In this document: positions 1 through 64,000 of the stretch, piece after piece
How positions within the stretch are numbered: the stretch's first letter is position 1
Layout of the letters: each line of letters begins with the position of its first letter
Source: Zingiber officinale
Taxonomy: Eukaryota > Streptophyta > Magnoliopsida > Zingiberales > Zingiberaceae
Length of the DNA stretch: 64,000 nucleotides
Assembly (NCBI RefSeq): GCF_018446385.1
Contig: NC_056002.1
Coordinates: forward strand, 9,062,894 to 9,126,893
Direction: 5' to 3'
Program-made: the position numbers and the translations under genes
Notes under the pieces: generated by a model
Seen by the model: the letters and a program-made list of their open reading frames with translations, nothing else
The model's database searches: none
What the model was told of the DNA's origin: nothing

Positions 1-730
1 GGTGTCCAGCCTACATCTTAAATACTAGAGAACACTTAGAAAAATTTACATCTAAAGTAGAAAATGGAATTTTTGTAGGATATTCTCTAAACAGTAGGGG
101 TTACAGAATATATAATAAAATTATGCTAAAAATCGAGGAAACCACAAATGTAAAATTTGAAGAAACCCAAGAACAAACTCAACTTCAAGCTATTGAAAAT
201 AATAATTCTGAAGAAACCAATCAATCCCTAGATCATGAAGAAGATGAACACACTCAAGCAAATCAACCTCCTAGAACTATAAGAATCAACCCTAATCATC
301 CAACTGATCAAATAATTGGTGACCCAGACCTAAGGGTTCAGACCAGATCATCCTTTAGGAACCTAAGTCAAATCTCCCTGATTTCAAAAATTGAACCCAA
401 AACTGTAGCTGAATCCCTACTTGATCCAGATTGGATCATCGCTATGCAAGAGGAACTAGCTCAATTTGAGCGTAATGAAGTTTGGGATCTAGTACCACCA
501 CCTAAAGATAAGAAAATAATAGAAACAAAATGGGCATTTAGAAACAAATTAAGTGAATCTGGGGAAATTACTAGGAATAAAGCTAGGCTAGTTGCCAAAG
601 GGTTTAGTCAAGTTGAAGGACTTGACTACGATGAAACCTATGCCCCAGTAGCCAGATTAGAATCCATTAGAATGTTACTAAGTTATGTAGTCCATAAGGG
701 ATTCAAATTATATCAAATGGATGTTAAGTC

Positions 731-2035
731 TGTTGGTGCAGGAAGCATCCGACGATCGAACCTAAGTTTTGATAATGGCAAAGGGATTCAAAGTTAAGAT
801 TCTCTGTTATCTAACATGTTGAATAAGTGTTTCAGGAAAGTCCTAACTGCGGTTAGGCAGGTGAAAATCCTAGGGGGTGGTAACCCTAGGTGGAGGAAAG
901 TCCTAACTGCGGTTAGGTAAGGGAAAATCCTAAGGGGGGGTAACCTTAGGTCCTAGGGGGTGGTAACCCTAGGTGAAGGAAAATCCTAAGGGGGGGTAAC
1001 CTTAGGTCCTAGGGGGCGATAACCCTAGGTGGAGGAAAACCCTAAGGGGCGGCAACCTTAGGTCCTAGGGGGCGGTAACCCTAGGTGGAGAAAAACCCTA
1101 GGGGGCGGTAACCCTAGGTCCTAGGGGGTGGTAACCCTAGGCGGAAAGTCCAGTCGGTCTGGAGGGCCAGACTGGCAACAGGTAAATCTCCTGAGTGGAG
1201 TAGGTGAGGACGCGTTCCCCGCAGAGGGAACAGTAGGCGTCGGGTCGACCTAGGGTTTCCGGTTGGAAACCCGAAGTCAGACTCGGACAGTTCGGAGACT
1301 GTCGAACTTTCATTCATATTTATGATATTATATGTGCTAACTTTGTCTTGCAGGATATGTGTGTATTTTGTGGACTAACACATTGTGTAGGGACAAAAGA
1401 GTAACATTAGCCTAGGATGAACAGTGTCCGAGGCGCCTCCATGGAGCTTGGAGGCGCCTCGGGTACAAAGGAAGAGCTGGCTGCGAAACAGTGTTCAAGG
1501 CGCCTTGAGTGGTGATGGAGGCGCCTTGGACCTGTTGAAGGCGCCTTGAGTGGTGATGGAGGCGCCTTGGATACACGATGGAATCGGAGCGGTGGAGGCG
1601 CCTTGGATGGCTTTCAAGGCGCCTTGGATGCCCTTTATAAGGGACTTCGAGCAGCTTCTTTAATAACAACTCAAGCGATTCTGCTACAAGCTGCTCACGA
1701 GACGATTCCGAAGTGCTGCTACGAGACACCGACGACCCGGAGCTCCGAATTTTCAGATTACGATATTGTCGTCGGTATAATTAATTGTTGTCATTTATTG
1801 TACTTCAAATTGTAATTATTATCGAGTTTATAGTTGTTGCCCACCGGAAGCGATCAAGGATCGCGGGCCTTTGAGTAGGAGTCGATCAAGGTTCCGAACG
1901 AAGTAAATCCTCCTGTCTCTGTGTGCTTGCTTTCTTATTTTCCGCTGCGTTTTAATTACTCGAGTGTTTTCCGAAAAACAAAATAGCCGCGAGCGCTATT
2001 CACCCCCCCCCCCTCTAGCGCGTCTCGATCCAACA
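731..2035 (+). mobile_element. A-family solo LTR inside the copia reverse transcriptase
   Basis: A 1305-bp LTR starts with TGTTGG, ends with CCAACA and is flanked by the 5-bp target duplication AAGTC (726-730 and 2036-2040). No internal region is present, so this is a solo LTR left by LTR-LTR recombination. It contains a short-unit tandem array (840-1145), an array of GGCGCC palindromes (1430-1630), a TATA-like TTTATAAGGG at about 1634, and a C-rich ATTCACCCCC tract near its end. It matches the LTR fragment at 5528-6398. Confidence 0.93.
840..1145 (+). repeat. Short tandem repeats in the A-family LTR
   Basis: About ten degenerate units of roughly 25-35 bp, each built around a small inverted motif CCTAGGGGG(N)GGTAACCCTAGG. 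The unit alternates between CCTAAC...GTTAGG and CCTAGG...CCTAGG forms. The array occupies the 5' (U3) part of the LTR. Confidence 0.8.
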
Positions 2036-4427
2036 AAGTCAGCCTTTCTCAATGGACTGATAAAAGAAGAAGTTTATGTAGGTCAGCCTCCTGGATTTGA
2101 AAATCTAGAACATCCTGATTATGTTTTTAAATTAAAGAAAGCATTATATGGACTTACAAGCACCTAGGGCATGGTATGAAAGGCTAACATCTTACTTAAC
2201 ATCCAAAGGATTCAACCAAGGTCAAATTGACCCAACCTTGTTTGTTAAATTACTAAAAAATGACATATTTATAGCACAGATATATGTAGATGATATAATA
2301 TTTGGTTCAACTAACTCAGACTTTTTAGAAGAATTTATCAACCTAATGGAACAAGAATTTGAAATGAGTTTAGTAGGAAAATTGACATATTTTCTAGGAC
2401 TACAAATTAAACAAACAAATGAAGGAAATTACATTTATCAACATAAATACACTAAAGAATTACTTAAAAAATTCAGAATGGAAAATACAAAAGAAATAAA
2501 AACACCCATGGCAGTAAACACAATCTTAGACAATGACCCAAATGGAAAACCAGTAGATCTAAAGTATTATAGAAGTGCAATAGGCAGTCTACTCTACTTA
2601 ACTGCAAGCCGACCTGATATCTTATTTGCAGTTAGTATGTGTGCTAGATACCAAACCTGTGCTAAAGAATCCCATTTGACTCAAGTCAAAAGGATTTTTA
2701 GATATCTTAAGGGAACAACAAACGTAGGAATTTGGTATCCTAGGGCCAGTGACTTTGAATTAATAGGATATTCTGATTCAGATTATGCTGGATGCAAATT
2801 AGACAGCAAAAGCACAAGCGGTGGATGTCAACTACTAGGTCCATCACTTGTTAGCTGGTTTAGTAGAAAGCAACATTGTGTTGCACTATCTACAACTGAG
2901 TCAGAATACATAACCATAGGAGAATGTGTAGCCCAATTATTATGAATGATGCACATCTTAAAAGATTTCAACTTAAAAATCACAAATGTAAAAGTTTTAA
3001 TTGACAATATTAGCTCAATAAATTTAACAAAAAATCCAGTGCATCATTCAAGAACCAAACACATTGAAATCAGACACCACTTTATCAGGGATCATGTTAC
3101 TAAGGGTGACATTGAGCTCAAATACGTTGAGTCCAAGTCAAACTTAGCTGACATATTCACTAAACCACTCCCTGAAAATGAATTCAGCCATTTACGTAGA
3201 AAACTAGGAATGTGTCTAATAGACTAGGAGTTTCGAATTTCAAAAATATTTTCAAAAATGGTTATTCTCAAATTATAGGTTAAAACATATTTCATTTTCA
3301 AAACTTTCCTATTTTTAGATTTTTTAAATGAATTTTTAGCCTTAGACTAGTTTAAAATCCTTAGAAAGCATGTACCCATAGGACTAGTTTTGAGCATCTC
3401 GCCAAAACCTTAGGCTTACCTTGCTTGTGTTTGACGAACATAGAAAGGGGTGAGATGCATAAGCCACTTGCCTAAGACTTAAGATGCTTATTTCAGTGCA
3501 TCGACATAAGTCTGGGCGTCAAATACAAAATATATATCAATCAAGTTAAGGTTGACCTTAACTTGACTAACCTAGTGAAAGCTACTATCTTTTGATAAGT
3601 CAGTCAGTAACAAACTGGTTAGACATTTGATTTAATGTCAGGTTCAGGAGGAGAAATAAAACGACTTCAGTTTTTTAAATTAAACTTTAAAATTATTTTT
3701 TCAACTCGATTAAAAATATGCAAATTTTTTTAAAAAGTTGATTCTGAAAAAGAATTTTACAAAATCATTTTGAAAACTCCCTTGCATACTTTGAATATTT
3801 TAAAACTATGTGTGCAAACTAACTCTGATACAATCAAGTTGTTTTGGGTTTCACTTTTTATTGAAAATTGATTTTGAATATTAGATTTAACTTAGTTTTG
3901 AAAATTAAATTCAAAATCTAGATTTTACTTAAGTTTGACAATTTGAAAGTTAAATTTTAGTTTTCAAAATTGCTTTGAAAATTGTGGAAATTAGAGTTTT
4001 TCAAACCTAAGTTTCTCAAAATCATTTTTCTTAATTGAATCTTTTACAAACTTAGTTTAGCATTTCAAATAAAGTTTCAAAAACTTATTTGAAAAACATT
4101 TCAAAATTGAAACTAGTTTTGAAAATTTAACTTTTAGTCTTGAAATTTAGAAATTATACACTTGTTTAATGCCTTAAACAAGTTTTTCAAAAATTTAAAC
4201 TCCCCCAGATTATCTTGACATTCTTTTTCTTTATCTGCTTATCTTGACATTTCAAAAAAATCTATGCTTATTTAATCAATGATTATTTTTGATGAATGTC
4301 AAAGGGGGAGGGTTAGGTAGTTAAGTTAGCTAAACCAAAGTTGAAAATACAAACTAACTTTAAAACCATTTAAATGCTTGTCTTTTCGTGCATATGTTTT
4401 CACTAACTTAACCAGGTTGTCATTCCA

Positions 4428-4443
4428 TCAAAAAGGGGGAGAT
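4428..4443 (+). other. Polypurine tract of the SIRE-like element
   Basis: AAAAAGGGGGAGAT directly precedes the TGTTGG start of the 3' LTR. This is the usual plus-strand priming site of copia elements. Confidence 0.8.
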
Positions 4444-5527
4444 TGTTGGTGCGGTTAGCACTAACGATTTAACCCAGGTTTTGATGAATGACAAATCAGG
4501 TTAAGTTAGTCTGTTGTTGTCTAACACTCTGACCGAGTGCGCAGGAGAAGTCCAGACAGGTTGACGGGCTGACCGGATGTCTGGCACGAAGCCCAGCTAG
4601 GTCGACGGGCTGACAGGATAGCTGGCAAGAAGTCCAAGCGGGTCGACGGGCTGACCGGATGCTTGGCGAGAAGTTCAGACGGGTCGAAGGGCTGACCGGA
4701 CGTCTGGCAGGTAAGTGAGGTAAGTCACTGGAGGGGAGTGACTGCGAGGACGCGTTCCTGGGAAGGGAACATTAGGCGTCGATCTGGCTTAGATCCATTT
4801 CGGATATCTAAGTTGAGATCGTGACTAGATTCCGGTCTCGGAAAGATGGAATCTAAGTCATACTCTTTGCTATTACTTTGTTGAACTTTAATTATGCTAA
4901 CACTTTGTTTTGCAGGATCTATTTTGTCTCGGACTAACCTTGTTTTGCAGGAAAGTTGTTCATTGGAAAAAGGTGGTCCGGGCGCCCGGAGGTCCGAGCG
5001 CCCGGGAGGCACCCGGGTGCCCTGGAGGCAAAAATTATCCTGACCGCGCGTCGCCACTTGGAGCTCGCTGGTTGGACTTGCCACGTCTCACCAGGGCGCC
5101 TGGAAGGGATCCAAGGAGCCCCGAGCTTCATATAAAAGATGGGGCGGAGGCAGAGATCATAATCAACTCAGAACTCTTAGACTGCTTGCTCTGCTGCTCT
5201 GCGCTCCAACGACGCCAACGAAGCTCCGACAACGTTCTCTTGTCCTTGTGGTTTTCTTTCTGTCGGTATAGCTTTGTTTTAATTTTCATTAGCATTCCTT
5301 GTACTGTCTTTTGTAATCATTATTTCGAATTGCTAGTGAATTGCCCAACGAAAGTGCTCACGGAGTACGGGCCTTCGAGTAGGAGTCGTCACAGGCTCCG
5401 AACGAAGTAAAAAACATTGTGTTCATCTGTCTAAGCTGTTTCATTTCCGCTGCGCTTAACTCTTTTATACTCGCTGTTTTTCGAATCGATATTCACCCCC
5501 CCTCTATCGACGTTTCACGATCCAACA
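4444..5527 (+). repeat. 3' LTR of the SIRE-like element
   Basis: A 1084-bp LTR from TGTTGG to CCAACA. It holds tandem units around GACGGGCTGACCGGA (4555-4710), GC-rich GGGCGCCCGG-type palindromes (4975-5100), a TATA box (CATATAAAAG, about 5130) and the ATTCACCCCCC tract near its end. The A-family LTR resumes directly after it. Confidence 0.87.
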
Positions 5528-6398
5528 GTAACTCTCCTGAGTGGAGTAGGTGAGGACACGTTCCCCGTAGAGGGAACAGTAGGCGTCGGGTCGACCTAGG
5601 ATTTCCGGTAGGAAATTCGAAGTCAGACCCGAACAGTCCGATGACTGTCAAGTATATCTATCATATTATTTATGTGCTAACTTTGTTTTGCAGGGTTTGT
5701 GTTTGGGACTAACACAATTTGCAAGAACAAAGGAGCAACTTAGACCTCGGATGAACAGTGGCCGAGGCGCCTCCATGGGGCTTGGAGGCACCTCGGGTGC
5801 TAGCCGAAGCCAGCTGTCCAGAGACGCTGGAGGCGCCTCGGAGGTCACTGGAGGCGCCTTGGACCAGGCGTTGGAGGCGCCTTGGAGCAGCTTGGAGGCG
5901 CCTTCAGTGGGATAAGGTGCGACCAGATCAGAGCTGAACCACACGTGCGACTCGGCGGCCTGGAGGCGCCTCGGACAGGCTTGGGGGCGCCTCCAGCACT
6001 GTTTAAAAGGGGACTTCGACCAGCAGCTTAAAACAATGAATTGTAAGAAATCCTTACGCTGCAAGCTGCCTACGAGACGATCCCGAAGTGCTGCAACAAC
6101 ATCTCGACGACCCGAAGCTTCAATTTCCATTTTGCTGTTGTCGGTATAAAGTTCATTTATAATTAATTTATACTTAGCTTGTAATAGATTTTACGAATTA
6201 TAGTTGTTGCCCACCATAAACGCTCAACGAGCGTGGGCCTTGGAGTAGGAGTCGCCCTAGGCTCCGAACCAAGTAAATCTTAGTGTGTGTTCTTTATTTT
6301 ATTCTGCTGCTTTATAACTCGATAGTTTTACGAATTCGAAAAGAGTGAAAGCCACGAGCGTTATTCACCCCCCCCCCTCTAGCGCTTTCGATCATACA
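5528..6398 (+). repeat. A-family LTR, right fragment
   Basis: This resumes the same sequence as solo-LTR positions from about 1178 onward, including the GGAGGCGCCTCC palindrome array (5760-6000) and the ATTCACCCCCCCCC tract (6364). Its left part is displaced by the SIRE-like element and lies beyond the window. It ends inside the left LTR of the minus-strand copia element, so an A-family element inserted there. Whether an internal region exists to the left cannot be seen. Confidence 0.85.
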
Positions 6399-6492
6399 CA
6401 TTTAACATAAATGCAGACATTTGACCAATGTTATTCTTATTTCAAAATAAATGTTCATACAAAAAGTTAGGCTTTTAGTATACATCCCAACA
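6399..6492 (-). repeat. 3' LTR fragment of the minus-strand copia element
   Basis: These 94 bases closely repeat 20354-20448 at the other end of the element (the stretch ending TATACATCCCAACA). The rest of this LTR is displaced by the A-family insertion. Confidence 0.85.
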
Positions 6493-7363
6493 TTCTCCCA
6501 CTTATACTAAAAGACTATGCTGCTATATATGCTGTCATACATCTGATTCTCATCCTCTCAACATGGCCATCAAAAGCTCTTGCCGGAAGGGCCTTAGTGA
6601 AAGTATCCAGGTTATCTACTGATGTAATCTTGGCGACAACAACCTATCCTCGTATTAGGTGGTACTTGCGCTCTATGTGTTTACTTACCTTATGGGCTCG
6701 TGGTTCCTTCGAGTTTGCTATTGCATCACTATTATCACAATAAATTGTAATAATTTTGGGCAAACCAGGAATCACATCTAAGTCCATCATGAAATTTCTA
6801 AGTCATACAACTTCTATGGCTACCTCAGAGACTGTCACAAACTCAACTTCTATGGTGGAGTCCGAAAGGCATTTATGCTTTACACTCCTCCATTGATATG
6901 ACTCCTCCTCCTAAAGTAAATACAAAACCCCGAGGTCAACTTACTATTGTCCCTATCAGTCTGAATCCGTGTAATCCACAGGGAGCAAATTATCTACCTT
7001 GTAAACTAGCATATAATCTCTAGTTCTTCTCAGGTACTTTAATATATGCTTTACGGTAGTCCAGTGTCCTTGTCCTGGGTGACTTTGATATCTGCTAACC
7101 ATGCCCACGGCAAAACAAATATCTAGTCTCGTATATAGCATTGCATACATGAGGCTTCCTACAGCCAAAGCATAAGGAACCGCCTTCATCTCCTCTATCT
7201 CATTTGATGTCTGAGGAGACTATTGGTGCAACATCCCTCAGGTCAAGGTTGACCTGGGTGACCAAGCTGAGTCTTGGTTTGAGTTTAGATGTTTGACAAT
7301 AAGAAATTGATTGAAGAAGAGTCAAGTAGGTCAAGGTTGACCGGATACTTGACAGGGAAGTCC

Positions 7364-7715
7364 TGGTGAGTGAAGCCAGGCAGAAGGAAAATCCTAGTGA
7401 GTGAAGCTAGGTGAAAGTCCTAGTGAGTGAAGCTAGGTGAAAGTCCTGGTGAGTGAAACCAGGTGAAAATCCTAGTGAGTGAAGCTAGGTGAAAGTCCTG
7501 GTGAGTGAAACCAGGTGAAAACCCTAGTGAGTGAAGCTAGGTGAAAGTCCTGGTGAGTGAAGCCAGGCAGAAGGAAAATCCTAGTGAGTGAAGCTAGGTG
7601 AAAGTCCTGGTGAGTGAAGCCAGGTGAAAGCCCTAGTGAGTGAAGCTAGGCAGATGGAAAACCCTAGTGAGTGAAGCTAGGTGAAAGTCACGGTGAGTGA
7701 AGCCGGCAGGAAAAT
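7364..7715 (+). repeat. Tandem repeats in the gag-only LTR (copy 1)
   Basis: About a dozen units of 26-33 bp with alternating cores CTAGTGAGTGAAGCTAG and CTGGTGAGTGAAGCCAG, each a short imperfect inverted repeat. The second LTR carries the same array at 13124-13475. Confidence 0.88.
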
Positions 7716-7956
7716 CCAGGATGGATCAAGGATGATCGGACATCCGGTGTTGGGAAGTCCAAGTAGGTCAAGGGAGTGACCGGATACTTGGCATGAATAG
7801 AAAAGTCAAAGTGGGTCAAAGGATTGACCGGACACTTGGTGGGAAGTCCTAGCAGGTCAAAGGAGTGACCGGATGCTAGGCATGATGTACCAACAGTCAA
7901 GGTTGACCGGATGTTGGTTTGAGAGGCTTGGAACTTGGTTTTGGGCAAAACCAAGT

Positions 7957-8220
7957 GTTGGATCGATCGGTGGATCGATCCAGAGTCGGATCGGTGGATC
8001 GATCCGCTTCTCCTAGCAGAGCCTCGGATCGATCCGTGGATCGATCCAGATGTTCAATCGATCGGTGGATCGATTGGAACGCTGCAGCGCGATAAGCGCC
8101 GGATCGATCCGTGGATCGATCCAGCGCTTTCGAGCATCAGGCGCTCGGATCGATCCGTGGATCGATCCAAAACCTCCCGATCGATTGGGAACATTCGAAT
8201 CGATCGGGATCCGACCGTGG
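7957..8220 (+). repeat. GGATCGATCC palindrome array (5' LTR)
   Basis: About six sites, each made of two palindromic decamers GGATCGATCC (or the ATCGATT variant) separated by two bases, so the centres are 12 bp apart. The same array recurs at 13723-13960 and, in variant form, inside the element at 11937-12120. Confidence 0.85.
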
Positions 8221-8705
8221 CGTCGATAAAGGCCGCAGCGTTCATTTCTTCGCATCTCTTCTCCGATTCACTCCATTCCCCTCTCCACAGCCTCAAGCTC
8301 AGATCGCCAGTTCTTGAAGGATCTTGGAAGTTTTCCAAGTCAAGAGGTGGATCAAAGCCAAGAAGAGAAGCTAGGGTTAGGGTTTATACTCATTGTAAGC
8401 TTGTAAGCTTGTATTTCTTGTATCCTTTCCCTCTCTTCTTGTATTGAGTCTTGTAGGGCTTCTCCGCCCTTGGTAGTGACCATAAAGGAGAGTTTTATTT
8501 AGTGGAGGGTGTGTGTGTTGGTGTGGATCCTTGGATTAGTCACCTCTTGTGAGGTGGATACCAAGTAAACCAACCGTGTTAGCGTTGTGTGATTGTTCTT
8601 TGTATTTCCGCTGCACATCTTTGAAGGAACAAGCAACGCCGAGCACCGAGCGAACGCGATGAGCTATTCACCCCCCCCCCCCTCTAGCTACTTTTGGTCC
8701 TAACA

Positions 8706-8721
8706 AGTGGTATCAGAGCAA
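8706..8721 (+). other. Primer-binding site
   Basis: TGGTATCAGAGC follows the LTR end by two bases. It is complementary to the 3' end of initiator methionine tRNA, the standard primer of plant copia elements. Confidence 0.85.
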
Positions 8722-8838
8722 GGTTGCTCTTCACCGGAATCACCGCCGGAAGGGGCAAACATATCAAGAAAAGCTAGAGGGGTGAAGAAGTTGGAGCAAA
8801 TTCTTCAAGTTCAAGACTTTATCAAGCTCAACTTCAAG

Positions 8839-10569
8839 ATGCAATTCCAAGATGGGCTTGGATTTGACACAAGGGTGGCTCCACCATACACTTCTACGAG
8901 TTTCGATTCTTGGAAATCAAGAATCGAAAATTTTCTTATGATGGAGATAGAGCAATGGTTTGCTCTTATGGAATGCTTCAAGACTCCAACAAACTCAAAG
9001 GGCAAAGTTCTCAAGAGGAGCAAGTGGAGCCAAGAGCAAGTCCAAAGGTGCGAGGCCAATGACAAAGTGACCAAGCTTTTGGTCAACTTATTGCCAAGCA
9101 CCATCCTTTGCAAAATTGGAGAATTTGAAGATGCAAAGGAACTATGGAGCAAATTGGCCAAGCTTCATGAAGAGATCCCCTCCACTGTACAAGAGCAAGA
9201 AGTATCCAGAGAGGGTGACTCTTTGGAGCAAGACCAAGAGGAGGGCTCCGAGGTTGAGAGATGCTCAACCTCTGAAGAAGAAGGAATCCAAGAAGCTTCA
9301 TCCTCAAGGGAATGCAACGAAGGGAACAAGGAGGGAGCATACTCCTTGTTTCATATTCAAGATGATGAAGCCTCCACCTCTAGGATTGAGGGGGAGCAAT
9401 TCTTGGTGACACCGGATCAAGAAGAAGGAGAAGCTTCTACATCCGGGTCAAGAGATGAAGAGATTGAAGAAGCTTCTACCTCCACAAGTCAAGAAAAATC
9501 AAATGGAGGGGAATCAAGGTTCGATCAAGAGGAAGCTTCCACCTCCGGATCCAAAGGAAAAGATGTCATCTCTACAAGCAAAGGTATAAACATTTCAATT
9601 AATAATAAAAATCATATTATATGCTTTGAATGTAGGGAACATGGGCACTACAAGAGCAAGTGCCCCAAATTGGCCAAGAAAAAGGGCCAAATGGCACAAA
9701 AAGGAAAGGAGAAGCTCAAGGAGACCATCCCCGGAACAAAGAAGAGCAAGGAGCACATTGTGTGCTTCTCTTGCAATCAAAAAGGGCATTACCGAAGTCA
9801 ATGCCCCAAGGGGAAGAAGATGGTCAAGGCTCAAGGAGGCATTCGTCAAGGGGGAGCCTCCAAGGTAAAGAAGAAGGTAACATTTATTGAGCCTACCCCC
9901 TTACATTATGGTGAAAAGCATGATAGTTCTAACTTTTATCATTTTAATGCAATTTACCATAAGAATAGAAAGCATGAGGGCTTTAAGGAAAAACATGTGG
10001 CCCTACATGCCAAAACTACCCAACCTAAGGTTAGGAAGGTAGATAGACACTTGGGCAATAACTCTAAAGATTTTAGATACAAGCCCAAAAACAAATATGC
10101 TCATGAATCAAATGAAAAATCTAAAACTAAGGACTTAGTGATAGAAAATCAAGTCTTGAGGTCAAGACTTGATAAAATGGAAAAGACCCTAAAAAGGATG
10201 GAAAATATCCTATTAGGGCAAAATGAGCATAACCTAGGTTTAGGGGTACAAAAGCCATCCAATGGCCATAGAGGTTTGGGATACAAACCAAAGGCTAAGA
10301 AGGATGTGCCCTCTTACCATAGAGTTCCATATAGTTATGGAACAAACCCTAGGTCTAGTGGTCAAGCCAAAAATACTAGGGAAGTCATCCCTAAGAGTAT
10401 TTTTGCAATAAATGTGACTAAGACTTCTAAGAAGTCTAAGAAAGTCACAAACAAGGTCACAAGGGAGGTTATCCCTAGAGTTGACCTAGAAAATGTGACC
10501 AAGGCTTCTAAGAAGCCCAACAAGGTCACTAGGAAGGTATCTAGGGAAGTTATCCTAGTGAGTACCTAG
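8839..10569 (+). CDS. Gag protein of the gag-only element
   Basis: A continuous frame runs from the primer site to 10569, with the first ATG at 8839 (about 576 aa). The N-terminal third resembles the UBN2-type capsid region of copia Gag. A long acidic, Ser/Thr/Glu-rich stretch follows. Two CCHC zinc knuckles lie at about 9622-9663 (C-x2-C-x4-H-x4-C) and 9763-9804. A short coiled-coil stretch (about 10135-10215) precedes a Lys/Thr-rich tail with an internally repeated motif. It looks whole. Gag packages element RNA in cytoplasmic particles. No pol frame follows, which is the reason to call the element non-autonomous. Confidence 0.85.
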   Translation: MQFQDGLGFDTRVAPPYTSTSFDSWKSRIENFLMMEIEQWFALMECFKTPTNSKGKVLKRSKWSQEQVQRCEANDKVTKLLVNLLPSTILCKIGEFEDAKELWSKLAKLHEEIPSTVQEQEVSREGDSLEQDQEEGSEVERCSTSEEEGIQEASSSRECNEGNKEGAYSLFHIQDDEASTSRIEGEQFLVTPDQEEGEASTSGSRDEEIEEASTSTSQEKSNGGESRFDQEEASTSGSKGKDVISTSKGINISINNKNHIICFECREHGHYKSKCPKLAKKKGQMAQKGKEKLKETIPGTKKSKEHIVCFSCNQKGHYRSQCPKGKKMVKAQGGIRQGGASKVKKKVTFIEPTPLHYGEKHDSSNFYHFNAIYHKNRKHEGFKEKHVALHAKTTQPKVRKVDRHLGNNSKDFRYKPKNKYAHESNEKSKTKDLVIENQVLRSRLDKMEKTLKRMENILLGQNEHNLGLGVQKPSNGHRGLGYKPKAKKDVPSYHRVPYSYGTNPRSSGQAKNTREVIPKSIFAINVTKTSKKSKKVTNKVTREVIPRVDLENVTKASKKPNKVTRKVSREVILVST

Positions 10570-12982
10570 AGCATCCAAGGAGCACCAATAGGTGTTGGGT
10601 TCCTAGGAGCATCTTCTCTACCCCATAGATGGGTTAGAGAGTGTCAACTCCGATTAGAAGGGTAGTTAACCTAACTTTGAGGAAATTGACACTCAAGGAG
10701 CATTTTCAAGGTTTTAGTTAACCTTTGAAAATGAAATGGACCTATTGTTTACTCCTTGAAAGAGTAAAATGTGCCTAATGGTGGAAGAATTGATTTTAAT
10801 CTAAAATGGCACAAATTGGGAAAACCTTGAGAAATACCAAGTTGGGATTTTGGTATTCTCTTGGAAATTTAAGGTAATCCGGGCCTTGATTTATGTAATC
10901 ACTCTTGAGGAAAAATGGAATATGCCAACATTTGAGGACATGTTTACTTTCAATTGGCATACATTAAATCAAGGAAATTAGAAATGCAAATTTAGGCTTT
11001 GGCATTCTCTTGTAGCACTTTAGGGCAATCTAGGTTTAAGTTGTAAGTTTAGCTAAGACTTTAAGGATACTTAGATAGTTAATCTAGGTATATTTTATTT
11101 ATGCTAAATCTTGCCATGATTGTTTGCCCATCATATGCCATGACATCATGTCTAGTTTTGCATTCATGTTTTATTATGAAAAATCTAAAAATACCATGTC
11201 ATGACATTCATACATCATGTAGTAATAGGATATTTTCTTTTGAAAATTATTTTCTTTTGATGTATGCCATAACATAATCATGCATTAAGTTTAATTCCTT
11301 GTAATTAAGGACGAATGGCATTTAACGACACTTATTGACAAGTGACATCCTAGGTGGATGTCTAATATTTCTAAAATGCCTAGATAGATATGCATGATCC
11401 CTAGATTAGGGCAAAAACCAAAATCTACATCTCACAAAGACTATAAGGTGACTTGTATGTGATTAGTACATATTAGATACAAGTGAGATGTTAGGATGAT
11501 GAACAAAGCTCAAGATGTTGATTTAGTGCATTCTTTTGAGTTTTTAGGTTCATCAAAATACATAGTTATGTGTTTTCCCATCATTGGGAAAGCTAATGTA
11601 CAAGTCATGTGCATTATGCCCAAGGAACATGATGGGATATTGGTTTTGAAAATGTTTTTAAAATGTTTTTGGAAAACCTTGGTGAAGGCTATCTTTTGAT
11701 AGTAATCACCATTGAATAGTTAGACACAAACTTGAAGAAAAACACTAAAGTTTTTGCAAGTTTTCAAGTTTGTGTCAATCTTTGAAAATATGATGTATTT
11801 TCATAGAAAGCTATTTTTCCATGATTAAGTATGCCCTAAATAATGTCTACACGAAATTTCATGATTTTTGGATTTTTGTAGAATTTTCTAGGGGTTTCTG
11901 AAGTTGACTGAAATGGAATTTCAGCAACTATCAGAGCTCCGATCGATCCATGGATCGATTGGAGTGCCTGAATCGATCCATGGATCGATTCAGAAGGCAA
12001 GTCTCCCGCGAGCAGAAGCTCGCTGGATCGATCAGCCGATCGATCCAGGTAGTCTGAATCGATCAGTGGATCGATTCAGAAAGGTTCAATCGATTGGAAC
12101 CCAACTCCAATCGATCCAAGTTGCTGATTTTGGCTGGGAAGGCTTGATTTCAGCATCTTTGAACCTCTTTGAGTCTAGGTAACCATTCCAAACCCCTAAA
12201 ATACATTTGTATACATACAAAGGGTGTTTTCATGTGAAAACAAGGATGGATTGGTTAAGGAAGGCTTCATTGAAGTTTAGGTTGAGGTTTGTTTCAAATT
12301 TTGAGTATTTGAACCTCAAAACTTCTAAATTTGGGTTTCCTAAAGGTTTAGGAATTCCAAGTCATTGTTGGTGCAATGACAGAAGTTACCACCATGTCTT
12401 TAGGGGGAGGGACTCTTTAAAGACATGAAAAATTACTTTTCATGAACCTTGGAAGGTGGTTAACCTTCTTTAAAGAAAATGCTCATGTATGAGCTTTTGA
12501 ACTTGAAATGGGGAGTGGATATCCTCATTATTTCAAGTGGGAACTCAAGTGGTTAGATAATGCTCAAGGTTGGGTATTTGTCTACATTGAGGGAGAAGTT
12601 AAGGATAAATGAAGGGTATGGGACCTTTATTATCGTGTTGATCACAACGAGTGATGTTGTGAACAATGATGAGTAACTCTTGGGGAGAGTCGTCAACAAA
12701 TGGATTTGTTGATGTGTACCCAAAATTGGGGCATGGGTTGATGTGTGCCCAAAGATGGGTTGATGTGTGCCAATAGGGGGAGAATGAAAGGACCTATGAA
12801 TGGGTGTAAGTTAGGCTTTCATTACCTAGAGGGAGTGTGCCCTCGTAGGGGGAGAATGAAGAGATTAATTTATATGTTTCATTACCTAGTGGCATGAAGA
12901 TTGAGGCTATAGGATTAGCCTAACTTACATGTGGTATTGTAAGTGTTATTGTGGTATTGTCAAACATCAAAAAGGGGGAGAT
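10570..12982 (+). other. Non-coding 3' interior of the gag-only element
   Basis: These 2.4 kb contain no convincing coding frame. They hold a variant of the LTR's GATCGATC palindrome array at 11937-12120, and end in the purine tract AAAAAGGGGGAGA (about 12969-12981) immediately before the 3' LTR. Confidence 0.75.
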
Positions 12983-14473
12983 TGTTGGTGCAACATCCCT
13001 CAGGTCAAGGTTGACCTGGGTGACCAAGCTGAGTCTTGGTTTGAGTTTAGATGTTTGACAATAAGAAATTGATTGAAGAAGAGTCAAGTAGGTCAAGGTT
13101 GACCGGATACTTGACAGGGAAGTCCTGGTGAGTGAAGCCAGGCAGAAGGAAAACCCTAGTGAGTGAAGCTAGGTGAAAGTCCTAGTGAGTGAAGCTAGGT
13201 GAAAGTCCTGGTGAGTGAAACCAGGTGAAAATCCTAGTGAGTGAAGCTAGGTGAAAGTCCTGGTGAGTGAAACCAGGTGAAAACCCTAGTGAGTGAAGCT
13301 AGGTGAAAGTCCTGGTGAGTGAAGCCAGGCAGAAGGAAAATCCTAGTGAGTGAAGCTAGGTGAAAGTCCTGGTGAGTGAAGCCAGGTGAAAGCCCTAGTG
13401 AGTGAAGCTAGGCAGATGGAAAACCCTAGTGAGTGAAGCTAGGTGAAAGTCCTGGTGAGTGAAGCCAGGCAAGGGAAAATCCAGATGGATCAAGGATGAT
13501 CGGACATCTGGTGTTGGGAAGTCCAAGTAGGTCAAGGGAGTGACCAGATACTTGGCATGAATAGAAAAGTCTAAGTGGGTCAAAGGGATTGACCAGACAC
13601 TTGGTGGGAAGTCCTAGCAGGTCAAAGGAGTGACCAGATGCTAGGCATGATGTACCAACAGGTCAAGGTTGACCGGATGTTGGTTTGAGAGGCTTGGAAC
13701 TTGGTTTTGGGCAAAACCAAGTGTTGGATCGATCTGGATCGATCCAGGAGCTGGATCGATCCTTCTCTCGAAACAGAGCCTCGGATCGATCCGTGGATCG
13801 ATCAGATGTTCCAATCGATCGCTGGATCGATTGGGACGCTCGCGCGATAAGCACCGGATCGATCCGTGGATCGATCCAGCGCTTTTCGAGCGAAGGCGCC
13901 TGATCGATCCGTGGATCGATCCAAAGCCTCCCGATCGATTGGGAACATTCGAATCGATCGGATCCGACCGTTGGCGTCGATAAAGGCCGCAGCGTTCATT
14001 TCTTCGGCATCTCTTCTCCGATTCACTCCAGATTACTCGTCAGCTCCTCCACAGCACTCACAAAGCTCAGATCGCCAGTTCTTGAAGGATCTTGGAAGTT
14101 TTCCAAGTCAAGAGGCGGATCAAAGCCAAGAAGAGAAGATAGGGTTAGGGTTTATACTCATTGTAAGCTTGTAAGCTTGTATTTCTTGTATCCTTTCCCT
14201 CTCTTCTTGTATTGAGTCTTGTAGGGCTTCTCCGCCCTTGGTAGTGACCATAAAGGAGAGTTTTATTTAGTGGAGGGTGTGTGTGTTGGTGTGGATCCTT
14301 GGATTAGTCACCTCTTGTGAGGTGGATACCAAGTAAACCAACCGTGTTAGCGTTGTGTGATTGTTCTTTGTATTTCCGCTGCACATCTTTGAAGGAACAA
14401 GCAACGCCGAGCACCGAGCGAACGCGACGAGCTATTCACCCCCCCCCCCCTCTAGCTACTTTTGGTCCTAACA
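12983..14473 (+). repeat. 3' LTR of the gag-only element
   Basis: This 1491-bp LTR runs from TGTTGG to CCTAACA and repeats 7221-8705 closely, including the tandem units (13124-13475), the GATCGATC palindromes (13723-13960) and the C-run near 14439. The second target-duplication copy GAGAC follows at 14474. Confidence 0.92.
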
Positions 14474-16649
14474 GAGACATCTCTTTAGATAAGGGTGCTC
14501 CATACTGAAAAGGTAAGAAACATTTCTTGGAGTTTTGCACGCTAAAATGAGCAAGGATAGCATTGATGTATGAAGCTAAGGACAATATCCTTTTCTTGTG
14601 ATCCCTTATTACTTTGATCCCAAAAATATGTCTACATTCTCCTAAGTCCTTCATATCAAAACACTTGGACAACCATACCCTTACGTCTGACAACACTTTG
14701 ACATTGTTGCCAATGAGCAAAATATCATCTACGTATAGTACAAGAAATACTACCACGTTTCCGTTACTCCTCTCGTATACACAAGACCTATCCGGTTACA
14801 GAATAAATCCATAAGACTGGATCACTTCATTAAATCGTATGTTACAAGATTTCTTGCTTCATCATATGTCCAGGGATCAGATTCATGTTCACCAAGGATC
14901 AAGTCCAAAGACTCTTCCAAAAATAACCCTCCCACTACGATGAGGCATTACTTGTAATTGTGTATCATTTGTGACACGTGTTGCAGTTTCTTGTAGTATC
15001 TCATCTTGTACCGTTGGTACTAAAATAGACTTGTCTTCTCTAATTTCATCAAGAACAATTTTACTCATGGACTTGTGGTTCATTACATAGTCTTCTTATG
15101 AAAAACCGGGCATTGGTGCTAACAATGACCTTCTAATCTTTAGGATTATAAAATAAGTCATCTTTCGTTCCTTTAGGATAACCCACAAATAAGCAAACTT
15201 CTGTACATGATTCCAACTTATCAGTATCTCCCTTCAGTACATGTGCTGGACTACCCCAAATTCGAATATGTTTCAGACTAGGCTTACACTCATTCCATAA
15301 TTCTGTGGGAGTAGAGGGTACTGACTAAGTTCAGAATGTACACTGTCGTTTCCAGAGCATATCCCTAAAACGAATTTTATTGTATCGTGGGAGTTATTAG
15401 ATTTAGAGTATACAAATTGTCAGCCAACGTATCAGAACAGATAACTACTCTTTTTTTCTTTACCAAAAGAAACAGAATATCCATCCATAATTTTTTTAGA
15501 AACTGAATTAAAAAAATTTGGTACATAAAGATAATTTCTCAAAATCAATATTTTATTCCTATCTAAAAATAGATAAACATCTCCCACTGCAATAGCCGCC
15601 ACTTTCGTAGCATTGCCCATGTAGACGGTAATCTCCTCTTTATGTAGTCGTCAAGTTTCCTAGAACCCTTGCAATGAATTGCATACATGATTAGTGGCTC
15701 CCGTATCTACACACCAGGTACCGGTAGATAACAACACTAAACATGTTTTAACTACTAGAGAATAAGATATACCTTTATTGTTCTCCTTTCTAAGAGGACA
15801 TTCCACATTCCAATGTCCAGACTGCTTGCATGTGAAGCACTTGTCCATCGACTTCTTCACATCTGCTTTCGGTCCAGTCCCTAGAGATCGATTCACTTTC
15901 TTTGCTTGTTTCTTCTTCTTCATGCCTTTCGGTTTAGAAGGAGAAACATTCTCAGCAATGTGAATTTGAGAACTTTGATGAAATAACTCTTTTGCTGCTT
16001 GAAGTTCTGTCAGAAGTTCCGCCAATGAATAAACCCTTTTGTTCATGTTATAGTTCAGGCGAAACTGCTCAAAACATTTAGGCAGCGTCTAGAGAATGAT
16101 ATCGACCTGGGTTTCCCCATCGATTTCTTCTCCAAGGACTTCCATCTCATTCAAAAGAGCCATTATTTTGAGGATATGATCCCTTACGGGTGTTCCCTCA
16201 GTCATGGTGGCGTCATCAAGTTTCTCATAGCCTCTTGCCTAGCAGCCCGATTCTGGTGTCCAAAGAGTTCATTGAGATTGCGCATCAAGTCATAAGCAGT
16301 AGGCATGGCCTGATGTTGATGTTGCAGTACATTTAACATAGAAGCCAAAATGTAACATCGCGTCATCTTATCTGCCCTTACCCATTTCTTATGACACTCA
16401 ATCTCCTCTTCACTAGAATCACTATTAGGCAAGCTTGGACAAATCTCAAAAAGTACGAACTTGTAGCCTTCAGCAGTTAAGACAATGTCCAAGTTTCGCT
16501 TCCAATCAATATAATTGGGGCCAGTAAGTTTGTTCTCTTTCAATATAACAGCAAAGGGATTGAAGGTCATCCTAAGAATCACAAAATATTTGGTCAAGAC
16601 TTTAAAATTTAAAATAATATTGATTCCTCAAACAATATCATTTAAATTC

Positions 16650-16905
16650 ACCAACACCTCAAACACCGTAAATTTTGTATGTCATGATAGTGTGGACGTA
16701 TATAAATTCAAACATTTGTAAAAGAAGGGTTTTACCCATTAATTATCTTGTCAACCTAACTTTATAACAAATAAAATTACCTCAAATACTGTGAATTTTG
16801 TATGCCATGATAGTGTGGATGTATACAAATTCAAACATTTGTAAGAGAGAGTTTTACCCATTAATTTTATTATCGTGTCAACCTAACTTTATAACAAATT
16901 AATAG
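16650..16905 (-). repeat. Tandem duplication in the leader of the minus copia element
   Basis: Two copies with a period of about 123-127 bp (the CCTCAAA...TTTTGTATG motif at 16657 and again at 16780), clearly similar along the full unit. It lies between the primer site and gag in element orientation. Confidence 0.8.
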
Positions 16906-17742
16906 TTGGTTTTCTTCAGTCACACAAATAATAGCAGTAACTCCGATAGGGAGGATTCTATTAAATGCATCTAAGTATATACCATTACTTGATACTAAGT
17001 CCATTAAATAGGATTGTGCCCCTTCAAATGTAGAAGATCACACGCTCCTAAATAATTTCCTATAATCATCCATTAAAGAAGTTTGATCTAGTGATCTGCA
17101 AACAAACTCATCCGATGTGGAGGAAGGCATTCAGAGCCAACGCACAAGTTTGAATGCATCACTTACAACCCAGTAATGGAGACCGTGGAATTTAATTAAT
17201 TCCTCTCCTACTTAGTTATTTAGAAATGAGGAATTTTAACATGCACATAAGCACACAAACACAGCACATCACAGCATAAAAGGCAATAAATATGAAAACT
17301 AATTTTCTAACTATTGTGGCCTCATCCAATGTTATCCTCCGTATGCCACTAACCCTAGCCGTCGCCAAAGGGTTTACGTCGTCGCACCCATCATGCTTCA
17401 TTTTTCGCTGCACCTCTGGTCCTCAAATAGCACCACGCCTCGCAAAGATACGATCTGCGATAAAAAAATAAAATTTTACATTTATCGATCCTATATTCCA
17501 CGAAGGAATGTACATGTAATCTAGATCGAACAAAATGTAAAATCCTAAAACTAATACAACTCCTGCTGTATTTAATAATTACAATCATGCACACATAATA
17601 GGCCATAATAGTTGGAGCCTGCAACCACAGAGTTAATCTATTTGCACATCCTACTATTATCCTGTCTAAACTTATGTATGAAAAGTGCATAATTAATTGA
17701 AAACCAAACACACAGAGGCAAAAACCTAGCTCTGATACCAAT

Positions 17743-20448
17743 TGTTGGTTGCTACTCGGAATACCGTTCTAGTTCCCTTGTACAAAAATTTGAACAAGCA
17801 TAGAACTATCCTAGCTACCCATGTACCCTACTAAAGTTAAATTTGGATTGCAAATGATGCTTAATATTATTAATCCAAATTGTCCGTCAGAAGTTAAACT
17901 TGGATTGGAAACGATACTTAACATTTTTACTCCAAGTTTAACCGATGTGTTCTTCATAAGTTAAACCATATTACAGAAGTTAATTAAATATCTATTTCAA
18001 AGATCAACTTCCAGGTTAAACATGGTGAGGCACTAGGCCTTCTTGAGTTTGGGATTGTCCACCACTTCCTAGATAAAGTCTTTCAAAGAAATCAGATATT
18101 TAACTTCTTACAGTAAATTAGGTTTAACTACAGAGACCTCAATAGAAGCACAATATCGAAACATGAAATCGAAAAATAAAATCGATAACAAAATGATAAC
18201 CTAAAACCGATAGCCTCTTGTGTTGGTGTTTCAAAATCCATGCAAATAAAACTAACTAATTAATTTGAAGCGGAAACCATTAATTAGTTATACCTTTCTT
18301 TGTAGCTAAAGAAAGATCTCTTGATCTTCTGTTGTATTCCTCTCCTCCTCTCGGACGTTGTGTGGGCAACGAACTACCAAGATGAATTCCACCCGAACCA
18401 CTTCTTTTCCTCCAAGAAACTCGAGCCACCAAGGGATGCTAAAATAGAAAATTTCCTTCTTCTTCTTCTCCTCCAAGCAACTAGCCACCAAGTGCTACTC
18501 CTCTTCTTCTTCTTCCTCTCCAAGCAACCGGCCACAAGGATTTTCCAATCCTTGATGTCGTCAGCCCTAAGGAAGCAAAAGAGGAGACAAAAGGGAATAG
18601 ATGCCGCTAGTTTTAGAGAAAGAAAACAAGGAGCAAGGGAAGAAGCAAGGGTCGGCCACACAAGGATCAAGAGAGGAGACTAAGGTTATGTTCTAATGAA
18701 GGCTCCCTCTCCCTCTCTTTTATAATCCTTGCTCAAGGCAAAAAAGGAAAGTTTTAAAACAAAATTAAAACTTCCTTTTAATCCTTGCTAATGACTAAAA
18801 AGGAAAGTTTTAAAATAAAAAATTAAAACTTCCTCTTAAACAATACATGGTCGGCCACACAAAAGCAAAAAGGAAAGATTTAAAATAATTAAAATCTCTC
18901 TCTTTTTAAACTTCCTATTGTACATGGCAATAAAGGAAAATTTTAAAAATTAATCTCACTCTTTTAAAACATGTAGACAACTACAAAAAAGGAAAGATTA
19001 ATTAAAACTTCTTTTTTTAAATCATGGTTACAAAAAAGGAAAGTTTTATAAAAAAATTAAAATATCTCTTTTAAATATTATAGATAACTACAAATAAGGA
19101 AAGATTTTAACAAAATTAAAATCTCTCTTTAATCTTTTGTAGAAAGCTATAAAAGGAAAGATTTTAAAATTTTAAAACTCTCTTTTAAAACTATGAGGAT
19201 GGCTATAAAAGGAAATTAAAATCTTCCTTTTAACCATTATAGATAACTAAAATCTCTCTTTTAACCATTGTAGATAACTACAAATAAAGAAAGATTTTAA
19301 CAAAATAAAATCTCTCTTTTAATCATTGTAGATAACTACAAATAAGAAAAGATTTTAACAAAATTTTGTTTTAAAAACAAAACTTCCTTTTCCTTTTCTA
19401 GTGGTCAACCCCTAACTTCAGCACCAAGCTTGGCCGGCCACATCTTGGCTTCCAAGCTCATGCTTGGGCGGCCCCTTTGCACCAAGGATATGGTTGACCC
19501 ATTACTTGGATAAGAAGTGGACTTTATGGATACAAGGATTTATAGAGGCTACAACAGGGACCGAGAGGAGAAATTGGTTTTGGTCTCCCGATGAATTTGA
19601 GCTTCCTATGTTCGCCTCGAACACCCAACTCAAGTTCATCAATAATAACTCATACCACTAAAGAGTTATTATTGCACTACCGCACCAATCCCAAATTACA
19701 TTATGGGCTCCTTCTTATTATGAGTGCATTAATCTTCCTGTATTTAAGATATTGAATGCCTACTAATTAAATGAGTTACTGACAACTCACTTAATTAATA
19801 TCTAGCGCCAAGAGTAGTACCACTCAATTTCATTGTCATGCCGGACTAAGTCTACCTGCAGGATTTACATGACAATCATTATGAGCTCCTCTAGGGAACA
19901 TCATCAACCTAGATTACTAGGACACAGTTTCCTCCTATAATCAACAACACACCATATAAATAATATTATTTCCCAACTTATCGGGCCTATTGATTTAATG
20001 AACTAAATCTCACCTATTGATAAATCAAAGAAATAAATACTAAGTGTATGTGCTTGTTATTATATCAAGATTAAGAGTACGCACATCCATAATAACAAAG
20101 GTTTTGTTCTTTTATATAGTCAGTATAAAAAGAAACAATCTCAAATGGTCCTGCTCAATACACACATAGTGTACTAGTGTAATTTTATAGTTAAGATAAA
20201 CTAATACTAAATTACACTACAACCACTCTAATGGTTTGTCCCATTCCATCTTGGTTGTGAACTACTATTTATAATTTATAAGGAACTGATAACATGATCT
20301 TCCGTGTCACACCAAACACCATATTATCTACAATATAAATTAAATGGACAATTACATTTAACATAAATATAGGCATTTGACCAATGTGATTCTTATTTCA
20401 AAATAAATGTTCATACAAAAAGCTAGGATTTTAGTATACATCCCAACA
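17743..20448 (-). repeat. 5' LTR of the minus-strand copia element (2.7 kb)
   Basis: On the minus strand it starts TGTTGGGATG at 20448 and ends ...CCAACA at 17743, next to the primer site. A TATA box on the minus strand (TATAAAAG, 18717-18724) marks the promoter. The LTR is unusually long for copia. A degenerate tandem array (18730-19395) accounts for about a quarter of it. Confidence 0.82.
18730..19395 (-). repeat. Inverted-motif tandem array in the copia LTR
   Basis: About ten degenerate 60-75-bp units, each pairing an AAAGGAAAGATTTTAA half with a TTAAAATCTCTCTTT half, so each unit could form a hairpin. The units are separated by GTAGATAACTACAAATA-like spacers. It lies just upstream of the minus-strand TATA box, in the U3 region. 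Confidence 0.8.
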
Positions 20449-23400
20449 ATCATTCGATATACGACTGATGCTTTTAGACCAGTCAGGATGAAGTTGAATC
20501 TCCTCCCAGGGAATGAGTTCTTTCGCCATAGGTAAAGGCTCCTCTTGAATAGCGTGGACTCCCCCGTCTTGGGTTTTCTGAGCCTTGCAGGCCTCGACCT
20601 TCACCATGTCTACATAACACATGTGTGAGACCAGTTGTTCGCCTCTAACTTCCCCGACCTGGTCTCCCACCGGAAATTTTATCTTCTGATGAAAGGTGGA
20701 GACTGTTGCTTGAAATTCATATAGGGTTGGTCTCCCCAAGATGACATTGTAAGAGGATGGGGAATCCACCACGATGAAGGTGCTCCTCTGAGTCCTCACC
20801 AATGGTTCGCTACCTAAAATACGGCTAGCTTAATCTGACCCATTGGTCGTATTTTATTACCTGTAAACCCGTATGATGCTGTGATGATAAGGGGCCCGCC
20901 TCGGCGCCACAGTGGAGATTAATGGTGGTGAAAGTAAAGATGGTCAACGGATGGATGGTCTTAACCGGTCGGGCAAGTCATATTCCGATCGGGGGTTAAG
21001 TACCGACCCACCATCTCCGACATGGAGTAGTCAAACTAACGCTCAAGGGAAGCGTAGAAGCCGAGCCGAGCGGCTCCTCTGCTTGGCCTAGTAGCAAACT
21101 CGAGACTAGCCGAGCACGCGGACAGTGAACTGCCCGTCGAGTGACTATCCCGCTTAGCCAAGCAATAGAGCAGGTGGATAGTGGGCTTCTAGCCGAGCGG
21201 CCATCTCGCACGACCCAGCAACAGATGACACCTGGACAGCGGAATCCCCGTTGGTAGGTCCTCCGGAGATCATGTCGATCTCCCGAATGGCAATATTTCC
21301 CCTATTCTCTTCCTTAGGAGATTCCATTTGGTCCTTGCCTCATCTTGCCTGTTGACTTCCCTGACCTCCTTTCTCAGGCAAGGGTTTGATTGATTATCCT
21401 ACGATAGTGGGTGGATTGTCTAGCAATCTTTGGAGTTTGGGCACGATCTCGGGTGGAGGCAGGCCAAGTTCAACCGCCCGCTGAGAATCTTGGGTGAACT
21501 GGATGTAATCTCCAATGTAATAGGTGTGAAACCTATGATAAGTGCAGTAACGGAGCCCCCACTAGTCGGGTTTAAGAGCTTGGAGAGCCTCGACTCGTTG
21601 CACCGTTCTAGTTTCCTAGATGGGTGAGAAACCAGGTCGGGTATCCCTAGTACAGGTAAAGGGTCGAGCGGGAGGTTGGGGCGGTTTTCTTTCCGCCTTG
21701 TTGATAGGAGCAAACACTTTGGCTTCTTTTCTCTGAGCATCTTGGGCTTCCTCTACATTGATGTAGCTTGCGGCCTTTCCAAACATCTCATCGAAATTCT
21801 TTACGGACTCTCGAATGAGAGCTTGAAAGAATTCCCCCTCCACAGACCTTGGGAGAAGGCGCTCATCAGGATATCAGAGGTAGCGGATGAGACATCCAGA
21901 GGTACCTGGTTGAAGTGTTTTATGTATGCCCTTAGGGGTTCAGTGGACCCCTGTTTGAGAGCAAATAGGCAATGGTCCGTCTTTTGCTACCTCCTGCTGC
22001 TGGTGAAGTGGTGTAGAAAAGCGTTCTTGAAATCTCGAAAGCAAATGATGGATCCGACAGACAGTCTATCAAACTACCTTTGTGTCGAGCCTAATAGAGT
22101 ATTTAAGAACACTCGGCACTTAATGGCGTTGCTATATTGATGAAGCAGCGCAGCATTTTGAAACTTGCGGAGGTGATCCTCCGGGTCTTCGTACTCCCCA
22201 ATGGATGGGGGCTTATACCCCTTCGGTAGCTTTTCTTCTAGCACCCTTGGAGAGAAGGGTACCTGCAGTTCCTCAGGTACCTCCTTGGGCTCCTCCCGGA
22301 GGACTATGGGCTTCTCCTTTTATGAATCTCTTGGCAGGGAACTTTCGGTCGTGGAGGCCTGGTACTGTTCCTTCTTGTTGTTACGATCCCAGCCGGGGTC
22401 GCGATAGAAAGCTCGGGAGAAGTCTTCTGGCTGTTTCCTCTTAGACCCTCTGTCAGAAGCATAAATCTGGTCCTTCGAGGCCGCTGATCTCTTCGGTGGT
22501 TGTGAATCTACAGTATGCCTCTCGGAGGCTGCTCGTCTTTTGACTTCCTTGAACAACTCGTACTCTCCCGCTGTCATGGTTATGTTGATCTTACCGATGT
22601 CCTCCATGTTCATGTTCCAGAACAGGTGAAGAAGATTTCCACAGACAGCGTCAAATTGATCATATCCAAAATCTGAGTCAGACGAAGGCCGGCGAAGGTG
22701 GCGTTGGTGTTGATGGAAAGGCGACTTTGACTCACCCTGTGTCATCGGGAAAGTGAACCCCCACGTGGTACCAAAGGTCGATAGTAACGAAACCGGTGAT
22801 ACTTGGGCCCTGCACACACTCAGACAACACACTGAGTGTTAGAGACCAGAAATTAGGGAAAAAGTCCCTGGCACATGCCCTCCAATGCTCAAGTCAGGTT
22901 CTTTTTCCTCGGAAGAGTAGTGTACGAAAGAAGGAAAAAAAAATTGTTGAAGATGTGTGCGAAGGTGCACGTACCTGGCCAATAAAGAGGACCTCCCTTT
23001 TTATAAGACTCTGCCTGCCTTTTGAGCTTGATCGCTGCCAGAGAATGTTGGGTGTCAGGGTATGTCAGGGGAGGGAGGATTTCTAGCGGCCTCCCATTGG
23101 CCGGAGGAAGTTTCCACCTTTAGTGTGTGACAGACCATTGGAATATTCCCTTACTGATAGCAGTTATTCTCTGACAGGAGGTTATAATTCCCTGACATTA
23201 TTGTCGCTTAGCTTTATCCGTCACGCATAGGTTCAGCTACAAACAGCTCGAGGTGACTGCTTAGATATGCTACAAGGATTGAGCCTTAATGAAGAGGATG
23301 ACCCGTGTCGACCCAACCGGGGCTTATCGAAGCCTGTGGCCAAGGATCCATCCTTCATAATCTGGCTGCTGCATAGTCGGTCGGGGATTGTCTCATTCCA

Positions 23401-23660
23401 GGGCTTAGACCCGGGGACTTGCCCTGCCTGTGACCGACTAGGAATTATGCGGCTAGTGATGCAAAGCGGCCTTGATTCCCTTCTTCCCTTGATTGTTGAC
23501 TGCCACATCTTCTCGACTATTGACTACCGTGTGCTTTTGACTATTGTCTGTCATATCTTTTTTACTATTGTCTGTCACATTCTCTTGATTATTGACTGTC
23601 ACATTCTCTTGACTTTTGACTTCCTGACCTTATCATGTCCCTCTTTTACATACCGTATCA
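20449..23660 (-). mobile_element. Ty3/gypsy element (Tat-like), minus strand, 5' part
   Basis: The minus-strand 5' LTR (22797-23660) is followed by gag (about 21400-22650, Retrotrans_gag type) and part of a protease region (about 20450-20800, with the motif VILGRPTLYEFQA). The rest lies beyond the copia insertion and outside the window. Several breaks are present. This is the outermost and therefore the oldest layer of the nest. A stretch at about 20890-21245 with repeated GCCGAGCGG motifs does not look like gag or protease and may be a fragment of another LTR. Confidence 0.75.
22797..23660 (-). repeat. 5' LTR of the gypsy element
   Basis: The 864 bp are bounded by the inverted ends TGATAC (22797) and GTATCA (to 23660). 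A minus-strand TATA box (TTATAAAAAGGGAGG, about 22992-23006) sits inside, and the right part has repeated TTGACTATTG(T/A)CTGTCACAT motifs (about 23490-23620). Gag lies beyond 22797 in minus orientation. Confidence 0.75.
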
Positions 23661-24419
23661 TCAAACAACAAAGGCGAGCAATACAACACAATTTAAATCA
23701 TCCATCAATTTTATGATGGATATTAGGTTGCTCTAAATACCTAGAAACTTAAAACTAAGTATGAATCATTAGATCCGGTATGAATTATCCTGATATTTTG
23801 CATTGGGCATGGTGACGACCAGACAATCATTGTTTAATTCTTTTATGTCAAATAATACGCCTAAATATGTATGCTTTATCACTGTATTATCTTGTTAATT
23901 TTTTCTTTGGGCGTCCATAGAGGTTCTAGCATGAGCTGATCCTTTTGTGATTGCTTAAAAATTACTAAATGGTATTTTCTCCTTTCTTAGAATTGTAGTT
24001 GTGAAGTTGCATGTCCATGCCACACAACATGCATGGTTCGATGTATTCTCCTTTGGTTTGTTCACCGAACCATGCATCAACCATGACCTAAAGATCTATC
24101 ATTAAATAATTTCACATATTGATTCTCTGCTTTTCTTCTTACTCAATAATTTAACTTCTTTTCTGAATTAGTCAAACGCAACCCACTGTTACGTGTTGAT
24201 TAGGAGGCCAACCACAGTATGGCCGGCTGCTGTAACTAACTCAGTAGCTGCGTTTGGTTGATTGGTTCCATGGCAGTGACCAACCCCAACCATGGCCCGT
24301 TAGATTCGAACATATATCCTCCAACCCTAACAACAAGCTACCGCGGCCTTCTCATCTTTGAATTCAGTCTCTTTAGTCAGTTCAGTTAAACAGGTGAGCG
24401 CCATGCATGGCTTCCCTTC
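23661..24419. other. Host intergenic DNA and upstream region of the acyltransferase gene
   Basis: No coding frame is seen. This unique-looking AT-rich DNA separates the retrotransposon nest from the first host gene. It contains one clear inverted repeat (24029-24077) and presumably the promoter. Confidence 0.6.
24029..24077. repeat. Perfect 12-bp inverted repeat upstream of the acyltransferase
   Basis: The arms ATGCATGGTTCG (24029-24040) and CGAACCATGCAT (24066-24077) are perfect complements around a 25-base loop. Each arm contains an RY-like CATGCA core. It is about 345 bp upstream of the TATA box. Confidence 0.75.
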
Positions 24420-24427
24420 TATAAATA
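24420..24427 (+). promoter_or_regulatory. TATA box of the acyltransferase gene
   Basis: TATAAATA lies 98 bp before the start codon, in the normal position for a plant TATA box with a short leader. Confidence 0.7.
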
Positions 24428-24524
24428 GCTCCATTTGCTAACCCACAATCAAGAAGCATCGATCCTCTCTAGTTCTTGCATATCGACAGCATCGAGTTCG
24501 TGTTCGTGTTCTTCAGTTATCGAA

Positions 24525-25968
24525 ATGGTACTGCAATCTCAACTCGTTATATATATATAGGTTGAATAATTACGATACAATTTTTCTCTACGTTTGATCA
24601 GGTTGCCGAGCTGAACGTAAAGCAGAGGGAAGCAACTCTAGTGGTGCCGGCGGCGGAGGAGACACAGAAGGGCCTCTACTTCCTCAGCAACCTGGATCAG
24701 AACATTGCGGTTGTAGTGCAGACAATTTATAGCTTCAAGTCAGGGGAGAAGGGGAACGGCACGGCGGCGAGGGTGATCAAGGAGGCTCTGGCCAAAGTGC
24801 TCGTGCACTACTACCCGCTCGCCGGTCGCCTTACCCTCAGCGCCGAGGGGAAGTTGATTGTAGACTGCACCGGCGAGGGCGCGGTGTTCGTCGAGGCTGA
24901 AGCCGACTGCGAGATGGAAGACATCGGAGACATTGGGATTAAGCCTGATCCGGCCACGCTGGGGAAGCTCGTTTATAACGTTCCTGGTGCCAAGAACATA
25001 TTGGAGATACCTCCATTGGTTGTTCAGGTCTGATCTTGCTCTTGAATGATTTGATTTGATTTGATTTGGTCGATGATCGCAATTGATTAATTCGGTATAT
25101 TCAGTTAACGACTTTTACTTGCGGGGGATTCGTCTTGGGGTTGTCGATGAACCACTGCATGTTCGACGGCCTCGGCGCGATGGAGTTCGTGAACTCGTGG
25201 GGCGAGACGGCGCGCGGGCTGCCGCTGTCGGTGCCGCCGTTCGTCGACCGCACGGTTCTGCGGGCGCGCGATCCGCCGGTGATCGGCTTCCCCCACCACG
25301 AGTTCGCGGAGATCGAGGACGTCTCGGAGTCGGCGGCGCTGTACCAGAAGGAGGAGATGCTGTACCGCTCGTTCTGCTTCGACCCCGACAAGCTGGAGGC
25401 GGTGAAGCGGCGGGCGACGGAAGGCGCCGGCTCGCCGACCAAGTGCACCACCTTCGAGGCCCTGGCGGGCCTCGTGTGGCGCGCGCGCGCGCAGGCGCTG
25501 GGGCTGCGCGCAGGGCAGCGGACCAAGCTGCTCTTCGCGGTCGACGGGCGTCTGCGCTTCGAGCCGCCGCTGCCAAAGGGCTACTTCGGCAACGGCATCA
25601 TGCTCACCAACGCGCTGTGCACGGCAGGGGAGCTCCTGGAACGGCCGCTGGGATTCGCGGTGGGACTGGTGCAGGAGGCGGTGAGGATGGTGACGGAGGA
25701 GTACATGCGGTCCGCCATAGACTACTTCGAGGCGACCAGGGCGCGGCCTTCGCTGACGGCGACGCTGCTGATCACCACCTGGTCCCGTCTGTCGTTCCAC
25801 ACCACGGACTTCGGGTGGGGCAAGCCGATTCAGTCGGGGCCGGTGGCGCTGCCTGAAAAGGAAGTGAGCTTGTTCCTGGCGCATGGCAAGGAGAGGAAGA
25901 GCATCAACGTCCTGCTGGGGCTCCCGAGCTCAGCAATGGAGAGATTCCAAGAGCTGGTGGAGATATAG
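24525..25968 (+). CDS. ASFT: BAHD acyltransferase, omega-hydroxypalmitate O-feruloyl transferase type
   Basis: I read three exons: 24525-24527 (the ATG alone), 24602-25027 and 25105-25968, with GT-AG introns of 74 and 77 bp, both in phase 0. They give 430 aa, normal for BAHD enzymes. The catalytic HCMFD (HxxxD) is at residues 160-164 and DFGWG at 378-382. Conserved blocks such as [17 protein letters not shown] and GYFGNGI are present. The family transfers acyl groups from CoA thioesters in the cytosol. Close resemblance along the full length is to ASFT/HHT1/FHT, which adds ferulate from feruloyl-CoA to omega-hydroxy acids and fatty alcohols for suberin. The third exon is strongly GC-rich, as in monocots. 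Reading straight on from the ATG meets a stop within intron 1, so splicing is needed. Substrate choice is inferred from similarity; another hydroxycinnamoyl transferase is possible. Confidence 0.85.
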
Positions 25969-26229
25969 ATGTGGATGGTGGTTATTGTGCTTAATTATGA
26001 ATAGAATAAGCTTGAGGCGGATAACCTAAACTGAAAGTAATGAACTTAAAAAGTATATGTAAGTCTGATCAAGGAGTTTGGAGGTTAGTGATATAGTATG
26101 TTTTGTAAGGGAATCTAGAGGTAATATAAAATTGATGGTTAAAATGATGTAATAATTAAAGTAAAGCTGCACTTATCAAGATAAATTACCACTTAGAAGT
26201 GAGGCCTTCAATATAAATTCGGATGAACT
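25969..26229. other. 3' flank of the acyltransferase gene
   Basis: AT-rich untranslated and intergenic sequence without a coding frame. AATAGAATAAG-like signals at about 26000 could serve for polyadenylation. Confidence 0.45.
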
Positions 26230-27310
26230 TTAATTTGGTTGGGTTGGAGCCACGGGGAGCAACTTCTTTTATCTTATGGGCAAGTTTCTCAACATACGGT
26301 TGATTGACCTCATACTTAGCTCCTTATTTTTACGATACAATTCTCAGTATACAATCGGTCGACGATCTAAAGTGTCGGTCGAACTTAAGTGTCTCAGCGC
26401 CCCACTTAATGCCAATACACACAGAATAAACTCAGTCGACTCCTACAATGATCGGGCATATGAGGCTCAGTTCCCTGATTCTGCAATACAACTCTCAGCA
26501 TATGGCTAGCCGGCCAGAGGGTCAGTCAGCCTTACAGGGCATAGTTCCCCATATGTCAGCGTTAAGACAACTCTCAGTATATGAGAGGTCGTCCAAAGAG
26601 TCGATCAAACTTAAGGGACTTTGTTCCCCACTTCTCTTGCCAGCCTCCCAGCATACAGTCGATCGGCCTCCAGAAGACAACGTAACATTATCAGAGAATC
26701 ACAATAATCTGTTAGAAAATAACAACTACTTGACAGAGAATATTCCACCACAAAGGCATTTACAGGAAACAAAACCTTCCTTTGAGAGTGTTCGTGCAGT
26801 TTTCATTGCCTGACATTACTTAGCATTATTTGACATCTGACATTCTCAACCGTCTCATTAATACGAGAGTTACAAAAGATGATTCATATGCATAAAACAG
26901 AACCTTCCTCAAAGGGTAGCTATACACATTCCATTACTTGACATATTATGACACAAGACATTTTCTAACACTTCATGATTACAGGATTCTAAGGGTCAGT
27001 ATAAAAAGGGATTCTCTCCGTTGACTAGGTATGCTTTATAGCGTTAGAATACACATGCATCTACTATTTATTTTCTTATCCACATTTCGCTCAACTGTTG
27101 TATTAATTTGAATATCGGAGTCTACACCAAGATCTTCCCTCCTTGATTCTTATTCTAATGCTCCCTTTTGTTCTCTTTATAGTATGCAAAAACAACGTAT
27201 CAGATGTCATTTCTTCTCTATTCTAAAGTATTCTCATGGTCAATAATAAAATCATCTATCCAACCCATCATCTCTACTAAGTTTTTAGACCAGATCAATT
27301 AGGACGAGGA
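26230..27310 (+). repeat. Degraded LTR-like remnant (gypsy type)
   Basis: Degenerate repeats of about 75 bp (CTCAGTATAC/CTCAGCATAT motifs at 26342, 26493, 26571 and 26646) precede a TATA-like GTATAAAAAGGGATTC (about 27000) and a tail resembling that of the LTR at 46690-48670, including a shared CCATCATCTCTAC. No internal coding region is attached, so it is probably an old solo LTR. Its ends are approximate. Confidence 0.5.
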
Positions 27311-28549
27311 GTACGACATAATTAAGAATACATGAATAGTTCAGTGTGTTAATTTGAAGCACGCCACGGTAATTAGATGCATGCTATACTTGAAATTTCA
27401 CTATAAATTGATTTTGTATTAAAATGCATCAGATTTTCTATGATATCATGTTTTTAAAGATAGCATATGCATGCGCAATTGGATAACAATTCGGGTCGAG
27501 TTCGAATGGATAGGTTCTAACTTAATTAATATTTCGGGTCAAATTATTCGATCCGAATCTGATTCGTTTATCTATATTTGATCCGAATCCAACCTGAAAC
27601 AACTCACAATTCAAATCTAATTTGAACCCGATCCAATCCAAAAATAACCTATTTATATAAACATGCTCATCTTAACTCGAATCCGACCCGAAAAGATCTA
27701 TTTTATTAAATATATTCATTTTAATCAAAACTCAATCAGAATACGACTGGAACCCGATCTAAAAATAATTATAAACGGATTCGTGAATTATGATTGAATC
27801 ATTTCAATCTAATTTGAATCTGACACATTTATTAATTATATCAATCAGATTGACCTGAATCCAATAAGATCGGATTCTACTCTAATTTTTTTCATATTCA
27901 ATTTGCATCGTGTTTTTATATCAGATCAGAAATTGTCACCATTAATATACATTTGTTCCGCAAATTCCATATTTTTATAGAATTTATAAGTATTTATAAA
28001 ATTTAAGCTATTTGAATAAACTTTACTCGTCAAATTTAAATAATATTAATATATTTGGACATTTTTGACTTGTTCAGATATTTGCTTTTATACTTTAATT
28101 TAAATCTTGAATTGATGGGAAATATGCAAATGGTTTAATATGTGAGGAAATGTATAAACTTAAAATATAATTGACTTCTTAATATTTAAATTTTTTTCCA
28201 TATTGGTTCCAAACCTTTTCCCGTTTGATTTCGTTTGTCAGATCAATAGTCAAATAAATTGAATTATATAAACAATAGTAACTTATTCAACTCGACTAAA
28301 AGCTCAAATTTAATAAATTTCTTTAGTAGATAAACTTAAGAAGCTAAAAATTAAATGAATGAATAAAATTTAAAGACATTCAAGTTCGACTCGCCTCATC
28401 TTCTTCAATATTTATTGCTAAATCTGTATATATTCAAATAAATTGAAAACTAAAAACAAGTGGACAAACTCAATTTTTGCTGATTTGATTTATCAATTAT
28501 AGATGTGAACGGGTGTAACACTCACTACAGCTGTAGGCATCGCCGACGA
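27311..28549. other. AT-rich intergenic DNA with a degenerate repeat
   Basis: No gene is seen. About 27475-27925 has many scattered GATCCGAATCC/GGATTCGG-like motifs on both strands, the style of an old non-coding DNA transposon or MITE, but I could not find clean ends. The remainder is plain AT-rich sequence. Confidence 0.45.
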
Positions 28550-28916
28550 CTAGAAACCGCCGGCGACAATAAGCCTAGAGGAGCTAATTAGAAGCTGGTG
28601 ACACGACCCGGCGCTGTAGCACTTGCAGAAGCCCGCGCCAGACGCGGTCACCGCCGCCATCTCCTTCTCCATCTCGCACATGACCTTTTGGAAAAGATCG
28701 ACGTCGCATGGGAGCTGGAGCGGGTCGTTGCTGGCGAATCCGTACGCCAGTTCCGCCTGGTCCAGCAGCGCCTGAAACAGCGGGTGCCCGATACAATCCG
28801 TCTTGATGACGAACCGCTCCTGGCTCGGCCCGACATGGACGACCGTGAACCTCCCTGGCCAGGTCGCCGTCGTCCGCTTGATGTCTGAGGTCGTCGCCAG
28901 AAGAGGGTTACTCCGG
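28550..28916 (-). pseudogene. SAUR-family auxin-responsive protein, 5'-truncated
   Basis: On the minus strand a frame ending at TAG (28550-28552) encodes a SAUR domain: RFTVVHVG, RFVIKTDCIGHPLFQALLDQ, YGFASNDPLQLPCDVDLF, then a Met/Glu-rich C-terminus ending LIVAGGF. About 122 codons are open. There is no in-frame ATG before an in-frame stop a little upstream, and the upstream sequence changes at about 28917 to CAGTGGCGGATCC, which resembles a transposon end. SAURs are small, intronless auxin-induced proteins, several of which inhibit PP2C.D phosphatases to promote cell expansion. The coding region is GC-rich like the other genes here. It is either a broken gene whose start was displaced, or it has a start I cannot see. 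Confidence 0.75.
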
Positions 28917-29457
28917 TCAGTGGCGGATCCATAAATTCAAGCATAAAAGAACGATTTTTACGTGAAATAAAAGATGATATCCTTTATCTCTACTAATGGA
29001 ACCCCATAATAATAAGGTAATGGTCAGAGCTCCTCCTCTTGGTGTATTAGAAGGAATATCAAGAGGTATCATAGCCCTAGCCCCGGGATAAAAACTGCGG
29101 GTGTCTTATTGTGACACTCCATGACAAATAATAGGATTGATTATAAACAATGAAATTTTGTTTGCAAGGAAACAATTTCAATATTTCTTTATTGTATGCA
29201 TGTATTAGAAGGAATCCCAAGAGGCATAATAAATTTCATACTTTTGTATTTGCATATTTCTTTGATCATTTAGACCGAATATTAACACCTTGATTCAATC
29301 ACAACACAAGCAATCTAACACACCTTCAGTAAAATAAAATAAAAAATTTCAAGAACACAAATTCTTCCACACAGAATTCTGACTATTTTTGCAATACCAA
29401 ATCAACTCAAGAACACATTTTAATCAAATAAGCTATGCCGAAAGAATCTAAATGCAA
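28917..29457. other. Probable transposon end and 3' flank of the ERF gene
   Basis: It begins, next to the SAUR frame, with CAGTGGCGGATCCA, a motif seen at ends of plant DNA transposons; the matching far end was not found. A direct repeat (GTATTAGAAGGAAT...AAGAGG at 29043 and again at 29202) lies inside. The right portion is the downstream flank of the ERF gene. Confidence 0.4.
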
Positions 29458-30183
29458 TTAATCGAGATTCGCCGCCGCCGCCGTGGTTATGAGAGGAAGA
29501 GAATCCCAAATCATGTCCATGTCAAGAGAAGGCATTCTGCTCAACATCACCCCACTCGCGTCATCCCTCTTCGCCTCCTTCCCAGCGATGGCGACCGACG
29601 CCGGGTTCTCATCGCCCCCCGTCTTCTTCTGTTTCTTCGCCGGCGACGGCGACGACGCGGCTGAGTCGCCGGTGGCGAGCTTCGCGTCCAGCAGCGCTGT
29701 AATGGCCGCATGGTGCAGCGGCCTCCGGTGTTGTTGTTGTTGTTGCTGCTGCTGCTGCTGCGCGTGTGGGAAGTTGAGGCGCGCGGCGTCGCCGCGCAGC
29801 TTGTAGGCGGCGATGTCGTACGCGATGGCGGCGTCCTCGGCGCTGTCGAAGGTGCCGAGCCACACCCTGGCCCGCCGCCGCGGCAGACGGATCTCCGCCA
29901 CCCACTTCCCCCACTGCCGCTGCCGGACGCCTCTGAACAGCTTCTCCTGCCGGGCGGCGTGGCCCTCCGCCCACTGACTCCGGCTATCCAACGGGAGGCC
30001 AAGATCGAGGCCATGTTGGGAAGGTCGAGAGCGCTCTGCCTTGCCGTCGTCGAAAGTGATCATGGTAGCGGCAGCGTCGGAGGAACTACTGCAATTATTA
30101 CTTCCGTTCTGGAAGCAATAACCACCATTCATCGCCATTGACGCCGATCGATTCCTTCGTTGATTGCTGCTGTTGCTTCTCAT
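29458..30183 (-). CDS. AP2/ERF transcription factor, RAP2.4/DREB A-6 type
   Basis: An intronless 241-aa frame. The single AP2 domain covers residues 81-140: [20 protein letters not shown], the [12 protein letters not shown] block and [13 protein letters not shown]. The WVAEIR and ARLNFP wording matches the RAP2.4/ERF061 branch (DREB subgroup A-6, ERF group I). These nuclear proteins bind GCC-box or DRE elements and act in stress, light and wax or hormone responses. The N-terminus is Ser/Asn-rich. Ten glutamines follow the domain (142-151). A basic AKKQKK stretch at about 187 may help nuclear import, and the acidic-aromatic C-terminus ([10 protein letters not shown]) may activate transcription. 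The first ATG (30181-30183) is used here; a second Met-Ala-Met at residues 16-18 is an alternative start. The exact subgroup is inferred. Confidence 0.88.
29731..29760 (-). repeat. Polyglutamine microsatellite in the ERF gene
   Basis: On the coding (minus) strand five CAG codons are followed by five CAA codons, encoding ten glutamines directly after the AP2 domain. Pure triplet runs of this sort often vary in length between individuals. Confidence 0.9.
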
Positions 30184-31437
30184 TATTTATGTTGTTGAAG
30201 CAGAGGAACGAAATGGATTCCATTTTTTTAAGGCACATTCCTAACCTTTTTCTGTAAATATATTTCCCTTTTTTAAGATAGAATAATTTTCTTAAACACA
30301 TTGTTATTAGGTTGGCTTCATCTGGATTAGGATAATAATTCTGCGTTGAGCTAACACTTTTTAAATAATTAACGATGTGATAGGATGAGAGGTTATTTGA
30401 ATGGGGGCCATGTTCTACACGATATTGTTTTTAGTTTAAGCAGCACTTTCCAGCAAGGCATCGACAAGGATGAGACCATTGGTTTGGTGAGACAAATTAA
30501 TATACACAAACCTTTTTGACGTCGCATTGTTATAATCTTTCTGACCAAAAACAATTTGCTATAATTTTTATAGCTTAAGTATTCCATAAACACAGGAATT
30601 GCATCAAAGAACTGAAGGTGCAGAGATGTTAGAGATACCAAGGACTTCATGACATGAACTCCACCTCCATAAGCGAATAACATCATGAACAAGAGCTTAA
30701 ATCTCAATCATTAACATAACAAAAAAGAAACGGTATCGTAATTGTTATGAATCATGAGAGGCATCACCTTCAGGTGCATAAATAAGAGAGGTCAAAGACA
30801 TGGAGAGGAAAGTGACACGACAATGGACGAGAAATCAGAAAGAGTTTTTATATATATAAAAACTTTCTTAATTTAAGCGATAGGATTTGTTAGCATTTCA
30901 CTCGAAAGTAATTAGAGTGGCTTTTCTTAATTTTAGGGATAAGATTAGTTAATACTTTGTCCAACGTGATTGATTCCGAATTGTGTAAGCTCAGTCTGTC
31001 GGGATGATTAGTTGACATTATTGCTTCTTTAGGTTCATTTTCTTCGTGCTGAGCTGAGCCATGATCAGAAGAGCTTGGCAATAACAACGTACAGTAAGTT
31101 GCTAATGGAGTTTCTGAAATTAGTTCCATGGTTAGGAGGAAAAACATGCATGCTATTTGATATCTTGATTGATTTTTTTTTAGTTGACATTAATACCTAC
31201 CTCTTTGAATCAAGTAATTCTAAATGACCGATTTAATTTCACGAAAATTTTCCATCGATTAATGATTATTAGAGTAAATCGGTAAACACTTATGAAGATT
31301 CTTTTAAATAGCTATTGTCCTTAGGACTGTTCTTAGGCATACTTTTCATTAATGGAAAAATCTTCAGTAGTACATTATATCCGTCATTCAAATTTTAGAT
31401 CTTTTAATTATTCAATGGAGAATCTAATCATTCCATC
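30184..31437. other. Intergenic region upstream of the ERF gene
   Basis: A minus-strand TATA-like AATATATTT (about 30255-30264) could serve the ERF gene. A 104-codon minus-strand frame at 30393-30707 has no family I recognise and no GC-rich coding character, so I do not call it. The remainder is AT-rich without visible structure. Confidence 0.5.
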
Positions 31438-31699
31438 ATTATCCCGAGACATATGTCTTAAGTGATATTGATCTTATTTATAGAGGTAAATCAACTATAA
31501 AAGGAAGAAAAAACGAACATAAACAAAGATTATAAATGATTATTTATTCAAGGGTTTAACCATTACATTATTATCCTGTGACATACATCTATAGTGTTAT
31601 GGATCTTATTTATAAGGTAAATTGACGATAAAGGTAAGAAAAAAATGAACATAAACAAATATTACAAATATACGGTTGATTATCTAACAATTACATTAT
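31438..31699. repeat. Direct repeat, two units, split from a third by the retrotransposon array
   Basis: Two units (from 31438 and 31570) of about 125-132 bp share ATTATCC..GACATA, GATCTTATTTATA and GTAAGAAAAAAATGAACAT-like blocks. A third unit begins at 41325, exactly where the array ends. Position 31695-31699 is the left copy (ATTAT) of the array's target duplication. Confidence 0.8.
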
Positions 31700-32584
31700 T
31701 ATAGGTGCAGTGGAAGCCGACAAGAGGGGGGTGAATTATCTGCAAATAAAAATTATACCCTCCTCAAACTTTCAACTCAAAAATAGCAACACTAAAATAA
31801 AATAATTAAGGAAAACGAAATAGAGAAGACCCGGAATTTACTTGGTTACAACCAAGACGGTTGTTAATCCAAGGAGATGAAAAGCGCAGTAAGAAAACTC
31901 CTTCTCTGAAGGCGGAGAAGTCTTTTACACACTTGGAAAGCTCAACAGTTGCTAGGAAATCTAATACTGAGTTGAATAAATAATTCCTAGCTCCAGGGGC
32001 CTTTATATAGCTCCTGGAAAGTCTATCCCGAGGGTCCAAGGAGCCTCCAACAAGGTTCAAGGCGCCTCCAGCACGGTCAACGGATAAAATTTTATCCGCA
32101 ACGCAAACGGTAAAACTGACCGGTTGAAGATGCCTTCATCAAGCTTTAAGGCGCCTTCATGTTGAGGGTGTCTTCATGCTTCATGAAGGCGCCTTCAAGC
32201 TGGTTTTCCAGCTTGAGCTTCTTTTCCAACTCCATTGCGTTGACTTCCGATGCTCTGATAGTTTGGGTGATTCAGCCAACCGAAATAGGGCTCACCCGAA
32301 TCCAATTTCCGGCCTTCTTCTCGAGCAGCCTTCCTCACCGGCTTAACGTCCCCGAACGCCGCGCACGTTCTTCTCGCCCACTGGTGTACTCTTCCGCAGC
32401 TTCCTCGTCCTTTGGACGCACCGAGCCCGTCGGCTCCCTTCCCGTGTCGTCCTTCTCGCTAGCTGCGTCTTCCGCTCGACTTCCTGCGCTCCTAAGTTCC
32501 TACACACTCAGACACAGGGATCAAATACAAAGCAGGATCTAACCAACTTGGTTGATCACATCAAAACATCCACGAGGTCCAACA
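31700..32584 (-). repeat. Array LTR 1
   Basis: This 885-bp LTR is the 3' end of the array in element orientation. A minus-strand TATA box (CTATATAAAGGCC, about 32000-32012) and palindromic GGCGCC-type motifs (about 32040-32195) are shared with the other array LTRs. Confidence 0.9.
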
Positions 32585-34626
32585 ATCTCCCCCTTTTTGA
32601 TGTGCATTAACCCAAGTTCAAGTTAGGATATAAAAATAAATAGTAATTTAAAGAAATTACTAACTAACAGTTTAAGCATAAAAATTGCAATAAAAATTTG
32701 CAATACTAAAAGAATTTTGAAATTATTAAATTTTCCTAACTCCCCCTAAACTTGTACCTATTTCTCCCCCTTTGATCACAGCAAAAACGGGGTAAACTGA
32801 AGTTTTTGAAGATTTCAAGTAAACTGAATTTTTCAGAAAAATTTTCTAAGTTAAAAATTAGTTTTTAGAATTTTTAAAAAGAATTTCTAAGTAAAAATTC
32901 TAAGTAACCAGAATTTTTAGAGTTTTCAAGAAAAAGTTTGAAAAACTTTTAAAGCATTATTTAATTTTAACTTCTAATGCTTTTACCAGAAAGTGGATTA
33001 AACATTTTATTCCGATATTTCGGCTTCCAGGTCGTGGCGAGGCACAAGGCCTTCTTGGTTATTGGAGCAACAACCACTTCCTTAGACAAAGCTTCATAAA
33101 GAAATTCATTGTTTAATTTTACTTGCTGTAAGCTCTAACTTCAATAAGTCTAATTTATCAAAGACTTTGGAATCCAGTATAGATTCCTTCCTACTGGGTT
33201 AATTAAAAATCTATGGGGTACATAAGTTTTAAGAATTTTCCTAAGTTGACCTTGATGCTTTCTAATATACCAGTTTAATTTACCAAAAAAATTTTAATTT
33301 AGATTTTTTAAAAACATTTGAACATGCAACAGATTTCAATTTTTCAATTTCATTTTTCAATTTTGCATTCTCTAATTTCAAATGTTCATTTTCTTTTTCT
33401 AATTGATCTAACTCTTTAGAAAGAGACTTGATAAATAGAAATAACTGAGTAGGGTTAGATTACGCACCTTACTTACCTGACTAGGTGATGTTCCCCCTTC
33501 ACTGCAGCTTTCTTCTTCTGATGTTCCTCCCCCTTCATCTATGCTCATCTCGGAGCTTGAGTCATCTTCGGGAAGATGGTTAGCCATCATCGCTAACACG
33601 GAGAAAGCTTCGACGTCTGATTCGGAAGAAGACGAATCAAACCAAGTGGCCTTCAAGTTCTTGTGCTTGGATGATTCTGATTTCTTGTACTTTGTCTTTT
33701 CCTTCTCCTTCCCCATTTTCTTCAAGTCCGGGCAGTCATCTTTGATGTGCCCTTCTTCGTTGCAGTTGTAGCAACGAATCATCCTTTTTCTTTGCTGATG
33801 TCTCTTTGTCTGCGATCTAAATTTATTAGATTTAAAAAATTATTAAAGCGTCTTACCAGTAGTGCCGCTTCGGATTCGTCGACCGAGGCTTCGGAGTTAG
33901 AACCGTTTATTTTTTCCTTTAAGGCAATGTTCTGACTAGTCTTCTCTACTCCATTGGGCTCTGCAACTCGAGATTCGTGAAGTTCAAAAGTAGAAAACAA
34001 TTGTTCTAGAGTATTTACCTCGAAGTCCTTAGAGATGTAGTACGCATCTACTAAGGAGGCCCACTCTGAAATTCTAGGGAAGGCGTTGAGCGCGTACCGG
34101 ATCGAGTCTCGGTTCTTTACTTCTTCTCCAAGGTTGCTTAATTGCGTGATCAACTCTTTAATCCTCGCTAGGAGTTGCGCTACCTTCTCGCCTTGGTTCA
34201 TCCGGAGGTTCGTCAACTGGATCCGGAGGATGTCGCGGCTCGCTAGCTTCGCTTCGGAGGTACCTTCATGAAGCTCCAGGAATTTTTCCCAGAGATCTTT
34301 TGCAGAGTCGTAGCTTCCTATCCAATTTACCTCCTGAGATAGCGGAACGCTGAGCAGGTAGAACTCAGTCTTTCCGTTAGCGACAAAATTGGCTTGCTCC
34401 TTCTTGCTCCACGTGTTTTCTTCTTTATCTTTCGGCGCTGCATATCCATATTTCATTATTAAAAATATATCAAATTCAGTTTTAAAAAATACCTCCATTT
34501 TTCGCTTCCATGTAGCGAAATCTCCGTCGAACTTTGGAGGATGAATATTTGCTCCGGCCAACGTCTTGATCATTGTGCTTCAGTCGGCGATTAGTCCTTC
34601 TGAGGCGGTCTGACTCTGATACCAAT
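32585..34626 (-). mobile_element. Array interior 1 with gag
   Basis: From right to left (element orientation): the primer site, a Gag-like region (about 33400-34573) beginning MIKTLAGANIHPPKFDG with a CCHC knuckle (CYNCNEEGHIKDDC), a Ser/Glu-rich tail, a predicted coiled coil (about 33300-33420), 0.7 kb of AT-rich sequence, and the purine tract (32585-32600). No pol motif is seen. Confidence 0.85.
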
Positions 34627-35486
34627 TGTAGGTGCAGCGGAGGCCGACAAGAGGGGGTGAATTACCTGCAAATAAAAATTATACCCTCCTCAAACTTTCA
34701 ACTAAAAAATAGCAACACTAAAATAAAATAATTAAGGAAAACGAAATAGAGAAGACCCGGAATTAACTTGGTTACAACCAAGACGGTTGTTAATCCAAGG
34801 CGATGAAAAGCGCAGTAAGAAAACTCCTTCTCTGAAGGCGGAGAAGTCTTTTACACACTTAGAAAGCTCAACAGTTGCTAGGAAATCTAATACTGAGTTG
34901 AATGAATAATTCCTAGCTCCAGGGGTCTTTATATAGCTCCTGGGAAGTCTATCCCGAGGGTCCAAGGCGCCTCCAACAAGGTTCAAGGCGCCTCCAGCTT
35001 GGTCAGCGGATAAAATTTTATCCGCAGCGCAAATGGTCAAAACTGACCTATTGAAGACGCCTTCATCAAGCTTTAAGGAGCCTTCATGTTGAGGGTGCCT
35101 TCATGCTTCATGAAGGCACCTTCAAGCTGGTTTTCCAGCTTGAGCTTCTTTTCCAGCACCATTGCGTTGGCTTCCAATGCTCTGATAGTTTGGGTGATTC
35201 AGCCAACCGAAATAGGGCTCACCCGAACCCAATTTCCGGCCTTCTTCTCGAGCAGCCTTCCTCACTGGCTTAACGTCTCCGAACGCCGCGCACATTCTTC
35301 TCGCCCACTGGTGTACTCTTCTGCAGCTTCCTCGTCCTTTGGACCGTGTCGTCCTTCTCGCTAGCTACCTCTTCCGCTCGACTTCCTGCGCTCCTAAGTT
35401 CCTGAACACTCAGACACAGAGATCAAATACAAAGCAGGATCTAACCAACCTGGTTGATCACATCAAAACATCCACGGGGTCCAACA
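34627..35486 (-). repeat. Array LTR 2
   Basis: An 860-bp LTR of the same family, about 25 bp shorter than its three sisters. It is shared between the first and second interiors. Confidence 0.9.
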
Positions 35487-37526
35487 ATCTCCCCCTTTTT
35501 GATGTGCATCAACCCAAGTTCAAGTTAGGATATAAAAACAAATAGTAATTTAAAGAAATTACTAACTAACAGTTTAAGCATAAAATTTACAATAAAAATT
35601 TGCAATACTAAAAAAATTTTGAAATTATTAAATATTCCTAACTCCCCCTAAACTTGTACCTATTTCTCCCCCTTTGATCACAGCAAAAACGGGGTAAACT
35701 GAAGTTTTTGAAGATTTCAAGTAAACTGAATTTTTCAGAAAAATTTTCTAAGTTAAAAATTAGTTTTTAGAATTTTTAAAAAGAATTTCTAAGTAAAAAT
35801 TCTAAGTAACCAGAATTTTTAGAGTTTTCAAGAAAAAGTTTGAAAAACTTTTAAAGCATTATTTAATTTTAACTTCTAATGCTCTTACCAAAAAGTGGAT
35901 TAAACATTTTATTCCGATATTTCGGCTTCCAGGTTGTGGCGAGGCACAAGGCCTTCTTGGTTTTTGGAGCAACAACCACTTCCTTAGACAAAGTTTCATA
36001 AAGAAATTCATTGTTTAATTTACTTGCTGTAAGCTCTAACTTCAATAATTCTAATTTATCAAAGACTTTGGAATCCAGTATAGATTCCTTCCTACTGGGT
36101 TAATTAAAAATCTAGGGGGTACATAAGTTTTAGGAATTTTCCTAAGTTGACCTTGATGATTTCTAATATACCAGTTTAATTTACCAAAAATTTTTAATTT
36201 AGATTTTTTAAAAACATTTGAACATGCAACATATTTCAATTTTTCAATTTCATTTTTCAATTTTGCATTCTCTAATTTCAAATGTTCATTTTCTTTTTCT
36301 AATTGATCTAACTCTTTAGAAAGAGACTTGATAAATAGAAATAACTGAGTAGGGGTTAGATTACGCACCTTACTTACCTGACTAGGTGATGCTCCCCCTT
36401 CACTGCAGTTTTCTTCTTCTGATGTTCCTCCCCTTCATCTATGCTCATCTCGGAGCTTGAGTCATCTTCGGGAAGATGGTTAGCCATCATCGCTAACACG
36501 GAGAAAGCTTCGACGTCTGATTCGGAAGAAGACGAACCAGACCAAGTGGCCTTCAAGTTCTTGTGCTTGGATGATTCTGGTTTCTTGTACTTTGTCTTTT
36601 CCTTCTCCTTCCCCTTTTTCTTCAAGTCCGGGCAGTCATCTTTGATGTGCCCTTCTTCGTTGTAGTTATAGCAACGAATCGTCCTTTTTATTTGTTGATG
36701 CCTCTTTGTCTGCGATCTAAATTTATTAGATTTAAAAAATTATTAAAGCGTCTTACCAGTAGTGCCGCTTCGGATTCGTCGACCGAGGCTTTGGAGTCAG
36801 AACCGTTTATTTTTGTCTTTAAGGCAATGTTCTGACTAGTCTTCTCTACTCCATTGGGCTCTGCAACTCGAGATTCGTGAAGTTCAAAAGTAGAAAACAA
36901 TTGTTCTAGAGTATTTACCTCGAAGTCCTTAGAGATGTAGTACGCATCTACTAAGGAGACCCACTCTGAAATTCTAGGGAAGGCGTTGAGCGCGTACCGG
37001 ATCGAGTCCCGGTTCTTTACTTCTTCTCCAAGGTTGCTTAATTGCGTGATCAACTCTTTAATCCTCGCTTGGAGTTACACTACCTTCTCGCCTTGGTTCA
37101 TCCGGAGGTTCGTCAACTGGGTTCGGAGGATGTCGCGGCTCGCTAGCTTCGCTTCTGAGGTACCTTCGTGAAGCTCCAGGAATTTTTCCCAGAGATCTTT
37201 TGCAGAGTCGTAGCTTCCGATCCGATTTACCTCCTGAGATAGCAGAACGCTGAGCAGGTAGAACTCAGTCTTTCCATTACCAACAAAATCGGCTTGCTCC
37301 TTCTTGCTCCACGTGTTTTCTTCTTTATCTTTCAGCGCTACATATCCATATTTCATTATTAAAAGTATATCAAATTCAGTTTTAAAATATACCTCCATTT
37401 TTCGCTTCCATGTAGCGAAATCTCCGTCGAACTTTAGAGGATGAATATTTGCTCCGGCCATCGTCTTGATCATTGTGCTTCAGTCGGCGGTTAGTCCTTC
37501 TGAGGCGGTCTGACTCTGATACCAAT
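35487..37526 (-). mobile_element. Array interior 2 with gag
   Basis: The same layout as interior 1: Gag-like region at about 36374-37473 and coiled-coil and linker region at about 36051-36368 (includes KELDQLEKENEHLKLENAK). No pol. A few breaks are visible. Confidence 0.85.
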
Positions 37527-38411
37527 TGTAGGTGCAGCGGAGGCCGACAAGAGGGGGTGAATTACCTGCAAATAAAAATTATACCCTCCTCAAACTTTCA
37601 ACTAGAAAATAGCAACACTAAAATAAAATAATTAAGGAAAACGAAATAGAGAAAACCCGGAATTAACTTGGTTACAACCAAGACGGTTGTTAATCCAAGG
37701 CGATGAAAAACGCAGTAAGAAAACTCCTTCTCTGAAAGCGGAGAAGTCTTTTACACGCTTAGAAAGCGCAACAGTTGCTAGGAAATCTAATACTGAGTTG
37801 AATGAATAATTTCTAGCTCCAGGGGTCTTTATATAGCTCCTGGGAAGTCTATCCCGTGGGTCCAAGGCGCCTCCAACAAGGTTCAAGGCGCCTCCAGCTT
37901 GGTCAGCGGATAAAATTTTAGCCGCAGCGCAAATGGTCAAAATTGACCTATTGAAGGCGCCTTCATCAAGCTTTAAGGCGCCTTCATGTTGAGGGCGCCT
38001 TCATGCTTCATGAAGGCGCCTTCAAGCTGGTTTTCCAGCTTGAGCTTCTTTTCTAGCACCGTTGCGTTGGCTTTCGATGCTCTGATAGTTTGGGTGATTC
38101 AGCCAACCGAAATAGGGCTCACCCGAACCCAATTTCCGGCCTTCTTCTCGAGCAGCCTTCCTCCCCGGCTTAACGTCTCCGAACGCCGCGCACGTTCTTC
38201 TCGCCCACTGGTGTACTCTTCCACAGCTTCCTCATCCTTTGGACGCACCGAGCCCGTCGGTTCCCTTCCCGTGTCGTCCTTCTCGCTAGCTACGTCTTCC
38301 GCTCGACTTCCTGCGCTCCTAAGTTCCTGCACACTCAGACACAGAGATCAAATACAAAGCAGGATGTAACCAACTTGGTTGATCACATCAAAACATCCAC
38401 GGTGTCCAATA
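37527..38411 (-). repeat. Array LTR 3
   Basis: An 885-bp LTR of the same family, with the GAAGGCGCCTTC palindrome series at about 37950-38025. Confidence 0.9.
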
Positions 38412-40438
38412 ATCTCCTACTTTTTGATGTGTATCAACCCAAGTTCAAGTTAGGATATAAAAACAAATAGTAATTTAAAGAAATTACTAACTAACAGTTT
38501 AAGCATAAAAATTGCAATAAAAATTTGCAATACTAAAAGAATTTTGAAATTATTAAATATTCCTAACTCCCTCTAAACTTGTACCTATTTCTCCCCCTTT
38601 GATCATAGCAAAAACGGGGTAAACTGAAGTTTTTGAAGATTTCAAGTAAACTGAATTTTTCAGAAAAATTTTCTAAGTTAAAAATTAGTTTTTAGAATTT
38701 TTAAAAAGAATTTCTAAGTAAAAATTCTAAGTAACCAGAATTTTTAGAGTTTTCAAGAAAAAGTTTGAAAAACTTTTAAAGCATTATTTAATTTTAACTT
38801 CTAATGCTTTTACCAGAAAGTGGATTAAACATTTTATTCCGATATTTCGGCTTCCAGGTCATGGCGAGGCACAAGGCCTTCTTGGTTATTGGAGCAACAA
38901 CCACTTCCTTAGACAAAGCTTCATAAAGAAATTCATTGTTTAATTTACTTGCTGTAAGCTCTAACTTCAATAATTCTAATTTATCAAAGACTTTCGAATC
39001 CAGTATAGATTCCTTCCTACTGGGTTAATTAAAAATCTAGGGGGTACATAAGTTTTAAGAATTTTCCTAAGTTGACCTTGATGCTTTCTAATATACCAGT
39101 TTAATTTACCAAAAATTTTTAATTTAGATTTTTGAAAAACATTTGAACATGCAACAGATTTCAATTTTTCAATTTTGCATTCTCTAATTTCAAATGTTCA
39201 TTTTCTTTTTCTAATTGATCTAACTCTTTAGAAAGAGACTTGATAAATAGAAATAACTGAGTAGGGGTTAGATTACGCACCTTACTTACCTAACTAGGTG
39301 ATGCTCCCCCTTCACTGCAGTTTTCTTCTTCTGATGTTCCTCCCCCTTCATCTATGCTCATCTCGGAGCTTGAGTCATCTTCGGGAAGATGGTTAGCCAT
39401 CATTGCTAACACGGAGAAAGCTTCGACGTCTGATTCGGATGAAGACGAATCAGACCAAGTGGCCTTCAAGTTCTTGTGCTTGGATGATTTTGGTTTCTTG
39501 TACTTTGTCTTTTCCTTCTCCTTCCCCTTTTTCTTCAAGTTCGGGCAGTCATCTTTGATGTGCCCTTCTTCGTTGCAGTTGTAGCAACGAATCATCCTTT
39601 TTCTTTGCTGATGCCTCTTTGTCTGCGATCTAAATTTATTAGATTTAAAAAATTATTAAAGCGTCTTACCAGTAGTGTCGCTTCGGATTCGTCGACCGAG
39701 GCTTCGGAGTCAGAACCGTTTATTTTTGCCTTTAAGGCAATGTTCTGACTAGTCTTCTCTACTCCATTGGGCTCTGTAACTCGAGATTCGTGAAGTTCAA
39801 AAGTACAAAACAATTGTTCTAGAGTATTTACCTCGAAGTCCTTAGAGATGTAGTACGCATCTACTAAGGAGGCCCACTCTGAAATTCTAGGGAAGGCGTT
39901 GAGCGCGTACCGGATCGAGTCCCGGTTCTTTACTTCTTCTCCAATGTTGCTTAATTGCTGATCAACTCTTTAATCCTCGCTTGGAGTTGCGCTACCTTCT
40001 CTCCTTGGTTCATCCGGAGGTTCGTCAACTAGGTCCGGAGGATGTCGCGGCTCTCTAGCTTCGCTTCGGAGGTACCTTCGTGAAGCTCCAGGAATTTTTC
40101 CCAGAGATCTTTTGCAGAGTCGTAGCTTCCGATCCGATTTACCTCCTGAGATAGTAGAACGCTGAGCAGGTGGAATTCAGTCTTTCCGTTAGTGACAAAA
40201 TTGGCTTGCTCCTTCTTGCTCCACGTGTTTTCTTCTTTATCTTTCGGCGCTGTATATCCATATTTCATTATTAAAAGTATATCAAATTTAGTTTTAAAAA
40301 ATACCTCCATTTTTCACTTCCATGTAGCGAAATCTCCGTCGATCTTTGGAGGATGAATATTTGCTCAGACCATCGTCTTGATCATTGTGCTTCAGTCGAC
40401 GTTTAGTCCTTCTGAGGCGGTCTGACTCTGATACCAAT
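38412..40438 (-). mobile_element. Array interior 3 with gag
   Basis: The same layout: Gag-like region at about 39290-40380 with the CCHC knuckle near 39560-39595. No pol. A few breaks are visible, slightly more than in interior 1. Confidence 0.85.
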
Positions 40439-41324
40439 TGTAGGTGCAGCGGAGGCCGATAAGAGGAGGTGAATTGCCTGCAAATAAAAATTATACCCTC
40501 CTCAAACTTTCAACTCAAAAATAGAAACACTAAAATAAAATAATTTAGGAAAACGAAATAGAGAAGACCCGGAATTAACTTGGTTACAACCAAGACGGTT
40601 GTTAATCCAAGGCGATCAAAAGCGCTGTAAGAAAACTCCTTCTCTGAAGGCGGAGAAGTCTTTTACACACTTAGAAAGCTCAACAGTTGCTAGGAAATCT
40701 AATACTGAGTTGAATGAATAATTCCTAGCTCCAGGGGTCTTTATATAGCTCCTGGGAAGTCTATCCCGAGGGTTCAAGGCGCCTCCAACAAGGTTCAAGG
40801 CGCCTCCAGCTCGGTCAGCGGATAAAATTTTATCCGCAGCGCAAACGGTCAAAACTGACCTATTAAAGGCGCCTTCATCAAGCTTTAAGGCGCCTTCATG
40901 TTGAGGGCGCCTTCATGCTTCATGAAGGCGCCTTCAAGCTGGTTTTCTAGCTTGAGCTTCTTTTCCAGCACCATTGCGTTGGCTTCTGATGCTCCGATAG
41001 TTTGGATTATTCGGCCAACCGAAATAAGGATCACCCGAACCCAATTTCCGGCCTTCTCCTCGAGCAGCCTTCCTCCCATGCTTAACGTCCCTCGAACGCC
41101 GCACACGTTCTTCTCGCCCACCAGTGTACTCTTCCGTAGCTCTCTCGTCATTCGGACGCACCGAGCCCGTTGGCTCCCTTCCCGTGCCGCCCTTCTCGCT
41201 AGCTGCGTCTTCCGCTCGACTTCCTGCGCTCCTAAGTTCCTGCACACTCAGACACAGAGATCAAATACAAAGCAGGACCTAACCAACTTGGCTGATCATA
41301 TCAAAACATCCACGGAGTCCAACA
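40439..41324 (-). repeat. Array LTR 4
   Basis: An 886-bp LTR, the 5' end of the array in element orientation, ending CCAACA at 41324 next to the right target-duplication copy ATTAT. Its middle (about 41000-41170) differs more from the other three LTRs than they differ from each other. Confidence 0.9.
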
Positions 41325-42344
41325 ATTATCTTGAGGCATATATCTGGCGTGATATTGATCTTATTTATAGAGGTAAATCAGGTAAATCGAGCATAAAAGG
41401 AAGAAAAAAACTAACAAAGATTACAAATACACTGGTACAAACCAAAAGCAGTAAAATGAGGAACCAGAAGGGAATTAAGAAAAAAACATATACAGAGTCA
41501 TCACAAGGAATTAAAAATATAATCAGAACGCTCTTTTCCCGAAACAACTACAACTTCTTACTACGCTAGGGATTAACATAAAAAATTTCAGGAAGCTTAT
41601 GGTGCTAGAAGTAGACAAGAAGATAAGTCAGCTGCCACAAAATAAATAAATAAATAATTAATTAAAAAAATAGAATACTGAAACAACACTTGAATAATTT
41701 TCTTCAAAGGCACGATTCAAGTTAAAGGTGGTACTAATCCCATGGATTGGTGAATAAATGAGCCAATAAACTAAAATGAGGCTATGATTGATAAAGTTTT
41801 ACAATATTGGTCCAAATAAAAATAATGATTTGATAGACTAATTAAATTTTATGTGATGAAAGGTGCAAATGTATTCTATACATGGAGGAAAATAATTAAT
41901 ATATATTGCAAAAGAGGATGAAGGGTAAAATAGGAGAAAATTTTAACTTTGTTTATAAATATACCATAATCAAGTGTTAATATATCAATGCAATATATTC
42001 ACTATAAATTATATATAAAAAGTTAAGATTTAACCATTATTGCATTCAATAATTATATATTATATATTGATTGAAATGCTAAAAGAACTCGTTTTTAAAA
42101 TTATAGGATAAATATTTTCGTAAAACTTAAGCATAAGTATATAAGTTAACATGCACTAACCAATCAATTCAGTTTTAAACATGTTTATCTATAATTATAT
42201 TATTATGAAGATGGAATTTCTGTAAAATGATTAAATTTCATTAATATATAATTATTAAATTTTATAGAACTTTCATATTTTTTTTCTTCAATGTGGTCGA
42301 ACCCGACCTGGAATCATAGCCATGTGCTAGGCGTGGCACGGTTG
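41325..42344. other. Intergenic DNA to the right of the array
   Basis: 41325 to about 41440 is the third unit of the direct repeat begun at 31438. The remainder is AT-rich, with no gene seen, up to the promoter elements of the snoRNA locus. Confidence 0.6.
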
Positions 42345-42345
42345 A

Positions 42346-42447
42346 TGGGCCAGGCTAAGCACGGCCCATACTAAACAGCAACTAACGGGCTTGATCGGGA
42401 GTCTCTGCGAAACCCTAATTCGCTCATCCTCTCCCTTTTTATATCGA
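42346..42447 (+). promoter_or_regulatory. snoRNA-locus promoter: site II pair, telo box, TATA-like
   Basis: TGGGCC (42346-42351) and GGCCCA (42363-42368) form a pair of site II elements. AAACCCTAA (42410-42418) is a telo box, and TTTTTATATCG (about 42436-42446) is TATA-like. Site II plus telo box is the known promoter signature of plant ribosomal-protein and snoRNA genes. Confidence 0.75.
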
Positions 42448-42565
42448 CGCACCACATCCACACCGATCAACCGCCGCACTTGTTTTCTTTCTTCTTCTTC
42501 TTTCAATATTTTGGTTTCTTTGATCTTCCATCTTCTATTTGATTCATTGGCTCATGTTGGGGATT

Positions 42566-42657
42566 CTAAATGATGAGCAAATCTTTAGAAAGGAGCCCAT
42601 CCAATTGGATTGGCTGCGATGATGCTTTCTTGTAAATGAATAGGAAGAGCTGATAGA
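42566..42657 (+). ncRNA. Candidate C/D box snoRNA 1 (orphan)
   Basis: C box ATGATGA (42570-42576) and D box CTGA (42650-42653) are enclosed by a short TCTA/TAGA stem, and a C'-like GATGATG lies at 42618-42624. I found no convincing rRNA complement for the sequence upstream of the D box from memory, so the target is unknown. It is the first in line after the promoter, which supports it. Confidence 0.5.
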
Positions 42658-42782
42658 TTTCCCATGGTTTGTTCTTTTTCTTTCTGTTCATGTTTGTTTT
42701 TTTTCCCTTTTGGTTTGTTCTTGGATTTGCTGAGCTTTACATTTTTTTTATATCAATTTTCAGAAGTTTGTTTGTTCCATCT

Positions 42783-42865
42783 TGTGGATGATGAGAATAT
42801 TCGTAAAATACAGTTATCCCTGTCTGATAAATTCATATGGTGCTGTCAATGTTCAATCTGACACA
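42783..42865 (+). ncRNA. C/D box snoRNA 2, guide for 25S rRNA
   Basis: C box ATGATGA (42788-42794), D' box CTGA (42824-42827), D box CTGA (42858-42861) and a TGTG/CACA terminal stem. The 13 bases before D' (42811-42823) are complementary to ACAGGGATAACTG, a universally conserved stretch of large-subunit rRNA near the peptidyl-transferase centre. By the D+5 rule the predicted 2'-O-methylated base is the second G of ACAGG. The target region looks like that of yeast snR38, so this may be a plant snoR38 homologue, but the name is inferred. Confidence 0.75.
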
Positions 42866-42899
42866 TTTTCTGCTAGTTTTCTTTGTTTTTTTAAATCTT

Positions 42900-42932
42900 C
42901 TGATTGATCCGTCTTCTCTTGGAATCAATCAG
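42900..42932 (+). other. Hairpin between snoRNAs 2 and 3
   Basis: The arms CTGATTGAT (42900-42908) and ATCAATCAG (42924-42932) are perfectly complementary around a 15-base loop. Its place in the spacer of a polycistronic snoRNA transcript would suit an RNase III-type processing site, an inference only. Confidence 0.5.
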
Positions 42933-42939
42933 CCATCTC

Positions 42940-43033
42940 TGTTGCCCATGATGACTATTTACATGGCTGAAAGCAAGTTATAGCACTTGTTTTATGCTGA
43001 AATAATTGAGAACTAGGACGGTCTGAGGCAGCA
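42940..43033 (+). ncRNA. C/D box snoRNA 3, guide for 18S rRNA
   Basis: C box ATGATGA (42948-42954), D' CTGA (42967-42970), a C'-like TGCTGA (42995-43000), D box CTGA (43023-43026) and a 7-bp terminal stem (TGTTGCC with GGCAGCA, one G-U pair). The 11 bases before D (43012-43022) are complementary to ACCGTCCTAGT of plant 18S rRNA. By the D+5 rule the predicted methylated base is the U of ACCGU. The guide before D' has no target I recognise. Confidence 0.78.
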
Positions 43034-43036
43034 ACA

Positions 43037-44238
43037 TGAGATTACTGGATTGTTAGATTCAATTAATTTTATTTCGCTTGATCCAACTAGTTTATTAATC
43101 AAGTAGTTTATTTTATCTCAAAATAGGGTTTTACAGTTTATGGTTGGTAAAATACCTTTTAACACCTTATTACTTTTATTAATTATTTTTATCAGTAGCA
43201 TTTTATCTCTCTATATTTAAAAATAAAATTTTATAAAAGATAATTATATTTTTTATATTTTTTATATTTTTTAATAGTAATTTTAAAAAGGGGGAAAACA
43301 ATTGATCATTATATTTTTAGATAAAATTTTCATAAAATTCATATATATTAACATAAATAACAAAAAAGAATAATTTTAAAAAGAATAATAAATCAAAAAT
43401 TCATTTCATTATTCTTATCAAATTAAGAAAAGTTAAAATTTTAAATTGATGAATTAAGATTAAATAAATATTTTCTTATCTTTAGAGATAAAGAAGGGTG
43501 TGAGCTTATTTTAGTTGAATGTTTATTTTTTTGAAATATTTCTGATGATTTTAATTAATGGATAGAGAGCCAATGTTTTTTTTTTTTTTTTTTTTTTTTG
43601 GCATATGTTAAGTTTTCATTTACCTCAACTAGTACTCTTTCAAGGCACTTATGTTAAGGCTATTATGTCTTGGACAATCAATGAATACAATTTGTATATG
43701 TACTTTGGTAAAAAAGGAATAAAGTTTATCATGGTGAAGATGGAATAAAGTTCATTATTATTAGATGATGGTGAAGATGAGGAGATTTTTAATAATAATT
43801 TTTTTTATTTTTTGTCTAAAAAAAGGGTAGTATATCAAATAATTTGAAGTGTACATTTAAAGTTGATTTCTAAAATATTGCTTCGATTTGAACTATGATT
43901 TTTTAATTGTTTTTCTCATTATTATATTGCCCTATATTGCCCTATCACACCTCGTGGGGGCGTTGGACGTGGGGGCGTGAAGATAATTGATGTATTTAAT
44001 TTTTACAATCGGAATAATTTTACAGATGAACGGTTTGATTTGATTCTATTGAAGTTTTTATTTATCGTGTGATAATTTTTCCGTGCAATGGAGAATTTGA
44101 TATACGATCTGATTGAGATATCGGTAAATTTGAGAAAAATTCTCAATCACTATATTAACTTTGCATATAATTTTCATGTCCAAAAAATTTTATTTCCATT
44201 CCTTGCATGCAAATTTCAACTCCCTCATATAAATATTG
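43037..44238. other. AT-rich intergenic DNA
   Basis: No gene is seen. A 24-base T run lies at 43576-43599. Most of the stretch is simple AT-rich sequence. Confidence 0.6.
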
Positions 44239-44358
44239 ATACCTAAATTGTCCCTTAAATTTTTTAGGTACAAAAATTTTAAAATTGAGTACAAAAAATT
44301 TAAAAATGAGTATAATTCTTATTAAAGTCAGTATATGTTAAATTCAGTACTTTACACT

Positions 44359-44991
44359 TAGGGCTGTAAATGAATCAAGCGTTCGTGAACAAGCTTGGTG
44401 TTCGGCTTGGTAAGAGCTTGTTTATGTTCGTTCAATATACATAAGATTAATTAAACAAACAAGCTTGAACAGCTCGTTAAGCTAAACAAACAAGCTTGAA
44501 CACATATGTGTTCAGCTCGTTAACGTTCGTGAACAACGTTCGTGAACAATGTTCACGAACCATATTTATTAATAAAACTCTTTTAATATGCTAAATAAAT
44601 AATAAAATAAAATAAATAAATTTAAATTATCAATCTTAATAACTAATCAAACAATTAAAAGTTTCAAACAATCAAACAAGCTTGAATTGAGAGCTTGATA
44701 ACATCTAAACGAACCAAGCTCAAGCCAAGCTTGAATTGAGAGCTTGATAACATCTAAACGAACCAAGCTCAAGCCAAGCTCAAGCCAAGCTTGAATTGAG
44801 AGCTTGATAACATCTAAACGAACCAAGCTCAAGCCAAGCTTCAAACAAGCTCAAGCTCATAAAAAATAAACCAAGCCAAGCTTGAACACTCATTTCAAAA
44901 GCTTGGTTCATTTTAAGATCGGCTCGGCTCGATTATCTTATCAAACAAGCTTGAACACCCCAAAGCTCGGCTCGGCTCGTTTACAGCCCTA
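44359..44991. mobile_element. hAT-like MITE with 12-bp inverted ends
   Basis: The ends TAGGGCTGTAAA and TTTACAGCCCTA are perfect inverted repeats. The 8-bp flanks TTTACACT (44351-44358) and ATTACACT (44992-44999) differ at one position, as expected for a hAT target duplication. At 633 bp it has no coding capacity. The interior is rich in CAAGCTTGAAC and GTTCGTGAAC motifs and holds a three-copy tandem repeat (44677-44845). Confidence 0.88.
44677..44845. repeat. 49-bp tandem repeat, three copies, inside the hAT-like MITE
   Basis: Units start at 44677, 44726 and 44786 with CAAGCTTGAATTGAGAGC; the last interval has 11 extra bases. Copies are essentially identical, so the amplification is recent compared with the element. 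Confidence 0.9.
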
Positions 44992-45266
44992 ATTACACTA
45001 TAATCTAGTACTCTATATTATGATCGAGCATATTTTTTATCGAAATTAATCCTCATATTTTTCGGTACAAATAGTCTAAAAATGAGTATAATTTCTATTA
45101 AATTCAGCATATTAAACTAAAATCGAGTATATTTTGAGGTGAAAAAAGAATTGTACTCAATTTGATAGAAAGTATACTAGATTCTAAGTTAATATACTCA
45201 ATTTAAGAGAATTTATAATGATTTTTATACTTTTTGTACCTAAAAATATCATAGGCAATTAGGTAA

Positions 45267-46689
45267 AGATGTTTGACTAGGACGTAAAAATAAAGATTTT
45301 CATGGATGGGGACTATATGTAAAAATTTATTTGCCAATAGAGACTGCATGTAAAATTACACTTGAGAATATGTGAGATTATAATTATTTATTTATAGTTT
45401 TTAAGATGATTTTATCTTTTATTTTTTTAATTTATGATTTTTTGTACTTTTTATTTTTAAAATATATTTTTAGATTTATTAAGATGATTTTTATATCATT
45501 AATTTCTACATTATAACAGAGCTTTCATCTTTATAATTTTTGATAGTTTGATTGAAGAATTGTTAATTCAACCTATAATTTTCACACATTTATACTATTT
45601 TGATTAGGTTTTTTTTGTTGTTATATCAATTTGATTTTTTTACTATTTGTAAATTTGTGAGTACAATTCGTTGAGTAATCATACCAATGAATCATTTAAA
45701 TAGATAAGAGACCACATAAAAAATAATATTCATCAAAATTTAAATAGATAGTTCAAAAGTGTAAGATTATTTACTAAAAAGATTACAATCAATTTTATCA
45801 ATAGTTGATTGTAATATTACTATGGTTGAAATACCAAATTTCAAAATACCTCTCTCTCTCTCCTTAAAACTTACTAATTATTTTTGTCTAAATTAATTTA
45901 TTTTTTTAATATGATGTTCATTCTATTAGATATGGAATGGAATTCGATTTGAATCGGATTCATTATCATCCCTGGTGTGATTTGATAATTGAATCTTGGT
46001 TTGAAAATTCTCTTACCATACCACCAAGTTATGGGATTGATAATAAAGAAGTATTCGTGATGAGTGATGTCACACTTTTTGCTTTCAGGTATTGGTTCGC
46101 AATAGAGAGAAGCAGTTCATGAAATTTTCTACATTTTCTCTTAACTATTTATTTTATTATGATATTTAAAAGCAAAAGAATTAGTAATAGTAAATAGTAT
46201 CTTCATTTAATGAGGTTTTAAAATGATAATAAAGGTATTTACCATTTGAATCTATTCATTAGATGTCAACGCAAGTATAAAATTGAGTGGAAATCATTTA
46301 GCAATGCTTAACAAACAAAAATTAGAGTAAGATTTAAGAAGGTAAACCAAGTTATGCTGTGTAAAATCAACAACAGAGAAGACATGATATTGGGCAACAT
46401 CTTTTGTTGCTTTTTTAAAATGGATTTTTCATGCATTAAAATTAATAGATTTCAATGCAAATGAGAGGAGATAGTACGACATTTTTACGCTCATTGAATG
46501 GAGAAGCATACTAAGACAATGACATACTCGTGACGTGGAGCCTAAAATTAAGATAACAGGGTGTCAAAATTAAGGATGATGTGACAGTCATCTTTGATGA
46601 AAGATAACATGCCCTTGCCTGGTTCTGGTTAATCGTTCAGTGATAGGGTTCTTCAATTTAAATAAACCAAGTTATAATTTGGTCAAGGG
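45267..46689. other. AT-rich intergenic DNA
   Basis: No gene or repeat family is recognised. A short CT microsatellite (CTCTCTCTCTC) lies near 45853. Confidence 0.55.
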
Positions 46690-46979
46690 GGGTATAATCA
46701 TGCCTTAGGTTGAGTGAATTGAGAAGTTTGGTACTTACGAGCGGCCAAGTCTTAAGGTCGATCGAGGCTCAATCCGGTCGGCCAAAATAACTAACTCACT
46801 CTACAATAAACCAGCCGCAAGGAATAGTTTGTAGTTGTACACGTCCGACCATAAAAGTTGATTAAGTTTGTACGCCCTGATTGTACGAAAGTCTGACCGG
46901 GTACAATTCAGCTTAGCATACTGGCATAACCTCTCGGAACATTGCGATGTTTGTCTGGGTAGCTTGCCATATGCCTTGT

Positions 46980-47205
46980 CGGGTAAAAGGACTACCGGAT
47001 CTAAAGCACTTAGACCCATAAGTTTATATGTGTGCCTAGTCGGATAAAATATCTGCCGGGCCTAAACCACTTAAACTCATAAATTTATATATGTGCCCGA
47101 CTAGATGAAATATCGGTTGGGCCTAAAGCACTTAGTCTCATGAATCTAAGTGTGCCCGGACAGATGAAATAACTGGCCGGTCTATAACACTAGGTCTCTC
47201 TGAGA
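46980..47205. repeat. About 60-bp degenerate tandem repeat
   Basis: Three to four units with CCTAAA(G/C)CACTTA, CATAA(A/G)TTTATAT and GTGCCCG motifs at 47018, 47081 and 47139. Confidence 0.7.
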
Positions 47206-47381
47206 ACGCTGAGCCATAGAGAGGCCGGCTAGATTTGAGACAGTCAATTTCATAAAACTCTTCTGCACGGTTGGCCACAAGGTTGGCCAAAATTTAAAAA
47301 CCTAGTGACATATTTTTTTTCACATGGATCTTTAGTGTATACATATTAGAGGGTTGCTTAAACAAATTTCTAGCATGCTTA

Positions 47382-47730
47382 GGGCATCTCCAATTGGGAA
47401 AATTTGGAGGAGATATTTCTCCCATTGTGGGGGATATTTTGAGAGGTAAATATAAATCACCGGGCATAACTTTATGCCCGGTGATTTCATGATAGGTGGC
47501 ATGCAAGTGGGCCCCAAAAGGGGTAATGATTACTTTATTAAGATATTTTATTATATAATTTGAGATATTTGAGAGTAAGATATTTGGCAGGTGGGATCCA
47601 TAAATATTTGGTTGAGGGGATATTTGATTGTGAGATTTCGGATATTTGAGGAATGAGATATTTGATTATTGATGTGGACGTAAGGACCACAAATATTTGA
47701 TAAAAATATTTAGTGTTATTATGGATGCTC
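47382..47730. mobile_element. Tourist-like (PIF/Harbinger) MITE
   Basis: A 349-bp element with inverted ends of the form GGGCATCTCCA and TATGGATGCTC, flanked by the 3-bp target duplication TTA (47379-47381 and 47731-47733), the signature of PIF/Harbinger. It contains a near-perfect 34-base palindrome (arms 47454-47469 and 47472-47487). No coding capacity. Confidence 0.85.
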
Positions 47731-47770
47731 TTAATGTATTCAATGCACAATAAAGCAACTTAATAATAGA

Positions 47771-48100
47771 GCGGGCAACATTCTAAGCAAACAACCCAAT
47801 TTAACAACAAGGCGAGATATACCTAGCAGGCAACATTCTAAATAGACAACCTAGCTTAACGACTAGGTGAGATATATCTAGCAGGCGATAGTCTAAGTAG
47901 ACAGCTCGGTTTAACGACCGGGCGAGATATACCTAGCAGGCGACATTCTAAGTAGACAACCCAGCTCAATGATCGGGCGAGATATACCCAGCAAGTGACA
48001 TTCTAAGCAAACAGCCTGGTTTAACGACCGGATAAGATATACCTAGCAGGCAATATTCTAAGCAGCTAGCCCGACTTAACGACTGGTCAAGAGACGTTCA
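47771..48100. repeat. 55-bp minisatellite, six units
   Basis: GCAGGCAACATTCTAA-type starts recur at 47771, 47826, 47881, 47936, about 47991 and about 48045, each followed by TTAACGACCGGGCGAGATAT-like sequence. Confidence 0.85.
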
Positions 48101-48670
48101 GCAGACAAGCAATAGATAACATTTTAACAGCCTGTTAGAATTGTAGGAGAATATTATTTGGAAATCTCCTGTGGAAGTTATCTTGTTTCCCAGCAGTCAA
48201 CCATTTATGACCGCATATTTTTGTAGCCCCGTTTCATTGAAGGTGTAAGCCATAAATAATAAAAGAGGTACATTTATGGGTGGATAAAAGATTCCTTAGA
48301 AATTTGTTACAGAATAAGCTAACAAACTCTCACACACACTATCATCTCATGATCATGGAGGTTATGAAAGGTGGTACATAAAGGGGATCCTCTCTATATC
48401 GGCAAGGTATGCAATTGTATCTCATTCAAACCTTATTCACGCGGGGATATTTTTCACTATTGTTCTTGATCCATTCGTCCAGTGGATACTAACTTAAGCG
48501 TCGGAGGGTCTTGCCAAGAATCTCCTTCCTTAGCTTTTGGTCTTTAACTTTCTGTTGGATCGTTGGTGTGTATACAGGATCTCGCCAAAGAAGTCTTTCT
48601 AAGAAGAGAAAAGTCTTACTCCGTTCAACTACTCGACCATCGTCACCAGTCCATCATCTCTACCACTTTA

Positions 48671-49577
48671 AGACATAATTAACATGGATCAATTATTACA
48701 AGCATGTGTTTATAATTACATAGATAGTATAAAAATTCTCTATAAATAAAATAATATTGCTTAATAAATAATATGATGCCATTTATGTTGTTTTATTAAC
48801 ATTTAGCCTTTAATTTTTGTCGTGGATGAAGTCCTCTTCGTCTTGGAGGGTGACCAAATGGAGGGATGCATCGTGACAACGGAGAAGAACCGCAAGAAAT
48901 TAGCATAGTCGAAAATGTTATATATCAACATTTTTTTAATTAAAATATAACCTAGAGTTTTTCATTAATTGAATAATATAATTGTGTTAAAGTAATTATA
49001 ACTCAAAAAGTTGCCACTTACAAAAGCGTCGGAAATATTTATAAATACTTTGACGCTTTTAAAAGCGTCAACAACAAACTTTAGCTTTAATCCATTTTTT
49101 TAATATAATTTAGGTATTTAAATTTTGTTCGATCTGATTTGCCTATCTGATAAAATTAATTTTTAAAATATTATTCCTATTGAACTTATTAATATTATAG
49201 ATGCTTATCAAAATTTGATCATGCAAATGTTATAAAATCCCCTTGTTTACTGATAGTAAAGAGTAAATAATTTGTTCATACTAGCAATTCTGTTTATCTT
49301 CTGATTATATATAATTTTCGCCACAATATAATTCGTCATGATAATTGAAACAGCTAAATTACTTGTCAAACTATGTTTAATTCATATATTGATAATTTAC
49401 TTTAAGAAATATAATGACTGTAGTCAGCTGTTGAATTGTTTAGCTCAAACACACATCATCTCGTTGTAGTGGAAACTCTGCACTACGAGTCTTGTTTGAA
49501 ACCTGCACCAATAAAAGCATCATGCTGATTAGTTCATTTCTACCTACAAGCTTCTGAACATGTCTTGTCCTTGTCAG
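48671..49577. other. Intergenic DNA with a small triple inverted motif
   Basis: No gene is seen. AAAAGCGTC (49022-49030), GACGCTTTT (49052-49060) and AAAAGCGTC (49061-49069) form a hairpin, a style seen near the ends of CACTA transposons, but no CACTA end was found here. Confidence 0.45.
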
Positions 49578-49763
49578 TAGGGGTGAGCAGTCAATCTGTT
49601 AAATCGATTAACCCGTTTATACCGATCCGAATCGAATCGAAAAAATAAAATCCGCCGGATATAGGGCCGGATGTAGGGTCATGATATTACATTATCCGAT
49701 CTAGTAGGGCTGGATAGTTTTTTATCCCAATAACCAAACCAACCCGATCCGCGATCACCCCTA
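49578..49763. mobile_element. Small hAT-like MITE
   Basis: The 186 bp have ends TAGGGGTGA and TCACCCCTA and 8-bp flanks CTTGTCAG and CTTGTAGC (six of eight positions alike). The interior has GGATCGG-type motifs. Confidence 0.65.
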
Positions 49764-49900
49764 CTTGTAGCAACTACTGCCGATAAGTTGTTACACGTTA
49801 TAGTAGCTACTACGGATAAGCTGCTACACATTGTAGTAGCTACTGCCGATAAGTTGTTACACGTTGTAGCAGCTATTGACGATTAGCTACTACAACGTAT
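49764..49900. repeat. Tandem repeat of about 42 bp, three units
   Basis: Units around GTAGTAGCTACTGCCGATAA and GTTGTTACACGT recur three times immediately after the small hAT-like MITE. Confidence 0.75.
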
Positions 49901-50015
49901 AATGAGTAATGTCTATTATCATTTTAAAATATTTTATTTTTTATTATTTTATATTTCATTGGATATAGGGTCGGATATCCAAATAATTGACAATCCGTCA
50001 GGTATTTAATACATA

Positions 50016-50115
50016 ATAACCGCCGAATATAGGATCGGATATAGGATCATGATACTACATTATCCAATTTAATAGGGCTGAAAAGTATTTTATTCTAATA
50101 ATCGAACCAACAGAG
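50016..50115. repeat. Second, partial copy of the small MITE interior
   Basis: It repeats positions 49645-49745 in direct orientation with moderate divergence (GATCATGATACTACATTATCC motif). Together with the 42-bp repeats this suggests a larger, older composite element spanning 49578-50115. Confidence 0.6.
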
Positions 50116-50932
50116 TATCCGAGTGTCAGTTTTGACAGGACTAAGTTTTTAGTGGCGATATCGTTGGCAGGCTTCCACATTCACATCTGGTATTTTTCAC
50201 CTGTTTGCTCTTGTTTATGTGAAGTCTCGGGAAAGAACAGACTGACCTTGATTGACTGGATAGCTCACTCGTCATCCTAGCCAACAAAGTACTGATTATT
50301 GTAAAATGTACATGCATGTTTTGTCTGTCAAGTTGCTACCATACTTGTGACACTTGTGAAAGTTTCAGAGAGGTAGTGATGAACAGACGAAAGGTGAACT
50401 GAGGTGTTGCCCAATTCTAAGTCTAACTTCAACTAACAATTCCTTATCTAAATCAGCATCCAATAAAAAATGTGATCTGAAACACGCCAAAACAAGTGTC
50501 AGATACGTGCATCAATAGGACAGTGAAGCTTTATGACACACTACCATTCATAGAGAACTCTCCTTAAAAAATCACGCTCCTCTCCCCTCAAAAAAATACG
50601 ATAATTTATCAAAAGATATATCTAAATTTATCAAAAAAAACACATATACTTCTTTGACATTTACCAAAAAATACACCATTTTAAATGAATTTCCTATTTT
50701 ATCTTCCTGATAAATCTATTTTTTTTTCTTTTTACTATCGTTTCTCACTCTCTCTTCTATTTACTTTTTCCTATGCATGCAACTAATCTAATTTTTCTTT
50801 TCCGTTCTTCTCTTTCCTCTTTTTTTTTCCATGGGTGCATGCATAACATAAGATATCAGACCCACAACGTTTAGAGTTTAATTGATTTTTTGATAACATT
50901 AGAATCATATCAGGCCTAATATATAAATCTCT
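50116..50932. other. Intergenic DNA
   Basis: No gene is seen. The right part is rich in pyrimidine runs. Confidence 0.5.
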
Positions 50933-51075
50933 CTTTTTTTTTTTTCTTTTTCTGTTATTAGGTCTGATATCTCCCCATATCAGGCTCACATTGGGCCTGA
51001 TATAAAGAGATATTAGGCTTACATTGGGCCTGATATCTTTTCATATTAGGTCTAATAACAAAAAAAAAGAAAAAA
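50933..51075. repeat. Imperfect foldback with TGGGCCTGATAT motifs
   Basis: A T-rich run followed by GTTATTAGGTCTGATATC on the left mirrors the right part ending CTAATAAC plus an A-rich run. Inside, ACATTGGGCCTGATAT occurs twice. Possibly a small decayed MITE. Confidence 0.5.
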
Positions 51076-51084
51076 AGGGATATT

Positions 51085-51374
51085 TAAGTTTTTCAAAACC
51101 TCTGGTCTACCACTAGGAATGCCGAAAATAACAATGGAGAGCATATTTGGACTCTTTGAAATTTTAGAAATCCACAGGACCTGAAATGACTGCAATCTGA
51201 GGTCTCTAGGTTGATAAGTGAGTTTCGGTCAAAACCCACTGATGGACCTAGAGAGCTCTGATTGCACTCATTTCAGTTCCTGTGGATTTTTAATATTGCA
51301 TGGAGTTCAAATATGCTCTCCATTATTATTTTTGGCATTCCTAGTGGTGGACCAGAGGTTTTGAAAAACCTAAA
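51085..51374. repeat. Foldback repeat 1 (arms about 140 bp)
   Basis: Left arm 51085-51224 and right arm 51234-51374 are inverted copies (for example CCTCTGGTCTACCACTAGGA against TCCTAGTGGTGGACCAGAGG). The transcript would form a long hairpin with few mismatches. No coding capacity is seen. It is related to foldback 2 at 51436. Confidence 0.85.
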
Positions 51375-51435
51375 ACGTATGGGGCTTGGTTTGTTGATTT
51401 TTTCTTATTATATTTTAACATATTTTAGAAGTTGA

Positions 51436-51690
51436 AATAAATAATAGATAGCATATTTAAACTCTTTGCAACATCAGAAATCTACAGAAACTGAAATGGG
51501 TGCAATCAGAGCTTTCTAGGTCCATTAGTGGGTTTTGACTGAAACCCACTGATCGACCTAGAGACCTCAGATTGCAGTCATTTCAGGTCATGTGGATTTC
51601 TAAAATTGTAATGAATCCAAATATGCTCTCCATTGTTATTTTTTTTTTTTGCATTCCTAGTAGTGGACCAGAGATTTTGAAAAACTTAAA
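51436..51690. repeat. Foldback repeat 2, related to repeat 1
   Basis: The same arm sequences as 51085-51374 with more divergence. The outer third of its left arm is missing and its right arm is complete to about 51688. Confidence 0.8.
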
Positions 51691-52659
51691 TCTCTCTCCC
51701 TCTTTCTTTCTTAAATCAAATAGAGTAAAAAATTCTTTAAAATTATTTCATGCTTACATAAAAGGTTATCTACTTCTCAAGACCTAATAAATGAACTTAG
51801 CAAAGAAAATGTAGAACTCAAAGAACAACTTAAATCAAACTCAACAACTAAACTAAGTTAATATGAAAATTCAACTCAAGTTGCTAAACTTGAAGAAGAA
51901 AACTCAACCATAAAATCTGAAGTTGTAAACCTTAAAACCTTACTTGAAAATTTTATAACAAGATCCAAAAACCTAGACCTTATATTTGGATCACAAAGAG
52001 TTATCTATAACAAATCTGGATTCGAATATAAAAATATCTCAAATAAAATATTTAAATCATTTTTCAGTCAAAATAAAAAATAAACCAAAGCCAAGGTTCC
52101 AAAAACTTGTCTAACCAAGCAAGTAGGACTAAACTAATATTTTATATCTAAAAATGAAATTCACTACCTGTAACAAAACAAATTAATCTAAAGTCAAACC
52201 TAAAAACAAAATTTAAACTTGCTAATCCTAATCTAAATCCAAACCTAAAATCTAAACCAAATAAATCAAATTCAAATAAAACCCCTAAATTTAAATCAAA
52301 TAACTACAAATTTAACCTAAACCCAAGCTATACTCAAGTTTATTTCAATTATAAAATAAATTGACATAAACCTAAAACTTAAACCTTTATAAACCTTGAA
52401 GACGCCCTCCATAAGGCATAGAAGGTGCCTTCCATTTGCTTGAAGGCACATTCCAAGCCTGATTTTAGCAGTGAATAAAGGATCCTCTATTTACAAAAAT
52501 CGATGCTTTCCAACCTATTCCTACCAATTTTCCACCTTTTTTCTCCACCCTTCACCTGTAAAACTCCAAATATGCCTCCTAGGTACCCTCTAACTCGATC
52601 TATATAATTATGTCTTTATATTTGTGTGTTTTTCTTGAATAATTGCATGTAAATATTAC

Positions 52660-53900
52660 TTTAGGAAATGACGGAACATTAATCCATCCCAAGCTAGTTC
52701 TAGTGGGGAAGTAGTATCCCCTCTGCCGATGTCAAATTCCCTATTGAGCTTCTTAGGCTAGATTTTTTGAATCGTACATATGTTGCATTAAAATTTAGAT
52801 ACCTAAGTAGGATATTTTTTTCTCGTTATTGTAACCCTATTATAGAAGTTATGGACTACTATAGGTTAGATAGATTGGTTTAGTGTAGTTATTCAGTCAA
52901 CTTAGACTTATGTGCCCAATTTTATAACAACTTAGTTAAAATAGATGGCTTGACATACTCTACCAGAGTATGTGGTAAGGACTTTAGGTTCTCACCCACT
53001 CTACCGTATGATAGTTTGGGATTTAGGCAGTCTGCATGCCCGTTTTTGTATTACCCTAGTAGGAAATTACCATTTGGCAAATCCTACTCCCATATTACAT
53101 TGAATACCGTCCATATGTATTTTTTTAGGGATGAGAGAGTACTTATTGTGACTAACTTCATATTTCTCTTTTAGGGTTTAGGACTATATCTTGTATAGAG
53201 TTCTTACCACTTGTTTTTTACCGATCACATCTTGCGATATTGCAATGATGCGACCCTCACATTCTTTCTTCTTTTATGCACTATGTCAGCAACTAGACAT
53301 CGACATTGTATTACATATATTTCAGAATGGCATTCATGCATCCAGTCTCATCACTAGGGGACGAGTTCATATGTCCTACTGTCACATTTTGACTTTTATA
53401 TTTTCAACTATAGAGGTAGACATGACCCAGGATACACTTACTTCCCTTAGCTTGTATAATGAGATTGGTCAATGTTAGCTTGCATTAGTGCATATAGAGG
53501 TTATAGCTCAAGGGAGACTGACTTAGAGAGGGGTCCTCAGACAGTCGTTCTGGATGAGGCCGGTGAGGGCATCCCACCAGTCATTCCAGCCGAGGTCGAT
53601 GAGGCAACAGTGGCTAAGGAGGAAGAGATGCCATAGTTTACATTTGATAAGTACTTTGCACCTCTTCCAACCATGACCCAACCTTTGACCTCACTTTCCA
53701 TAGACGATCGTCTTGCTAGACTTGAGAAGTCTTTCGCACAGATCTGACAGTCAGTCTCAGACGAATTCACCTCTTTCTGGGGTGAGATGACCACTGGATT
53801 TAGGTAGTTAGACCTACATATGTATGTCATATCTCAGGCTTTACCAGTGACTGATCAACCCCCACCTCTACCTGCCGATGATGACTACGCATCATTTTGT
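52660..53900 (+). pseudogene. Extra ORF region of the SIRE-like element
   Basis: Fragments such as YSTRVCGKDFRFSP and SYCHILTFIF resemble the 'putative plant transposon protein' domain found as an additional ORF in some plant retrotransposons. The C-terminal part is acidic and Pro-rich. It is broken in several places. Its identity is an inference from pattern, not from a search. Confidence 0.4.
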
Positions 53901-55309
53901 TCAGTGCACTTGTATATATTGTTTATTTGCTTAACTTAATCTATCTATTCAGTTACTTATTGACTACTTTATTTAGATAATCTAGTAAATTTATTTTTAA
54001 AAATCTAATTTAAGGGTAGGATGTGTCTCTCCTCAAACAACTTTCAAATTCTAGAAAATTCATTAATTATATTTTCTCGGAATTCCTATTTCTCTAGTAT
54101 TTTAAAATTTGTTTTGGCCTTAGTGTAAGATGAACCCCTAGAAAACATGATCCTATAGATCCAGGCAATGATCATCTTATAAATACACTAGGTCTACCTT
54201 AATTATGTATTCAAAAACTTAGAATGACGTGAGATGCGTAAGCATTTTACTTGGACTTCAGATGCTTATATCAATATAAGTTTGGGTAAAAAATATAAAA
54301 AAAAATAGTGATCAAGTTAAATAGTCATTCTTAGTAGATAACTAACTGGATACATGTACTTAACTTGACTAACCAAGTAAACGTTATTATCGTTTGGTTG
54401 TCAGTTAGAAACTAAAGGTTAGACATTTAAGGATAATTTTTAGATGAAAATTATTTTTAAAATAATATCAGATTAAGGGAGAGGATCTAAAATTTGTGTT
54501 AAAAATACTTTGAAAATAACTTGTAAAAAGTCCTTAAACATATTCGAAAAGCTTATTCAAAAACTTGCTTTAAAATTGCTTTGAAAAATCCTTGAAAAAT
54601 GCTTACAAATATTTACAAAACACTTTGAAAAATGCTTTCTAATTTGCTTAATTTCTTTAAAATTGTTTTACAAAATACTTACAAAATTTCAAAAAATTGT
54701 TTTTGAAAAGCACTTTATTTTTAACGTGATCACTTTTAAAAATATTTTTTACATGGAAATATTTTACAAAATTATTTTTAAAAATTCTTAAAAATGAGTT
54801 TTGAAAATTACTTCGAAAACTTGAAAATCTCTTAATTATCTTCAAAATTATTTTGAAAAATACTTTGAAAAATTTTGAAGTCTTTCACCCTTCCCTGAAA
54901 TAGACCTACAAAAATTTATTGTTTTATAAATTTACTTGTTTATTTACACATTTCATACTTTTGGTATACTTATCTACATTTTTTTTTATGAATGTCAAAA
55001 GGGAAGGGTAAGGATTTAAGTAAGAAAAAGTAAGAAAACTAAGAGAGTGTTTGGTTTGTATTTTCCACGTTGTTTTCTATTTTCACTTTTTAAGAAAATG
55101 GAAAATATGGAAAAGTTATTTTTCAAAAAATTGGAAAATATAGTTTTCTGAAAATGAAAATAAAAATGCAAATAAACCAAACGCTCCCTAAGAAATTCTA
55201 AAAGAGTTAACCCTGAAAATGATTTCTATTAAATCAATTTTTACTATTTCTTGATGCATTATTTTTCTAACTTTAACCAATGTTGTCATTGCATCAAAGA
55301 GGGGGAGAT

Positions 55310-56560
55310 TGTTGGTGCAGTTGGCACCAATGGTCAAACCTAAGTTTTGATGAATGACAAGTCGATTAAAGTTAAATGTGTTGTGATCTAACATTTTTAC
55401 CAAGTGTGCAGGACTTGACTGGTCTGACACCAAGCTGAAATCTAGCTAGATTTGGAGGACCTGATAGCTAATGTAGAAGTTCATATAGGTCAAGAAGTGA
55501 CCCAATATCTGACAGAAAGTCTGGATGGATCCACGGGACATGACAGCTGGCCGAAGTTCAGTTGAGTCTGTGGACTTGACAACTGGCTGGTAGACCTGAT
55601 GGACCATAAGGAACTCAAGTGATTCTACAAGGTAAGTAAGATAAGTTATTAGAGGAGAGAGTTCTAGTGAGGATGAGTCCCAATAGGCCCAGGTCTAATT
55701 TAGGCTCATTTTGAAAATCTAAATTGAGAGAGTGACTAGATCCTAGTCTTAGGAAGACAGAGTCTAGTTAATACTGTTGTTTTATAATTGTACTAACTCT
55801 GTTTTGCAGGTTAGATATTTTCTGGTTGAACTAACATGTTTTGCAGGAGCAAAAATAATAAGAAACCTCGAGTGAACATTGCTAGAGGCGCCTCCTATGC
55901 TGTTGGAGGTGTCTCGGAGGCTTGGTCGCAGACTCCATGCGGGAGGGCGCGGAGGCACCTTCAACACATTTGAAGGCGCCTTAAGCTTGGAGCTGGAAGG
56001 CGCCTTGGAGAGCTTTGAAGGTGTCTTCCAGAGGATAAAAATCGAATGTCATGGAGGTTATCATTTCTAAATATAAGGCGATCAAATTTGTTGATGGAGG
56101 TGCCTTGAAGGATGCTGAAGGCGCCTTCCACAACCTATATATGCCTTATTTGAGCAACACACAAGACACAACGCCTCTACGAACTGCAAAGGCACTTCTG
56201 CTACTTAGAACACGTCCGACTGTTGTTGTGCTGCTACTCCGCGACTTCCAACTGCTGGCAGTAGACCAACACCAACTCCTGAGCACTTCCAGATCATCTT
56301 TCTACTAGTTGGTAACAAGTTAATTACTGCATTTTGTTACTATTTGCAAAAAGGGAGTGTAGGCTATTACACTTCCCCTTCTTCGATATATTATATTCGA
56401 TTCTTTTATCCGGCTGTTCTGGAAGAGGTTCTTAATGGATTACTCGTCAATACGATCCGAAGGATCATGAGTCTTGGAGTAGGAATTGTCGAAGGCTTTG
56501 AACCAAGTAACTCCTCGTGTACTGTGTTTTTCTTATTCAATAATCAAAGGTTGTAAAAAA
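55310..56560 (+). repeat. 3' LTR of the degraded SIRE-like element
   Basis: Starts TGTTGGTGCAG directly after the purine tract. It shares the general plan of the LTRs at 731 and 4444: GGCGCC-type palindromes (55886-56130), TTTTGCAGG motifs (55802 and 55840) and the 'GAGTAGGA..TCG' block (about 56480). The usual C-run end is absent, so the right end is uncertain. Confidence 0.7.
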
Positions 56561-56589
56561 GCATCTATTTATCCTTTTGGATTTTGAGG

Positions 56590-56890
56590 ACCTAGAATAA
56601 ACATAGAAAAAATATGAATTCATCTTTTGTGCATATCCTTGAAGGTAAGTTATATGATCTTAATATAATTAACCAAGATGAAAATTGTTGTCCATAACTT
56701 TTAAATGATTTAAATTCATCTACAGAAAGTCCAAGTCTCACATTACGCAGTTCTAATACAAAGGAGAAAAGTATTGTATCAAGATATTTCCACGCTGGTG
56801 AGTTACAAGGATGACACATTATTTCTCCTTTGTGTACATGGTTTTGATGTCGTCATATGTGGTTTGCTGTTGCGGCAGATGCATACAAGC
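56590..56890 (-). pseudogene. CACTA (En/Spm) TNP2 transposase fragment
   Basis: On the minus strand a 75-codon frame (56592-56819) reads CHPCNSPAWKYLD, then RNVRLGLSVDEF and SSWLIILRSYNLPS, the conserved Transposase_21 (TNP2) core, in which the usual wording is H-P-x-D-S-x-A-W-K followed by R-N-V-R-L-G-L. Related sequence continues upstream to about 56890. The usual Asp of the HPxDS block reads Asn here, and most of the protein is absent, so this is a dead fragment. CACTA ends were not found nearby. Confidence 0.75.
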
Positions 56891-57010
56891 GTTGAAGCCT
56901 AGCATTTAACATAAAGTAATATATGACTTTCAAGGAAATATTTTTCTTCTTCTCCCCATACATGCGACTACTCTACTTATAACAAGGGTGATTACACATT
57001 CTGCATTCCA

Positions 57011-59992
57011 TGTCACGCCCCAGAGGAGTCCCTGTCCGAGAAAATTTCGGCAGCATCTCCCCTGTACGGTGGACAATATGAAACTTTCTACAAGCACTAA
57101 ATACCTCAGCCACATGCGGCTGGAATAATAACAACAAAATAAACCATCACCACGCAGTTTATATAAGTAAACAGAAAGATAATACCCTGACTCGAAATCC
57201 ACCCTACTCCACTACACTCGTAAAGCTCAAATCCGACGAACTCACCTCTTCTGCTGTCCAGGCAGGCATGTAGTAGAATAAAATCCAAATCATACCAAAA
57301 ATCCATCAACATCTCAAAATCCATACAAAGTCCAAGTATCCAAACAAACCAAGTCTATAACATAGTCAAAAAGAAAACAAACAAAACCAGTAGATCCATA
57401 AGTCTTCGGGTCTTCAGGGGACCAGCAACTAGAACTCTCTCCTGACAGCATCATCCTGAAATATAACAACAATGGAGGCGGGGTGAGTCCAACACTCAGC
57501 AGGTACAATTGATATGCAAAATAAAGAAACAACACCTAGCACTAATCATGCGTACAGTCTCCTGATAAGAAAGATAAAAATGCATCTGAAGTAAACAGGA
57601 GAATGCTGTACTAACCAGGTCCTGAGTATAAGGTCAAACAGTCCGAGTGGTATAGGAATCCTGTATGCATGTCAAACATAGGTATCCAAACAATATGCAG
57701 CATACACAAACACAAGCAATAAATGCATCATGCATATGATGCCAATGATGCGTCCTGGTCACCCCTGACGCCAGTCGATCATCTCATACAAAAGTGAGGC
57801 CGAGTGGGTAGGGCTGTGACAACCGTGCACTCTGTCGTCACTACTCCTGATGAGTGACCGAGTGGACGGGATGCTGTCGGAGTACACCTATCCTCCTACC
57901 CCAAATCATAAATGGGGGAGCGCAATGCTCTCATCTCCCGGTACTCAAAGACGGGGAGGAATCCCTGCCGGATAACACGTTGTGTCACACTACCCATGAG
58001 CGGACCAACGGTGCCTAACAGAGTCCCTGCTGCAACACACTCAGCCTGAATCGACCACTAACCCATGAGTGGTGGTGTGTGCAGATCCATGTAACTGGCG
58101 ATGTGCTCAACAATAATGGAGCGGACTATCGCACAGCATGCAATCATGCAAATGGTGCATGGCACTAACCACAAGAATATCCTGACCTAATCCACATATA
58201 TATAAAAATGCATCATAGGTCAACGAATCCAAAACAATCCAAAGGTATACAGAAGGTATAAAACCTAGGTCCTGAACATGGTCAAGCATGGCATATCACT
58301 ACCCCTATAAGCATGTATAAACAGGTAAAATATACCCGAGATGCAAAACCAATCAATCAATCAAGCATGTAAGATTTGGGTAGTGATTAACCGAAACAGA
58401 TAAGAAACACAATTAATGCAACATGTTAATTTAATTACTAAGCATATCAAATGACATAAGTCAAAAGTACCCGCCTCCAATAAGAAAAGTCCAATCTGGT
58501 ACGAACACGACGTCGAGATACTCGTCTCGCGTCAAGGTCCTGTAATACCAATACACAGATATTTTATTTAGCTAAAAATTCAAATGAATTGCTAAATAAA
58601 ATTCCCAATACAACTTAGGACAAAACCCTAAGTCATAATCATTACCCTACCTAATTAAACACATAAAATTTAGTTACTCAACCTGTATCAAATAACTAAA
58701 TCAAACTCTTAACTCAATTAAGAAAACCCTAATTATTAATCAACCTACTACAGCATGCATAATCATCTAAAATAATCAAATCCAGTCATGATCTACATCC
58801 AAGATCAAATCCTACATTAAACTAATCAATCACACTAATCATGTATCAACTAGTGATATACTAATCATCTAGAAATCCATATCATCTCCAATTCTACACA
58901 TCTCTAATTCATCAATAATACAAACCAACTACCTTACTTCTTACCTTAATCCACGGCCCAATATCGTTGCTGCCGGAAAGGAAACGCTGCCGGAATCTAC
59001 TTCTCGGCTCTTATCGAAAAATGTTGTCCACCAAACCAAATATCCCTAAGTTAGCAGCAAATCCTAGATCAATCACAACAAATCAAATTTAGTTACGATT
59101 TACCCTAATCAACAATAACATAAACATAATCCACAATCCAACTCATACCAAATTCAACCCAACTTCGATCAGGGTATTGCTGTCGAGGAACCAATGGCTG
59201 CTAAATTCGAAGCCTCAGCAGTGTTCCACTGTCGGACAATTTGCCTTTCCCGGAGATGGAAAAACCTCGCTGTGGGAAAAAGGCAGTGGCGTCGGGTGGT
59301 GGATCTGTGGTCACCGAGTGCTGGTCTCGGATTGCTCTATCAGAGATCAGTGTGGCAAAGCCCTTACCAGCGTAGGAAACAGAGGCTAGGCAAGCTTGGA
59401 CACACGGTGCCGGAAAGATCAGTGAAAGGGGCAACTGCCGAACAGAACTCAACAAATTGGACTGGTGGCGCCGAGGAGATGGGTGTCGTCGGAAACCCTA
59501 GATCGGGAAATACCTTAGGGAAACCACCAGTGTGTCCCCGTCGCCGGCTCGGGTGCTCGATGCTAAGTTCCCTGTGGCTGGCGGCACTTGGCAGAGGCGA
59601 AGAGAGCGACCGTCGGCACTAAGACAGAGAGGAACAGGAGGTTCCTCGGCGGCAGAGGAGAGGGAAGAAGAGGAGAAGATCGTGTTCGGGAGAGGAAACC
59701 GGCGCGAGGAAGAAGGAGAAAAAGAACGGCGGAGAAGGAGGTTAGGGATTCTGTGTCGCGAGTGGGTGGGGGGGGGGGAATCGGGAAGAGAATGAAAATA
59801 AAGAGAAAAAGAAAAAGGAAAAGAAATAAAACTTTTCCTCGCTTAAATGGGGTAGCCTAAACAGGCTTTTCCCCGGGCTCTGTTTTCATCCTCGTTAACT
59901 CGTCCATACGAGCTCCGAAAAATTCCCGAAAAATTTCCAAAAATTCCGGAAAATTCGCTTATTAATATTTGCTTATTTTCCGGTATTTTACA
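57011..59992 (-). repeat. LTR of the Tekay/Del-like element (2.98 kb)
   Basis: On the minus strand it starts TGTAAAATACCGG (59992) just after the purine tract and ends ...GCGTGACA (57011). Its first kilobase in element orientation (about 59000-59850) is GC-rich with CT-rich leader-like sequence and short chance frames. The left end is inferred from the TG...CA rule. Confidence 0.7.
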
Positions 59993-62330
59993 TTCTCCCC
60001 CACTAATAAAAATTTTGTCCCCAAATTTCGTTATCTACCATCAGCTAGTACTAACAACAGATATATAGTATAAATGCTGAACGGTAAATAAACCACATAC
60101 CTCAAGTGAAAAGATGGGGATATCGAGCTCGGATCGTATCCTCGAGCTCCCAAGTAGCCTCCTTATCCGAATGATGCTGTCATCCGACTTTAACCAGCCG
60201 GATAGTCTTGTTCCGCAACTGACGCTCCTTCCGGTCCAAAATCCCTACCGGAATCTCCTCATATGTGATGTCAGGCTGAACTAGAACTGGAATATCTGCC
60301 AGCACATGTGTCGGATCAGGCACATATCTCCTCAGCACGGATACATGAAACACATCGTGCACACCTGATAGGGACAGTGGTAGTGCCAATCTGTAAGCTA
60401 CCGCTCCGATTCTCTCTAATATCTCGAAAGGACCAATATACCGCGGAGCTAACTTACCCCTGAGGCCAAATCTCTTCACCCCTTTCGTGGGTGAAACTCG
60501 TAGAAATACATGGTCGCCAACAGAGAACTCTAGTGGTCTACGTCTCCGATCTGCATAACTCTTCTGGCGGTCCTGTGCCTCTAACATCCTCCGTCTGATA
60601 GTACGGACTAACTCTGCGTCCTGCTGAACTCTATGAGGTCCCAACAACTGAGCCTCTCCAACCTCATCCCAAAGGACGGGTGTCCGACAAGGTCTACCAT
60701 ACAACGCCTCAAACGGTGCCATCTGGATAGCCGAATGGAAGCTGTTGTTGTAAGCAAACTCTACTAACGGCAGATGGTCCTCCCAACTGCCTCCAAAATC
60801 CATAACACATGATCTCAGCAAGTCCTCAAGAGTCTGAATAGTCCGCTCTGACTGTCCATCTGTCTGTGGATGGAAAGCTGTACTGAAACGGAGCTGTGTG
60901 CCCAAGGCCTGCTGCAGACTCTGCCAGAAACGAGACGTGAACCGTGGATCTCTATCCGAAATGATACTCAATGGAACACCATGTAGTCTGATAATCTCTC
61001 GGCAATACAAATCTGCCAATCGATCCAGGGAATCAGTCCTCCGAATCGCTAAGAAGTGCGCTGATTTGGTTAATCGATCAACGATTACCCAAATCGCGTC
61101 ATGGCCTCGTCGTGTCCTAGGCAACCCTACCACAAAGTCCATGGTAATATGATCCCACTTCCACTCAGGAATAGGAATCCGCTGAAGTAATCCTGCAGGT
61201 CTCTGGTGCTCAGCCTTCACCTGCTGACAGACAAGACATCTAGCTACGAAATCCGCGATGTCTTTCTTCATGCCGTTTCACCAGTAGGAACGTCTCAAGT
61301 CTCGATAAATACGGGTCCCACCTGGATGAATCGCAAATCGAGAGCAATGAGCCTCCTGAAGTAGCTCCTGTAGGACCGGAGGAGACTGAGGTACGCATAA
61401 TCTGCCTCGGTAGTGTATAACACCCTCCTCGTCTCGTGTGAACTCGGTCTGTTGCCCGGAAGCTATCTGGCTGCAAATAAATTGCAAATACTGATCAGCA
61501 GCCTAGGGCTCTCGTATCCTCGTCCTGATCAACGACTGAGCACCCATGGTAACCAGAGTACCCTAATCTGTCTGTCCTTACCCCTCAAGGCCCAAATCGG
61601 AGGAGCCTTAAATTAAGTCTGTGACCACAACTCGGTGGCAAGCTAAAGTCCCTCCGGACTTCCTGTTAAGCGCATCGACAACCACATTAGCTCTCCCCGG
61701 TGATAGCTAATGGTACAATCATAATCCTTCAAGAACTCCATCCATCTTCTCCGTCGGAGATTAAGTTCCTTCCAAGTAAACAGATATTTGAGACTCTTAT
61801 GGTCAGTGAGAATCTCAAATGTAACGCCATATAAATAATACCGCCAAATCTTCATGGCAAAAATAATGACGACTTGCTCCAGATCATGTACAGGGTAGTT
61901 CTTCTCATGTTCCTTCAATCGACGAGAAGGATAGGAGACTACCATATCGTGCTGCATCAGAACAGCGCTCAAACCCTAAATAGATGCGTCGGTGCAGAGG
62001 ACATATCCGTCCTCTCCAGAAGATAAAACCAAAAATCGGAGCCGACACTAGTCTCCGCTTCAACTCCTAGAAGTTGGTCTTGTCATCCTTAGTCCAAGTG
62101 AACTTCACGCCTTTCCAGGTCAGACGTGTCAGTGACATGGCTATCCAAGAGAAACCCTCAACGTATCTCCGGAAATATCGAGCCAAACAAAGGAAGTTGC
62201 GAGCCTCTTCTATAGACTCCGTCTACTTCCAAACGGTAACAACCTCAATCACCTGTGAAACCACGGTATACTCCTACTGGTGACCGTGTGTCTCAAACAT
62301 CTCACAGAAGACAACCAAAATACGTACTAC
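57011..62330 (-). mobile_element. Ty3/gypsy chromovirus (Tekay/Del-like), 3' half
   Basis: Minus-strand element. Its 3' LTR is at 57011-59992, preceded in element orientation by the purine tract (59993-60004), a chromodomain (about 60105-60270), integrase (about 60270-61490), RNase H (about 61640-61975) and the end of reverse transcriptase (to about 62330). The integrase catalytic core and the GPF-type module are clear. The rest of pol, gag and the 5' LTR are not in the window. A handful of breaks are seen; broken, moderately old. The chromodomain is the part that in this lineage can guide insertion to chromatin. Confidence 0.85.
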
Positions 62331-62635
62331 TAATCTTTACATCTAGACGTTTCAGTCGAAACATCTCTAGAACTATGCAAAGATAGTGTACGTGATACAC
62401 CTCATATCAGGAATAAAACATCACATCATCAATAACGATAACGAATTCTGATCCAATATCCTAGGGATACCCAAATCATCTAGTCCATGAAAACATCTAA
62501 GGCTCCGTAAGCCCTAATGGTAAAACCAATACACATAATATCCGTATCACAGACATTCCCAATCCATAAGATCCTCGACAATAAATCTGAAATATGATCA
62601 CCAACGATATAAAACATCTAAGCATATATCCTCCA

Positions 62636-62830
62636 GTGTGAGAGCAACGCTCCATCACAGAAAATACCACATATGTGGGAGCAACGCTCTACCACAAGAA
62701 ATCCTCATTATGTGGGAGTAACACTCCACTACAAATAATCTGAAATATGTATCGCAATAAATATAGGGGCAATGCTTCGCTACAAGCAATCCGTAATATG
62801 TGGGAGCAACTCTCCACCACAAAAAAAATA
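62636..62830. repeat. 37-38-bp minisatellite, five units
   Basis: TGTGGGAGCAACGCTC(T/C)ACCACA-type units start at about 62636, 62674, 62711, 62764 and 62799. Each contains a small inverted pair, GTGGGAG against CTCCAC. Confidence 0.8.
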
Positions 62831-63180
62831 CATAAGTACCCCAAGGAACCTAACTATCCAGCTAGAGAATGTACAAGATCTCTCTACCACAAATCACTGT
62901 GATTAGCCTAGGCTATAACAACCTAGTAAACTAATCAAATCCATCATCAACTCTATCAGCATCCTAGTGGGTCATCCACTGATAGGAGAATTAGTTGATG
63001 AGTTAATCCAACAAATGATATAATGTAGACACTCTACATCCTGCATTCAACATAAGTAAAATCATGCTGCTACCAACAATACACCTGACACACTTGCTCA
63101 CACAACATATGTGTGATCGACATAATCCTCTCATTTGTACACACCAAACACACTCATAGTACAGGTATAAATCAATATGA

Positions 63181-63542
63181 TACCTCCAACAATACCCACC
63201 GAACCCATGTGTATATATCAACATAGGTATAATCGACATTACACCTCAAACAACCTCACATGGCATATATACACCTATGCCAAGAGTATAATCAACGTAA
63301 TACTTCCAACAAAACCTAATAGACACAAGTGCATCCACAAATCAAATATAATCAATAAAATACCTCGAATATTACACCGAACACATCTGCACATATCACA
63401 ACTCACATTAAAACAATAAGATACATCCAATAAAACACTCAAACATATGTGCATATTTCACAACATAGTTTTTAATTGACAAATACCTCCAATAAACAAT
63501 CAGACATGTATGTCTAACCACTCGGGTATAATCTACTAGAAA
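63181..63542. repeat. About 60-bp minisatellite, six units
   Basis: TACCTCCAACAA-type starts at 63181, 63240, 63301, 63361, 63422 and 63484, each followed by ACACATGTGCATATATC-like sequence and GTATAATCAACAT. More degenerate units extend left to about 63040. Confidence 0.8.
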
Positions 63543-64000
63543 CCCACAAAAATCATATGTATAAATGTGTACGACCCAAAAGACAAAGTCCGAATTCAAG
63601 AGCATCAAGACACTCTCATTTTTATCCTCAAAAATATCAGCCCATATAATATCAGATGAATCAGTTTCTACTCCCCATGAGAGCAAGTTAACATTCAAAA
63701 CATCAAATCACTATTTATCAACATAGTCCAATATCAGAGGAAGTAAACATCAATTTTATCATCCTGTTAACTAACCACAACTAACCAGATTTATTAAAAT
63801 CTCATAGGCACTCTAAACCATAAACTCTCTAGCACCCAATTTATAATCTGATCACCAACTATAAACATCAAACCTGTGAATATCATACATGACACTCACT
63901 ATGTCACCATCAACAACAACCCAAATAATAGATCATCAAAATAGTCATCCACATAATATTTACTCTCATAATTCATTAAAAATCAACACATCACAATATC

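What the first reader, a model, noticed from the sequence alone, without database searches (positions are those of the whole stretch)
31700..41324. Single-insertion tandem array of a gag-only retrotransposon (4 LTRs, 3 interiors)
The whole 9.6-kb array is flanked by one 5-bp target duplication (ATTAT), the units are head to tail at 2.90-2.93 kb, and every interior keeps its own primer site and purine tract. Plant LTR elements are usually single or nested. Ordered three-unit arrays are uncommon and imply repeated LTR-LTR unequal exchange, or insertion of an already multimeric cDNA.
Basis: partly seen in the sequence, partly recalled or inferred. Interest (0 to 1): 0.72.

Follow-up and report, generated by a model that had tools for sequence, protein, structure and literature searches.

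The report
Tandem gag-only retrotransposon, grown after insertion
One copy of a small plant mobile element, already crippled, was most likely copied head to tail by mispaired recombination between its own end repeats; such arrays are known in plants, but this one keeps a fairly readable record of how it formed.

Summary
The array is real: four LTRs and three interiors, head to tail on the minus strand (31700-41324), inside one 5-bp duplication (ATTAT). The homologous site on the other haplotype is empty. The element is a copia-type, gag-only LTR retrotransposon with broken gag. The inner LTRs look like hybrids: left part like the right outer LTR, right part like the left outer LTR, switching near LTR position 545-557. 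Unequal exchange between the LTRs of an inserted element gives that phase; joining cDNAs end to end gives the opposite. The outer LTRs are the most diverged pair (K 0.076; inner pair 0.036; interiors 0.028-0.032). The interiors form one clade and share a gag frame break that none of 20 other family interiors covering the site has. So the array most likely grew in place, well after insertion. Weak points: the left-part tree test is inconclusive, and the right part of LTR4 is as far from LTR1 as from other family copies. Two further arrays of the family are undecided. Tandem LTR arrays are already described as common in plants, so this is a new member of a known kind, useful for a mechanism that a 2025 paper left open.

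The parts
31695..31699 (.). left copy of the 5-bp target duplication ATTAT
31700..32584 (-). LTR1 (3' LTR in element sense), 885 bp, outer; begins TA instead of TG on the + strand
32585..34626 (-). interior 1, 2042 bp; purine tract and primer site agree with unit 2
33779..34579 (-). gag reading frame of unit 1 with Retrotran_gag_2 (PF14223, E 7e-14); the zinc knuckle (PF00098, E 2e-7) lies in another frame at 33408-33839
34627..35486 (-). LTR2, inner hybrid, 860 bp with a 25-bp deletion; switch between 35170 and 35183
35487..37526 (-). interior 2, 2040 bp; purine tract and primer site agree with unit 1; the gag_2 frame is further interrupted near 37074
37527..38411 (-). LTR3, inner hybrid, 885 bp; switch between 38070 and 38083
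38412..40438 (-). interior 3, 2027 bp; purine tract with two substitutions, primer site unchanged, private 13-bp deletion
40439..41324 (-). LTR4 (5' LTR in element sense), 886 bp, outer
41325..41329 (.). right copy of the 5-bp target duplication ATTAT
35052..35140 (.). palindrome-rich stretch inside LTR2 (strong single-strand hairpins), about 30-60 bp from the switch interval; LTR1 and LTR3 fold likewise, LTR4 was not folded
   Evidence: z -7.25; LTR3 z -9.76, LTR1 z -7.90

Best explanation
One gag-only copia-type element inserted once, as a normal two-LTR copy, into one haplotype (shown: one target duplication, empty other haplotype; that it had two LTRs then is inferred). It stayed a single copy for roughly half its age and gathered mutations in LTRs and interior, among them a gag frame break (supported by changes shared by all three interiors; some may predate insertion). 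Then an unequal exchange between its right LTR on one chromatid and its left LTR on the other, at about LTR position 545-557, made a two-unit array whose middle LTR was a right-LTR/left-LTR hybrid (inferred from the phase). A second mispaired exchange soon after, anywhere in the 2.9-kb unit, copied the hybrid LTR with an interior and gave four LTRs and three interiors (inferred; order of events unresolved). Retrotransposition was not needed for the growth. A strong palindrome about 30-60 bp from the switch may have helped start the break (speculative).
For: LTR phase: sites where LTR1 alone differs fall 21 left / 4 right of position 548; sites where LTR4 alone differs fall 10 left / 22 right (Fisher p 1.3e-4); the best single switch (between 544 and 549) explains 43 of 57 sites, permutation p 0.001; the reverse phase reaches at best 33 of 57, with its break before the last site. 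Fitted apart, the break of LTR1-only sites is best at 544 and that of LTR4-only sites at 548. Polarised with 30 other family LTRs: derived sites shared by LTR2+3+4 are 4 left/1 right, by LTR1+2+3 1 left/9 right, Fisher p 0.017. Trees: left part groups LTR2+3+4 (97/90), right part LTR1+2+3 (100/99). Ages: LTR1-LTR4 K 0.076 (95% 0.057-0.097), LTR2-LTR3 0.036 (0.024-0.050), interiors 0.028-0.032; 0.001 of 2000 bootstraps reverse LTR1-4 against LTR2-3. Interiors: clade 100/100 among 27 rows, stem 0.018, tips 0.012-0.016; at 22 sites all three share a base held by at most 10% of the other rows. Same frame break in 3 of 3 interiors and in 0 of 23 other rows covering the site, which are 20 distinct interiors at 18 loci. 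Empty homologous site.
Against: AU test: on the left part LTR1+2+3 as a clade is not rejected (p 0.34, lnL 9.4 worse); on the right LTR2+3+4 is rejected at p 0.035 only. Taken alone, the break in LTR1-only sites is not significant (p about 0.27); that in LTR4-only sites is (p about 0.017). On the right part LTR4 does not join LTR1-3 in the tree and is as far from them (30-33 differences of 312-337) as from other family LTRs (26-29 of 336-338), so a patch of LTR4 copied from another family member, or insertion during the family's radiation, cannot be told apart there. The contrast LTR2-only (2 left/6 right) against LTR3-only (13/4), meant as a control, is itself uneven, p 0.028; three sites pair LTR1 with LTR2; LTR1-LTR2 divergence is nearly equal left (0.049) and right (0.043). 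The other two arrays do not repeat the full signature: C20 only over LTR positions 1-265, C3 is star-like. Outer-LTR K (0.076) exceeds the flank K between haplotypes (0.040-0.042), which needs a faster LTR rate; transversions alone are nearer (16/884 against 67/4590).
Confidence: 0.75

Rival explanations
1. Multimeric cDNA: several cDNAs or template-switched products were joined before integration and inserted as a trimer.
For: One target duplication for the whole array. Cassandra authors (PMC7215508, passages) and the rice tandem authors (PMC11899658, Discussion) keep this route open.
Against: It predicts equal ages, but outer LTRs are about twice as diverged as inner LTRs and interiors. End-to-end joining predicts hybrid LTRs of the opposite phase (reasoning). 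The shared gag break and the 22 shared sites require all units to come from one template with that lesion.
Confidence: 0.08
2. In-place duplication without an LTR crossover at this point (for example exchange within the interior), the mosaic look of the LTRs coming from gene conversion, such as a patch of another family member copied into the right part of LTR4.
For: LTR4's right part is no nearer to LTR1-3 than to other family LTRs and falls apart from them in the tree; conversion would also turn sites once shared by all four LTRs into LTR1+2+3 sites.
Against: No donor among 30 other LTRs: the best rows share 10 of the 22 LTR4-only right-hand bases, 9 of which are held by most rows, and 11 of 22 are held by at most 10% of the rows. 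One rare base at 798 is still shared by all four. The left-part grouping LTR2+3+4 and the same best break from LTR1-only sites need a second explanation.
Confidence: 0.12
3. Excision of a one-LTR circle by LTR-LTR recombination, rolling-circle copying and re-entry by homologous recombination, adding both hybrid units in one step (a variant of exchange after insertion).
For: Gives the same hybrid phase; explains why LTR2 and LTR3 share one switch point and why the interiors are close to a trichotomy (shared pairs 4, 2, 1). Chimeric LTRs, downstream part first, were used to place breakpoints in yeast Ty circles (PMC4751563, methods passage).
Against: Needs more steps; LTR2 and LTR3 share 5 derived sites that LTR1 and LTR4 lack, which suggests a two-unit stage, though 3 conflicting sites show the noise level.
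Confidence: 0.12
4. An array formed elsewhere was transcribed as one long read-through RNA and retrotransposed here as a unit.
For: Two other arrays of the family exist in the genome; a weak-terminator route is proposed for tandems (PMC11899658, Discussion).
Against: Reverse transcription would make the outer LTR pair identical at insertion and so the youngest pair; it is the most diverged. The C3 and C20 interiors do not group with the window's.
Confidence: 0.03
5. Independent insertions into each other, or recombination between two separate neighbouring insertions.
For: None beyond the tandem look.
Against: No inner target duplications, one interior clade with a shared lesion, and flanks that align up to the insertion point on both sides of the empty site.
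Confidence: 0.01
6. Assembly artefact (false duplication or haplotypes joined).
For: No reads were available here.
Against: Interiors differ pairwise at 55-64 sites, and the other haplotype has no element to be joined.
Confidence: 0.03

Closest known systems
Tandem LTR-retrotransposon insertions in rice, Arabidopsis, almond and cotton (TLI1, TLI2, IDENTAM set; PMC11899658: abstract, Discussion section and passages seen)
   Same: Alternating LTRs and interiors inside one target duplication, absent from other haplotypes
   Different: 82% of the 28 tandems analysed in one rice genome are gypsy, and the authors could not decide the mechanism; here a copia-type gag-only element whose hybrid LTR phase points to exchange after insertion
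Wukong TRIM arrays in maize (PMC4528315: passages seen)
   Same: Non-autonomous elements with 3-7 LTRs in tandem; unequal crossing over proposed
   Different: Wukong is 532 bp with a 72-bp internal domain; its authors favour recombination between two adjacent elements
Cassandra tandem arrays (PMC7215508: passages seen)
   Same: Non-autonomous LTR arrays; both recombination and template switching proposed
   Different: Cassandra has no gag and its authors report no differences between units; here units are distinguishable
TR-GAG elements (named in PMC10025401: passages seen; the original paper, Chaparro et al. 2015, not seen)
   Same: LTR element with gag and no pol found
   Different: No autonomous partner was sought here; gag of this copy is broken

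Membership tests
LTR retrotransposon, copia type | direct LTRs with TG...CA ends, 5-bp target duplication, primer site and purine tract | tested here: met
   exceptions: LTR1 begins TA on the + strand, LTR3 has a changed end base next to interior 3, and the purine tract of unit 3 has two substitutions
LTR retrotransposon, copia type | copia-type gag | tested here: met
   PF14223 Retrotran_gag_2 E 7e-14 and zinc knuckle E 2e-7
TR-GAG (non-autonomous, gag only) | gag present, no pol domains | tested here: met
   7 ORF pieces of the array gave gag and zinc knuckle and no pol family; three other family members have LTR starts 2,972, 2,993 and 2,998 apart (C5, C10, C6), so they are of the same short size
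TR-GAG (non-autonomous, gag only) | mobilised in trans by an autonomous partner | not tested
   no search for the partner was made
TRIM | very short element without coding capacity (Wukong: 532 bp) | tested here: not met
   unit 2.9 kb with gag
tandem LTR-RT insertion | LTR-interior-LTR-interior order inside one target duplication | tested here: met
product of unequal LTR-LTR exchange after insertion | outer LTRs the most diverged pair | tested here: met
product of unequal LTR-LTR exchange after insertion | inner LTR a hybrid, left part like the right outer LTR and right part like the left outer LTR | tested here: met
   weaker results: AU test on the left part p 0.34, LTR1-only break alone p about 0.27

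The most novel reading that the evidence does not exclude
The two hybrid units entered in a single step: the element popped out as a one-LTR circle, was copied by rolling circle, and re-entered its intact sister copy by homologous recombination, with a strong LTR palindrome next to the crossover as the break site. Plant retrotransposon arrays could then grow by circle re-entry with no retrotransposition.
Probability: 0.12. Interest if true: 0.5.

Novelty: new member of a known kind. Interest (0 to 1): 0.32.

Why it matters
A 2025 survey reports tandem LTR arrays as common and polymorphic in plants but leaves open whether they insert as multimers or grow in place (PMC11899658, Discussion). The phase of the hybrid inner LTR separates the two, and this array gives a fairly readable answer: growth in place, well after insertion, in an element whose gag was already broken. 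The same test can be run on the published arrays, which would turn an open question into a count.

Tried and rejected
Programmed frameshift in gag: the frame change between the gag domain and the zinc knuckle is the same in the three units, but it is private to this array (0 of 23 other rows covering the site), so it is an inherited lesion, not a family trait.

A pol-bearing long member at C1 (two LTR hits about 7 kb apart): the interior stops at 405 and resumes at 401 around an insert, an overlap of 5 bp like a target duplication, so probably a nested insert; the insert itself was not fetched or searched.

Phase test on the other two arrays: C20's right LTR is truncated at LTR position 531, so only its left part can be tested (1-265 fits, 266-531 does not resolve). 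C3's LTRs are nearly star-like. Counted as undecided.

Array frequency: 3 of 32 distinct loci among the 40 scored hits carry an inner LTR, but the query favours inner LTRs and only 40 of 20,832 first-look candidates were scored, so this is no rate. Searches with the C3 and C20 inner LTRs listed the same 4 inner LTRs and no new one among their 40 scored hits each.

Donor for LTR4's right part: none found among 30 other LTRs, which is a small sample of the family.

Paper searches on hybrid or internal LTRs and tandems: one search found 0 papers, one search found 1 (yeast circles), one search found 3 (listing only). I do not claim that the phase argument is new.

The number of array origins, an LTR spacing and the count of distinct interiors were also corrected.

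Full report
What is there. On the minus strand of 31700-41324 lie four LTRs (885, 860, 885 and 886 bp) alternating with three interiors (2042, 2040 and 2027 bp), LTR starts 2,927, 2,900 and 2,912 apart. The whole is flanked by ATTAT at 31695-31699 and 41325-41329. Each inner LTR runs directly into primer site on one side and purine tract on the other, with no inner target duplication. The primer site reads TGGTATCAGAG... in 3 of 3 interiors (that it pairs with initiator-methionine tRNA is recalled). The purine tract agrees in units 1 and 2 and has two substitutions in unit 3. The interior encodes a copia-type gag domain and a zinc knuckle; no pol family was found in 7 ORF pieces.

Host and the other haplotype. 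The window is C17:9062894-9126893 of a 3.09-Gb assembly in 211 contigs. A haplotype-resolved ginger assembly of 3.1 Gb with 11 chromosome pairs is in print (PMC8342452, search listing only); that this is ginger is inference. Both flanks match C18 near 9.515-9.520 Mb. There the flanks follow each other with no match to LTR or interior between them; the C18 site reads ACATCATTACCTCGAGG where the flanks of the array read ACATTAT and ATTATCTTGAGG, so a few bases differ at the point itself. The array is present on one haplotype and absent from the other. C18 has an unrelated insertion of about 1.0 kb about 100 bp to the left. Flank divergence between haplotypes is K 0.040-0.042.

Which origin. If two cDNAs recombine end to end before integration, the middle LTR is like the left outer LTR on its left and like the right outer LTR on its right. 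If the LTRs of an inserted element exchange unequally, the middle LTR is like the RIGHT outer LTR on its left and like the LEFT outer LTR on its right (reasoning). Of 57 sites where only LTR1 or only LTR4 differs from the other three, LTR1-only sites fall 21 left and 4 right of position 548, LTR4-only sites 10 left and 22 right (Fisher p 1.3e-4). The best single switch, between 544 and 549, fits 43 of 57 (permutation p 0.001); the reverse phase fits at best 33, with its break before the last site. Fitted apart, LTR1-only sites break best at 544 (p about 0.27 alone) and LTR4-only sites at 548 (p about 0.017; range 476-567). With 30 other LTRs of the family giving the older state, derived sites shared by LTR2+3+4 are 4 left and 1 right, and those shared by LTR1+2+3 are 1 left and 9 right; the last left-hand LTR2+3+4 site is 532 and the first right-hand LTR1+2+3 site is 557. 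Trees of the two parts disagree as expected: left LTR2+3+4 97/90, right LTR1+2+3 100/99 (33 rows). The AU test is weaker: it rejects LTR2+3+4 on the right (p 0.035) but does not reject LTR1+2+3 on the left (p 0.34).

The weak spot. On the right part LTR4 is no nearer to LTR1-3 (30-33 differences) than to other family LTRs (26-29), and in the tree it does not join them. Either the element inserted while the family was radiating, so that all copies are about equally far apart, or a patch of LTR4 was copied from another family member. No donor was seen among 30 LTRs: 11 of the 22 LTR4-only bases there are held by at most 10% of rows, 6 by none, and one rare base at 798 is still shared by all four LTRs. 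Conversion alone would not explain the left-part grouping or the same best break from LTR1-only sites, but it cannot be excluded.

Ages. LTR1-LTR4 K 0.076 (95% 0.057-0.097) against LTR2-LTR3 0.036 (0.024-0.050); interiors 0.028, 0.028 and 0.032; 0.001 of 2000 bootstraps put LTR1-LTR4 at or below LTR2-LTR3. With a commonly used plant rate of 1.3e-8 per site per year (recalled) this is about 2.9 and 1.1-1.4 million years; only the ratio should be trusted, and a patch in LTR4 would make the first figure too large. Outer-LTR K exceeds the flank K between haplotypes although the other haplotype is empty, so the LTRs probably mutate faster; transversions alone are 16 of 884 and 67 of 4,590 sites.

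One lineage. Among 27 interior rows (3 of the window, 24 of the family from 18 other loci), the three interiors form one clade (100/100) on a stem of 0.018 with tips of 0.012-0.016; at 22 sites all three share a base held by at most 10% of the other rows. All three carry the same gag frame break, absent from 23 of 23 other rows that cover the site, which are 20 distinct interiors because three were read from both ends. So the template was a single element with that lesion. Within the clade the order is unresolved (shared pairs 4, 2, 1 against 22-29 private).

Other misfits. LTR2-only and LTR3-only sites are also unevenly spread (2/6 and 13/4, p 0.028), three sites pair LTR1 with LTR2, and LTR1-LTR2 divergence is about equal left and right (0.049 and 0.043). 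Later gene conversion between units is a likely reason. LTR2 and LTR3 share one switch, so the second step copied an existing hybrid, or both came in together from a rolling circle.

Other arrays in the family. A query of an inner LTR with interior on both sides matched end to end at 4 places in 3 arrays among 40 scored hits: this one (2), C3 and C20; the same 4 were listed with the C3 and C20 inner LTRs as queries. C3 has three LTRs with a 7.3-kb LTR element nested in the second interior; C20 has three LTRs, the last cut at position 531, and a 2.8-kb insert. C20's interiors are sisters (100/99); C3's three pieces cluster with weaker support (87/76). Arrays therefore arose at least twice and probably three times. 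C20's middle LTR matches the right LTR over positions 1-265 (3 differences, against 11-12 with the left LTR, a badly aligned stretch at 91-114 left out) and is unresolved beyond; C3 is star-like.

A possible trigger. Three of the four LTRs were folded as single-stranded DNA and form strong hairpins (z -7.25, -9.76 and -7.90; 0 of 200 shuffles as good), about 30-60 bp from the switch interval 35170-35183 in LTR2. That such a palindrome started the exchange is speculation.

Against what is known. Tandem LTR insertions with one target duplication are described in rice and called common in plants, and the authors state that both mechanisms remain possible (PMC11899658: abstract, Discussion, passages). 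Wukong (PMC4528315, passages) and Cassandra (PMC7215508, passages) arrays are older cases. Gag-only elements are a named class, TR-GAG (PMC10025401, passages). This is therefore a new member of a known kind, with an unusually readable record of its formation.

Noticed in passing
29458-30186 (-): AP2/ERF-like ORF (PF00847 E 1e-13) whose 5' side faces the array; the array's last LTR ends about 1.5 kb upstream in the same orientation and is missing on the other haplotype, so allele-specific expression could be tested.
   Followed up: no
31425-31669 and 41325-41428: The left flank holds an imperfect repeat of about 132 bp, and the right flank resembles it; the element sits inside this small repeat cluster.
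   Followed up: partly
L048/L040, C18 about 9517137-9518164: An insertion of about 1.0 kb with inverted ends like CAAGGGCGTAGCTA / TAGCTACGCCATTG on the other haplotype, absent from the window: probably a DNA transposon.
   Followed up: no
L036 and L038: Loci whose LTRs are 91% identical to LTR3 but whose interior matches only near the ends (1-539 and 1822-2027) and not in gag: shorter derivatives.
   Followed up: no
L055-L056 (C3), about 6233-13513 of the joined stretch: A 7.3-kb LTR element (ends 95% identical over 1.1 kb) nested in the second interior of the C3 array.
   Followed up: partly
C19:37118011-37118902: A match to the LTR alone with no interior on either side: a likely solo LTR, the reciprocal product of LTR-LTR recombination.
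   Followed up: no
35052-35140, 37952-38040, 32125-32215: GAAGGCGCCTTC-type palindromes form strong hairpins inside the LTRs and give opposite-strand self matches at many family loci.
   Followed up: partly
25087-25968 (+): ORF with a plant transferase domain (PF02458 E 1e-61), a BAHD-type acyltransferase by recall.
   Followed up: no
2136-2945 (+) and 60180-61277 (-): Pieces of other retrotransposons: copia reverse transcriptase (RVT_2) and an integrase of gypsy type (type by recall).
   Followed up: no
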